Of a stretch of 64,000 nt of DNA, positions 1-64,000 are shown one piece after another. Both the position numbers and the translations under genes were made by a program. Numbering within the stretch: position 1 is the stretch's first letter; every line of letters begins with the position of its first letter. Origin of the DNA: Terebella lapidaria (taxonomy: Eukaryota > Annelida > Polychaeta > Terebellida > Terebellidae); contig OX424560.1 of assembly GCA_949152475.1 (NCBI GenBank), forward strand, positions 23,251,106 to 23,315,105, given 5' to 3'. The notes beneath the pieces were generated by a model. The model was given only the letters and a program-made list of their open reading frames with translations. It made no database searches and was not told where the DNA came from.

Positions 1-1038
1 CAAACAAATTTCCTCCTTCGATGATATCGTTAATTTCGGTCACAATTTCCATGCATAGAAGTTCGAATAGGACTTACACTATTTCCTTAATAGTTTAACG
101 TTACCATGTACTGGTGCATTGTTAAAGACGCTTCATGGGAAATCATCATTGTAAGTTCATTGAGTTCACCAATTAATGTGAGAGACCAAGATTATGCAAA
201 GGCAAATCTGGTGGACAATAACAGTAAAGGGGACTTAGTTTGATGGACTTGTTGGTCATTTAGCGAAATCGTATATATTCTAATTAGGACACTTTATTAT
301 CGATTACATCGTATGTATGTAAATGACGTGAATCCCCAAGCACCGAATGTCAATTCATAGCCGACATGTATGGTAATGTTGTATCGCGCATATAAATAGA
401 TGAAATGCTGTCAGTACATATGTTTGGGAAACACATTGGTATAACATAATAATATAATGTGATTATGTCCCAGTGTCAATTAAAAGCAATGAACTCACTG
501 CGGGAATGTACACATCTGGGATTGAGAAAATTGTGAGCTCATCAATCAAGTACAACAATCAAAAGGATAAATGGTGATTTGATATACATGTTTAGATTTG
601 TTCTCCTTTCTTGTCATGTAGATATACAGGAAGCTCCTCTTTCTCTGGTGTGAAGCTCAGGACGTTACACTTGTGAAAGATATCCGTTGTGCTGAAAAAG
701 TCAGATTCAACTCATTGATATCTGTATCAATACATTCCAACAAGCGCCTTGACATTCCCGTACTGAATTCATTACAATTATTTGACATTCCATCTATTTA
801 TATATTCCTAACTCGATATTACTATAATGAAAATGTCTGTGACATACGAAGCATGTAACCTATAGTAAACGTTCCCAATTGAAATACATAAGATTTCTCC
901 AAATGACCAACACGCCCATCAAACTAATGCAAAATCATGTTTATTGTCCAGCAGATCCACCATTTGCATAATCTGGCTTACTCCCGTTAACTAGTTATGG
1001 ATTTGCATTTGTGATGTCACACGAAACATCTGGAAAGG
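1..1038. repeat. Old dispersed repeat, with an internal inverted pair
   Basis: No gene is supported here. Bases about 140-400 resemble 38180-38400 and 51380-51560 in the same orientation, sharing for example the word CGTATATATTCTAATTAGGA. A shorter inverted copy of the same block lies at about 890-1005, and another inverted copy at about 2960-3170. The block is therefore a dispersed repeat present at least five times in the window. The ATG-less reading frame at 673-858 has no recognisable family and looks like chance. Confidence 0.6.
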
Positions 1039-1046
1039 CACCAACT

Positions 1047-1171
1047 GGCCCAAGTATCATATCCTGCGCCGTCCTCTATTTTCAATAAGGATTAAAAAGG
1101 TGTGAGATGGATTAAATGGTATTCTTTCAGTGAACGAGTAGTATTAAGGAGCAGTGTACGGTACTTGGGCC
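1047..1171. mobile_element. 125-bp MITE, copy 1, 8-bp target-site duplication
   Basis: The ends are inverted repeats: GGCCCAAGTA at the left and its complement TACTTGGGCC at the right. The element is flanked by perfect 8-bp duplications CACCAACT at 1039-1046 and 1172-1179. A second copy lies at 12641-12764. An 8-bp duplication fits hAT-like or Merlin/P-like transposases; the family is not resolved. It is non-autonomous and has no coding capacity. Confidence 0.8.
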
Positions 1172-1200
1172 CACCAACTTACGACTAGCAGGTGAGTTAA

Positions 1201-1617
1201 GGTAGTCCGCTCCAAACAGTGAGGGGAGGGGGTCAAAGAGTTTTTTAAAATAAATAACTGTGCCAACATAATCTAGAGCTTCAAAATGATATATGTTATA
1301 GAGTAACTGTTCAGCATCCTAAAACTGAAAAGAAAATAGGGGGTCACCGTATCCGTTCTCATGGAAAACACGATGCAAGATGTGAATATGGACGAAAAAA
1401 TGTGCAAAAATGCCAGAATTTATGTCATTTTAGGTAAATATGTGTGATTTTGATCGAATATGTAGAAGAAACGAGCACGGTGACCCCCTATTTTCTTTTC
1501 AGTATTAGGATGCTGATCATTTACTCTATAGAATAATGTCATTTTGAAGAGATAATATTCAAGAAGTGACCTTTAAATTTTGACTCTCTGTTACCTCCAT
1601 GTTTGTAGCGTACTACG
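1201..1617. mobile_element. 417-bp TTAA-target MITE, copy 1
   Basis: The element is bounded by TTAA at 1197-1200 and at 1618-1621. The terminal inverted repeats contain GTAGTCCGCT followed by CAAACAGTGAGG. Internally, two arms around CTGAAAAGAAAATAGGGGG and its complement fold onto each other, so most of the element is a long imperfect hairpin. A second copy of exactly the same length lies in opposite orientation at 42549-42965. TTAA duplications are used by piggyBac and Kolobok transposases; which one moved this element cannot be told. The minus-strand frame at 1539-1787 is a shadow. Confidence 0.85.
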
Positions 1618-1621
1618 TTAA

Positions 1622-3500
1622 GGTACACAGAGAGATCAAATTCGGGTTCATTCCGCAAAATATACCAAAATAAAGTTGACCAAAATAGTCCGACACTTCC
1701 TCCAAAAACTTGAGATAGTATAACACCTCGAACCAGGTATGCCTCGAATATCCCTGTTATTATGTTCAACCCATTTGATATCAGCAAAAAGGCGAGGGTT
1801 ACACTATTAGATACATCTGGTCTACGATAGATCTAGTGATCACCTCTATTGGCAGCTTGTTAGTAATGACCGTGACGATGTGCTCGCCAGAACTCACATA
1901 GTACACACTTTGTACTCTTAGACACGTACCAGCACAGGTTGTGTAAAGTAAGATCTGATAAGTCATGCAAAATTTAAGAAAAATATTTATTCCGTGATTG
2001 CAGTTTTGCGGTATTTATTAAAATAGCTCATGTAGTGATTCACCATATTGTTAGTTTTCAGCCAATACATATGAAACTATATTTTTATTTCATCACCTGA
2101 AAGCTCCACACACGAACTCGGCCAAAGCCCATTGATTTGTACTTTGTATATGGGAAAAATGTGCTTAGAAAACAAAAGCCGAGGCCTTGAGGAAATTGTA
2201 ACATTACCAGTATTCATCAAATCAATATTAATGAACTTCCCAAATTTTATAAACTTGTGGTCTGGGTGAAATATGACATATGTTGCCTAAGGATGTTAGG
2301 TATAACGAGCTGTGCCAAAGAGGTAAGTTTACATAACCTTGAAAATGAAAACCTTAAATTGAAAGATGTTAATTTTGTTGGTATTATACAGTGTGTACAT
2401 TTTTGCTTCAGTTATTATTTATCATATAAAAAAACGTATGCTGGAATATGCGTATATGATTGGAACAAACAAGTCGTTTTAAATAGGAAAATTGATGTCG
2501 ATCTACATCGCAAATGCAACCATGGTAAACAATAAACAACAATTTAGTTACATGCTGTCAATACCTCGACATGGGCTTATCTAATCAGTCTTTAGAGTTA
2601 TCTGACATTCCCTCCATGTTAATGTCCCTCAACATGGTTGTTGGAGATCTCTTAGGTAACACACCACATAATTTGACATTGAGTCACACACTCTCATCGG
2701 CATGAATTGACTCGTGCCCACTGCATGGGAATGAACTAAATCAACTTATATTTTCTCATTTGCTCCCTAAGAACAAATAGGGGCTACTGTTAGTCCTTTT
2801 TTCACCTATCACTGACTCAAAGAGAGATTATGCAAACTGCATGTATTATGACATACAAATGTATACCGCTTTATTGCAGAATTAAATGAAAAAAAACACC
2901 AATATGTTTTCCCAACATGTCCATGTAGAAAATTTCATTAATTCACATGCGCAATGCAACATTACCATATATGCCAGCTATAAATTGGCATTCGACGTTT
3001 GTGGATTCACGTCATTTACATACAATGTACATACGATGTAATCGATTACAAAAGTGTCCTAATTAGAATATATATGATTTCTCCAAATGACCAACAAGTC
3101 CATCAAACTAAGTCCGCTTTACTGTCTTTGTTAATCAGATTTGACTTTTGCATAATCTTGTTTACTTGTATTATGCGATGGAACTGGAAATTTGGACTTC
3201 GGTGAACTCATTGATCTGAAACGACACCGATTCATAGACAAACTGACTCGAAATACACACATTACTTTACTGGATTGAGATATTTCCATTTGAGATATTT
3301 CCATATCTAAACTTGAGATATTTCCATGTCCTTGGTTAATAATTACATACAACAAAATTGAAAACGAAATTATATTATCCCCATTCGAGTATTTCTACAA
3401 ACACATGTGAATATGATGAAACAGTTAACCCAGTTCAACAATAATGCTACAGCAGATTAATTCGTTCAATAACTCGAGATGTGTTAAAAATCGCACCGAT
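1622..3500. other. Intergenic, decayed repeats, no gene seen
   Basis: AT-rich sequence without supported coding regions. Bases 1785-1920 match 3530-3660 in the same orientation, and match 37830-37920 and 51060-51160 in inverted orientation. They share the phrase GTTACACTATTAGATACATC. Bases 2960-3170 are an inverted copy of the block at 140-400. The frame at 2257-2535 has no family resemblance and no conserved copy elsewhere. Confidence 0.55.
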
Positions 3501-5130
3501 ACAGGTGGCGAACCATTATCGGCAAAAAGGCGAAGGTTACACTATTAGATACATCTGGACTGGGGTAGATCCAGTAATCATCTCTATTGGCAGCTTCGTA
3601 GTGATGACCGTGACGGTCTGCCCGCGAGAACTCACATAGTACATACTTCATACTCAATGGTACGAACCAACTCGAACGAATTTGGATGAATGTATTGTAT
3701 TTGTTTTTATTTGTAATGTTTCAACATTTTCTTTGCGAACTGTTGATTTTATTGACTCTATCAAAATAGTAGCTCTTGTAGTTTTGAATTCTCAGCAGAA
3801 TATCACAAAAAAGATGTTCTTTTCATTACTATACCCAAAATTTTCACCCATGTACTAGACGAAACACGGCTATTATATAAATAAGTTCATGGGAAATTGT
3901 GCCTATAAAACGAAGGTCGACACCTTCAGAAAATTGTATGCTTACAAGTATTGGTTGAATCAATATTTATGCACTTTGTTCGTTTCATGAATAAAAATGT
4001 AAGAATTTTTATTTGATCTCTTGAAATGTTCTCAAAATTACAATTTAGTGACTGTAAGAGATTGTATGAGAGAATACAAGGTGTTACTGGAGGAGGTCAA
4101 TATTTAGTCCACAGAGGGCAGTGACTCCCAACCTGTCACTCGCCAGGGGGCGTGAATGAGTTATTTCTCATGTTATATTTAGACTTCAAGAGAAAGGTTA
4201 AGACCACGCGCAGAGTGAAATAGTTTCAAAGAGAACCCGTGTGGTCCAGACAGATAAGAGAATACATTGGTGTTCTTTATTCACGAAAGTTTTCCGAAAC
4301 CAGAAAGTGTCTAGCCCTCTTCTGTATTGCCGGAAATATATTCAGATTTGTGTACACGTGGTGATTGATTCGATGAATTCATTGAATAAATGAACCTTGG
4401 ACCTTGTGTAAGCTAGAATGTGAGCTAGTATGAACCAACTGTGCAGATGAATCCTCGGTTTCCCACAATGAAATAAATTCACTCGGAAGTTGTCACCGTC
4501 AGCGTTGGTAATGTTTCAAAATGTATGGATATCATGTACGAATCATATGAATAGGCCTACTAGCATTGGATGTTCATGCTCACCAAAAGTTGCAAGTTTT
4601 ATATAGAAACAAAAACCACTTATAATTTATTGAAGAGCAAGATCTATAGTGAGCCTTTACTCATCTAAGCTGATTATTCCTTATGTTGCATAATTGATTG
4701 GTAAACCTTCAGTATCATAATAATATTGCATTCTGTTATGGAAAAACATGCTGTAAAACAGAGGCGTTTATTGCCCGACCCAAGGCACTGAATGCCAATG
4801 ACCACTACACTCTAAAAAAAACCCCACTTTTTGGTACATGCTCCAAAATATAAAAATGATGGTGCTGATACAGTACAATTGCAATAGATTTGTATCGGTA
4901 CTTGCCAATATCGTTGTGACGGTTCACTTTCTTTCCGCGAACATGGTTTGCCTTTTTGAACTGACCAGCTGTGAACTGGTGTCTGAGCAAACATGGTCCT
5001 GCTGTTTTCTACAGTAACACGTGCTTGTGATCCCCTTCTCTGTTAGCAAATGGCGTGGATATAGTTATATAAATATGTACCATATCAATAAGACGGGAGG
5101 CGCCAGACAGACATTGTGCAAAAGTCTAGC
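3501..5130 (-). repeat. Old ~3-kb repeat unit, minus-strand copy
   Basis: Read on the minus strand, this stretch carries blocks that recur in fixed order in the plus-strand units further right. The block with GCTCAGACACCAGTTCACAG and CAAGCACGTGTTACTGTAGA lies at about 4920-5060. The block with the tract CACTGCCCTCTGTGGACTAA-like and GGCGAGTGACAGGTTGGGAG lies at about 4110-4150. The copy is clearly diverged from the others. No reading frame in it is conserved across units. Confidence 0.7.
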
Positions 5131-6640
5131 CACAAACATGCTTCACAAATGGTAGTTGCGTAATGTAATGGATAACCAGTATGTTTGTTGATTGAACATT
5201 GTGTTTACGGATGCATAAAAAACAAATAATAATAGTACTTTGTCGATACGTAAAGTGCTATACATATATAAATAATCCAAGCGTCAATCATCTCTCAATA
5301 CAAAATAAAAATCGACACATCAAATAAAATCAAATATAGATAATAGACAGCATTCTTAAGTGTCTCTTGCAAACAAACCACTATCCCTTTAATCTTCAGA
5401 GAGAAAATGTATCAAACGTCTGATAATATAATATGATATGGGATAGATTTAATGAGTGTTTGTCATAAGCCCAGGAGAACAGAAGTAAGGAATACCATTT
5501 CTACATAACAACATTTTAAAACTCTATTGAATTTTATTCTCAACACCTTTGTTTTGTACTGATTTTTTTTTTGGCATATCAACTTCTAATTAAATATCTG
5601 ACAAAATAGGAATAACCCATCGTTCCATGGCGCTCTAATCACTGTTGATTTGGAAAATGTGTAAACGTAAGATTAAACACAACACTGGGTAATGAACTAA
5701 AATAAAAAGTGAGACCATTCGATTACGATGTTATAATTGCTTTTGCATGAAATCGCTTTTTGAGATTTAAGTATGTACGCTGTACGATAATACACAATGT
5801 CACATTTATGATTATTCAAAAGTCTGAAAACCATTAAATTAATTCCAAATTGTTACCCCTCTGAGCGAGTCCAAGTGGAACATACATCCTTAAACTCAGA
5901 GAGATGGAAATTATACCATTTGGCAAATTCACATGTAATTACATGTAATTTTGATACGTCAGTGTTGTAATTCAATGGCATCAATGATGTAGCTAAGTGC
6001 GGAAACTGTCAGAATATCTAAGCATATCCTAGAGGCATTGCAACTGAGGTAAAATACTATGTGACACAGGAAGTGAATCAGACATCGATTTCATCCAATA
6101 ACTAAGCTGACCTGCGGGTGGTTATCATGTGATATCATATTATATGTGTATGGATTCAATGGTTCGTGACATTCTGTGATGTTTGGTTTTGATGTTCAAA
6201 CGTCATTAATGATGTATCAACATGCAGTAACTATCTGAAAAACAATGCCTCTCTCTCATCTGAGGTTTTAGGCGTATTAGCTTGAACCGAAACCCATTCA
6301 TCTTTTCTGGCTGGATTTCTGGCTCGGAGAGAATGACACTTTTGCGAATCACGGAGCCTGGGGAGGTCATACACGTAGCTCTGAAACAGCGCTAGTCTTA
6401 GATAATCAACGAAACATACCTCTTACTATGAACACTAACTTTACCCTGAAAACAATTGAACTCCGACGTTACCAGAGTGTCTAACTGTAAGACTGGTCCT
6501 GCTTTTGTCCACTTCATTTGTGGGTAAGTGTCAGACAATAGCGAGTTTTACACAATCATTTTCGTTGAAATAAATGAAATTTGTTGTGACTACTTGTAAG
6601 CACGGATCGAAGATAACATATTCCCCTTTTCAGTGATGTT
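5131..6640. other. Intergenic, no gene seen
   Basis: AT-rich sequence with no supported gene. Bases about 6240-6410 resemble 52915-53085, the segment into which retroelement 2 is inserted, so this block too belongs to the repeated material. A short direct duplication, ACATGTAATT repeated twice, lies at about 5931-5950. Confidence 0.5.
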
Positions 6641-7800
6641 TCAAGCATTATCAGACGTTTGATTGATTTCTCAGTGGACTCTGTCCAGTGATAATGTTAA
6701 AAGGATAGTGGTTAATTTGCAACGTCGGCTCAGACGTCGGCTCGTTGTTTTCCAAGTTGAGCTCCCCCTGGCGAATAGCAGGTTGAGGAATCACTGCCAC
6801 CTGCCAAGTAAATATTTACCTGTTTCTGTAACACCCAAGTTGCAGAGCCACAGTAGAACTATTCCACAAGGAATAGCGGACATACTCCATAAGTGGGGAT
6901 AATCTGCCAGGGTGATATAGCAATATCCAAGAACTTCATCACAAAGCATTGTCTATCAGGAATATTGTGAGTCATTGTATGACATTTCCTGGTTATTGTA
7001 TATGGGGAAAGTGTTTATGGAGTACTAGTAGTTCGTTGGTCAGTAGTGAACTCAGAGTGGTCTAGCCACTAACAAAATGTCCCTACTTGCACCGATATCA
7101 TACATATCGATTTACTGAACGCAAAAAATATGATTTAGATCAAACAATTGTTACGTGTGAGCTAATCTCATAATGAACCGAATACTTCCAGTATATAACC
7201 TTCTTCCAAAAAGTACAAAAGCTGACAATCTTATTAGAAATTGATGAAAGCGTTTTGACAATTTGATGAATATAAGATATAACGGCCACTGTCTGTATTT
7301 CTGCAATAAAGTTCCACTCAATTCAATGAGCTGGAATCGGACTTTTTCATCTGCCCCTCATGTCTGTTGACATTCCTGGTAGATTTCTACGTTTGCGTCA
7401 GATTATTTTGTTGAAAAGGTCTTAGACGTCTATTTATCACGGATATAATTGATTGGTCGGAATCTGAAACTTTTCGTTCTTAGTAGAATCACCCTACGAG
7501 CAGTACAGACGGGCAACCCTGGATTGAATTGTGCAATGGACACTATATACAGGGTATTGCTCCCTAATTGAAATATGCACAATGCACTGCATACATATCG
7601 ATTATATATGCCCCGAATTGCTTATGGGACTTTGATGATGTGTCTTGTTCGTGGCCCCGGCAATTCTTCGGTAATCGCCAATACAATGTATATATTCACC
7701 AAGAGATACATATGCTTTCCATTCAAGATATCCCCGTTAAACTTGTGATCTTATGTGCATGTTATTTTCGGGGTGCTCGACAGAGGATATAGTGTCATTC
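6641..7800 (+). repeat. Old repeat unit, plus-strand copy, middle part missing
   Basis: The stretch begins with the block that ends AGGATAGTGGTTAATTTGCA and then passes directly into the block with CCAAGTAAATATTTACCTG. In fuller units about 0.9-2 kb separates these blocks, so this copy lacks its centre. It continues into the block with GGTCTTAGACGTCTATTTAT near 7420 and the block with TATGGGACTTTGATGATGTG near 7625. Short open frames here have no family match. Confidence 0.65.
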
Positions 7801-8641
7801 CATTTATTACATACCCACATCTTTAGAAAGTTTCATCACATTTCTTCGAGGTTTGTTTAGCTATTACTGCAAAACGATCACTCTACTTGAATATTTCCAG
7901 GACATCATTTAACGCCAATTTTCAGTGTTTAAAGCATCAGATTGCTGTTATGTTCATTTTATCCGATCAGGGCTTGAGGAAAAAAACAATGACATAGAAT
8001 TAATATGTTTTTCATTTCACAATCAGGTATTCAGACATTTTAGCATGATTGGTATACCTAACGGCTTTAACGGCAACATTTCACAGATTCATAAAATTCG
8101 CGATTTGGTGTTCATAAATATTGATTTGACCAATAATTGCAACGTGACAATTTCCTTTACGTTTATTGTCCATCGTGTTAGATGGAGACTTGTAAATTTG
8201 ACCAGACAGCCTCAGAGCGTAGGCCATGTTTTTAGAGCATTGACACGCCACAAGCGATACAATAATAAATCATTAGATCCCTGATTAGATGATGTTACGC
8301 CTTTATATTGCTCAAGAAGGAAGTTTGAAGTATTTGAAATCTCCAGTTCAAACAGTGTTGATGTACATGAGCCATAAGTATTGAAAACAATGTGACCAAT
8401 GTTTGAACATTACATATTTGTGGGCCAGGTCCTATTTCTGAACAAATCAGGCTCATACGGGTAACTGGACTGCACGAGCTTGTACATTGGTATCTCGGAC
8501 ACTACATCGAATGACATTCTAAGGTAGTATGTTCAATATTTGACAGGAAAAATTATTTTACTCACCCTGTGTCGGCATCAGCTTTCAAAAAGTTAGCTTT
8601 ACAGCGTTGACGACAACATGACCTGACCCCTACACAAAAAA
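7801..8641. other. Intergenic, no gene confirmed
   Basis: The open frame at 7925-8284 (119 codons, starting with a non-ATG codon) has no recognisable domain. No repeats, RNA genes or regulatory sites are supported, apart from a possible edge of the neighbouring 1000-bp element at the right. Confidence 0.45.
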
Positions 8642-9641
8642 TTAGCCCAAAGGCTAAGATAGGTTACCGGACAATTTTGGTTTGGCCATGGCAGCATTGG
8701 CAGGTAACAGACCTTGAGATTTACCAATCAAGGTTCGCAGTGTAAACATATGACCTTGGGATTTACCAATCAAGGTCATCCGTATGAACTTCGATGTAAC
8801 CATTACATGTATGTGTGCGGCATTTGATATTCTATATGTTGGGTGGAATCGTTTAGGCCGCTCAGGTCAATTTACACATTCCAAGTCAGACATTTGGCAC
8901 TCAAGGTCATCTGACGTCAAGTTCAAGGTCATCATTAGTTGTGCCATATATGTCTTCCTATATGTTCATAATGCAAACATGAGCTCTATCTGCAAGCATT
9001 TCATCTACAAAGGCAAATCTGGGCATTTTTTGACCCCAAAATCATGGCTGTTTTGACCTTTCAAGGTCATCCAAGGTCAAATTCAAGGTCACCACACAAG
9101 TCGCCATATATGACTTCCCATTTGAAAGTGCCAATTTCTAAGCTCTATCTTCAAGCGTTCTATGAGTACAGTCCGGACAGCTCCCATTATGAAGGGAAAA
9201 AGTGGCGAAAATTTTCCGTCTAAAATTTTTTTCAAAGGGTGAAAAAAATTGTTTGTCCTAGAAATGGCCCAAAATGGATAGTAATGCGATTTGGGGCGGA
9301 AAAAAAATTTTCGCCGACCCGCCAAAAATTCAAAATGGCCGCCACACGGAAACCGGCAGATTTAGGGCAACCAAACTTATACATATCACAGAGGTATATG
9401 AGGGGAATCTTTTGAAACCAAAAACTCAAAACTGATCAGACAGTTTTTGAGAAAATGGCCGTCAAAGTCCAAAATTGAGCGTTTTTCGACAAAAACGGCC
9501 GCCATTTTGAAAAAAATGCGAAAATCAAAAAACAAAAAAATACCTCCTTCTCAAAATATTTTTAGGCATTTTTGTGCAAAATTTCAGAAAGATTCGATCG
9601 TTAACTTTAAAGATAAAAATGTTAAAGGTCCGGTAACCTAA
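8642..9641. mobile_element. 1000-bp terminal-inverted-repeat element with AAGGTCA repeats
   Basis: The left end reads TTAGCCCAAAGG and then GGTTACCGGAC. The right end reads GTCCGGTAACCTAA, the complement of the latter. A related copy spans 15412-16534 in duplication copy A, and its right half is at 39163-39740. Both full copies sit in runs of A, so the target-site duplication cannot be read. The interior holds TCAAGGTCA at 8770, 8901, 8923, 9061 and 9083, and a stretch of AATGGCCGCCATTTTG-like sequence. It has no coding capacity and is non-autonomous. The superfamily is unknown. Confidence 0.65.
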
Positions 9642-12320
9642 AAACTAGGTCGGTCGACGCTCTATGCCATTAAGGTGTGGAGACCTTTCCAGGCAAATGA
9701 CGATTTGATGGTAGCCGGAAGGCTCGTGAACCTGGTATCGAGAGTTTTAATTTCCATGTGGGTGTAGAACTAGAGCATGCTACTGCGTGACAAGCGTGTT
9801 TGATTAAAACAATAAGAGACGATTTGCACCCAATTGACGATTGCAGCGCAAATGAGGCATTGGGGCACCCGGTAAGAGTGCAACGTTGGGTGTGATTATT
9901 GGTGAAATTTTGGCCCGCCTTCACTAAAGGAATGGTTCTCATCAGAGTTGCTGATTTGGACATATGTGAACATTGACTATGTTACTTTCTCCAAAGCTTA
10001 CGTGGTGCTTTGACACCACAGTCATGGCCGATATTTTGACACACTATGTAATTTTGCTACGGAATATTCGTAAAGAGTAAGGTGGTTTATTTGCCTTAAA
10101 AAATATCACTTGCTAATAGCGAGCGGTAAGATAGCTTATTTGTTTGGAGTAAATACATCATGCACAGCCGTCAAGTCTGTTCGCACCAAATGTGCATTGA
10201 TCCCATACTTGGAAGTGTGTATCTTACTTCAGCTACAATGTCCCAACTCAAATGTTTCAATAATTCCTGCTTTCAGTCGCGACACTTTCAGGTAGGTGTC
10301 AGTTTTACTAGTTTATATTGAATTACAACAGCGTCATTCCTATATAACATGGAAAGTGAATTCAAATATATGTATGTATGCGAAATATATGTATATAATA
10401 CAATTTAAGGTTTTTAAAATTATTTTTTGTCGTATAAAAACATCATCATCGCAACTGATTTCTTTATTTCATCGCACACTTTTCTCTTTGATTTTTTTTG
10501 CATAAAACCTCTTTATTACACTCCCTTCAACAGTTAACCACAAATTACCAGATATTATAATGACACATAATGTGTTATGCAATGCCTCATTCTTTTCTAT
10601 GGTGTCAAATATTTCAATATAGGTGACATTTTATGTATTGTCATACGTTTGATAAATTTTCTCTCTGGTATTCTGTCCAGTTAATTTGCAACAGACATTT
10701 GAGAACATGTGAGCGCGAGTCAAGCCGGGACACGAGTCAACTGCGAACAGTAAATCCCTTATTATGTATCAATTTCATTCAGACGAGTGATTATTGTTGG
10801 ACCAACTCTGGTGATGCATACATGTAGCTTTTGCACTATCGACAAAACCTATATTGTTGTATTTTTTCGCAGTTGATATTGTTGTTTCTTCCATAAACGA
10901 ATTGTTCAGCCCACAAACGTACTAGTTTTCGGACATATTACGCAACTAATGTTGCTTGCGAAATATGTTTGTAGTTAGGCTATTGCACATATTTCCAGTG
11001 GTTGTTTTGTGCCTTTCCGTGTTATTGATACGGTACATATTTATGTAACTATATCCACGCCATTTGCTAACAAAGAAAGGGATCACAAGCACGTGTTACT
11101 GTAGAAAACAGCAGGACCATGTTTGCTCAGACACCAGTTCACAGGTGGTCAGTTCAAAAAGACAAAATATGCTAGCGGAAGAAATAAGCAGGCCGACCCG
11201 TCACAACGATATTGGCGAGTATCGACCCAGATCTATTTCAAAAATCAATGTGCCAGAACAGTTGCTTCCATGATACTTTTTAGAATATACATGTACAAGT
11301 GTGTTGAATTTAAATACGGGGAAGAGGGCCAGACACTTCCTGATCGCCAGAAAACTTCCAGGATTCATGTTTCGTTTATTTGAATAAAGGACAGCCCGTA
11401 TTCTTTCGTCTGTCTACAAAGAACTTCCTTGAAACACTTTCACTCCGTGCCCGATCCACACCTCCGCTTGGGGTGCCAATATAACTGAAGAAATAGATCA
11501 TCGGATTTATCTGCTCTCCCTCACAAATCTTGTGTCAGACGTCGGCGCATTATTTTCACGCTGCGCGCCCCCTAGCGAGTGACAGGTTGGGGAGTCACTG
11601 CCCCCACCAAGTTAATATTTACCTGATCGAGTAACACCCAAGTTGCGTAGCCACCTGTGCGCAGCAGAAGTGCTCCACTTCCGTGAAGCAAAGCCACAAA
11701 AACGCCGATGGACACACGCCATATGGGGGACACACTCCGGGGAATGTATAGCAGCATATGAGAACTTGCCTTCATCCGGAAGTACTGTCTACCTAGTATG
11801 TTGGGAGTCATTGCATGACATTTCCCAGTTAGTGTAAGAGGAAAGGATCTTAAGTGGTAGTGAGAATCGTCTGTTGGTCAGTAGTGAACGCCGGATGTGT
11901 AGCTAGGCCTAGCCAGAGGGAACAACGCAACAGTTCCCCACATTGCTTATAATGTGAAACTTGTATCGCTTAGGAATTGTGTGTCAATATAGAAACATGA
12001 GAATCCTAAAAACAACTGTTTTTTACCTTTAAAAAAGAAAAAAACAGCAAGATACAATTCACATAAAATCAATACTGCAACGAACAGGGTTGACAATATA
12101 GGTACACACCACCGAAGCGATCCAACAATATGTTGAGTAGATGAGAAACTGGCCCTGTTCTACATTCTATGCGTGGAGCTGGAAGCTGAACTTTTCATCC
12201 ATTCCGTCTATTGACATCTCAGGTACATTTCCATGATTGCGTCAGATTATTTTGTTGAAAAGGTCTTAGACGGCTATTTATCACGGACCTAATTGGTTGG
12301 TCGGAATCTGGAACTCTTCA
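9642..12320 (+). repeat. Old repeat unit, nearly full plus-strand copy
   Basis: This is one of the more complete copies of the roughly 3-kb unit. The blocks occur in this order: a block with GTGATTATTGGTGAAATTTT near 9890, the block ending AACATTGACTATG near 9970, the block TCTGTCCAGTTAATTTGCAA near 10672, the block CAGCAGGACCATGTTTGCTC near 11109, the block CCAAGTTAATATTTACCTGA near 11605, and the block GGTCTTAGACGGCTATTTAT near 12264. The same order is seen near 32.2-35.1 kb and 44.9-50.1 kb. No reading frame persists between copies, so this is treated as non-coding. Confidence 0.7.
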
Positions 12321-12640
12321 TTCCAAGTATAACTACCCTACCAGTACCAGTGCCATATATATGCAAATCAGCAAAATTTCCGTCAGAGGACATGAATATC
12401 AAATGATGATGTATAGAGGTGATTACTAGCAATGCCTTATTGTGGTTTTACATAGAGCTTGTGATGTGATATTGCTCATATATGACATTTTTACCTCGTA
12501 GCATTGAATATGGATCAATGGATGTATCCATCAATAAACATACTTTTTTTTGAAAAAATATTTGAATGATTTGTTGTTGACCGATGCAAAACTGATTCAT
12601 ATAGCAAAATCGCCGATGTTTTTTTGTTAAAAAGATTTTG
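12321..12640. other. Intergenic, no gene seen
   Basis: AT-rich sequence between a repeat-unit copy and a MITE. No coding, RNA or regulatory feature is supported. Confidence 0.5.
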
Positions 12641-12764
12641 GGCCCAAATATCATATCCTGCGCCTTCCTCTCGTTCAATAAGGATTAAAAAGGGGCGAGA
12701 CGGAATAAATGGTATGTTTTCAGTGGACGAGTAGTATTAAGGAGCAGTGTACGGTACTTGGGCC
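12641..12764. mobile_element. 124-bp MITE, copy 2, 8-bp target-site duplication
   Basis: Same family and orientation as 1047-1171: it begins GGCCCAAATATC and ends GGTACTTGGGCC. The flanking 8-mers are AGATTTTG (12633-12640) and AGATTGTG (12765-12772), a target-site duplication with one mismatch. The matching length of the flanking repeat in two independent copies fixes the element ends. Confidence 0.8.
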
Positions 12765-12772
12765 AGATTGTG

Positions 12773-13334
12773 TAATGCTGTTGGTTTGATAGATAGCCAA
12801 AAACGTAAAATACATAATTTGGAGGCTAGATCAAAGATGAAAATTCCGTACCTGTAAATGAGTAGTACTGATTTTAAACATCTAGATAAGATAATGATGT
12901 GTTGTAGCCATCTCACCCGTTCACAATTTTAAACATACCCCAGGGGAATGAATGGGCGACATGCAGTTTACCTCGCTGGCTACCTCCAGTTCTGCCTCAA
13001 CTGACATCACCCACCAAGGACCCAAATCGTGATGAAAATTTTCAGCAATTTGCGGAACTAGTGCAATTGATTCGATATCTCAAAATCCATTGTTTTTGTT
13101 TGTACAACTCGTTATAATTCACTGAAAATTATGCATAATTATCTGGATGAAAACGTTAACACCAATATGCCACAAGGTATGTAAAGGTATGAAATCAATA
13201 TCCTCGCACTGCCACAAACATTTCGTAAAAAGCTCGCATACCCAAAACCTCGAACCATGGTTCACATCATATTACTTATGCTGACGATTTTACCATTATC
13301 AAAATTTCACTTGTTGTCCATGATATCCATGGAA
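12773..13334. other. Intergenic, no gene seen
   Basis: AT-rich sequence without supported features. Its right edge runs into the fold-back element. Confidence 0.45.
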
Positions 13335-13873
13335 GCATATTTTGATCATCCACATAACCTATTGTTTCATCAAGACTTATTGTGTTAGCTTACACAACAA
13401 GACGTGTTAATGTGAAAATATCACGTCAATTTGTCCTAACATGATAAAATCAGCAAGATGTCTTACAATATCAAAACAAGTCATCTTAACGTGAAATTTA
13501 TCACTTCAAGACGTCCTAACGTGAAAATTTATAATGATCAGGTGACATAATGTGTAAAATATCACAAGGCGTCCTATCCTAATATTTATCACGTTAATGT
13601 GTTGATATTTTTTTTACATTAAGAAGCCTTGTTGTGATATTTTTACACATTATGACATCTAATATCATAAATTTTCACGTTAGGACGTCTTGTCGTGGTA
13701 AATTTCGCGTTAAGATGACTTGCTGTGATATATATGAAATTGTGAGACATCTTGCTGTGATTATCAAGTTAAGACAACTTAACGTGATATTTTCACGTTA
13801 ACACGTCTTAACCTGAAAGTTAACACGACAAGCCGTGTTGAAACAACAGGTTATGTGGATGATCAAAATATGC
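13335..13873. mobile_element. Fold-back element I, TTAACGTGA word array
   Basis: The outer ends are inverted: GCATATTTTGATCATCCACA at the left and its complement ending at 13873. The interior is an irregular array of short words such as TTAACGTGA, CACGTTAAG and AAGACGTC, in both orientations, so the whole 539 bp can fold into one long imperfect hairpin with a centre near 13590-13620. No target-site duplication is obvious and there is no coding capacity. Confidence 0.75.
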
Positions 13874-14594
13874 GTACATCGATATCTTCAATACGTCACA
13901 TTTAGAACATGCAGGTAACTTTTTGTCCTGTTCCTTGTTACTGTTTCTATTTCAAAGTTCCCAGCTAGACTCTAAACAGTAAATTGCTGAGAAAAACGAT
14001 ATGTTTTACCCAGACTAATAGCTGCGTTCGAGAATTTCTATGGACGTCATCAGGATCTAGTTGATAAGCATGATAAGTAGGCCTGCATCAATTTTGTGAC
14101 AAGTATGCAACAGCACTTGCTTTTATAGTGGGTGTCTCATGGAATGCTCACTTTTACCGAAACACCTGATCTCACCTAATTATGGTCATATATGGGGGTT
14201 CATGGTATTTTCTCAATTTTTCGTGACTGTTTCGTTCACTCAGATTACTTCATGCTTGGGTTTTGGTTCTATGTTCATCAATGCCGTTGCTTACATCAGC
14301 TGCAGTGAGAAAAAATGCCCACGTAAATGATGACTATATGTAGGATAGTACTCAGTGTCCCAAGGGCTACATACTGGATTATCTGTGTCATGATATCTAA
14401 TTCTTGACAGAAGTTGAATTATAAAAGTTTACTGATACTAACGTAAGTGAAAAATGTTCCTATGTGCGTGTTTCTTTGTTTTCCTTTCCAGACATGATTA
14501 CGGCTACCACTTCCAGAAACGGGACTGTTGGAATTCAAGTCATGAATTGAGATAAACAAAAGTACGTGTTACTCTCAACGCTAATGTTAGCAAT
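13874..14594. other. Intergenic, no gene confirmed
   Basis: The 63-codon ATG frame at 14139-14330 encodes a hydrophobic peptide with no family match and no second copy. It is not called as a gene. Nothing else is supported. Confidence 0.45.
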
Positions 14595-15411
14595 TCAACG
14601 TGAACCAATTTGAAGTTCGACTTGACCAGCCTGTCTGATTAGAACGAGCAGGGATGATTTACACCCGAATGGCATATTCAGCGTCAAATAATGCCAGGGG
14701 CGCAAGTCAGGAAGTTTGGATATGACTCTTGGTGGAGTTCTGGGTGTATTCACCCAAAAAATGGTCCCCATCACAGTTTTTGTTTGTGACAATTGTAAAC
14801 ATTGACCTGGCAATTTCCCGAGGATGACATGGTGGTTTGACTATGCTGTCATGTCCAACTTATAGATGAAACATGTAGTTTTACCATGGTATATTTATGA
14901 AAAGTGACTTGTTTTCCGCCACTTTGCAATAAAACAATATCACCTGCTGATATCCATGATATCCAGCCGCAGGTTAGCTTAGATATGTGTGGTATATCCC
15001 ATATCTACACCCATCAAATTGGATATCACACAGATGGAAATGTGTTGTCTAAATGTGCAGTGCAAGTCAGACGTCTGATTCCATTCCTATGTCATAGCAG
15101 TTTACTTTAGTTGCAATGCCCTCAGGATATTCTCGGGTGTTCTGTCAGTTTCCGCACTTAGTCACAGCATTTTAAGGTGTTTGTCATTTTTACTTGACGA
15201 AATTGAACTAAAAAACTGACAAAATTATATGTAAATTGAATTTGCGGAATGATACAATTTCGTTCTTTATGTGTTTAAATCTCATTTAGGTAAGAACGAC
15301 ATTAAAATAATGCTCGAATGGTCTCATTGTACGTATCAATATATTACCCCAATACCAATAAATATTGATGATGTCGATAACGAATGTAAAATACAACATT
15401 TTGGAATAAAA
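14595..15411 (+). repeat. Old repeat unit, plus-strand, first blocks only
   Basis: The block with TGACCAGCCTGTCTGATTAG and AACATTGACCTGGCAATTTC (about 14620-14810) and the following GATATCACACAGATGG-type block (about 15020-15140) correspond to the start of the old unit. The copy stops before the remaining blocks. No gene is supported. Confidence 0.55.
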
Positions 15412-16534
15412 TTAGCCCAAAGGACAATACCTGTTTTATATTTTAGTTATTAGCCATTTTGTCCCATGGCCTTGAAATTAATGTCATTGGTCAAATTCAG
15501 GGTCACGAGAACATCTAGCATACATGTATATCATTCCCCATATGTCCACAATTTATTGCTATTTTGTGCTCTGACCTTGAGAATGAGGTCAAAGGTCAAG
15601 TTTAAGAAAGCATCTAGTATATAGCATTTCCTATATTTGCACAATCGATTCCTAGGCTGTAAAGTTGATAATGAGCGAGATATTAGCCAGTTTGTCCTGT
15701 GATTTTTGTCCTGTGTGAAATATTAGGCATAATGTGTCACGTTATAGAGCATAGGAGAATTTAACATGGGAAAGTCCCATGGAAGTTTTACCAATCAAAA
15801 TGGCCCACTTCGAGCTATTCAAGGGCAACGAAGTTTATACACATCACAGCTTATGAGGTACGGAGCCGCTGAAAAAGAAATATTTTTTGGACATCTGGAT
15901 CGCGTTCCCTCGCATCCTGAATCGCGTTCCCTCACGATCTTATTGCGTCCCCTCGCATTTCAGATCACGTAAACCTACTCAGAAGTCATTGGCGTTAGCA
16001 CAATGAAGGCTATCGTGAGGGAACGCGATCCAGAATGTGAGGGAACCAATAATATCACGAAGGAACGCGATCCAGAATGCGAGGGAATGCAATAGTATTG
16101 CGAGGGAACGTGATCCTGAATGCGAGGGAACGCGATCCGGAATGCGAGAAAACGCAATAAGATTGCGAGGGAACGCAATATTATTGCGAGAGAACGCAAT
16201 AACAATTAAGTAAAAAAATATTTCTCCCATGTCCTTTCAGCGGCTCTGTAGTGAGGAGTGTTATACATCAATTAGAAAAAAGCTATTTTGAGAAAACGGC
16301 CGTCAAAGTCCAGAATTGGTTGTTTTTCGTCAAAAATGGCCGCCATTTTGAAATAATTGCGAAAATCAAAAAAATAAAATGGACCTCCTTCTTGAAATAT
16401 TTTTAGGCATTTTTGTGCAGAATTTCAGAAAGATTGGATCATAAGCTTCAAAGATAAAAATGTAGATGGACGACGACGACGACGGACGCAACACCACGGC
16501 AATAGGTTTTCGGACCAAAGGCTCGGTAAGCTAA
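15412..16534. mobile_element. Terminal-inverted-repeat element, second copy, carrying a nested fold-back
   Basis: The left end TTAGCCCAAAGG and the right end GGTAAGCTAA match the element at 8642-9641. The interior shares GGCATTTTTGTGCAGAATTT and AATGGCCGCCATTTTG. A separate fold-back element (15859-16250) interrupts it. At the corresponding place the copy at 8642-9641 has no such array, which supports a later nested insertion. In duplication copy B only the right part survives (39163-39740). Confidence 0.65.
15859..16250. mobile_element. Fold-back element II, GAGGGAACGCGATCC word array
   Basis: The ends are TACGGAGCCGCTGAAA at the left and the complement of TACAGAGCCGCTGAAA at the right, each followed by an A/T-rich spacer containing AAATATTTTTT. 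The interior is an array built from GAGGGAACGC, GATCCAGAATGC and GCAATA words in both orientations. It is nested in a 1-kb terminal-inverted-repeat element. The long frames here on the minus strand read a repeated peptide and are not genes. Confidence 0.75.
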
Positions 16535-19434
16535 AAAGAAAACCCGCCCAAAATCCAAGGACACACTGGTGCCATCAGGGTCAGACAATGTGTGACAGCT
16601 TTTTCTAGTAGACCTGATGGAATTAGTTTACAATTGCCCAACAACCAATGAAATATAATTTTGGAATCCGAATAAACCCCCTGGAATAGATTAGATGTAT
16701 GACAAGTACATAAGTATGACACGTATGTACTTATGTACATGATGTATGACAACTACATACATACATAAGTGTTATGTTTATCCGTGTTTTAATATTTTGC
16801 ATAAATCCGCTACAATTCACATTGTTATACATTTCGCAAGTTACCAGTGATAATATCGCTTTGGCACGACTTACAGTGGCTTATAATTCCTACTTTGTCA
16901 GATATTTCAGCAGAAGTTACTTTATCGCTGTAAGGTTGAATATGCCGAGAACAAAAACAAGACAATAATCAGTATAAAACAAAGGTGATGAGTATGAAAT
17001 TCAATACATTTTATTTTTGCAGATCAATTGCTGTAGTGTAGAAGTTGCATTCTTAAATTATATTCTGCTGGACTTAATGTCCTTAAGTATATATGACTAA
17101 AACACGCTCATATGTTGCTATAATGTATATGTACATGGATAAATAGTATATATGTCAGAATAACCAGATGTTGACCACTGGAGAACACATTCTTGATCAG
17201 GTGCTCCAAACATTCAATCAATTTCATTTCATGCATTATCAGATGTTTGATGGATTTCCCCTCCTCTATTTGCAACCGATACTAGAGAACGCGTGATCGT
17301 GGGTCAATCCAGGACACAGGTCAAATAGGAACAGTCTATGCAGTTATCCTTTATATTTGATTTGGAATCGTTGGAATTGCCCACGTGTCAGGAATGATTC
17401 ACGCTTGTCCAGCTCAGGTTATTTATTAGAGTATAGCACTTTCAGTATCGACAAGTAAATATTATCTTCATTATTTCTGCATCTGTTAAAACAATGTGCA
17501 ATCAACAACCGTACTGGTTTTCGACCACATTACACAACTAAGTTTGACCGGATACAATCTGTGAAACATGTATGTAGTTAGACTATTGTACGTTTCCACA
17601 ATGGCGGTTTGGTGCCTTCCCGTCTTATTGATATGGTACATATTTATATAACTATATCCACACCATTTGCTAAGAAAGAGGGAGATCACAAGCACGTGTT
17701 ACTGTAGAAAACAAGAGGACCAGGTTTGCTCAGACACGAGTTCACAGCTGGTCAGTTCAAAAAGGCAAATCATGATTGCGAAAAAAATGAGCAAGCCGTC
17801 GCAACGCTATTGGCAATCACCAGTACAGGTCTATTTCAAGTGTATTGTACATGTATCAGTATCATAATTTTTCTATGTACTATATTCTGAAACATTTTCT
17901 TTTTGGGGCATTCAGTGCCTTGTGTCGGGCAAGAAACGCCTCAGTTCTAGAGTATGTTATACCATCACAGAAAGCAGTAATTATGAAACTGGAAGTTTTA
18001 CCATTCAAACATCCAGCATGATGAACACCCAGCATGGATTATAAAATGGGTCACCTCAGTTCTTGCTCATCAATAAATGGATTTGCAATGTTTTTCATTT
18101 CGATACAATACATATATACAATTTTAGCGCGTGGGTTGAACATTCAGCATACATTATGATTAGCACATCCTTATATTTGAAACATTACCACCCTTTAAAG
18201 GTCGTAGCATGTCGTCATAAAAGCCAAGAACAAAGAGCAACAGATTAGGTGGTCATGTGAAGCACTTTTCACAGTGAACGTCCATTTAGATCGTGCTGGT
18301 CAGAGTTCTGCCATTTATGAATGAGGTAAAGCTAGTTCGTGATTCAGCACTATGTGCTAATGTGCAGTGGCGTTTCATCTAATCTTCTGGTGGATAAATG
18401 TAATCAGCGAATGGGAATGTTCATTTCGAATTTCACATGTCAATCAATTACTGTTGAAAAAAATCGCTAGGGTCGCACAAATGAACACAGGTATATGAAA
18501 TCCCAAACTGTTTTTCTTGCTAATAAAATATGATACAGACCAATTAATTATGAATTGAATTATCTTATGGGAAATTGGGAATTTATCTGCATGATAGATC
18601 TATAGAAATGTTCATTCATTTAATTCTTATGTATCATTGGAATTTGATAATCGTTAATAGTAGTTCGTCACAGAAGTAATACAATGCAGATTGTATCCAC
18701 CTTGTGATACATCCGAATTCGTTGAAAAAGCTAACATGTGATCACAAATCAGAATATCGGGCAATACACTATATAGACAACTTTGTGGTTTTCAGAAAAC
18801 TTCTGGTACTGATATTTTGTTTCTTATGTGAATAAAAAGCACCATCCTATTCTCTTCTGTGTGGACCACACCGAATCTCTTTGAAACCTTTTCACTCTGC
18901 GTCTAATCTTCACTGCCGCTTGGTGTGCTAATATAACAAGAGAACTATATAGCTCAACCTATTCTTGTGCCTTCCCCCACATACGTATCATTCATCGGAC
19001 GTCGGCACGTTCTTTCCACACTGAGCGCCCCCAAGCGAGTGCCAGGTTAGGGAGTCACTGCCCTCCCCCACCAAGTAAATATTTACCTGATCCAGTAACA
19101 CTCAAGTTGCGGAGCCACCTGTGCGCTGCAGAAGTGCTCCACTTCAGGGAAACAAAGCTGCAAACAACACCAGTGGACAAACCCCATAAGACGGCATGAT
19201 ATAATGTGCCCCGAGTGTTGTACTTACATCCGAGATTTTGCCACTGTTTTGGAGCATTGTCTGCCGAATATCTTGGGGAGACATTGCATGACATTTCCCG
19301 GTTATTGCGAGGGGGAAAAGGTTTAGGTGTTAAATGGGGGTAGTTTCTTGGTCAGTATTGAAGAGTGCATCTGCAGCTAGGTCTAGCCTCATAACTCAGC
19401 GATTTACTCCTCACCCCCGAATGTGGCTCTTATA
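16535..19434 (+). repeat. Old repeat unit within copy A, no gene seen
   Basis: Carries the unit blocks in order: CAGATGTTTGATGGATTTCC near 17240, CAAGCACGTGTTACTGTAGA near 17690, ACTCTGCGTCTAATCTTCAC near 18893 and CCAAGTAAATATTTACCTGA near 19072. A hairpin with an 11-bp perfect stem (GTACATAAGTA) lies at 16706-16738. The short frames at 16774-16968, 17486-17695 and 18063-18248 recur in copy B only because the DNA is almost identical. They lack any family signature. Confidence 0.65.
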
Positions 19435-19888
19435 TATGGCGCCCCGTTCGTGCCACCAATAAGGGAAGTTATTTTTTATTTATCTCATACGTATGAAATA
19501 AGAAGTCATACGTGGGAGATACTAACACATACGTATGAGATAACAAGTCATACGTAGGAAATACTAACACATACGTATGAAATACTAAGTCATACGTAGG
19601 AGATACTATGACATACGTATGAGATACTAAGTCATATGTATGAGATACTAAGTCATACGTAGGAGATACTATGTGTAACTCATACGTATGACTTTTTATC
19701 TCATACATATGACTTTTTATTTCATACGTATGACTTATTATTTCATACGTATGACTTATTATTTCAGACGTATGACTTTTTATCTCATACGTATGACTTT
19801 TTATTTCATACGTATGACTTTTTATTTCATACGTATGAGTTGGAAAAAAAATAAATTCTCTTTTTTGTGGCACGAACGGGGCGCCATA
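19435..19888. mobile_element. Fold-back element III, CATACGTATG word array, 6-bp duplication
   Basis: The terminal inverted repeats begin TATGGCGCCCCGTTCGTGCC and match over 22 bp. The 6-mer CTTATA flanks both sides (19429-19434 and 19889-19894). Copy B has a single CTTATA at the matching point (about 43075-43080), so this is an insertion with a confirmed empty site. The interior is a run of the self-complementary word TCATACGTATGA and variants such as AGTCATACGTAGGAGATACT, giving a 454-bp cruciform-capable sequence. The long frames on both strands are translations of the word array, not genes. Confidence 0.88.
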
Positions 19889-19894
19889 CTTATA

Positions 19895-21312
19895 CATGTA
19901 CATATATCTCAAATTAACAAACAATCAAGTTATACAACTAAACTAAACAATCAAACCCTATATTTGTGTATATATTATGTATATATTTCAAATTATACAA
20001 GCCATCAAAACTACACACCCACATGTTTTCTGTGTATGAATTGTATGTTGAAAGAGACATACTGAAATCTTCAACAAAGCAAAGAGGTCTGTATTTGCAC
20101 TTGAGGGAAATCGGAGATATAAGTGCAAATGAGAATATACAATTGACACGAAATGAATACTGCATATAAGCCCATCAAAGAACTGAATACATCCAGTATA
20201 TTTACTTTCTTCTGCAATGAAGGGAAGTTGAAAATCCCATTAGAAATATATGTACAGGTCTCCAAAGCGTTTTGACAATGCGAAGAACATACCCTCTGTA
20301 TTTTTGCAATGGAGAACCACTCGAACTCAATGAGCTGGAATCTGAACTTTCCATCCGCCCCTCCTCGTGTTGACATTCCTGGTACATTTCTACGATTGGG
20401 TCAGATTATTTTGTTGAAAAGGTGTTAGACGGCTATTTATCACGGATATAATTGATTGGGTGTAATCTGGAACACTTCGTTCTGAATAGAATCACCCTAC
20501 CAGTAGTATGTAATGGGTATTCCTGGGTTGAATTGTACTAGGGACTATACAGAGCATTGTAGCCTATTTACAAACTGCGCTTCTTATATATCTCGATTAC
20601 ATATACCAACGTTTCACATGGTATTTTAAATGGCTTTACATGGCTTTAATAATTTGTGTTGTCGTTAGTCCGAGCAATTCTTTAGTGATTGCTAATGAAT
20701 ATTCACTAAAAGATGTTTTTCATTTATATTATTCCCAAGCAACTGTTCATATCATGTGATTTTAGATGCCCATCAGACAGAAAATAATATTACTACATAC
20801 ACTTATATTATACAAGTATTGGATGCTGGTCGTCCAATACAGAGTTTACGGGATTCAGAAAAGTTATATTGGACGAGGCGCAGCCGAGTCCAATATAGCT
20901 TTTCTGAATCCCGTATACTCTGTATTGGACGACCAGCATCCAATCTTTACTATATTATTAACAACACGCTGTTTGTATCAACGGTCACGCTGATTGGCTG
21001 TTGTCGCGTCACCGTCCAATATACGTACTTTCATATACATGACTCGGATCCAATATACTTTTTTTTCGAGGAACAGACAAGCTGATTGGCGGAGGCGACC
21101 GCGCTGTCCGATACACAAATGCAATATACCATTTCAGGATCCAGCATATATAATTTGGGTGTGACACGTGGTACAAATAAACCAATCAGAGGAGATGATT
21201 CGTGCCAAGTTAATAATATATCTATATATGTATGTGTTTATTACCTTCGTACAGAAGAGCATATGGTATAGTCATGATCAAGTAAAAGAAATAATGCATG
21301 TAGATATACATA
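19895..21312 (+). repeat. End of old unit plus spacer up to retroelement 1
   Basis: Contains the unit block with GAATACATCCAGTATATTTA near 20185 and the block with TTAGACGGCTATTTATCACG near 20427. A long inverted repeat is annotated separately. The final segment up to 21312 is unique to copies A and B. Short frames have no family support. Confidence 0.6.
20818..20944. repeat. Long near-perfect inverted repeat (57-nt arms)
   Basis: The left arm (20818-20874) and right arm (20888-20944) are complementary with two mismatches, separated by a 13-base spacer. Each arm includes CTGGTCGTCCAATACAGAGT or its complement, then CGGGATTCAGAAAAG. In copy B (about 43975-44097) the outer part of the left arm is altered, so the full palindrome is present only in copy A. 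The related word GTCCAATATA recurs at about 21015. It may be a small fold-back element, but its ends are not defined. Confidence 0.8.
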
Positions 21313-21316
21313 CACA
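21313..21316. repeat. Target-site duplication CACA, left of retroelement 1
   Basis: The 4-mer CACA is repeated at 31710-31713 directly after the 3' LTR. In copy B the site is uninterrupted near 44464-44467, with one CACA. This fixes both element ends and shows that insertion followed the duplication. Confidence 0.85.
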
Positions 21317-21400
21317 TGTAACAAAACCATGCAACTGCCGCGCTGAAACGTTCGTTAGGAACGGTCACGTGATCTACAAAGTCCACTTGCGAAGACACCG

Positions 21401-21622
21401 TTCGCGGAAGAACCGTTCGCGGAAGCACGATTGCGGAAGCATCATTAGCGGAAGCATCGTTCGCGGAAGAACCGTTCGCGGAAGCACGATTGCGGAAGCA
21501 TCGTCAGCGGAAGCATCAGTCGCGGAAGCACCGTTCGCGGAAGAGGAGCCTTCGCGGAAGAACCGTTCGCGGACGCAGTCTTCACCACGTGGAGAAGAGT
21601 GCGGAAGATACGTTCGCGGACG
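21401..21622 (+). promoter_or_regulatory. TTCGCGGAAG array in LTR U3 (retroelement 1, 5')
   Basis: By hand count there are six exact TTCGCGGAAG words, two TTCGCGGACG variants and about six shorter GCGGAAG forms, spaced mostly at about 15 bp. The array ends about 25 bases before the TATA box, the position expected of an enhancer. The word matches the STAT consensus TTC-N3-GAA and contains the ETS core GGAA. Which protein binds is not known. Confidence 0.8.
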
Positions 21623-21647
21623 AAGATGCGCGCGCAGCCACCCTGGC

Positions 21648-21655
21648 TATATAAG
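21648..21655 (+). promoter_or_regulatory. LTR TATA box (retroelement 1, 5')
   Basis: TATATAAG immediately downstream of the repeat array. The same box occurs in all four LTRs and in the internal promoter of the extra ORF. Confidence 0.8.
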
Positions 21656-22214
21656 GGAGAGCGGACGGCCGCTCTGAGAGCACTGCAACAGCGACATCGA
21701 CCGTGGGGAGATCGTCACCGCCACAGCCAAGGGACTCGACGAACTCCGTGCGGACGACTCCTTCTTCAGGGCCTTAGAGTCAACCGGGATTAGACCGACT
21801 ACCTGGAGAAACCATTCGACTAAACGGGACGGGAAACTTCAACGGGAAGGGACAGAGAGACGCCGCCGGCTAAGAACTCTTTTTAGTTGTGCCCTCGTGC
21901 ACTATTTATTTTTGAAATGTGATCATACAGTGCTCCATGTCTGAACTTCATATTTGTACGTCACGTGGGTGACCAGCCATACAATTGTAAGTTGATTTGA
22001 TGTATATAAATCTTCAATTTATTTACATCTGAGTTGCTTCTTGCCTAAGTGAAGCCGGTGAGCTACGGAGTGATGATACACCAGCGTTGGGGGACACCAA
22101 TTTAGTGACGGCTCTCGAATCACAACGAGCGGGAGTTACATAAAGTCTATACGATCAGAGAAACCAGGTTTTTTGGGCCACACCGAAAACAAGTCATTAC
22201 CAAACGTCACAACT

Positions 22215-22227
22215 TGGTGCCGTGACC
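22215..22227 (+). other. Primer-binding site, tRNA-His type
   Basis: TGGTGCCGTGACC starts three bases after the LTR. Its complement ends GTCACGGCACCA, which matches the 3' end of eukaryotic tRNA-His plus CCA as I recall it. The same site lies at 53987-53999 in element 2. Confidence 0.75.
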
Positions 22228-22274
22228 AGGATCCCCGAGGGTCTACTGCCAGGGAACGAACCTCAGCATCACTC

Positions 22275-24545
22275 ATGTCCGGCGAAAACGACGAAACTGC
22301 CCCAGGGAAGACAGGAGGTGAAGAGGAAGACTCTTCGCGGACGGCCTCACTTGCGGACGAGGAAGACAGCGGTTCGCGGAAGCCGACCTTTCCGGAAGAG
22401 GGAGACGGCCGTTCGCGGAAGACGACCGTTCGCGGAAGACGTTCGCGGACGACAACCGTTCGCGGAAGACGACCTTGGCGGAAGAGACCGACGACCGTTC
22501 GCGGAAGACAACGTTCGCGGAAGACGACCGTTCGCGGAAGAGCAGCTTCACAGCCAGGGGTAGACGGGACGTTTCGACGAGTGAGGAGCAACCAGGGAGG
22601 TCGAGACCTTCCATGGGCCAGTCGACTAGTCAACAGAGACCCCGGAGCCAGACACCCGACAACCGTTTTCTTTTCAGACACGACTCTGGATGGCAGCACG
22701 ATCGAGACAGGGAGAGGTCAACCTACCTTGAGAGCGTTAGGAGGGGCCCCGAGTTCCGACGAGTGCTGGGACCGGAGTACGTCAATCTGGACGGGGAGGA
22801 CGGCGAAATCTGGGCGAGGAGGGATCGGCTACAGCTACCGGAGCAGAGTCCAAGTGTGGCACCTCCAGAGAATGCAGCATTGAGACGGCTTTGGGACCAG
22901 TCCCAGCAGCAGTCTGGTGCAACAGGGCAGCGGTCTGGTGTGACGAGTCGACAAACGGGAGTGACTGGAGGACGGGTTACTTGGGCTCCGACCCAAGAGA
23001 GCAGCTCGAGAGGGAGAGGACTTTTCGCGGAAGAGAACATTCGCGGACGAGAGGCATTCTTCGGCGACAGGGACGCTTGCAGCCGGGGATCCTTCGTGGA
23101 TGAACGGGCTCGTGGGCGAGGGGGAGTCTTTGGTGACGAGGACGCTTGTGACCGGGGAGGGCCCTTCGCGGACGACCACGTTCGCGGACGAGGACGACTC
23201 GCGGAAGAGAGTGTTCGCGGAAGAGAGGAGTCTTCACCCAGACGGCGGCTCGACGAAAGGAGTGATCCAGGCGACCAATCTTCCTTTCCAGTTTTTCAGA
23301 ATAGACGGGGAAGACCATTCGCGGATGAGCCGGTTCGCGGAAGACTCGCGGAAGATGGCGTTCGCGGACGTACATCTTTTGTGGAGGGACGTCTCCGAGA
23401 CATCTTGGCGGACGAGCCCGTTCGCGGAAGACTCGCGGAAGACGGCGTTCGCGGAAGGGGCCTGTTCGCGGAAGAACTTCTTCGGGAGCTGCTGGCGGAA
23501 GAGTCCATTCGCGGAAGGTTCGCAGAAGACAGTGTTCGCGGAAGGTTCGCGGAAGACAGCGTCGTCCGAGGACAGCACAGCCTGGAATCAGAACGGCAGA
23601 AGGAACCGGAAGATGCTGACCCCTGACAAGTTCGATGGGACTTCCATAGAGTGGCCGGTGTACCGGGCCCACTTTGACGTCATCGCAGAGGTCAACGGAT
23701 GGAGCAAGCGGGAACAGGGCGTCTACTTAGCCGGGAGCTTGACAGGAGAGGCGCGACGAATGCTGACCAGCCTGAGTCCTGCAGACCGGAGGGACATCGA
23801 CGTTCTGACCGACAAGCTGACCCTACGATTCGACCCTGACTGTCAGGAGGAGTCCTACAAGGCGACCTTGGGACAGAGAACCCGCAGGAAGGCAGAGACA
23901 CCCCAGCAGTACGGCTATGAGTTGCAGCGACTGGCCGGCCGTGGTTATCCGGATCTGAACTCCGCAGCTCAGGAGGCTATCGCCTTAGACCACTTCTGGA
24001 AGGGCCATCCAGATGGGGACATGAAGGTGATGGCGCTCATGAGGAAGATGAAGACCATGGAGGAGGCCATAGCGTTCGTGACCCAGTACGAATGTGTCAA
24101 ACCCAAGCCTGGGAAGCCGGTGATGTCCATAGAGTCGGAGGACTCCGAGCCAGCTCTAGGACGGGTCCTACAGCTATTAAAGAACCAGCAGGGAGGCGAG
24201 ATTACCACCAGTGGGCAGCAGAGCAACCAGCCGAACGTATCGGGTCTACCCAGACTTCCCTACTTCAAGGGGCTCTTTGAGAGCCAAGACAGGAAGCTGG
24301 ATCGACTAATCGAGCTGTGTGAGCAGGTGCTATCCATCAAGCCGAGGGCCGCCACTGCTGAGAACAAGGGACCAAGCGCTAGGCCGGGACCAGATGACTG
24401 TTGGTACTGTGGGAAGCCGGGTCATCGGAAGTACCAGTGTCCAGATCGGCCGCCACCTCGGACCAAGGAGGAGCGCTTGAGTCGACTAATCGAGGAGATT
24501 GGTGAGCGGAACAGTTTGACAGACGAGGAGTCGGAAAACCAGTAG
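22275..24545 (+). pseudogene. gag region of retroelement 1 (broken)
   Basis: Encodes the structural polyprotein that would form the retrotransposon particle. The first half is an Arg/Asp/Glu-rich, low-complexity segment written largely from the TTCGCGGAAG word. The second half resembles a Ty3/gypsy capsid, with a motif such as FDGTSIEWPVYRAHFDVIAE followed by helices. A CCHC zinc knuckle, CWYCGKPGHRKYQC, is at 24399-24440. The gag of element 2 is the best whole comparison. This copy is broken, with about two breaks. I take the ATG at 22275 as the likely family start because it follows the primer-binding site by about 50 bases. The stop lies shortly before the pol frame. Confidence 0.85.
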
Positions 24546-24568
24546 GGCTCATACCAGCCCCCAACCGT

Positions 24569-27500
24569 ATGGGCCATTGGCAGGTGTGTGCACGGCTTCA
24601 CAGGCGAGAAGCTCGACGAAGACGTGAAGAACACATTGCCAGGGGGGAATTTTTAGTTTCACAGATTTTTAATAGGTTTTTCCGGTGTGCATCCGAAGTA
24701 ACTGGATGGGCGCAGGAGGAGCTCGAGGATCGAATTCTCGACTATTTGGAGGGCAAGCCTGTCAACACAGACGGGAGTGCCAATGTACAGCAAACCGATG
24801 GAGCCGTGGAGCGTCTAATGCCCCGCGGAGACGTCAAGGAAATGCAGACCGATGGAGCCGTGGAGCGTCTGATGACCCACGGAGACATCAACGAGGTTTC
24901 TGCTAGCAGCAAGGAGAACCAACAGGTTACAACCTTGAGGCTGGAGGCTGCGAAACAGCAGGGACCCCCCTATGCAACTGAACCACAAGCGGCCGTGAAA
25001 GAGGAGACGGAGGGCCGGTGGAGCGGAATGACCAAGGGGCCAGCGCAGCAGCTATTGCTGGTGGATGACTCATTACTTATCCGGAGCGGCGGTTCCGAGG
25101 GGAGTGATTCCCTTAAGACTGACAGAGAGGACCAGGGTGGTGCATCACTGTGGGTGGACGACTCAGTACTTATCCAGGGCGGCGTCCCTGAGGAGAGTGG
25201 CAGCTCTCTTAAGATTGACAGAAATGGCCAGGTGGTGTCGCTGTCAGCCGGTGCCCGAGGCACATTGGCGTGGTATGCGGCGTGCCACGTTATGGGGAAG
25301 GCGACTCGTATGTTGGTGGACACGGGTGCCTCTTCCACCGTTCTGGACGAGTGTCTCTTCGACCAAATGGATGACGAACGTAGTGATGAGCTCGGGCCAC
25401 GAGGACGCCGTCTACACACTGGTGACGGAGGAGACGGTCGTCTTGCCACCCTTTTCAGAGATGATGGTGGACCTCAAGCTGACAGGAAGTGAGGGAGGAG
25501 TTCCGAAGGCCGGCCTCGTGCAGTCCGCAAGAGAGCCGTTGGAGGACGACCCCCTCGTAGTGGGACGAGCCCTGGTACGACCCCGAGGACGCCTGGTACC
25601 GGTGGTACTTCTGAACGCCGGCGCTGGAGCTTGCACTGTGCTGATGGGGACCATCCTAGCCGAGCTTCACGGAATAGAGGCCGTGATCGACCTGGGATTT
25701 CGTCCCGATGGAGGGAAAACAACCCAGAATGAACCTAAAAGGGAACAGTGGTACCGGGAGGAGAGCGGGAGGGAGCATGAGCCCCTTACACCAAACTCCA
25801 CCAAGTGGCGGAACCGGACGCCTGAGCAGCCCGAAACCAGAGTGCACGCCATGCACGCAGAATCGTCGACGAAGACACCAGAGTGCCCGGAGCATTTAGA
25901 ACCGCTCCTGGAGGGAATGCATCCGAACTTGACGGAAAAGGAGGTGGAGGTCGTCAGCGATCTCCTTCGACGCCACCAGCAGGTCTTTATGGGACCAGAT
26001 GGGAGGTTGGGCCGGACGTCCCTGGCGAAACACGTCATCGACACGGGAGATCACCCCCCGATCAAGCAGCCTCTGAGGAGAGCCCCGTACTACCAACAAG
26101 AGCTGATCGAGGACGAGGTCGACAAGATGTTGAAAGCTGACGTTGTGGAGCCAAGCGACAGTCCATGGTCGTCTCCCATCGTGCTAGTGAAAAAGAAGGA
26201 TGGTGCACTGAGATTTTGCGTCGACTACCGCCGTCTAAATGATGTCACCCGGAAGGATGCGTACCCCCTGCCTCGAGTCGACGAGAGTTTTGATACCTTG
26301 TCAGGAGGACGATATTTTTCGACGCTAGACTTGGCTAGTGGTTACTGGCAGGTCGAGATGGACGACAGGGACAAGGAGAAGACGGCGTTCACTACCCGTA
26401 GTGGACTCTATCAATTTAAAGTGATGCCGTTTGGATTGGCGACGGCCCCGGCTACTTTTGAACGTCTAATGGAGCTGGCACTGAGGGGACTCCAATGGAA
26501 GCGTTGTCTAATTTATTTGGACGATGTCGTCTGTCTTGGAAAGACTTTCCAAGAAGCCGTGGACAACCTCGAGGACGTGTTCCGGAGACTGCAGGCTGCC
26601 GGGCTGAAGCTGAAACCCGCCAAGTGTGAGCTGTTTCGACAACAGGTCAACTTCCTGGGCCATGTCGTGTCCGACCGAGGCATCCAGTGCGACCCTGCCA
26701 AGGTCGAAGCTGTAACAAAAATGGTTCCTCCGACCACCTTGACAGAACTAAGGAGCTTCCTTGGGTTCGTGGGGTACTACCGCAGATTCATCCCTGACTT
26801 TGCCACCCGAGCGGGACCCCTCAACCACCTGTTAAAGAAGGAAGTCAACTACCATTGGAGCGAGGCTCATCAGCAGGCGTTCGAGGCGCTGCGTCAACCC
26901 CTGACCGAGCACCCCCTGCTGGTGTACCCTGACATGGACCAAGAATTTATTTTAGATACTGATGCTAGCGGCTACGGAGTGGGAGGCGTCTTATCCCAAG
27001 TGCAGGACGGACGAGAGCAGGTGATCGCCTATGCTTCCAGAACCCTGAGGGACACCCAGCGGAATTACTGCACCACCAAGCGGGAGCTCCTGGCCGTCGT
27101 CAGTATGATACACCATTTCAGACATTTCTTGTGGGGGAGAGCGTTCTTACTACGAACCGACCACGCCTCTCTCAAGTGGCTACTGAACTTTCGGGATGCG
27201 GAAGGAATGATCGCTAGATGGGCAGCTCGCATCGCCAGCTACGCCTTCAGGTGTGAGGTCCGACCGGGAGTACGACACGGGAATGCAGACGGGATGTCCA
27301 GATGCCGACAGTGCCGGAGACCGGATTGTCCCGCCCCTCGCCACACCACAAGACCCGAAGGAGAAGAGGAGGCCTGTCCGACTCAGGAGGAGTGTCCCCT
27401 ACCCCTGGAGGACCTCTCTGACGAGGATCTGCTTCCACCGATCAGCGGAGAAGGATGGAGCCCCGGAGGACCTCAAGTTAACATCTTGCGGGAGGTCCCT

Positions 27501-29357
27501 GTGGAGCCCTGGACGGAGGACTACTATTGCGGAGATGGAGTCGGGATATTCCAGATCTGGGAGGTGCGCTGCCAGGAGGACCCGAGGACGACTACCCAGC
27601 CGACCGAGGAATGCCTGCCTGACCGGAGCCCCCCACAGACGGAGGAAGGAGCCAGGAGCGTCTGCAGAACCCTGCATCAGCTCCGCCCCTCTGCCTGGGT
27701 TTGGTTTCTCCTGATGATGCTCCTCGCACTGCATGGTTTGGGACCGGAGGTTGTGGCCGGAGCAGCGATCGGCGCGACGGCCGACGTGTGGATGCGCTGC
27801 CGAGAGGAGCCCTTCCTGGACCCATGCCCCAACCCTGTGATCCGAGATCCAGACAAACAAATGCTAGCTGTCACGCGGGCTATGGCTATGAGAGGACGCC
27901 GGAATCCGATGGAGGGAGCCCCGGAGGCCCAGGTCCTGAATGGTTATTCCCAGGAGGACCTAGTGACCCTTCAACGAGCCGACCCTGAAGTTGGAGGCAT
28001 CCTCGGGTGGAAGAATATTTTCACTGAGAGACCTGCATGGCCCGAAGTCAGAACAAAAAGTCAGCAAATGAAGACTCTGTGGCAACAGTGGGACCAGCTG
28101 GAGCTACGTGATGGGCTTCTGTACCGGCGGTACCAAGCGGCTTGCCAGAACGCACCAATCCATCAACTGGTCGTTCCACAGGTCCTGAGACGCGCCGTCA
28201 TGAAGGAGGTCCACACCGGCAAGCTGATGAGCCACCAGGGAGTCACCAAAACAGTCCACCGACTAAAAGCGAGAATGTACTGGCCGGGTATGACGAAGGA
28301 CGTGGAGCGTTGGTGCCGGGAGTGCCTGAAGTGTAGTGGGAGAAAGCCGCGACCGGGGCCCAAGTACCACCCCATGGGAAATCTACCGGTAGGCGATCGG
28401 CTAGAAAGGGTGGCCATGGACATTTTGGAGCCTGGAACGATCACCAATTCTGGGAACCGGTATATACTGGTCGTGGGTGATTATTTCACCAAGTGGACTG
28501 AGGCCTACGCTCTACCCAACCATGAGGCTCAGACGGTGGCGGACGTCTTTGTGACTGAGTTCGTGTGCCGCCTGGGAATGCCAGCCAAGATACACACCGA
28601 CCAGGGACGAGAGTTCGAGAGTAAGCTTTTCCTCGAGATGATCAAGATCCTAGGAGGGGAGAAGACTCGGACGACCCCTTATCACGCCAAATCAGACGGG
28701 ATGGTCGAGCGATTCAACCGGACCCTGCTGAACCTTCTGGCCGTGGTCGTGGACGAGAACCATGACGACTGGGACGACCATCTGCCCTACGTGATGGCGA
28801 CTTATAGAACATCAGTACACGAAAGCACCGGGTGTACACCATTTCGAATGATGATGGGACGGGAGGCAACCACCCCATTGGACCTGAGGTACCGGACGAA
28901 ACCGGACGATTTGGGAGGACCAGTCCCCGAGTGTGCGTCCGAATACGTCGAATGGGTGAAGGAAGCCACCATACAAGCTCACGAGACTGCCCGAGAGTGC
29001 CTGAAGACGGCTACGGTGCGACAAAAGCGCCATCATGACGTGAAATCAGCCGCTCGACATTTTCCGGTGGGCACCTGGGTGATGTATTGGTACCCTCCAA
29101 AGGCTAGACCAAAACTAGGACTAGGGTGGACGGGACCTTATCTCGTTGTGAAGTCTCATCTCGGATGGATGGTGTCCATACAAGATCGACCCGGTGGCAA
29201 GATTAAAGATGTCCACATTGACAATATAAAAAGGTGCTGGTTCACCCCTGAAACCGACGCCTGGATACCCAATCCGGACGATGTGACCCCAGTCCGGACC
29301 CCCAGTGATGACGAGGGACGAGTGGAAAACAGCGGGAATGCAGTCCAAACGATGTAA
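24569..29357 (+). pseudogene. pol region of retroelement 1 (about one break; RT to integrase look whole)
   Basis: Polyprotein with enzymes in Ty3/gypsy order. The protease has the DTGAS active site at about 25319. Reverse transcriptase spans roughly 26030-26770, with FCVDYRRLN and the catalytic YLDD at 26514-26525. RNase H lies at about 26940-27300, with DTDASGYGVGG and RTDHASLKWL. The integrase has a zinc-binding H..H..C..C module at about 28200-28340, a catalytic core with HTDQG near 28593 and VERFNR near 28702, and a GPY/F-like tail WTGPYLV at 29127-29147. A hydrophobic stretch lies between RNase H and integrase (27690-27740). The frame differs from gag, as in families that use frameshifting. 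About one break is present near the protease side. Confidence 0.93.
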
Positions 29358-29372
29358 ACGATGACGGGAGCG

Positions 29373-29486
29373 TTCGCGGAAGAACCGTTCGCGGAAGCAG
29401 CGTTCGCGGAAGCAGCGTTCGCGGAAGTACCGTTCGCGGAAGCACGTTCGCGGAAGCAGCGTTCGCGGAAGAACCGTTCGCGGAAG
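29373..29486 (+). promoter_or_regulatory. Internal TTCGCGGAAG array upstream of the extra ORF (element 1)
   Basis: Eight exact TTCGCGGAAG words at mostly 15-bp spacing begin just after the pol stop. They are followed by a TATA box and the ATG of the extra ORF. The same word fills the LTR U3. Position, spacing and TATA box support an internal promoter/enhancer; binding is inferred. Confidence 0.8.
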
Positions 29487-29554
29487 CAAGCGAAAAACGT
29501 TATTTCGTTCCACGACAATGCTTTTTCCCCCAGATCCCTGGTCCGCGCCTTTTC

Positions 29555-29562
29555 TATATAAG
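29555..29562 (+). promoter_or_regulatory. Internal TATA box for the extra ORF (element 1)
   Basis: TATATAAG, 42 bases from its first base to the ATG at 29597. A start site 25-30 bases downstream would leave a 5' leader of only about ten bases. The box and its surroundings are kept in element 2 (59200-59207). Confidence 0.75.
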
Positions 29563-29596
29563 CAGGCCGGCCTACGATTCCGTCATCACTTCAACC

Positions 29597-30694
29597 ATGA
29601 ACACACCAACTCTGCAGATCATTGAGCTACCCGCATTTGCAGACGAAGATTTCGGGGACGTTCCAGATTTCGACTTGGCTGACTTTCTGCCCCTTGAAGT
29701 CGACAAGATGAGCGACCCACCTACCAAGATAGACAAGCCGGACCGGAAGCGGGAGCGCTCGAGGAGCCGGGAGCGTCGTAAGGAGCCCCGAGGAGGTCGA
29801 CGGTCCCCTGCCCGGAAGTTGTCCACCGAGAGAGGGCGACGCTGGTGCAGTCCCTGCCGGATCCACGTGACGGCATCCAACTTTAGCCGACACGTGGCGA
29901 CCAAACACACGCAGAAGGAGGGGCGGCACCTCTGCAAGATGTGCAGCCAGCGATTCGCCCGCCGAGCCGACAGAGACCGGCATGAGACGTCGCATGTCAG
30001 CGGCAACACCCTCAAGCCAGGACGGAGGAGGACGACGACCGACACGCCCGTGTCCGACCCCCGAGATGGTCCGACTACTGTGTCTGCCCCTGAGCTGAAG
30101 ACTGTCAGCTTTGCGGCCAGCGGGACGACCAGCTCCACGCCGTCAAGCCCCCGGGAGGACGCCCCCAGGTCAGAGGACGCCCCAGACCCCGAGGACGACC
30201 CCCCGAATAGCGAAGAGGAACCGGAGTCTCAGCAGGAGCGGAGAGAGGCGGAATCCCCGGAGGCCCCCACCCCCGAGGACGACGGACCCCCCGTTCCCAG
30301 AGACTCGGCCCCTACCTACAAGCCCCTAGACCTGAGTTGGTACCTCAAGCCCGTTCCGGAGGAGGAGGACCAACTGCGACCGTATGTGGAGGGCCTGGGC
30401 AGAGCGGTCACTGCCGGAGAGAAGGCCCTGGAGGACCTGGCATCCACGATAGCCATGGGACGACGCCACCTCACCCAAGCGGAGGCTCGGCTCCAAGCCA
30501 AGGAGGAGCAGAGACAGCTCGAGGCCGAGGTGCTGCAGCTGCGAGGGGAGGCCTCTCAACGAGAGAAGAGCCACCGGAAAGAGCTGCGAGCCCACGTCCG
30601 AGAGACCAAGCTGCTCCGGGAACAGCTCCGAGCATATACAGACACTCGGGACAGGCTGGCGGAGACGTCCGAAAGCGAGGTGGATCGCCAGTGA
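29597..30694 (+). CDS. Extra ORF: zinc-finger, coiled-coil transactivator-like protein (element 1)
   Basis: 365 residues, not a known retrotransposon core protein. Residues 11-36 are acidic and hydrophobic (DFDLADFLPLE), like a transactivation segment. Residues 47-74 are Arg/Lys/Ser-rich, a likely nuclear localisation signal. Two C2H2 zinc fingers follow: C84-x2-C87-x11-H99-x4-H104 and C113-x2-C116-x12-H129-x3-H133. Residues about 150-245 are Pro/Glu/Asp-rich and disordered-looking. From about 255 to the end runs a charged heptad-like coiled coil, which suggests dimerisation. No signal peptide or membrane segment is seen, which argues against env. The ATG is chosen because it follows the internal TATA box closely. 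The frame looks whole here. The role as an activator of the LTR and of its own promoter is inference from architecture and from the shared DNA word. Confidence 0.8.
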   Translation: MNTPTLQIIELPAFADEDFGDVPDFDLADFLPLEVDKMSDPPTKIDKPDRKRERSRSRERRKEPRGGRRSPARKLSTERGRRWCSPCRIHVTASNFSRHVATKHTQKEGRHLCKMCSQRFARRADRDRHETSHVSGNTLKPGRRRTTTDTPVSDPRDGPTTVSAPELKTVSFAASGTTSSTPSSPREDAPRSEDAPDPEDDPPNSEEEPESQQERREAESPEAPTPEDDGPPVPRDSAPTYKPLDLSWYLKPVPEEEDQLRPYVEGLGRAVTAGEKALEDLASTIAMGRRHLTQAEARLQAKEEQRQLEAEVLQLRGEASQREKSHRKELRAHVRETKLLREQLRAYTDTRDRLAETSESEVDRQ

Positions 30695-30814
30695 AGTGGA
30701 GGGAGAGAGCCCTGTAAACAACAGACAGGCAGGAAAAGACGAAGAAGGAGGAAGAAGAGAAAAGAAGAGAGAGAAAGGATCAACGGGGACGTTGATCTCC
30801 AGAAAGGGTGGAGT
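30695..30814 (+). other. 3' untranslated segment with hairpin and purine-rich tracts (element 1)
   Basis: Holds a long purine-rich run (about 30732-30779). It also holds a perfect 8-bp stem GATCAACG with a GGGA loop (30778-30797). The short purine-rich stretch AGAAAGGGTGGAG directly before the 3' LTR is the best candidate for the plus-strand primer. The arrangement is the same in element 2 (60340-60459). Confidence 0.7.
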
Positions 30815-31709
30815 TGTAACAAAACCATGCAACTGCCGCGCTGAAACGTTCGTTAGGAACGGTCACGTGATCTACAAAGTCCACTTGCGAAGACACCGTT
30901 CGCGGAAGAACCGTTCGCGGAAGCACGATTGCGGAAGCATCATTAGCGGAAGCATCGTTCGCGGAAGAACCGTTCGCGGAAGCACGATTGCGGAAGCATC
31001 GTCAGCGGAAGCATCAGTCGCGGAAGCACCGTTCGCGGAAGAGGAGCCTTCGCGGAAGAACCGTTCGCGGACGCAGTCTTCACCACGTGGAGAAGAGTGC
31101 GGAAGATACGTTCGCGGACGAAGATGCGCGCGCAGCCACCCTGGCTATATAAGGGAGAGCGGACGGCCGCTCTGAGAGCACTGCAACAGCGACATCGACC
31201 GTGGGGAGATCGTCACCGCCACAGCCAAGGGACTCGACGAACTCCGTGCGGGCGACTCCTTCTTCAGGGCCTTAGAGTCAACCGGGATTAGACCGACTAC
31301 CTGGAGAAACCATTCGACTAAACGGGACGGGAAACTTCAACGGGAAGGGACAGAGAGACGCCGCCGGCTAAGAACTCTTTTTAGTTGTGCCCTCGTGCAC
31401 TATTTATTTTTGAAATGTGATCATACAGTGCTCCATGTCTGAACTTCATATTTGTACGTCACGTGGGTGACCAGCCATACAATTGTAAGTTGATTTGATG
31501 TATATAAATCTTCAATTTATTTACATCTGAGTTGCTTCTTGCCTAAGTGAAGCCGGTGAGCTACGGAGTGATGATACACCAGCGTTGGGGGACACCAATT
31601 TAGTGACGGCTCTCGAATCACAACGAGCGGGAGTTACATAAAGTCTATACGATCAGAGAAACCAGGTTTTTTGGGCCACACCGAAAACAAGTCATTACCA
31701 AACGTCACA
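30815..31709 (+). repeat. 3' LTR of retroelement 1
   Basis: 895 bp, identical to the 5' LTR except for one base that I can see. It carries the TTCGCGGAAG array at 30899-31120 and a TATA box at 31146-31153. It is followed by the CACA target-site duplication at 31710-31713. Confidence 0.95.
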
Positions 31710-32240
31710 CACATATAGATAAATACAATAGCGCGACACCGTGTTATCAGTCTATTGTTGGCATGGCGATGTTTTGTCATTCTTTGTACGTGCTTTGGAT
31801 TTATGAATATACTATAGGATATATGACATTCCCTTCTTGTATTCACATCCAGATAGATGGACGGTGGAGTCATGTCTTTCAGTTCAACAAACAGTCATTT
31901 TAGCGCGGCTGTTTTCAGCGCTGTCCAAACCCAACTCGACACATATGGACGCTGGCATATAATGAATCGTACATCCTCGACGACATACATGCCACAATTC
32001 TTAGATGTGTTAAGGTGTTTATCCATCTAAATGTATGCTGATATCCAAATCTGCAGAAATTTCAACACCTTTTTACTTCTGGGCTTTGCTGTATTGCTTC
32101 AAAATTGGAATTCAAATTCGTGAATTTAGATAAAGAAACGAACATATTGCTATCAATTTAGTCCCACATCTAGACAGTGTTGCGGCTGCGGAATTATCTA
32201 TCATCGCTGAGGTTGACCATTTAGCATGAAAACAGTTTGA
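31710..32240. other. Spacer after retroelement 1, no gene seen
   Basis: Begins with the right-hand CACA duplication and continues the host sequence seen uninterrupted in copy B from about 44464. No feature is supported. The word TTCACGAATTTG-like in reverse recurs in copy B at high identity. Confidence 0.5.
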
Positions 32241-35200
32241 AACACGACGTGATCAGCCGTGTCCAATCGGAATTTTCAGGGAAGTTTTGTAACCTATTGG
32301 CGTCTGCAGTGCTAAATAACGGTTTGGGTGCCCTGCAAGAATGTAACTTTGGACGTGATTATTGGTCTTCCCTCGAGGAAGTTTACACATGTAAACATTG
32401 ACCATGCCACTTTCTCCAAAGCTTAGGTAGTGTTTTGACCCCACAGTCATGACCAGTATATAGGTGCATATTGTATTTTTTCTACCACGGGGTATTAGTG
32501 ATTTGGTTCCCTCGCTTTGCATTAAAACTATATCACCAGCCGATAGCGACCAGTGGGCTGACCTATTTATTGTGGTATCCCACATATATAGCCGTCAAGT
32601 TGGATATCCCAATAAACGGAAACGTTTCTAAATACACAGTGAAGTCAGATATCTGATCCGATAAAGTTGCATTTTACAGTTGCAATGTCCCAAGGATATG
32701 CTCAAATGTTCCATTAAATTCTGTTTTTGATGGTTGTCAATTTTACTCGACTATTTTTAATTACAACATCGACATATCTAAATAACATGTAAATTGAATA
32801 TGCCAAAGACAAGTAATACTATTTGGGTTTTTTTCTCATTTTATCATCATTTCATCATACACTTTTCAGTTGGCATATTTCAATTTAACTTGAATCCTCT
32901 ATACTTCAACCCCCTCAACATTTTTTATATTACCAAAAGTTATGTTGGCACATAATGTGTAATGTCTTATTCTTGTCTATGGTGTCAGATATTTCAGTAC
33001 TTTCACTTTACCACCATGTGTATTTAATTAGACGATTAAAGAGTGTGTGTTTGTTTTGTGTGTTTGTGTTTGTTTGTTTCCATAGAAAAAGGTGTGGAAA
33101 CGATATTGCATCCAAACAATAAAGAGTTCCTAAGAACAATTGTTGTTGTTTTTTGCAATCTACTCGAAATCGTTTAACGTATCAGAACTGTCGGCCAATG
33201 CAATCAATAAGTATGCTTTCATTTTACGATACGTATTGGTTCCTCATGCGTCGATATGCAAAAAAAACAAGATAAAAATCACGATTATATGCAAACTAAA
33301 TACATTTTTTTTTGCAAATGAAATGTCATTGTGTAGAAATGGCGTTTCTAAATTTTGTTCTGCTGCTCGTTCGAGGCTCATATTTGGTTGAAATGCATGT
33401 CTATACCAGATGTCAGAATAACCAGGTGTTTCAATCAGCTGCTTCAAACATTAGACCAGTCTCATTTATATTTTATCAGATGTTTTATCGGTTTCTTCTG
33501 TCCAGTAAAGGTTAAAAGGATAGTGCTTAATTTGCAACAGACACATGAAAACACGTGAACATGGGTCGAGCAAGGATACGGTTCAACTATTCACAAAAAA
33601 TGCAATATCTGGTAATATTAATTTTGATATATCAATTTCATCCAGACGATTGATTGATGCTAGCCAACTCTGGTGAAGCTTTAATATTATTGCCTTATTG
33701 CTGTGGAGATTGTTGTTTCTTCCGTACACGAATTGTTCAATCCAAAGACCTATTACTTTCCGACTATGTTACACAACTAAAACTGACTGGATAAATCTGT
33801 GAGGCATGGTTGTGAGACTATTGTACATTCCACCAATGGCTGTTCAGTGCCTTCCCATCTTATTGATATGGTACATATTTACGTAACTATATCCACGCCA
33901 TTCCTTAGCAAACAAAGAAGACCACAAGCACGTATTACTGGAGAAAACAGCAGGACCATGTTTGCTCAGACACAAGTTCATACAGCTGGTCAGTTAAAAA
34001 AGGCAAAACGTGTTCGCGGAAAAAATGAACAAGCCATCGCAACGATATTGGCTACTACCGACCCAGATCAATTGCAAGATGCGATGTGTCAGTAGCATGC
34101 TGCACGGAAAGTTGGAGCACGTACTGTGTTGAATAACAATATAGGAAAGAGGGCTAGACATTTCCTGGTGGTCAGAAAATTTCCGTGATTCAGGCTTTGT
34201 GAATTAAGCACATCATTGTATTCTTTTGTCAGTCTGGACCACACGAAACCTTTGAAATTTCTCAATCAGCGCCTAAATTTTTACTTCAGCGTGGTGTACC
34301 AATACAAAGTGAGGAATAGCTCCTCCCATTCCTATGCCCTTCCCCACGTAGGTCATCATTCTGATCGTCCCCTGGCGTGTGACAGGTTGGGGATACACTG
34401 CCCCCTATTAGTAAATATTTACCTACTCTGATAATACCCAAATTTTGGAGCCACCTGTGCACAGCAAAAGTGCTCCACTTCCGGGAAACAAAGCCAAGTG
34501 CTCCACTTCCTGGAAACAAAGCCACAGAGATATGCCTGTGTCACACTCCACTGGATGGGGAGAAAGAAAGGTGTCCCGGGTGATATAGCAGCATCCGAGA
34601 ACTTGCCTCTATCAAAGAGCATTGTCTACTGTGTATGCATGACATTTCCCTGTTATTGCGTAGGGAATGGTCTCAAGTGTTAATGGAGTGATTCTTTGTT
34701 CAGTAGTGACCTCTGCGTGTACAGCTAGGCCTAGCCAAAGAAAAGAACATTTCATCCCCTACCCTCGAATCATGAACTTATAAATACACCTCGAGAATGG
34801 GAAGGTATGTTAACTTCACCAACATCATACATCTCGAAGCGATTGCTATACATATAAAGTTATCTAACAACAAACTGAATACCTCCAGTTTATTCACCTT
34901 CTTCCACAACAAGAAGACTTCAACAATGCAAGGGATACATGATAAATCTACTGATTTCTGTATGTGTACCACCAAGAACCACTCAATTCAATGACATGGG
35001 AAAAGGAACCCCTCATCGGCTCCTTCTTTTGTTGACATCCCCAGTACATTCCGACGATTGCTGCCGAATATCTTGCTAAGATGGTCTTAGACGGCTACTC
35101 ATCACGAATTAAATTGATTGGTCAGAATCTGGAACTCTTTTTCAAGTAGAATCACCATACACTTGTTACCAGCAGTACTGACGGTCAATTCTGGTTGGGA

Positions 35201-36769
35201 TTGTGCATTGTATTCAGGAATACAAGACATTGTTCCCTCATGTAAATATACCAACCGGTATCCATACATCTCCAATATATATGCCAAACTTTCAACTGGG
35301 ACTTGGATAATGTGTGTTGTTCGTGGTTCGAACATTCTTCAGTGATTGCCAAATAGTATTTACAAAAGGATGTTTTTCATTCACATTATCGCCATGAAAC
35401 TACTGATTTTATATGCATGTTATTTTTGGAGGTGACCAAGAGAAGCCTATACATATCTAAGGACAATTCATCACCACGAGAGATTTATGTATTTCTGCAA
35501 AGTAACTACTGTCCTACTGTCATGGACGAGAATCCACATTTGAAGTTCATACACACATTCAAAATACAATAAAAGTGTACCTTATGTTATTGTATATTTA
35601 GAAGTTTTCAAGTATCAACTCAGATCCTCATTTTTTTCCATATTTTTGAAAAAATATTTTGTACATTATACTGTGTATGTCTGTACACAGACTGTCACTG
35701 TGTCAGAGTTTGCCATGAATTAATAGGTAAAACACTGTTAACAACAATGAGTTACAGCTATAAATCTGAAAATATCTTCCTAGGTCATATTTCTTCACAT
35801 GTTTGAATTGGCAACACTTACCATACTACCACTGCCAAAGATATTTTGAATACCCCTTTTATCGCGAGTTGGTTCGGGAAAAAAATAAAATAAAATAGGG
35901 TATTTGTGGAGGAATGCAGTTATAGAATTGTGTTAATATATGATTTTCTATTCAATGGGATTCTTTAGCGAATCATAAGAGTAAGGCTTGTGATTGATGA
36001 AATGTTTTAATCTGTATATTTCTAATGTAATGTGTTTTTTTTTTGTACATGTACATGTAGTTTGCAAAATGTCGCTTTGGGTCTGTGAAAGGTGATAAAC
36101 TGATAACATCAGTTCCCGCTTGCTCTTGAGATAGCAAATGAGGAAATTCAAAATGTTTCCAGTTTAAGTCCCATGCCTTTAGCACGAGTCGATTCACACC
36201 GATAAAGAGGGTTGTGTCTGAAACTTGACACATTAAACTATGAACCGTTACCATGTACAATATACTGTACACAGAATGTAAGTGTATATGGTGCTCACAG
36301 ACTGACATAAAATGTACAAACCACATGTATATAATTCCAACCGAATTTGCATTTTTAATACAAACTTTTCATTTTCAAGGCTATGTAAACTTACTTTTTT
36401 GGCATCGATTGTTACAACCAAAAGCTTCCGGCAACATTTCGCAGATTTCATCCAGGCCGCAGGTTCATAAATCTCACAAAGTTCATAAATATTGATTTCA
36501 ACAATACTTGTAATGTTACAATTTCCGGAAGGTCTCGCCTTTGTTTTCTAAGCCCAGTTCTCCTATAACCCAAGCACAAACCAGTGGTGTTTGACTGAGT
36601 GTGTGGGTGAATAATAAAGTGAAGAAAGGAAAACAAAATAGTTCATCATATATTTGCTGAAAATGTACAATATGGTGCAACACTACAAAGGCTGCTACTT
36701 TATAACTCAATAAGCATAAACCACTGGTGAAAAACACAACCACAAATATATTTATTAACTCCTGCTTAA
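32241..36769 (+). repeat. Old repeat unit within copy A, fullest copy, no gene seen
   Basis: All landmark blocks occur in order: GGAATTTTCAGGGAAGTTTT (32268), GTCAAGTTGGATATCCCAAT (about 32594), GTCCAGTAAAGGTTAAAAGG (33499), GCACGTATTACTGGAGAAAA (33928), TAGTAAATATTTACCTACTC (34408) and GGTCTTAGACGGCTACTCAT (35083). A 28-base stretch with GTGCTCCACTTCC is directly duplicated at about 34470-34525. A G/T-rich microsatellite lies at about 33043-33080. Bases 36180-36769 have a diverged partner in copy B at about 50410-50988. Open frames here are not conserved between the diverged copies. Confidence 0.7.
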
Positions 36770-37754
36770 AGCTGTATGTTATAAATAGATAAACGACCAT
36801 GTAAAAAAAATATTATGATAACGACCACGATCTTCCCCGACGGATAAACCGAACGTAAAACCACAGAACCACGCGTTGTTTGTTTTGCTTCGAATGTGGG
36901 CGGGTCTATTCACTGGCGCGAGTCAGGCCGCCCACGACAGAGGCCAGAGGCAGTCGGCTGTAACGGAGAAGTGGTATAAAGCCATTCTTGCAGTGTGTGT
37001 CGATGATCATTTGACATGTTCCCCACAGCACAGATGTCAGAGAACACACAAACTGCAAAGTATAATTGCATAATATCCATACGTGCACACAATTACTCAT
37101 ATAATTAGGGCTACATATTTCCCTCCTAGCCGCAATGAACGTATTATCCATTGGTGTGACGAATTTGTATGGTTCCCAGTAATTCACGTGCATAGATATA
37201 TCCCCGTAATGTAGCCACATCAACAGTAAAGTTATCATACATATTTGTACACAACATACAAACAGGCTTTGTGACCTGGTAAATTTTGTACTCATATGTT
37301 GTTGAGCAGTGCTCAGTCATTGTATGCTATATTACTAACCTAGAGTACATGCCAATAGGTGCATACCTGTAACATAGCATGTACATGTACAATTGGACAG
37401 ACTATCAAGGGTGACGCTATCAATGTTATATGATTACAAGATATTCCGTCAGAGATGTCACCCATATTGTCACACCCTACATTCAACCAATATGCTATAA
37501 ACACTGAAATATAGATATACACAATGAAATGCATTACATACGGACATTGAGGACGATGTGTATGCCTCCTTGGTCTATTGAGTATGCCACATTGTAGGCC
37601 AGTCGCCCCCTCCTTTTATACGGCCGAAAATCCCCCTGGTCGGCCTAGGCCAAAGGCACCTACTTACGTCACCAGTCAGCACGAAAGGTTCAGGGGATGT
37701 CTCAAAAGGTCGAAGGGATTGTACAGTATCTCTTTATATAGCATACTTACAGCT
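36770..37754. mobile_element. 985-bp TTAA-target element with an empty site in copy B
   Basis: The left end AGCTGTATGT and the right end ACTTACAGCT form short inverted repeats (9 of 10 bases). TTAA lies on both sides (36766-36769 and 37755-37758). In copy B the flanks are joined through a single TTAA near 50986-50989. The centre (about 36830-36980) is unusually GC-rich for the region. It has no transposase, so the element is non-autonomous and piggyBac- or Kolobok-like by target choice. It is unrelated in sequence to the 417-bp TTAA family. Confidence 0.8.
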
Positions 37755-37758
37755 TTAA

Positions 37759-39162
37759 CTTGTGAGATTCCGCACCATTCAGCCTGTGCTGGTACGTGTC
37801 GTTGAGTACAGTTGTGTACTCAGCAAATCCTGGTGAACAAAGACCGTCACGGTCATCAGGGCCAAACTGCCAATAGAGATCACTAGATCTACCCCAGTCC
37901 AGATGTATTATGGTGAAACATTTGCTATTTTGCCGATCATTGATCGAACATATTGACATGGAGATGTATGGCGTATCTGATTCAGGGTGTATCACTGTGT
38001 ATCTGTGTATTTTGTAAAACACACCTCACGTTTTTGGACGAATTATTGGATGTTTTGGTCATTCTTTTTTTTTAAATAAATTTTGCGGCATGAACCCAAA
38101 TATGATTGATTTGTGTACACTATTTAAATTCATTCGCTACTCGTAAATTGTGTCTTTTTCAAATGTGATATCAGAACTGCAAGTTCATTGAGTTCTCAGA
38201 GATGCACGGAAGATTATGTAAAAGACCAATCTGATGGGCTATAAACATAATAGGGACTTAGTTTGATGGATTTGTTGGTCATTAGGAGAAATCGTATATA
38301 TTCTAATTAGGATAGGTTGTTATTGATTACGTCCTGCTATGTGTGTAAATGGTGTGAATCATGAAACGTCAAATGTCAATTCATATATATATGATAATGA
38401 TTATGTCCCAGCTTCAAATAATTGAGAATAACTCAACACGGAAATGTTCAACAAAGCTCGTATCGATATATCTATATATATATGTATCTATATCAGTGAA
38501 CAGGGATCGGTATGAATAGTTTTAAGGCGTAACGATTCTTGTTCACAAATATAACATCTAAAGCCTCACACCAGAGAAAGTCAAAGACCAGTTACAATCT
38601 CTATTTAATATCTCTACAGCTGTGTATCTCTACACGACAAAAAGGAGAAACAATATAACCAACATTAGGTCCATTGGAATATTATATCTGATTGATGCGT
38701 TCAACCTTTTCTCGACCCAAGACTTGTTCACGTCCTTGAATACACGTTGTACTCTGTACAGGCCGTTACAGTCAATGCTGAAAAGTAGTAATAATGGGTG
38801 ATAATTGGACAGGTGTACCAGGTGCCTCAATGTTATTACCTTCAGATATATTTTGATGGAACCTACACAATATAAAAATATGAACATATATGAAACTTTT
38901 ACATTAGCATGCTTAGTATATTTTTTACTTCACACACACGGTTGCTTTAACGAGCCACCGTTTTGTGCGCAAATCCAGTTTTCAGTGGAACCACTAATAG
39001 GTTGTCGTTAGTTAGATCCCCAGACCTAAACATGATGCAAATCAGCATGATATCTGGTAGCAATACGTAAAAGGTCAGGGAAGTTATGATGACGTATAGC
39101 AGCAGGTATGTGGGCCATATCTTGTTATGGATTTGTATAGACGTTTTAAAATAATATTATCA
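37759..39162. repeat. Last part of copy A, diverged from copy B, no gene seen
   Basis: Bases 37759-38030 correspond to about 50990-51240, 38100-38400 to about 51300-51560, and 38680-39140 to about 51570-52050. Many small differences separate them. Bases 38180-38400 also match the start of the window. No coding feature is supported. Confidence 0.65.
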
Positions 39163-39740
39163 ATTTCAGATCACGTAAACCTACTCAGAAGTCATTGGCG
39201 TTAGCACAATGAAGGCTATCGTGAGGGAACGCGATCCAGAATGTGAGGGAACCAATAATATCACGAAGGAACGCGATCCAGAATGCGAGGGAATGCAATA
39301 GTATTGCGAGGGAACGTGATCCTGAATGCGAGGGAACGCGATCCGGAATGCGAGAAAACGCAATAAGATTGCGAGGGAACGCAATATTATTGCGAGAGAA
39401 CGCAATAACAATTAAGTAAAAAAATATTTCTCCCATGTCCTTTCAGCGGCTCTGTAGTGAGGAGTGTTATACATCAATTAGAAAAAAGCTATTTTGAGAA
39501 AACGGCCGTCAAAGTCCAAAATTGGTTGTTTTTCGTCAAAAATGGCCGCCATTTTGAAATAATTGCGAAAATCAAAAAAATAAAATGGACCTCCTTCTTG
39601 AAATATTTTTAGGCATTTTTGTGCAGAATTTCAGAAAGATTGAATCATAAGCTTCAAAGATAAAAATGTAGATGGACGACGACGACGACGGACGCAACAC
39701 CACGGCAATAGGTTTTCGGACCAAAGGCTCGGTAAGCTAA
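39163..39740. mobile_element. Right part of nested elements, truncated at the copy B boundary
   Basis: Bases 39163-39456 are the right part of fold-back II, and 39457-39740 are the right end of the surrounding terminal-inverted-repeat element. Both match copy A with only a few differences. The left parts are absent because the duplicated block starts here. Confidence 0.75.
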
Positions 39741-42544
39741 AAAGAAAACCCGCCCAAAATCCAAGGACACACTGGTGCCATCAGGGTCAAACAATGTGTG
39801 ACAGCTTTTTCTAGTAGACCTGATGGAATTAGTTTACAATTGCCCAACAACCAATGAAATATAATTTTGGAATCCGAATAAACCCCCTGGAATAGATTAG
39901 ATGTATGACAAGTACATAAGTATGACACGTATGTACTTATGTACATGATGTATGACAACTACATACATACATAAGTGTTATGTTTATCCGTGTTTTAATA
40001 TTTTGCATAAATCCGCTACAATTCACATTGTTATACATTTCGCAAGTTACCAGTGATAATATCGCTTTGGCACGACTTACAGTGGCTTATAATTCCTACT
40101 TTGTCAGATATTTCAGCAGAAGTTACTTCATCGCTGTAAGGTTGAATATGCCGAGAACAAAAACAAGACAATAATCAGTATAAAACAAAGGTGATGAGTA
40201 TGAAATTCAATACATTTTATTTTTGCAGATCAATTGCTGTAGTGTAGAAGTTGCATTCTTAAATTATATTCTGCTGGACTTAATGTCCTTAAGTATATAT
40301 GACTAAAACACGCTCATATGTTGCTATAATGTATATGTACATGGATAAATAGTATATATGTCAGAATAACCAGATGTTGACCACTGGAGAACCCATTCTT
40401 GATCAGGTGCTCCAAACATTCAATCAATTTCATTTCATGCATTATCAGATGTTTGATGGATTTCCCCTCCTCTATTTGCAACCGATACTAGAGAACGCGT
40501 GATCGTGGGTCAATCCAGGACACAGGTCAAATAGGAACAGTCTATGCAGTTATCCTTTATATTTGATTTGGAATCGTTGGAATTGCCCACGTGTCAGGAA
40601 TGATTCACGCTTGTCCAGCTCAGGTTATTTATTAGAGTATAGCACTTTCAGTATCGACAAGTAAATATTATCTTCATTATTTCTGCATCTGTTAAAACAA
40701 TGTGCAATCAACAACCGTACTGGTTTTCGACCACATTACACAACTAAGTTTGACCGGATACAATCTGTGAAACATGTATGTAGTTAGACTATTGTACGTT
40801 TGCACAATGGCGGTTTGGTGCCTTCCCGTCTTATTGATATGGTACATATTTATATAACTATATCCACACCATTTGCTAAGAAAGAGGGAGATCACAAGCA
40901 CGTGTTACTGTAGAAAACAAGAGGACCAGGTTTGCTCAGACACGAGTTCACAGCTGGTCAGTTCAAAAAGGCAAATCATGATTGCGAAAAAAATGAGCAA
41001 GCCGTCGCAACGCTATTGGCAATCACCAGTACAGGTCTATTTCAAGTGTATTGTACATGTATCAGTATCATAATTTTTCTATGTACTATATTCTGAAACA
41101 TTTTCTTTTTGGGGCATTCAGTGCCTTGTGTCGGGCAAGAAACGCCTCAGTTCTAGAGTATGTTATACCATCACAGAAAGCAGTAATTATGAAACTGGAA
41201 GTTTTACCATTCAAACATCCAGCATGATGAACACCCAGCATGGATTATAAAATGGGTCACCTCAGTTCTTGCTCATCAATAAATGGATTTGCAATGTTTT
41301 TCATTTCGATACAATACATATATACAATTTTAGCGCGTGGGTTGAACATTCAGCATACATTATGATTAGCACATCCTTATATTTGAAACATTACCACCCT
41401 TTAAAGGTCGTAGCATGTCGTCATAAAAGCCAAGAACAAAGAGCAACAGATTAGGTGGTCATGTGAAGCACTTTTTACAGTGAACGTCCATGTAGATCGT
41501 GCTGGTCAGAGTTCTGCCATTTATGAATGAAAAGCTAGTTCGTGATTTAGCACTATGTGCTAATGTGCAGTGGCGTTTCATCTAATCTTCTCGTGGATAA
41601 ATGTAATCAGCGAATGGGAATGTTCATTTCGAATTTCACATGTCAATCAATTAGTGTTGAAAAAAATCGCTAGGGTCGCACAAATGAACACAGTATATGA
41701 ACAATGTATATGAAATCCCAAACTGTTTTTTTTTGCTTATAAAATATGATACAGACCAACTATTTATGAATTGAATTATCTTATGGGAAATTGGGAATTT
41801 ATCTGCATGATAGATCTATAGAATTGTTCATTCATTTAATTCTTATGTATCATTGGAATTTGATAATCGTTAATAGTAGTTCGTCACAGAAGTAATACAA
41901 TGCAAATTGTATCCACCTTGTGATACATCCGAATTCGTTGAAAAATCTAACATGTGATCACAAATCAGAATATCGGGCAATAAACTATATAGACAACTTT
42001 GTGGTTTTCAGAAAACTTCTGGTACTGATATTTTGTTTCTTATGTGAATAAAAAGCACCACCCTATTCTCTTCTGTGTGGACCACACCGAATCTCTTTGA
42101 AACCTTTTCACTCTGCGTCTAATCTTTACTGCCGCTTGGTGTGCTAATATAACAAGAGAAATATATAGCTCAACCTATTCTTGTGCCTTCCCCCACATAC
42201 GTATCATTCATCGGACGTCGGCACGTTCTTTCCACACTGAGCGCCCCCAAGCGAGTGCCAGGTTAGGGAGTCACTGCCCTCCCCCACCAAGTAAATATTT
42301 ACCTGATCCAGTAACACTCAAGTTGCGGAGCCACCTGTGCGCTGCCGAAGTGCTCCACTTCAGGGAAACAAAGCTGCAAACAACACCAGTGGACAAACCC
42401 CATAAGACGGGATGATATAATGTGCCCCGGGTGTTGTACTCACATCTGAGATTTTGCCACTGTTTTGAAGCATTGTCTGCCGAATATCTTGGGGAGCCAT
42501 TGCATGACATTTCCCGGTTATTGCGAGGGGAAAAGGTTTAGGTG
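39741..42544 (+). repeat. Old repeat unit within copy B, no gene seen
   Basis: Near-identical partner of 16535-19320, with the same landmark blocks (for example CAAGCACGTGTTACTGTAGA near 40896). Small differences near 41680-41720 include a short local insertion in copy B. No gene is supported. Confidence 0.65.
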
Positions 42545-42548
42545 TTAA

Positions 42549-42965
42549 CGTAGTCCGCTACAAACAGTGAGGTAACGAAGAGTCAAAATTTAAAAGTCAT
42601 TTCTTGAATATTATCTCTTCAGAATGACATATTTTATAGAGTAAATGATCAGCATCCTAATACTGAAAAGAAAACAGGGGGTCACCGTGCTCGTTTCTTC
42701 TACATATTCGATCGAAATCATACACATTTACCTGAAATGACATAAATTATGGCATTTTTGCACATTTTTTCGTCCATATTCACATCTTGCATCGTGTTTT
42801 CCTAGCGAACGGATACGGTGACACCCTATTTTCTTTTCAGTTTTAGGATGCTGAACAGTTATTCTATAAAATATATCATTTTGAAGCTCTAGATTATGTT
42901 GACACAGTTATTTATTTTAAAAAACTCTTTGACCCCCCTCCCCTCACTGTTTGGAGCGGACTACC
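42549..42965. mobile_element. 417-bp TTAA-target MITE, copy 2, with an empty site in copy A
   Basis: TTAA flanks both sides (42545-42548 and 42966-42969). At the same point copy A has one TTAA (about 19330-19333). The element matches 1201-1617 in reverse orientation and in exact length, with scattered differences. The inverted ends contain GTAGTCCGCT. It has no coding capacity and folds into a long internal hairpin. Confidence 0.9.
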
Positions 42966-42969
42966 TTAA

Positions 42970-45900
42970 ATGGGGGTAGTTTCTTGGTCAGTATTGAAGA
43001 GTGCATCTGCAGCTAGGCCTAGCCCCATAACTCATAGCCCCATAGCGATTTACTCCTCACCCCGGAATGTGGCTCTTATACACATATCTCAAATTAACAA
43101 ACAATCAAGTTATACAACTAAACTAAACAATCAAACCCTATATTTATGTATATATTATGTATATATTTCAAATTATACAAGCCATCAAAACTACACACCC
43201 ACATGTTTTCTGTGTATGAATTGTATGTTGAAAGAGACATACTGAAATCCTCAACAAAGCAAAGAGGTCTTTATTTGCACTTGAGGGAAATCGGAGATAT
43301 GAGTGCAGATGATAATATACAATTGACACGAAATGAATACTGCATATAAGCCCATCAAAGAACTGAATACATCCAGTATATTTACTTTCTCCTGCAATGG
43401 AGGGAAGTTGAAAATCCCATCAGAAATATATGTACATGTCTCCAAAGCGTTTTGACAATGCGAAGAACATACCGTCTATATACCCTCGAGAACCACTCGA
43501 ACTCAATGAGCTGGAATCTGAATTTCCATCCGCCCCTCCCCGTGTTGGCATTCCGGGTACATTTCTACGATTGGGTCAGATTATTTTGTTGAAAAGGTCT
43601 TAGACGGCTATTTATCACGGATATAATTGATTGGGTGTAATCTGGAACTCTTCGTTCTGAATAGAATCACCCTACCAGTAGTATGTAATGGGTATTCCTG
43701 GGTTGAATTGTACTAGGGACTATACAGAGCATTGTAGCCTATTTACAAACTGCGCTTCTTATATATCTCGATTACATATACCAACGTTTCACATGGTACT
43801 TTAATTATTTGTGTTGTTGTTAGTCTGAGCAATTCTTTAGTGTTTGCCAATGAATATTCACTAAAAGATGTTTTTCATTTATATTATCCTCAAGCAACTG
43901 TTGATATCATGTGATCTTAGATTCCCATCAGAGAGAAAATAATGTTACTACATACACTTATATTATACAAATATTGGATGATGGGGATTCGGGAGTTTAC
44001 GGGATTCAGAAAAGTTATATTGGACGAGGCGCAGCCGACTCCAATATAGCTTTTCTGAATCCCGTATACTCTGTATTGGACGACCAGCATCCAATCTTTA
44101 CTATATTATTAACAACACGCTGTTTGTAACAACGGTCACGCTGATTGGCTGTTGTCGCGTCACCGTCCAATATACGTACTTTCATATACATGACTCGGAT
44201 CCAATATACTTTTTTCTCGAGGAACAGACAAGCTGATTGGCTGAGGCGACCGCGCTGTCCGATACACAAATGCAATATACCATTTCAGGATCCAGCATAT
44301 ATAATTTGGGTGTGACACGTGGTACAAATAAACCAATCAGAGGAGATGATTCGTGCCAAGTTAATAATATATCTATATATGTATGTGTTTATTACCTTCG
44401 TACAGAAGAGCATATGGTATAGCCATGATCAAGTAAAAGAAATAATGCATGTAGATATACATACACATATAGATAAATACAATAGCGCGACACCGTGTTA
44501 TCAGTCTATTTTTGGCGTGGCGATGTTTTGTCATTCTTTGTACGTGCTTTGGATTTATGAATATACTATAGGATATATGACATTCCCTTCTTGTATTCAC
44601 ATCCAGATAGATGGACGGTGGAGTCATGTCTTTCAGTTCAACAAACAGTCATTTTAGCGTGGCTGTTTTCAGTGCTGTCCAAACCCAACTCGACACATAT
44701 GAACACTGGCATATTAAAAATCGTACATCCTCAACGACATACATGTCACAATTCTTAGATGTGCTTAGGTGTTTATCCATCTACATGTATGTTGATATCC
44801 AAATCTGCAGAAATTTTAACACCTTTTTACTTCTGGGGTTTGCTGTATTGCTTCAAAATTGGAATTCAAATTCGTGAATTGAGATAAAGAAACAAACATA
44901 TTACTATCAATTTAGTCCTATCTCTAGACAGTGTTGCGGCTGCGGAATTATCTATCATCGCTGAGGTTGACCATTTAGCATGAAAACAATTTGAAACACG
45001 ACGTGATCAGCCGTGTCCAATCGGAATTTTCAGGGAAGTTTTGTAACCTATTGGCGTCTGCAGTGCTAAATAACGGTTTGGGTGCCCTGTAAGAATGTAA
45101 CTTTGGACGTGATTATTGGTGAAAGTCTGGCCCGTCTTCCCTCGAGGAAGTTTACACATGTAAACATTGACCATGCCACTTTCTCCAAAGCTTAGGTAGT
45201 GTTTTGACCCCACAGTCATGACCAATATATAGGTGCATATTGTATTTTTTCTACCTCGGGGTATTAGTGATTTGGTTCCCTCGCTTTGCATTAAAACTAT
45301 ATCACCAGCCGATAGCGACCAGTGGGCTGACCTATTTATTGTGGTATCCCACATATATAGCCGTCAAGTTGGATATCCCAATAAACGGAAACGTTTCTAA
45401 ATACACAGTGAAGTCAGATATCTGATCCGATAAAGTTGCATTTTACAGTTACAATGTCCCAAGGATATGCTCAAATGTTCCATTAAATTCTGTTTTTGAT
45501 GGTTGTCAATTTACTCGACTATATTTAATTACAACATCGACATATCTAAATAACATGTAAATTGAATATGCCAAAGACAAGTAATACTATTTGGGTTTTT
45601 TTCTCATTTTATCATCATTTCTTCATACACTTTTCAGTTTGCATATTTCAATTTAACTTGAATCCTCTATACTTCAACCCCCTCAACATTTTTTATATTA
45701 CCAAAAGTTATGTTGGCACATAATGTGTAATGTCTTATTCTTGTCTATGGTGTCAGATATTTCAGTACTTTCACTTTACCACCATGTGTATTTAATTAGA
45801 CGATTAAAGAGTGTGTGTTTGTTTTGTGTGTTTGTGTTTGTTTGTTTCCATAGAAAAAGGTGTGGAAACGATATTGCATCCAAACAATAAAGAGTTCCTA

Positions 45901-47211
45901 AGAACAATTGTTGTTGTTTTTTGCAATCTACTCGAAATCGTTTAACGTATCAGAACTGTCGGCCAATGCAATCAATAAGTATGCTTTCATTTTACAATAT
46001 GTATTGGTTCCTCATGCGTCGATATGCAAAAAAAACCAAGATAAAAATCACGATTATATGCAAACTAAATACATTTTTTTTTTGCAAATGAAATGTCATT
46101 GTGTAGAAATGGCGTTTCTAAATTTTGTTCTGCTGCTCGTTCGAGGCTCATATTTGGTTGAAATGCATGTCTATACCAGATGTCAGAATAACCAGGTGTT
46201 TCAATCAGCTGCTTCAAACATTAGACCAGTCTCATTTATATTGTATCAGATGTTTTATCGGTTTCTTCTGTCCAGTAAAGGTTAAAAGGATAGTGCTTAA
46301 TTTGCAACAGACACATGAAAACACGTGAACATGGGTCGAGCAAGGATACGGTTCAACTATTCACAAAAAAATGCAATATCTGGTAATATTAATTTTGATA
46401 TATCAATTTCATCCAGACGATTGATTGATGCTAGCCAACTCTGGTGAAGCTTTAATATTATTGCCTTATTGCTGTGGAGATTGTTGTTTCTTCCGTACAC
46501 GAATTGTTCAATCCAAAGACCTATTACTTTCCGACTATGTTACACAACTAAAACTGACTGGATAAATATGTGAGGCATGGTTGTGAGACTATTGTACATT
46601 CCACCAATGGCTGTTCAGTGCCTTCCCATCTTATTGATATGGTACATATTTACGTAACTATATCCACACCATTTCTTAGCAAACAAAGAAGACCACAAGC
46701 ACGTATTACTGGAGAAAACAGCAGGACCATGTTTGCTCAGACACAAGTTCATACAGCTGGTCAGTTAAAAAATGAACAAGCCATCGCAACGATATTGGCT
46801 ACTACCGACCCAGATCAATTGCAAGATGCAATGTGTCAGTAGCATGCTGCACAGAAAGTTGGAGCACGTACTGTGTTGAATAACAATATAGGAAAGAGGG
46901 CTAGACATTTCCTGGTGGTCAGAAAATTTCCGTGATTCAGGCTTTGTGAATTAAGCACATCATTGTATTCTTTTGTCAGTCTGGACCACACGAAACCTTT
47001 TTGAAATTTCTCAATCAGCGCCTAAATTATTACTTCCGCGTGGTGTACCAATACAAAGAGAGAAATAGCTCCTCCCATTCCTATGCCCTTCTCCACGTAG
47101 GTCATCATTCTGATCGTCCCCTGGCGTGTGACAGGTTGGGGATACACTGCCCCCTATTAGTAAATATTTACCTCCTCTAGTAATACCCAAATTTCGGAGC
47201 CACCTGTGCAC
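42970..47211 (+). repeat. Old repeat units within copy B, no gene seen
   Basis: Corresponds to 19334-34475 of copy A without retroelement 1 and fold-back III. The uninterrupted target of retroelement 1 is at about 44464-44467. The landmark blocks of the next unit start near 45010. A 24-base stretch present in copy A near 34008 is missing here. No gene is supported. Confidence 0.65.
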
Positions 47212-47218
47212 AGCAAAA
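47212..47218. repeat. Target-site duplication AGCAAAA of the LINE, left
   Basis: The 7-mer AGCAAAA is repeated at 49541-49547. Copy A has the uninterrupted sequence with one AGCAAAA near 34473, which marks the LINE ends. Confidence 0.8.
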
Positions 47219-49540
47219 TAATAATAATAATAATAATTATAATAATAATAATAATTTATTTCTTGTATAGCGCTCAAAACACAATATAGGATTCTCAGAA
47301 CGCTTTACATAAAAGTACATGTAAGAGTGTACACAAAGGGAGGTGAACATTATAAAAACGAGAAAACTAAGAAATGGAACGGAACAAAATGACTAGATTG
47401 AAAATAAAAATGTCTAGAATTGAAAGCATTGACTGTAGTGGCTTCACGGACTAGTGGAGGCAGAGTGTTCCAGATAATAGGAGCAGTGACGCTGAAGCCC
47501 GCGCTATAGCGTTTGGTCCGGTGGGACTTCGGCTGGAGAAGACCTTGTGTGGCTGAGCGGAGAGCACGTGCGGGGGTGTATCGATTCACAAGGTCACACA
47601 GATATACTGGAGCGATGTTGTGCATGGCCTTGAAAGCAAGGAGGGCAACTTTGAACACCACACGTTTCTTGATAGGCAGCCAGTGAAGTTCGTTAAGAAT
47701 GGGTGTGATGTGATCTCGTTTAAGAGCTCCACTGATGATCCGAGCGGCCGTGTTTTGGACGCGTTGCAGTCGGCACCAGTCTAGTTCAGTTAAACCATGG
47801 AGCAGACTGTTACAATAGTCCAGACGACAAGTCACGAACGCGTGGACAAGCTTTTCTGCACTAGCCTTGTCTAGGTATTTCCGGATCCTGCTGATGTTTC
47901 GAAGAGCGAGAGAAGCTGTAGACGTGACCTGGCGACATGTGAAGACATCGTCAGTTGGCTGTCATAGACGACCCCCAGGTCACGAACTCTAGAGGAGGCC
48001 TGTACAGTAGTGTCACTAACGTTGATTTTTGTGACTGCCTCATGTTGCATTTGCCGGGAAGAGAAAGTGATGACTTCCGTTTTAGCCTCATTTAGCTTGA
48101 GTTTATTTTCAACCATCCATGTGCGTACATCTGATATGCAGCGCTCAAGCTGGCGCACTGCATCACCGGAGTCTGGACCATCAATCGACAGGTACAATTG
48201 AGTATCATCTGCATATATCATGTAGTTAACGTTGTGCTTGGACATGATATCGCGGATGGGGCCGATGTATAGAGTGAACAGGAGCGGCCCAAGTACCGAG
48301 CCTTGGGGAACACCGTACGTCATCTCACGAGGTTGTGACTTGTGCTCGCCAACTCACACAGACTGTGTACGCCGATGGAGGTAGGACTTCAGTCACTGTA
48401 GCACAGTTCCCTGAAGTCCGTATCTGGATTCGAGCCGCTTGAACGAGATCAGGTGGTCGATCGTGTCAAACGCTGAACTCAAGTCTAATAAAATCAGGAC
48501 CACTAGCTTCTTTGAGTCAAGGGCGTGTGCAATATCACTGTGGATTTTGACGAGCGCTGTTTTCCGTAGAGTGGAATGGGCGGTACTTTATCAAACAGTT
48601 CATTGTGCGCGAGGTAACTGTGTAGTTGTTTTGAGACAATGCATTCCATCACTTTGGAGATGAAAGGCAAGTTAGATATAGGACGATAGTTGCCAAGTTC
48701 CTCAGGGTTGAGTGACGGTTTCTTGAGGAGTGGCGTTACCATTGCAGATTTGAATGCGAGAGGAAAGACTCCATCTTGCAACGACAATTTGATCAAGCGA
48801 GAGATCAAAGGCAGGGCAGATAGAATGATGGATTTGAGCACTGTGGTCGGCACTGGATCAGGCTTAGATGTTTTTGATGGACAGTCCATTATCGTATACA
48901 ACAGTTGTTCATCCGAAAAATCCGTGAACGCTGTCAGAGCGCTTGGACAAGAAAACTCGTCCGTGTCCACTGAGCAGTTAGACTCATTGGCCATATTTAG
49001 ACGAATCTTGGTGATTTTTCATCAAAGAAGGCGAAGAAACGTTCAGCTACTTCTGCCATATCAATACTACTTGGAAGTACAGTTGGAACTGGACCACTCA
49101 GCAAATTGTTCACGATCTTAAAAAGTTGCTTTTGATCACCAGCACATATCTTTTCTCGATGGTGCTTGGCTTTTGCTTGCTTCAATTGCTTGTTGTACAG
49201 GTCACGTTGTTCACCAAGATGTAGTCGGTGGACTTCTAGCCCTGTAGTTCGCCAGAGACGCTCCAGCCGTCGACAATTGACCTTCTGTGTGCGCAAGGAG
49301 TCGTCGAACCAGGGGGAATGAGGACGAAAAGTGACAGTCCTTGTCTTGACTGGAGCCATGTCATCAAGCAGGTCTGACATTATGTTCTCGCAAGCTTGGG
49401 TGGCCTCACACGTGTTTGTAACGTGGCAGCCTAGAGTCGACGGCACTGGTGATACATCTGCCGAAGTGCTCAAGGTCCATTGCACGTAGGTGGCGAGACT
49501 GAAAGGTTTTCTTTACTGCCTGAGCTGCCTTCACTGCCTG
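47219..49540 (-). mobile_element. CR1/L2-type LINE, 5'-truncated, inserted in copy B
   Basis: A 2.3-kb non-LTR retrotransposon on the minus strand. Its 3' end is an ATT microsatellite (47219-47260 on the plus strand). It is flanked by AGCAAAA duplications and has an empty site in copy A. It starts inside the region between endonuclease and reverse transcriptase, so the endonuclease is missing, as is usual for LINEs that were reverse-transcribed incompletely. Its protein resembles the CR1/L2/Rex-like group in its RT and C-terminal motifs. Confidence 0.9.
47350..49485 (-). pseudogene. LINE ORF2 remnant: linker, reverse transcriptase, C-terminal part
   Basis: Four consecutive frame segments on the minus strand together cover the end of the linker, RT and C-terminus. 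Bases 49485-48997 hold HSPWFDDSLR and a Lys/Gln-rich linker. Bases 48994-48503 hold the RT fingers with NYRPISNLPFISKVMECIV. Bases 48323-47871 hold the palm with [13 protein letters not shown] and the catalytic YADD ([10 protein letters not shown]). Bases 47835-47350 hold the thumb and tail with LDYCNSLLHGL, RLQRVQNTAARII and HWLPIKKRVVFK. At least three frame changes interrupt it, so it is dead. The clade assignment to CR1/L2 is by motif recall. Confidence 0.88.
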
Positions 49541-52500
49541 AGCAAAAGTGCTCCACTTCCGGAAAACAAAGATATGCCGGTGGCACACTCCACAAGATGG
49601 GGAGGAAAAGAGTGTCCTGGGTGATGTAGCAGTATCCGAGAACTTGCCTCTATCCAAGAGCATTGTCTACTGTGTATGCATGACGTTTCCCAGTTATTGC
49701 AAGGGGAAGGGTCTCAATTGTTATTGGACTAGTTCTTTGGTTACTAGTGACCTCTCCGTGTGCAGCTAGGCCTAGCCAAAGAAAGAACAGTTTACGTCCT
49801 ATCGTCGAATCATGAGCTTATAAATACACCTCGAGAAACTGTGTTAACTTGCACCAACATCATACATCTCGAAGCGATTGCTGCATAAAAAGTTATCTCA
49901 CAAAAAACTTTGGAAATCTTATTAGAAATATAAATACACTTATCCAAAGCGTTTCAACAATGCAAACTATACATGGTAAATCTACTCCTTTCTGTATTTG
50001 TACCACTCAATTCAATGACTTTGAATATGAAACGCTTCATCCGCTACTTCTTTTGTTGACATCCCGAGTACATTTCGACGATTGCTCCCAGTAATATCTT
50101 GCTAAGATGGTCTTAGACGGCTTCTCACCACGAATTAAATTGATTGGTCAGAATCTGGAACTTGAACTTGAAGAATACCAGCAGTACTGACGGGCAACTC
50201 TGGTTGGGATTGTGCTAGATATTCAGAAACTCAAGATATTGTTACCTTGAATGGAAATATACAAACCGATATCCATACATCTCCAATATATATGAAAAAC
50301 TTTCAACTGGGACTTGGATAATGTGTGTTGTTCGTGGCTAGAGAATTCGTCAGTGATTGCTGGAAAGTATTTAAAAAAGGGAGGTTTTTCATTTATATTA
50401 TCGCCATACCTTCAGCACGAGTCGATTCACACCGATAAAGAGGGTTGTGTCTGAAACTTGACACATCAAACTATGAAGCGTTATCCCTACTATATACTGT
50501 ACACCAAACGTAAGTATATATAGTGCTTACTGACTGACATAAAAAATAATTCCAACCGAATTAGCATTTTTAATACAAATTTTTCATTTTCAAGGCTATG
50601 TAAACTTACTTTTTTGGCATCGATTGTTACAACCAAAAGCTTCCGGCAACGTTTCACAGACTTGATCCAGGCCGCATGTTTATAAAACTCACAAAGTTCA
50701 TAAATATTGACTTCAACAATACTTGTAATGTCACAATTTCCGGAAGGTCTCGGCCTTTGTTTTCTAGGTCCAGTTTTCCTATAACCCAAGCTCAAATCAG
50801 TGGTGACTGAGTGCGTGGGTGAATAACAAGGTGAAGAAAGCAAAACAAATAGTTCATATTATATTTGCTGAAAATGTACAATATGGTACAACACTACAAA
50901 TGCTGCTATTCTATAACTCAATAAGCATAAACCAATAGTGGAAAACACAAGCACAAATATATGTATTAACTCCTGCTTAACTTGTGGGATCCCATACCAT
51001 TCAGCCTGTGCTGGTATGTGTCCTTGAGTACAAGGTGTGTACTCTGCAAATCCTGGTGAGCAAAGACCGTCATGGTCATCAGGGCCAAACTGCCAATAGA
51101 GATGATCACTAGATCTTCCCAGTCCAGATGTATCTAATAGTGTAACATTCGCCTTTTTGCCGATAATGGGTCGAACATAATGACTCGGATATGCATGGCG
51201 TACCTGATTCAGGGTATATCAATGTGTATATTGAGAAACACACCTCACGTTTTTGGACGAATTGTCGGATGTTTTGGTCAATTTCATATTCGTAAATTTT
51301 GCGACATGAACCGAAAAATGATTAATTCGTGTATACTATTTAAATTCAATTGCTATTCGTAAGTTGTTGATGTCTTTGTCAAATGTGATATCAGAATTGC
51401 AAGTTCATTGATTTCACAGAGATGCAAGGAATGTCCAAACTAATGGGCAATAAACATAATAGGGGCTCATTTTGATGGACTTGTTGGTCATCAGGAGAAA
51501 TCGTATATATTGTAATTAGGATAGATTGTTATCGATTATGTCATATGTGTATAAATGATGTTAATCATGAATATTTGATTGATGAGTTCAAACTTTTCTC
51601 CACCCTATACTTGTTCACGTCCCTCAATACATGCTGTTGTACTCTTGTACAAGCCATTACGGTCAGGGTTAATAATTGACCAATAATGGGTGATAATTGG
51701 TTTAAAAAAAACCAGGTGTTACTCAATGCTATTACCTTCACATTTTTATAAAGCCTACACAATATAAGATATTGAGAAATTGTATAAAGTTTGCGAAGTG
51801 CTGAGTTTCCATAGAAATTTTAAATTTTACATTAGCATGTTTAGTATATTTGTTACTTTACACACACAACAGGTCATCATTTTGTGTGTAAATCCAGTTT
51901 TCAGTGGAACCACTAGTATTCAATATCTAGCTGGTCATTCGTATAAATCCTCAGACCCAAACATGATGCGAATCATCATAATATCTGGTAGTAATAGGTC
52001 AAAGGTCAGGGAAATGATGATGAGGTGTAGCAGTAGGTATCTTGTTATGGATTTATGTAGACGTTTTAAAACGATATTGCCGATATGCGGCAGTGGATAT
52101 TGTGTATCAATTAACAATGATTGTGCGTAGCATATTTTGGATGAATCAACGAACCTATGTTTAATACATTTTGGTTTTTGATGTTTGGTTATTGACAACA
52201 GTAAAACTAATCGATACTTGCAGTTTCACTCTTTTCATATCACCACAGAGCTGTCACGAACAAAAGCATCAACGGTAAAACAAACATCTATAAGTGTAAT
52301 GAAAATTTAAAAAAAAAACCCACGTCTTTCAAAGGATTTCACGATTATCGACTTTTGATAATTCGTTCTAATATTATTTTACTTGTGCACAGGGACTGTC
52401 ATCGTGTCATGCTTTGGTAAGCTTAAAAACACACAAACCGCATTTCATTAAAGTGGAAAATTAAAATAATATCAAAACCGAACATGAGTAACAGATATAA

Positions 52501-53084
52501 ATCCGTGTGTGTCATCCCAAGGTTAGTTATTGACACGATTTGGTCTGACTAAAATCGTTGAAATCAAATCATGGTTTTAATGTTTCTCAATGTATTTTCT
52601 GTGCAAAATCAACATCGTGGTGATTGCACTGACGCATTTAACATTATCAAATTGTAGTGCCTTTGTAATATTGCAAATTTATAAGATATGTACATATACA
52701 TATCTTATAAATATGAAATGAACTATTTTGTCTTTATATTTTCGAACTATCCTATTTGGGACAAGAATATTCCTCCCTCGTTCATTTGGTGAAGGTCTTC
52801 TTTCTTTGTCTAGACACAGTATGTGTACAGATTCAAAGTGTGAACAACAATTTATGGTGTTTGGTCCTAATTTTTTAACGTTAATAACAATGTATGTATA
52901 TACAGTAACTGCCTGAAAAACAATAAGTGTTTTTAAGTAAATGCATCTGTGGTTTATGCGTATTAACTTCAGCAAAATCCCGTGTGTCTTATGGGTTTCT
53001 GGCTTGTGGGATATGACAGTCTTGCGAATCATGGATACTAAGAAGGCAATACACGTATCTCTGAAGCAGCGATAGTCGGAGATA
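49541..53084. repeat. Rest of copy B and spacer before retroelement 2, no gene seen
   Basis: Continues the old unit (GGTCTTAGACGGCTTCTCAC near 50110), then blocks at 50410-52050 that are diverged partners of 36180-39140. After about 52060 similarity to copy A ends. Bases 52915-53085 resemble 6240-6410. The 116-codon frame at 51780-52130 has no family match. Confidence 0.6.
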
Positions 53085-53088
53085 TTAC
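53085..53088. repeat. Target-site duplication TTAC, left of retroelement 2
   Basis: TTAC is repeated at 61355-61358 directly after the 3' LTR. As for element 1, the duplication is 4 bp. Confidence 0.85.
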
Positions 53089-53983
53089 TGTAACAAAACC
53101 ATGCAACTGCCGCGCTGAAACGTTCGTTAGGAACGGTCACGTGATCTACAAAGTCCACTTGCGAAGACACCGTTCGCGGAAGAACCGTTCGCGGAAGCAC
53201 GATTGCGGAAGCATCATCAGCGGAAGCATCGTTCGCGGAAGAACCGTTCGCGGAAGCACGATTGCGGAAGCATCATCAGCGGAAGCATCAGTCGCGGAAG
53301 CACCGTTCGCGGAAGAGGAGCCTTCGCGGAAGAACCGTTCGCGGACGCAGTCTTCACCACGTGGAGAAGAGTGCGGAAGATACGTTCGCGGACGAAGATG
53401 CGCACGCAGCCACCCTGGCTATATAAGGGAGAGCGGACGGCCGCTCTGAGAGCACTGCAACAGCGACATCGACCGTGGGGAGATCGTCACCGCCACAGCC
53501 AAGGGACTCGACGAACTCCGTGCGGACGACTCCTTCTTCAGGGCCTTAGAGTCAACCGGGATTAGACCGACTACCTGGAGAAACCATTCGACTAAACGGG
53601 ACGGGAAACTTCAACGGGAAGGGACAGAGAGACGCCGCCGGCTAAGAACTCTTTTTAGTTGTGCCCTCGTGCACTATTTATTTTTGAAATGTGATCATAC
53701 AGTGCTCCATGTCTGAACTTCATATTTGTACGTCACGTGGGTGACCAGCCATACAATTGTAAGTTGATTTGATGTATATAAATCTTCAATTTATTTACAT
53801 CTGAGTTGCTTCTTGCCTAAGTGAAGCCGGTAAGCTACGGAGTGATGATACACCAGCGTTGGGGAACACCAATTTAGTGACGGCTCTCGAATCACAACGA
53901 GCGGGAGTTACATAAAGTCTATACGATCAGAGAAACCAGGTTTTTTGGGCCACACCGAAAACAAGTCATTACCAAACGTCACA
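53089..53983 (+). repeat. 5' LTR of retroelement 2
   Basis: 895 bp, TGTAAC to GTCACA. The TTCGCGGAAG array lies at 53173-53394 and the TATA box TATATAAG at 53420-53427. I see no difference from the 3' LTR. Confidence 0.95.
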
Positions 53984-53986
53984 ACT

Positions 53987-53999
53987 TGGTGCCGTGACC
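53987..53999 (+). other. Primer-binding site, tRNA-His type (element 2)
   Basis: TGGTGCCGTGACC, three bases after the LTR, as in element 1. Confidence 0.75.
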
Positions 54000-54046
54000 A
54001 GGATCCCCGAGGGTCTACTGCCAGGGAACGAACCTCAGCATCACTC

Positions 54047-56575
54047 ATGTCCGGCGAAAACGACGAAACTGCCCCAGGGAAGACAGGAGGTGAAGAGGAA
54101 GACTCTTCGCGGACGGCCTCACTTGCGGACGAGGAAGACAGCGGTTCGCGGAAGCCGACCTTTGCGGAAGAGGAAGACGACCGTTCGCGGAAGACGTTCG
54201 CGGACGACAACCGTTCGCGGAAGACGACCTTGGCGGAAGAGGCCGACGACCGTTCGCGGAAGACAACGTTCGCGGAAGACGACCGTTCGCGGAAGAGCAG
54301 CTTCACAGCCAGGGGTAGACGGGACGTTTCGACGAGTGAGGAGCAACCAGGGAGGTCGAGACCTTCCATGGGCCAGTCGGCTAGTCAACAGAGACCCCGG
54401 AGCCAGACACCCGACAACCGTTTTCTTTTCAGACACGACTCTGGGTGGCAGCACGATCGAGACAGGGAGAGGTCAACCTACCTTGAGAGCGTTAGGAGGG
54501 GCCCCGAGTTCCGACGAGTGCTGGGACCGGAGTACGTCAATCTGGACGGGGAGGACGGCGAAATCTGGGCGAGGAGGGATCGGCTACAGCTACCGGAGCA
54601 GAGTCCAAGTGTGGCACCTCCAGAGAATGCAGCATTGAGACGGCTTTGGGACCAGTCCCAGCAGCAGTCTGGTGCAACAGAGCAGCAGTCTGGTGCAACA
54701 GGGCAGCGGTCGGGTGTGACGAGTCGACAAACGGGAGTGACTGGAGGACGGGTTACTTGGGCTCCGACCCAAGAGAGCAGCTCGAGAGGGAGAGGACTTT
54801 TCGCGGAAGAGAACATTCGCGGACGAGAGGCATTCTTCGGCGACAGGGACGCTTGCAGCCGGGGATCCTTCGTGGATGAACGGGCTCGTGGGCGAGGGGG
54901 AGTCTTTGGTGACGAGGACGCTTGTGACCGGGGAGGGCCCTTCGCGGACGACCACGTTCGCGGACGAGGACGACTCGCAGAAGAGAGTGTTCGCGGAAGA
55001 GAGGAGTCTTCACCCAGACGGCGGCTCGACGAAAGGAGTGATCCAGGCGACCAATCTTCCTTTCCAGTTTTTCAGAGTAGACGGGGAAGACCATTCGCGG
55101 ATGAGCCGGTTCGCGGAAGACTCGCGGAAGATGGCGTTCGCGGACGTGCATCTTTTGTGGAGGGACGTCTCCGAGACATCTTGGCGGACGAGCCCGTTCG
55201 CGGAAGACTCGCGGAAGACGGCGTTCGCGGAAGAGGCCTGTTCGCGGAAGAACTTCTTCGGGAGCTGTTGGCGGAGGAGTCCGTTCGCGGAAGGTTCGCG
55301 GAAGACAGTGTTCGCGGAAGGTTCGCGGAAGACAGCGTTCGCGGAAGAGGGAGGTCTTCACCCAGTCGACAACCGAGACAGCCAGCCTCCTGGAGAAATC
55401 CAGCTTCTATTTCAGTCACCCAGGGAGGCCGGAGACAGCACCCTTTCTCATCATCGGGCGATGAGGGGCCTTCATCTGATGGAGGGACCGACAGCAGCCA
55501 TGGTTACCCAGGACGGGGGAGGAGACCACCGAGGCGGGGACCGCCGCTGCACCGACGAAGCCCTAGGCCGAGACGGAGGCAGGAGGACTCGTCGTCCGAG
55601 GACAGCACAGCCTGGAATCAGAGCGGCAGAAGGAACCGGAAGATGCTGACCCCTGACAAGTTCGATGGGACTTCCATAGAGTGGCCGGTGTACCGGGCCC
55701 ACTTTGACGTCATCGCAGAGGTCAACGGATGGAGCAAGCGGGAACAGGGCGTCTACTTAGCCGGGAGCTTGACAGGAGAGGCGCGACGAATGCTGACCAG
55801 CCTGAGTCCTGCAGACCGGAGGGACATCGACGTTCTGACCGACAAGCTGACCCTACGATTCGACCCTGACTGTCAGGAGGAGTCCTACAAAGCGACCTTG
55901 GGACAGAGAACCCGCAGGAAGGCAGAGACACCCCAGCAGTACGGCTATGAGTTGCAGCGACTGGCCGGCCGTGGTTATCCGGATCTGAACTCCGCAGCTC
56001 AGGAGGCTATCGCCTTAGACCACTTCTGGAAGGGCCATCCAGATGGGGACATGAAGGTGATGGCGCTCATGAGGAAGATGAAGACCATGGAGGAGGCCAT
56101 AGCGTTCGTGACCCAGTACGAATGTGTCAAACCCAAGCCTGGGAAGCCGGTGATGTCCATAGAGTCGGAGGACTCCGAGCCAGCTCTAGGACGGGTCCTA
56201 CAGCTATTAAAGAACCAGCAGGGAGGCGAGATTACCACCAGTGGGCAGCAGAGCAACCAGCCGAACGTAGCGGGTCTACCCAGACTTCCCTACTTCAAGG
56301 GGCTCTTTGAGAGCCAAGACAGGAAGCTGGATCGACTAATCGAGCTGTGTGAGCAGGTGCTATCCATCAAGCCGAGGGCCGCCACTGCTGAGAACAAGGG
56401 ACCAAGCGCTAGGCCGGGACCAGATGACTGTTGGTACTGTGGGAAGCCGGGTCATCGGAAGTATCAGTGTCCAGATCGGCCGCCACCTCGGACCAAGGAG
56501 GAGCGCTTGAGTCGACTAATCGAGGAGATTGGTGAGCGGAACAGTTTGACAGACGAGGAGTCGGAAAACCAGTAG
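54047..56575 (+). CDS. gag of retroelement 2 (looks whole)
   Basis: 842 residues from the ATG at 54047. The open frame extends further upstream into the LTR but without another ATG; the chosen start follows the primer-binding site by about 50 bases. The N-terminal half (about residues 20-500) is low-complexity and charged. It repeats RSRK, FAED and VRGR because the DNA word TTCGCGGAAG is read in all three frames, and about 17 exact copies are countable here. A Ser/Pro/Arg-rich stretch follows. The capsid-like domain with FDGTSIEWPVYRAHFD starts near residue 540, and the CCHC knuckle CWYCGKPGHRKYQC is close to the C-terminus. It would form the retrotransposon particle and bind its RNA. At 842 residues it is longer than a typical Ty3/gypsy Gag, and the excess is the word-array half. 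Confidence 0.88.
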   Translation: MSGENDETAPGKTGGEEEDSSRTASLADEEDSGSRKPTFAEEEDDRSRKTFADDNRSRKTTLAEEADDRSRKTTFAEDDRSRKSSFTARGRRDVSTSEEQPGRSRPSMGQSASQQRPRSQTPDNRFLFRHDSGWQHDRDRERSTYLESVRRGPEFRRVLGPEYVNLDGEDGEIWARRDRLQLPEQSPSVAPPENAALRRLWDQSQQQSGATEQQSGATGQRSGVTSRQTGVTGGRVTWAPTQESSSRGRGLFAEENIRGREAFFGDRDACSRGSFVDERARGRGGVFGDEDACDRGGPFADDHVRGRGRLAEESVRGREESSPRRRLDERSDPGDQSSFPVFQSRRGRPFADEPVRGRLAEDGVRGRASFVEGRLRDILADEPVRGRLAEDGVRGRGLFAEELLRELLAEESVRGRFAEDSVRGRFAEDSVRGRGRSSPSRQPRQPASWRNPASISVTQGGRRQHPFSSSGDEGPSSDGGTDSSHGYPGRGRRPPRRGPPLHRRSPRPRRRQEDSSSEDSTAWNQSGRRNRKMLTPDKFDGTSIEWPVYRAHFDVIAEVNGWSKREQGVYLAGSLTGEARRMLTSLSPADRRDIDVLTDKLTLRFDPDCQEESYKATLGQRTRRKAETPQQYGYELQRLAGRGYPDLNSAAQEAIALDHFWKGHPDGDMKVMALMRKMKTMEEAIAFVTQYECVKPKPGKPVMSIESEDSEPALGRVLQLLKNQQGGEITTSGQQSNQPNVAGLPRLPYFKGLFESQDRKLDRLIELCEQVLSIKPRAATAENKGPSARPGPDDCWYCGKPGHRKYQCPDRPPPRTKEERLSRLIEEIGERNSLTDEESENQ

Positions 56576-56598
56576 GGCTCATACCAGCCCCCAACCGT

Positions 56599-59017
56599 AT
56601 GGGCCATTGGCAGGTGTGTGCACGGCTTCACAGGCGAGAAGCTCGACGAAGACGTGAAGAACACATTGCCAGGGGGGAATTTTTAGTTTCACAGATTTTT
56701 AATAGGTTTTTCCGGTGTGCATCCGAAGTAACTGGATGGGCACAGGAGGAGCTCGAGGATCGAATTCTCGACTATTTGGAGGGCAAGCCTGTCAACACAG
56801 ACGGGAGTGCCAATGTACAGCAAACCGATGGAGCCGTGGAGCGTCTAATGCCCCGCGGAGACGTCAAGGAAATGCAGACCGATGGAGCCGTGGAGCGTCT
56901 AATGCCCCGCGGAGACGTCAAGGAAATGCAGACCGATGGAGCCGTGGAGCGTCTAATGCCCCGCGGAGACGTCGACGAAATGCAGACCGATGGAGCCGTG
57001 GAGCGTCTGGGGACCCACGGAGACATCAACGAGGTTTCTGCTAGCAGCAAGGAGAACCAACAGGTTACAACCTTGAGGCTGGAGGCTGCGAAACAGCAGG
57101 GACCCCCCTATGCAACTGAACCACAAGCGGCCGTGAAAGAGGAGACGGAGGGCCGGTGGAGCGGAATGACCAAGGGGCCAGCGCAGCAGCTATTGCTGGT
57201 GGACGACTCATTACTTATCCGGAGCGGCGGTTCCGAGGGGAGTGATTCCCTTAAGACTGACAGAGAGGACCAGGGTGGTGCATCACTGTGGGTGGACGAC
57301 TCAGTACTTATCCAGGGCGGCGTCCCTGAGGAGAGTGGCAGCTCTCTTAAGATTGACAGAAATGGCCAGGTGGTGTCGCTGTCAGCCGGTGCCCGAGGCA
57401 CATTGGCGTGGTATGCGGCGTGCCACGTTATGGGGAAGGCGACTCGTATGTTGGTGGACACGGGTGCCTCTTCCACCGTTCTGGACGAGTGTCTCTTCGA
57501 CCAAATGGATGACGAACATAAAGCAATGATAAGGCAGACGAGAATAAGGTTACGGGCAGCAACCGGAGACTACTTACAGGTTCAAGGAGAGATGACAGTT
57601 CAACTTCTACTGGGCACACGACTCGTGTCGGCAGATGTACTGGTAGCCAAACTAGGGATCCCGGGAGTGTTGGGGCTTGATGTACTTCAACAGATTGGGG
57701 GACAGCTGGATCTGCGTAAGGGCGAGTGGCAGGTGGGTGACACTACCGTAGTGATGAGCTCGGGCCACGAGGACGCCGTCTACACACTGGTGACGGAGGA
57801 GACGGTCGTCTTGCCACCCTTTTCAGAGATGATGGTGGACCTCAAGCTGACAGGAAGTGAGGGAGGAGTTCCGAAGGCCGGCCTCGTGCAGTCCGCAAGA
57901 GAGCCGTTGGAGGACGACCCCCTCGTAGTGGGACGAGCCCTGGTACGACCCCGAGGACGCCTGGTACCGGTGGTACTTCTGAACGCCGGCGCTGGAGCTT
58001 GCACTGTGCTGATGGGGACCATCCTAGCCGAGCTTCACGGAATAGAGGCCGTGATCGACCTGGGATTTCGTCCCGATGGAGGGAAAACAACCCAGAATGA
58101 ACCTAAAAGGGAACAGTGGTACCGGGAGGAGAGCGGGAGGGAGCATGAGCCCCTTACACCAAACTCCACCAAGTGGCGGAACCGGACGCCCGAGCAGCCC
58201 GAAACCAGAGTGCACACCATGCACGCCGAATCGTCGACGAAGACACCAGAGTGCCCGGAGCATTTAGAACCGCTCCTGGAGGGAATGCATCCGGACTTGA
58301 CGGAGAAGGAGGTGGAGGTCGTCAGTTGTGTCAACAACCGCCGTCTAAATGAAGTCACCCGGAAGGATGCGTACCCTCTGCCTTGAGTCGACGAAAGATT
58401 TGACATCTTATCAGAAGGACGACGGAGATGGAGTTCGACAACCATTGGAGCGAGGCTCATCAGCAGGTGTTCGAGGCGCTGCGTCAACCTCTGACCGAGC
58501 GCCCCCTGCTGGTGTACCCTGATATGAAGTGTAGCAAGACCCAAAGGAGAAGAGGAGGCCTGTCCGACTCAGGAGGAGTGTCCCCTACCCCTGGAGGACT
58601 TCTCTGATGAGGATCTGCTTCCACCGATCAGCGGAGAAGGATGGAGCCCAGGAGGACCTCATCATCGTATTGGAGGTCCCTGTTGAGCCCTTGATGGAAG
58701 ATCACTATTGCGGAGATGGAGTCGGGATATTCCAGATCTGGGAGGTGCGACGCCAGGAGGACCCGAGGACGACTGCAGAGCCGACCGAGGAGTCCCTACC
58801 TGAAGACCGGAGCCCCCCACGACCGGTGAGCCATCGGCTAGAAAGGGTGGCGATGGATATTCTGGAGCCCGGGACCATCAACAATTTAAAAAGGTGCTGG
58901 TTTATCCTTCAAACTGACACCTGGATACCCAATCCGGACGATGTGACCCCAGTCTGGACCCCCAGTGATGACGAGGGACGAGTGGAAAACAGCGGGAATG
59001 CAGTCCAAACGATGTAA
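56599..59017 (+). pseudogene. pol remnant of retroelement 2 (several breaks)
   Basis: The beginning is well preserved. It has a 54-bp tandem repeat (about 56824-57030), a protease domain with DTGAS near 57457, and following sequence alike to element 1. After that only fragments of the RT, RNase H, linker and C-terminal parts are recognisable. The region is broken with several breaks (about four) and could not specify a complete polymerase. Confidence 0.85.
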
Positions 59018-59032
59018 ACGACGACGGGAGCG

Positions 59033-59131
59033 TTCGCGGAAGAACCGTTCGCGGAAGCGGCGTTCGCGGAAGTACCGTTCGCGGAAGCAGGTTCGCGGAA
59101 GCAGCGTTCGCGGAAGAACCGTTCGCGGAAG
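59033..59131 (+). promoter_or_regulatory. Internal TTCGCGGAAG array upstream of the extra ORF (element 2)
   Basis: Seven exact words, one fewer than in element 1, at about 15-bp spacing between the pol remnant and the internal TATA box. Confidence 0.8.
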
Positions 59132-59199
59132 CAAGCGAAAAACGTTATTTCGTTCCACGACAATGCTTTTTCCCCCAGATCCCTGGTCCGCGCCTTTTC

Positions 59200-59207
59200 T
59201 ATATAAG
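59200..59207 (+). promoter_or_regulatory. Internal TATA box (element 2)
   Basis: TATATAAG, 42 bases from its first base to the ATG at 59242, exactly as in element 1. The same sequence and distance in both copies support function. Confidence 0.75.
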
Positions 59208-59241
59208 CAGGCCGGCCTACGATTCCGTCATCACTTCAACC

Positions 59242-60339
59242 ATGAACACACCAACTCTGCAGATCATTGAGATACCCGCATTTGCAGACGAAGATTTCGG
59301 GGACGTTCCAGATTTCGACTTGGCTGACTTTCTGCCCCTTGAAGTCGACAAGATGAGCGACCCACCTACCAAGATAGACAAGCCTGACCGGAAGCGGGAG
59401 CGCTCGAGGAGCCGGGAGCGTCGTGAGGAGCCCCGAGGAGGTCGACGGTCCCCTGCCCGGAAGTTGTCTACCGAGAGAGGGCGACGCTGGTGCAGCCCCT
59501 GCCGGATCCACGTGACGGCATCCAACTTTAGCCGACACGTGGCGACCAAACACACGCAGAAGGAGGGGCGGCACCTCTGCAAGATGTGCAGCCAGCGATT
59601 CGCCCGCCGAGCCGACAGAGACCGGCATGAGACGTCGCATGCCAGCGGCAACACCCTCAAGCCAGGGCGGAGGAGGACGACGACCGACACGCCCGTGTCC
59701 GACCCCCGAGATGGTCCGGCTACTGTGTCTGCCCCTGAGCTGAAGACTGTCAGCTTTGCGGCCAGCGGGACGACCAGCTCCACGCCATCAAGCCCCCGGG
59801 AGGACGCCCCCAGGTCAGAGGACGCCCCAGACCCCGAGGACGACCCCCCGAATAGCGAAGAGGAACCGGAGTCTCAGCAGGAGCGGAGAGAGGCGGAATC
59901 CCCGGAGGCCCCCACCCCCGAGGACGACGGACCCCCCGTTCCCAGAGACTCGGCCCCTACCTACAAGCCCCTAGACCTGAGTTGGTACCTCAAGCCCGTT
60001 CCGGAGGAGGAGGACCAACTGCGACCGTATGTGGAGGGCCTGGGCAGAGCGGTCACTGCCGGAGAGAAGGCCCTGGAGGACCTGGCGTCCACGATAGCCA
60101 TGGGACGACGCCACCTCACCCAAGCGGAGGCTCGGCTCCAAGCCAAGGAGGAGCAGAGACAGCTCGAGGCCGAGGTGCTGCAGCTGCGAGGGGAGGCCTC
60201 TCAATGAGAGAAGAGCCACCGGAAGGAGCTGCGGGCCCACGTCCGAGAGACTAAGCTGCTCCGGGAACAGCTCCGAGCATACACAGACACTCGGGACAGG
60301 CTGGCGGAGACGTCCGAAAGCGAGGTGGATCGCCAGTGA
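59242..60339 (+). pseudogene. Extra zinc-finger ORF of retroelement 2 (about one break)
   Basis: Very close to the element 1 protein across the acidic N-terminus, basic region, both C2H2 fingers, Pro/Glu-rich centre and coiled coil. The zinc ligands are all present. About one break is present in the C-terminal part. The near-identity is expected from recent common origin and does not by itself show selection. Confidence 0.85.
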
Positions 60340-60459
60340 AGTGGAGGGAGAGAGCCCTGTAAACAACAGACAGGCAGGAAAAGACGAAGAAGGAGGAAGA
60401 AGAGAAAAGAAGAGAGAGAAAGGATCAACGGGGACGTTGATCTCCAGAAAGGGTGGAGT
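60340..60459 (+). other. 3' untranslated segment with hairpin and purine-rich tracts (element 2)
   Basis: Contains the same 8-bp stem with GGGA loop (60423-60442) and the purine-rich tract before the 3' LTR as element 1. Confidence 0.7.
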
Positions 60460-61354
60460 TGTAACAAAACCATGCAACTGCCGCGCTGAAACGTTCGTTA
60501 GGAACGGTCACGTGATCTACAAAGTCCACTTGCGAAGACACCGTTCGCGGAAGAACCGTTCGCGGAAGCACGATTGCGGAAGCATCATCAGCGGAAGCAT
60601 CGTTCGCGGAAGAACCGTTCGCGGAAGCACGATTGCGGAAGCATCATCAGCGGAAGCATCAGTCGCGGAAGCACCGTTCGCGGAAGAGGAGCCTTCGCGG
60701 AAGAACCGTTCGCGGACGCAGTCTTCACCACGTGGAGAAGAGTGCGGAAGATACGTTCGCGGACGAAGATGCGCACGCAGCCACCCTGGCTATATAAGGG
60801 AGAGCGGACGGCCGCTCTGAGAGCACTGCAACAGCGACATCGACCGTGGGGAGATCGTCACCGCCACAGCCAAGGGACTCGACGAACTCCGTGCGGACGA
60901 CTCCTTCTTCAGGGCCTTAGAGTCAACCGGGATTAGACCGACTACCTGGAGAAACCATTCGACTAAACGGGACGGGAAACTTCAACGGGAAGGGACAGAG
61001 AGACGCCGCCGGCTAAGAACTCTTTTTAGTTGTGCCCTCGTGCACTATTTATTTTTGAAATGTGATCATACAGTGCTCCATGTCTGAACTTCATATTTGT
61101 ACGTCACGTGGGTGACCAGCCATACAATTGTAAGTTGATTTGATGTATATAAATCTTCAATTTATTTACATCTGAGTTGCTTCTTGCCTAAGTGAAGCCG
61201 GTAAGCTACGGAGTGATGATACACCAGCGTTGGGGAACACCAATTTAGTGACGGCTCTCGAATCACAACGAGCGGGAGTTACATAAAGTCTATACGATCA
61301 GAGAAACCAGGTTTTTTGGGCCACACCGAAAACAAGTCATTACCAAACGTCACA
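60460..61354 (+). repeat. 3' LTR of retroelement 2
   Basis: 895 bp, TGTAAC to GTCACA, followed by the TTAC duplication at 61355-61358. The array is at 60544-60765 and the TATA box at 60791-60798. Confidence 0.95.
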
Positions 61355-61358
61355 TTAC

Positions 61359-62210
61359 CACCAGAATGACGATTATATGGGAGCCCTAAGACTCGCGAAC
61401 CTGGTGTCAAGCGTTCTGATATCACATCCAAGTCTCAGAAGAAATTTAATTATACAACTGAACTAGGACAAAGACTTTTGTGTTGTGTTTTTCTTTTCTT
61501 AACTGTCCAACATTGGTATGTTTTTTGGCACAACAGCCATCGCTTCTAAATAGGAGATTCCTACCTAAGTTGTTGAAACTCACAGTCGTAAAGTGTGACA
61601 AACAAACATAACCCTTACGAACAACCGAAGTATGGTATACTGCGCTCTATTACTGCTCCTTCACTAAATACATGCCTTTATATCCTGATGGAAAATAGAC
61701 GAAATTGCAGTAGGGAAGTGATTTACCATGCAATCAATTTGAACTTTGACGTGAGCGGTGTGTCCATTTAAAACTATCGGAGGTGATTTGCACCCAGTTG
61801 ACGTTTGCAATCTCACTTAGCGTCTTGGGGTGCCTAGTGAGAACGTAACTTTGGATGCGATTATTGGAGAGATTCCAGCCCGTCTTCGACGGATGATTCT
61901 CATCAGACTTGTTGATTGGGACACATGTAAACATTGACCATGACAGTTTCTCCAAAGCTGACATGGTTGTTTGACTTCACTGTTATGACTGATATATAGA
62001 TCTACATTGTAGTTTTACCACAGGATATTCACAAACAGTGACTTGGTTTCTTAGTTTTGCATTCTAACAATATCACGCGCCCATAAAGCGACCCTTTAAG
62101 AATAGCTTAAACATTGATGGTATATCCTACATATACATGTACAGCCGTCAAATCGGGTATCCCAACAAAATGGAAATCTGTTTGTCTAATATGCAGTGAA
62201 GTCAGACATC
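61359..62210 (+). repeat. Old repeat unit, first blocks, no gene seen
   Basis: The block with GTGAGCGGTGTGTCCATTTA and AACATTGACCATGACAGTTT (about 61750-61950) and the block near 62150 match the start of the old unit at about 32250-32650. No gene is supported. Confidence 0.6.
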
Positions 62211-62462
62211 TATGGAGGCGCAGTGCCTCGATAAATCGACTTAGCTATCTCGTTAAATCTACTTAATATTTCGTTAAGTCGACTTACTATCTTGTTGAAA
62301 CGACTTAATATTTTTTTCTTCCCTGGAGCGCTGTGCTGCCATAGGGGAAAAATATTAAGTCGTTTTATCGAGATACTAGATCGATTTAACGAGAAAATAA
62401 ATCGTTTTAACGAGATAATATCTCGTTGAATCGACTTAATTATCTCGCTAAATCAAATTATG
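62211..62462. mobile_element. Fold-back element IV, TCGTTAAATCGACTTA word array
   Basis: Begins TATGGAGGCGCAGTGCCTC. A partly complementary end, GAGCGCTGTGCTGCCATA, stands at 62326-62343. Words such as ATCTCGTTAAATCG and AAGTCGACTTA run in both orientations on either side. A T-rich spacer ATATTTTTTTCTTCC precedes the inner end. The right limit is uncertain; it may be one element to 62343 followed by a partial second one. Confidence 0.6.
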
Positions 62463-64000
62463 ACTAAATCAAAGTGGACTCTGCCAAATACATCTAATAC
62501 ACATTCGGCTTTTTTCAAGGATTTTATGTATATATAAACAGCGATTGATAAGTTTAATAGTTACTTCTTAACTTTGCACGAAATCAATTCTGCTACATAC
62601 CCTTCCATATACATGTACTACAACAGATAATGTCGACATGACACGTGCTGTGTTATGCAATGATTATGCAGATTTCAGTTAGACATTTCAGTTCAACTTA
62701 CCTCTTCACCATTGGCGGTTTAATTGGAGGATTAAATGGAACATGTGTATAGGGTCTGGGAAGTTAACATCTGTGGGTTTGTTTTTTTACTACAGGGTGT
62801 GGAAACACTATTGAATATACAAGTCGACAATAACAACTTTCTAAAAACAACCCGTTTTCTTGTAGTCCGGTCTAATTTGTCAACTTACCAAGAACTGTTA
62901 GATCAATGCTAACAAAAAGTATTTGTTCAATACACTATATACTTTGCACTGTTTACGTGCTGGTATGCAAAAAAGACAACAACACTAAGCGATGAAGCCG
63001 AATTTCAATACATATATTGTTGTGTAGGCGCGGTGTTTTCTCAATTCTTTTTTTATGGTCCCTCAATGCTCATATTTGAACTAAAGTTTCTCATCTGTGG
63101 ATATAATACACAGTTATGTCAGAATACCCAGATGTTGGCCACTAGAGAATACACGCTTGATCAGGTGTGTCAAACATTAAATCAATCCCATTTCGTCTAT
63201 TATCAGACGTTTGATCGATTTTCTCTGGTGTCTTCTGTCCAGTAAAAGGTTGAGAGGATGGTGGTCAATTTGTAATGTACACATGACAACACATGGGAAT
63301 AGGTCAGGGCAGGACACGGGTCAACTGGGGAGAATCAATAGAATTGTGCATGTATCAGACAATATAATTAAGTCAATAGAATTGGGAATGTATTAAATTC
63401 ATTTGAATGAATGAGTGACATCTGCCAAATGGGATAATGTATATGTGCGCTGTTATGTATAGCGTTCACAAGATCAATCAACGTATGACTATTAATATTA
63501 TCATTGTTTTCATTATTCCGTGAATCACCAAGAAACGTATCAGCGTCCGAAACATTACACAACTAAACCTGACCAAATACCATGTGAAGCATGCTTGTAG
63601 TTTCTACAATAGCTGTCTGGCTGTCTTCCCGTATTATCGATATGGTAATATTTATGTAACTATGTGTGTACGCCATTTGTTAAGAAAGGAAGGAGATCAC
63701 AAGCACGTGTTACTATAGAAAACAGCAGGACCATGTTTGCTCAGACACAAGTTCACAGCTGGTCAGTTCAAAAAGGCAAAACATGTTCGTGGAGAAAAAT
63801 GAACAAGCAGTCGCGTTCATAATAGAAACTAGCAGTGCAAATCCATTGCAAATGTTTTGTACCAGTACCATTCATATTTTGCTGCCTGATACGTTGGAGG
63901 AGGAACAAGTGAATTTGTTCGTATGAGTTATTAAGTATAGTGCAAGGCAAAAGACACCTTCGTATTCTCAGTATTTTCATATATGTCTAGACCGCACGAA
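62463..64000 (+). repeat. Old repeat unit, later blocks, runs off the window
   Basis: Blocks in order: CAGACGTTTGATCGATTTTC near 63205, AGGTTGAGAGGATGGTGGTC near 63247, and CAAGCACGTGTTACTATAGA near 63700, ending in the block that precedes the CTCCACTTCC block elsewhere. Short frames here have no family support. Confidence 0.6.

Follow-up and report, generated by a model that had tools for sequence, protein, structure and literature searches.

A Ty3/gypsy-type element in the annelid Terebella lapidaria carries a zinc-finger gene whose product is predicted to recognise the element's own repeated word

The regulator Tas (Bel1) of foamy viruses is expressed from an internal promoter, acts through response elements located both there and in the LTR to give positive feedback, and has been reported to dimerise, according to the portions of the two sources at hand (PMC3798896, PMC12789967). 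Among Ty3/gypsy elements, Cer1 of C. elegans encodes CERV, a nuclear regulator of genomic RNA export that is made from a spliced five-exon mRNA, with exons 1-3 in the gag frame, and that has a possible C4 finger, as given in the available part of its description (PMC10309623). In plants, the Ty3/gypsy element Grande is credited with an accessory gene in a long 3' internal region, producing a nuclear protein from its own promoter, in a title cited in two papers (PMC7264820, PMC11963269). The ORFs of Retand, another plant Ty3/gypsy element, are mostly antisense, and 57 of 104 antisense ORFs have a TRP28 domain, not C2H2 fingers, in the accessible text. For neither plant element do the available passages describe an operator word shared between LTR and internal region, or a match of a finger to such a word. 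The literature covered here, in part and at the level of titles and abstracts, yielded no Ty3/gypsy element whose finger protein targets a word of the element itself.

Here we describe such a candidate in T. lapidaria, in a window of 64,000 nucleotides (the whole stretch of DNA that was analysed; contig OX424560.1, positions 23,251,106 to 23,315,105). Our best reading of the sequence is that the element would work like the foamy-virus Tas system while being unrelated to it and no member of that group. The likeness consists of an extra, putative regulator gene near the 3' end, a predicted internal promoter and candidate sites at both promoters. In contrast to foamy virus, the reverse transcriptase (RT) is Ty3-like, no env was seen and the protein is of the C2H2 finger type; the internal box is found behind pol instead of within env, and there is an additional word cluster in gag. 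With CERV the locus shares an ORF between pol and the 3' LTR of a Ty3/gypsy element for a regulatory protein, here a predicted one; however, the possible finger of CERV is C4, not C2H2, and the part of its description at hand mentions no word arrays.

Two damaged copies of a Ty3/gypsy-type element

Element 1 (21317-31709, + strand) is a Ty3/gypsy-type copy with paired 895-bp LTRs (5' LTR at 21317..22211, 3' LTR at 30815..31709, both +) that show a single difference from each other. It is bordered by a 4-bp target duplication, CACA (left 21313..21316, right 31710-31713), and the window also contains, at about 44460-44468, a paralog of the target site that is undisturbed. A paralog of roughly 8 kb at 39163-47218 contains both element 1 flanks without the element, a duplication with a natural empty site. 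The primer binding site read from the sequence, TGGTGCCGTGACC (22215..22227, +), is presumably tRNA-His-like. Around 21987-22010 the LTR also contains GTAAGT together with a second TATATAA (22003, and 31501 in the 3' LTR), and of the poly(A) signals neither AATAAA nor ATTAAA was found in the LTR. Among further observations, the left flank has a 21-bp tandem array (CATACGTATGA..., 19485-19838), and fragments of a non-LTR-looking reverse transcriptase lie on the - strand at 47871-48994 (RVT_1, E 6.5e-15 and 0.008).

Element 2 (53089..61354, +) has identical LTRs and a TTAC target duplication. Its gag is a single open frame of 842 aa, and of its pol only short relics are left (58325-58880); in a BLAST self-comparison the relic at 58535-58823 is 89.5% identical to element 1, and the other long aligned blocks are 97.6-99.3% identical. 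Element 2, its LTRs being identical, appears to be a recently moved derivative that is largely pol-less but retains gag together with the array, the box and most of the finger ORF. Within its protease-bearing ORF, a 54-bp tandem repeat is present in 3.9 copies (56820-57029). Damage affects different genes in the two copies, namely gag and protease in element 1 and pol and the finger ORF in element 2, and the array, the box and the finger coding region are retained in both.

The original prediction had placed the element in Ty3/gypsy, and this assignment was borne out by RT scores and pol domain order, as well as by the paired LTRs, the short target duplications (CACA, TTAC) and, for element 1, the empty site. 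Within the best 60 of 205 matches to PDB chains, the RT is closest to Ty3 (E 5e-86, 292 bits), with 202 bits to an 'Enzymatic polyprotein', which we take to be that of a plant pararetrovirus, and 105 bits to Pr125Pol, which we take to be that of a foamy virus. The Pfam domain order RVT_1, RNase H, integrase is that of Ty3/gypsy; the integrase piece by itself scores slightly higher against PFV (59.6 bits) than against Ty3 (50.7 bits). Membership of the spumaviruses (foamy viruses) was considered and rejected: the RT is far closer to Ty3, and between pol and the 3' LTR there is no ATG-started ORF of at least 150 aa besides the finger ORF, and no env was seen. Inspection by eye of the element 1 pol ORF (25065-29357) also revealed a hydrophobic stretch, WVWFLLMMLLALHGLG, that resembles a membrane span and is located between RNase H and integrase.

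An internal array, a TATA box and a finger ORF behind pol

Behind pol, eight exact copies of the word TTCGCGGAAG form an array with a period of 14-15 bp (29373..29486, +), which is followed after 68 bp by the TATA box TATATAAG (29555..29562, +) and then by an ORF of 365 codons (29597..30694, +, ATG at 29597). The box has a chance expectation of 0.0006 per 110 bp, and TATATAA, which stands 34 bases before the ATG, occurs a single time in 22212-30814. This is the arrangement of eight words, box and ORF originally predicted. Element 2 has the counterpart on the same strand, with seven words (59033-59131), the same box (TATATAA at 59200) and the ORF (59242-60207). The description of the ORF as apparently whole holds for element 1; in element 2 a stop at codon 322 leaves 321 aa.

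The array and box had also been described as repeated in the U3. The same word and the same TATATAAG box are indeed there, the box at 31146, 25 bp downstream of the last word; the U3 array (30899..31120, +) is, however, more degenerate, and 'the same array' should be read as the same word in a degenerate array, since it has 14 GCGGA cores and only 6 exact words. When the window is compared with itself by BLAST, the match to U3 is confined to the array (29371-29488) and does not include the box region. The internal promoter is therefore not simply a copied LTR, as the two promoters share no BLAST match beyond the array, and LTR duplication was rejected as its source.

The frame of the finger ORF has the best codon-usage fit to pol. 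Between the two copies the ORF differs by 10 synonymous and 5 non-synonymous changes, one of the latter being the element 2 stop (pN/pS 0.165, p 0.0007), and codons 84-133, which encode the fingers, differ by one synonymous change only. The proposed comparison of synonymous with non-synonymous change thus gave a signal of purifying selection on the ORF, from two copies only; pieces of gag and protease, with synonymous to non-synonymous counts of 2:2, 2:4 and 3:2, have too few changes to judge.

The message for this ORF could be produced in more than one way. It might be delivered by splicing from the LTR promoter, in the manner of a retroviral env message, leaving the internal box secondary or idle, and we consider this unlikely but deserving of real weight. 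A candidate 3' splice site, TGCTTTTTCCCCCAG/A (29519..29533, acceptor 29534, +), lies upstream of the internal box, and its acceptor ranks second of 868 AG sites in 21600-31709. The donors ATT/GTAAGT (21987) and CCG/GTGAGC (22058) are located in the LTR, and the best-scoring donor lies elsewhere, at 24584; all these scores come from human matrices. CERV, too, is produced from a spliced mRNA in the available part of its description (PMC10309623). On the other hand, the sole TATATAA of the internal region stands 34 bases before the ATG and under an array, and splicing needs no such box. The internal-promoter route originally proposed retains its box and array, with acceptor 29534 offering an alternative, and both routes may serve the ORF. 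Because splicing is compatible with a protein that binds the word, our confidence in this route overlaps with that in the main reading.

The repeated word, its core and the fingers

In the whole window TTCGCGGAAG, a word with two CpGs, has 113 matches with at most one mismatch, against 2.7 expected. Of these, 109 fall within elements 1 and 2, without exception on the + strand; of the 4 located elsewhere, 3 are on the - strand. In addition to the internal and U3 arrays, the 5' part of element 1 gag contains a cluster that was absent from the original description (22334..23555, +; 28 words with at most one mismatch), and the GCGGA cores in 22212-23560 number 30 on + and 0 on -. Spacing of the words in gag is irregular (11-125 bp within sub-clusters). 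The gag of element 2 likewise has 28 words with at most one mismatch, all within its first 434 codons and distributed over the three frames as 12/10/6. Its 17 exact words compare with a mean of 0.19 (maximum 2) in 1000 synonymous shuffles, in which the protein was kept and codons were drawn from pol and the remainder of gag. The word in gag is kept at the level of nucleic acid, DNA or RNA, and not as a peptide, since it is spread over three frames and exceeds the codon shuffles. A selected peptide was rejected as the reason for the gag repeats, one word giving FAE, VRGR or SRK depending on the frame.

GCGGA is the commonest 5-mer both in U3 (14) and in the 5' part of gag (30); the short internal array, taken by itself, has several 5-mers of equal frequency, with CGTTC on top. 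Outside the three clusters the counts of GCGGA are close to background: 23561-29359 has 9 on the + and 3 on the - strand, where 11.1 are expected per strand, the finger ORF contains 4 against 2.4 expected, and the 45 kb outside the elements contain 15 on each strand.

The conserved part of the word is GCGGA-N-G. Across 58 non-overlapping element 1 sites, selected at three mismatches or fewer, conservation is 98-100% for the final G and for every base of GCGGA except its C; it is 93% for this C, 81-93% for TTC and 78% for the base after GCGGA. The 12 contiguous U3 units, which involve no site selection, have 0/72 mismatches in the core (GCGGA and final G), 8/36 in TTC and 15/60 in the spacers; the p-values obtained there, 9e-5 and 2e-6, overstate the significance because the units of an array are related to one another through duplication. 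The variable base after GCGGA is A in 12 and C in 2 cases in U3, A in 21, C in 8 and T in 1 in gag, and A in all 8 of the internal array. Between elements 1 and 2, the core changed at 1/253 positions and the rest at 19/1383, a difference that is not significant (p 0.35).

The protein was expected to have an acidic segment, a basic segment, two C2H2 fingers and a coiled coil, and this layout is what we see: an acidic, aromatic N-terminus, a basic segment at about 50-75, fingers at 84-133, an acidic linker and a long predicted helix at 257-364. Residues 10-34 have a net charge of -9 and 8 large hydrophobics, aromatic residues and leucine among them; the N-terminus has no match to a 9-residue activation pattern. 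In structure models built from single sequences, the C-terminal third is one long predicted helix (pLDDT 84-97 for 261-360), and the fingers reach pLDDT 77-79 (residues 81-120) and 56 (121-130) in the whole-protein model; modelled alone, the finger fragment is poor (pLDDT 58.6), finger 1 being without its helix. Fold searches with the whole model returned nothing significant.

The finger coding region (29846..29995, +) specifies ligands C84, C87, H99 and H104 for finger 1, with the non-standard spacing C-x2-C-x11-H-x4-H, and C113, C116, H129 and H133 for finger 2, with standard spacing. Pfam zf-H2C2_2 gives 16.5 bits for the whole protein and 20.4 for the finger fragment, both below its curated cut-off of 40, and Pfam finds no BTB match. 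The solved chains nearest to the fragment are those of ZNF524, ZNF568, Tramtrack and the RADR variant of Zif268 (E 0.0003-0.003). The two fingers of Tramtrack are in the same order and are joined by a linker that likewise counts 8 residues in the alignment, and its finger 1 also has N at 3 and R at 6. Finger 2 of the present protein (FARRADRDRH) resembles finger 1 of the RADR variant as well as wild-type finger 3 of Zif268 (FARSDERKRH). Overall similarity to both is low (E 0.002-0.003 for the fragment), and the rest of the protein matches neither.

The predicted contacts are T92, S94, N95 and R98 in finger 1 and R122, A124, D125 and R128 in finger 2. At helix positions -1, 2, 3 and 6, finger 2 has the quartet R-A-D-R, which by alignment is also that of finger 1 in the RADR variant, a three-finger protein for which the accessible Table 1 gives Kd values of 0.035 nM for GCGT, 0.068 for GCAC and 9.3 for GACC (PMC3002361). 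In the C2H2 code, R reads G, N reads A and D reads C, and in finger 3 of TFIIIA a Thr at the position of T92 leaves the base out of reach, as stated in the portion of the source at hand (PMC12264921). Finger 2 is thus predicted to read GCG and finger 1, with R, N and T at 6, 3 and -1, GAN, and with antiparallel binding the two triplets give a predicted target of GCGGAN. This would be the core of the word, with the N of the prediction at the varying base of the core, and the proposed comparison of finger specificity with the word ended in a match, predicted GCGGAN against conserved GCGGA-N-G. When predictions were scored at all offsets and on both strands of the array matrix, GCGGAN came first of 1024 five-base predictions with a flat background, for all sites, U3 and gag, tied only with its own complement. 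It ranks 11/1024 with a composition-weighted background, 23/1024 on the internal array alone and 1/16 among GNGGN. These ranks should be read with the code having been applied by an analyst who already knew the word, and two fingers cover 6 bp only.

A proposed circuit and other readings of the word

Established from the sequence are the arrays, the boxes, the ORF, the conservation of the core and the two-copy selection signal. On balance, and somewhat in favour, we read the ORF product as a self-encoded DNA-binding regulator with its fingers on GCGGAN that probably activates the internal and U3 promoters. It would be small and sequence-specific, encoded by the element for its own use, and its two fingers may bind the GCGGAN core of the repeated word. 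Dimerisation, probably through the C-terminal helix, would help the protein to fill arrays of weak 6-bp sites about 15 bp apart, and the acidic aromatic N-terminus probably activates transcription. Transcription of the gene is probably driven by a TATA promoter of its own, itself controlled by the internal array, with an RNA start predicted near 29585. The regulator would then act on the internal promoter, reinforcing itself, on the U3 promoter, which would drive gag-pol, and perhaps also through the words within gag. As regards a possible Tas-like circuit, the word is present in both promoters and the finger code matches its core; element 2, with most of pol lost, retains array, box and ORF, the latter cut at codon 322. 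Against this reading, all words of the elements lie on one strand, and operators need no fixed orientation.

A protein that binds the word need not activate. It could instead repress and act as a self-limiting brake on copy number, for which the binding evidence is identical to that for the activating regulator. Tramtrack, a sequence relative of both fingers, is itself a repressor. However, residues 10-34 look activation-like, even though the 9-residue pattern missed the N-terminus, and repression through the shared array would make the internal promoter switch itself off; we regard a repressor as improbable. It is equally improbable, in our view, that a host factor (ETS, STAT-like with TTCN3GAA, or similar) recognises the word and that the ORF product does something else. 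CGGAAG and TTCN3GAA do occur within TTCGCGGAAG, and we take them to be ETS-like and GAS-like sites, but GGAA is broken in 2/14 U3 and 9/30 gag cores, and in the contiguous U3 units 8/36 TTC cells vary against a constant GCGGA. An E2F pattern had no match in any of the three word clusters.

Slightly less credible still is that the word functions in RNA, with the protein as a factor for export, packaging or translation, as CERV is for Cer1. All element words are indeed on the sense strand, and all three clusters would be contained in genomic RNA. However, four array stretches fold no better, or only slightly better, than shuffles (z -0.72, 1.44, 0.74 and -1.78), and stable RNA structure was rejected as the reason for the arrays. 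Moreover, two of the three clusters lie directly upstream of TATA boxes, the finger residues fit the code for double-stranded DNA, and an mRNA from the internal promoter would be without the internal array. Least probable is that the arrays represent nothing more than neutral minisatellites that have spread inside the element and that the finger match is chance, at about 0.2% (2/1024) to 1% (11/1024) before analyst choices: slippage does generate tandem units, and core and non-core rates of change between copies are not significantly different, but the U3 core is invariant where spacers and TTC vary, and the gag words are irregularly spaced and in three frames, with the gag frame of element 2 open.

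Returning to the self-encoded activator, it is tempting to speculate, tentatively and with less confidence than we place in the activator itself, that it constitutes an independent foamy-like switch in a Ty3/gypsy lineage. Such a switch would combine a finger protein, a private promoter and the word in three places, including gag in three frames, so that operator DNA would shape part of Gag, and a pol-poor derivative would still carry it.

Transposons are usually thought to borrow the transcription factors of their hosts. If our reading is true, an element equipped with both its own factor and dozens of matching sites would be less dependent on the type of host cell, and this factor would couple the copies of the element in trans. 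It would also represent a compact natural case of a protein code and its DNA target that are legible in a single sequence, and gag would be an example of a coding region with its sequence determined by sites acting at the nucleic-acid level. Finally, it would mean that the plan of the foamy viruses has been reached by convergence outside the retroviruses.
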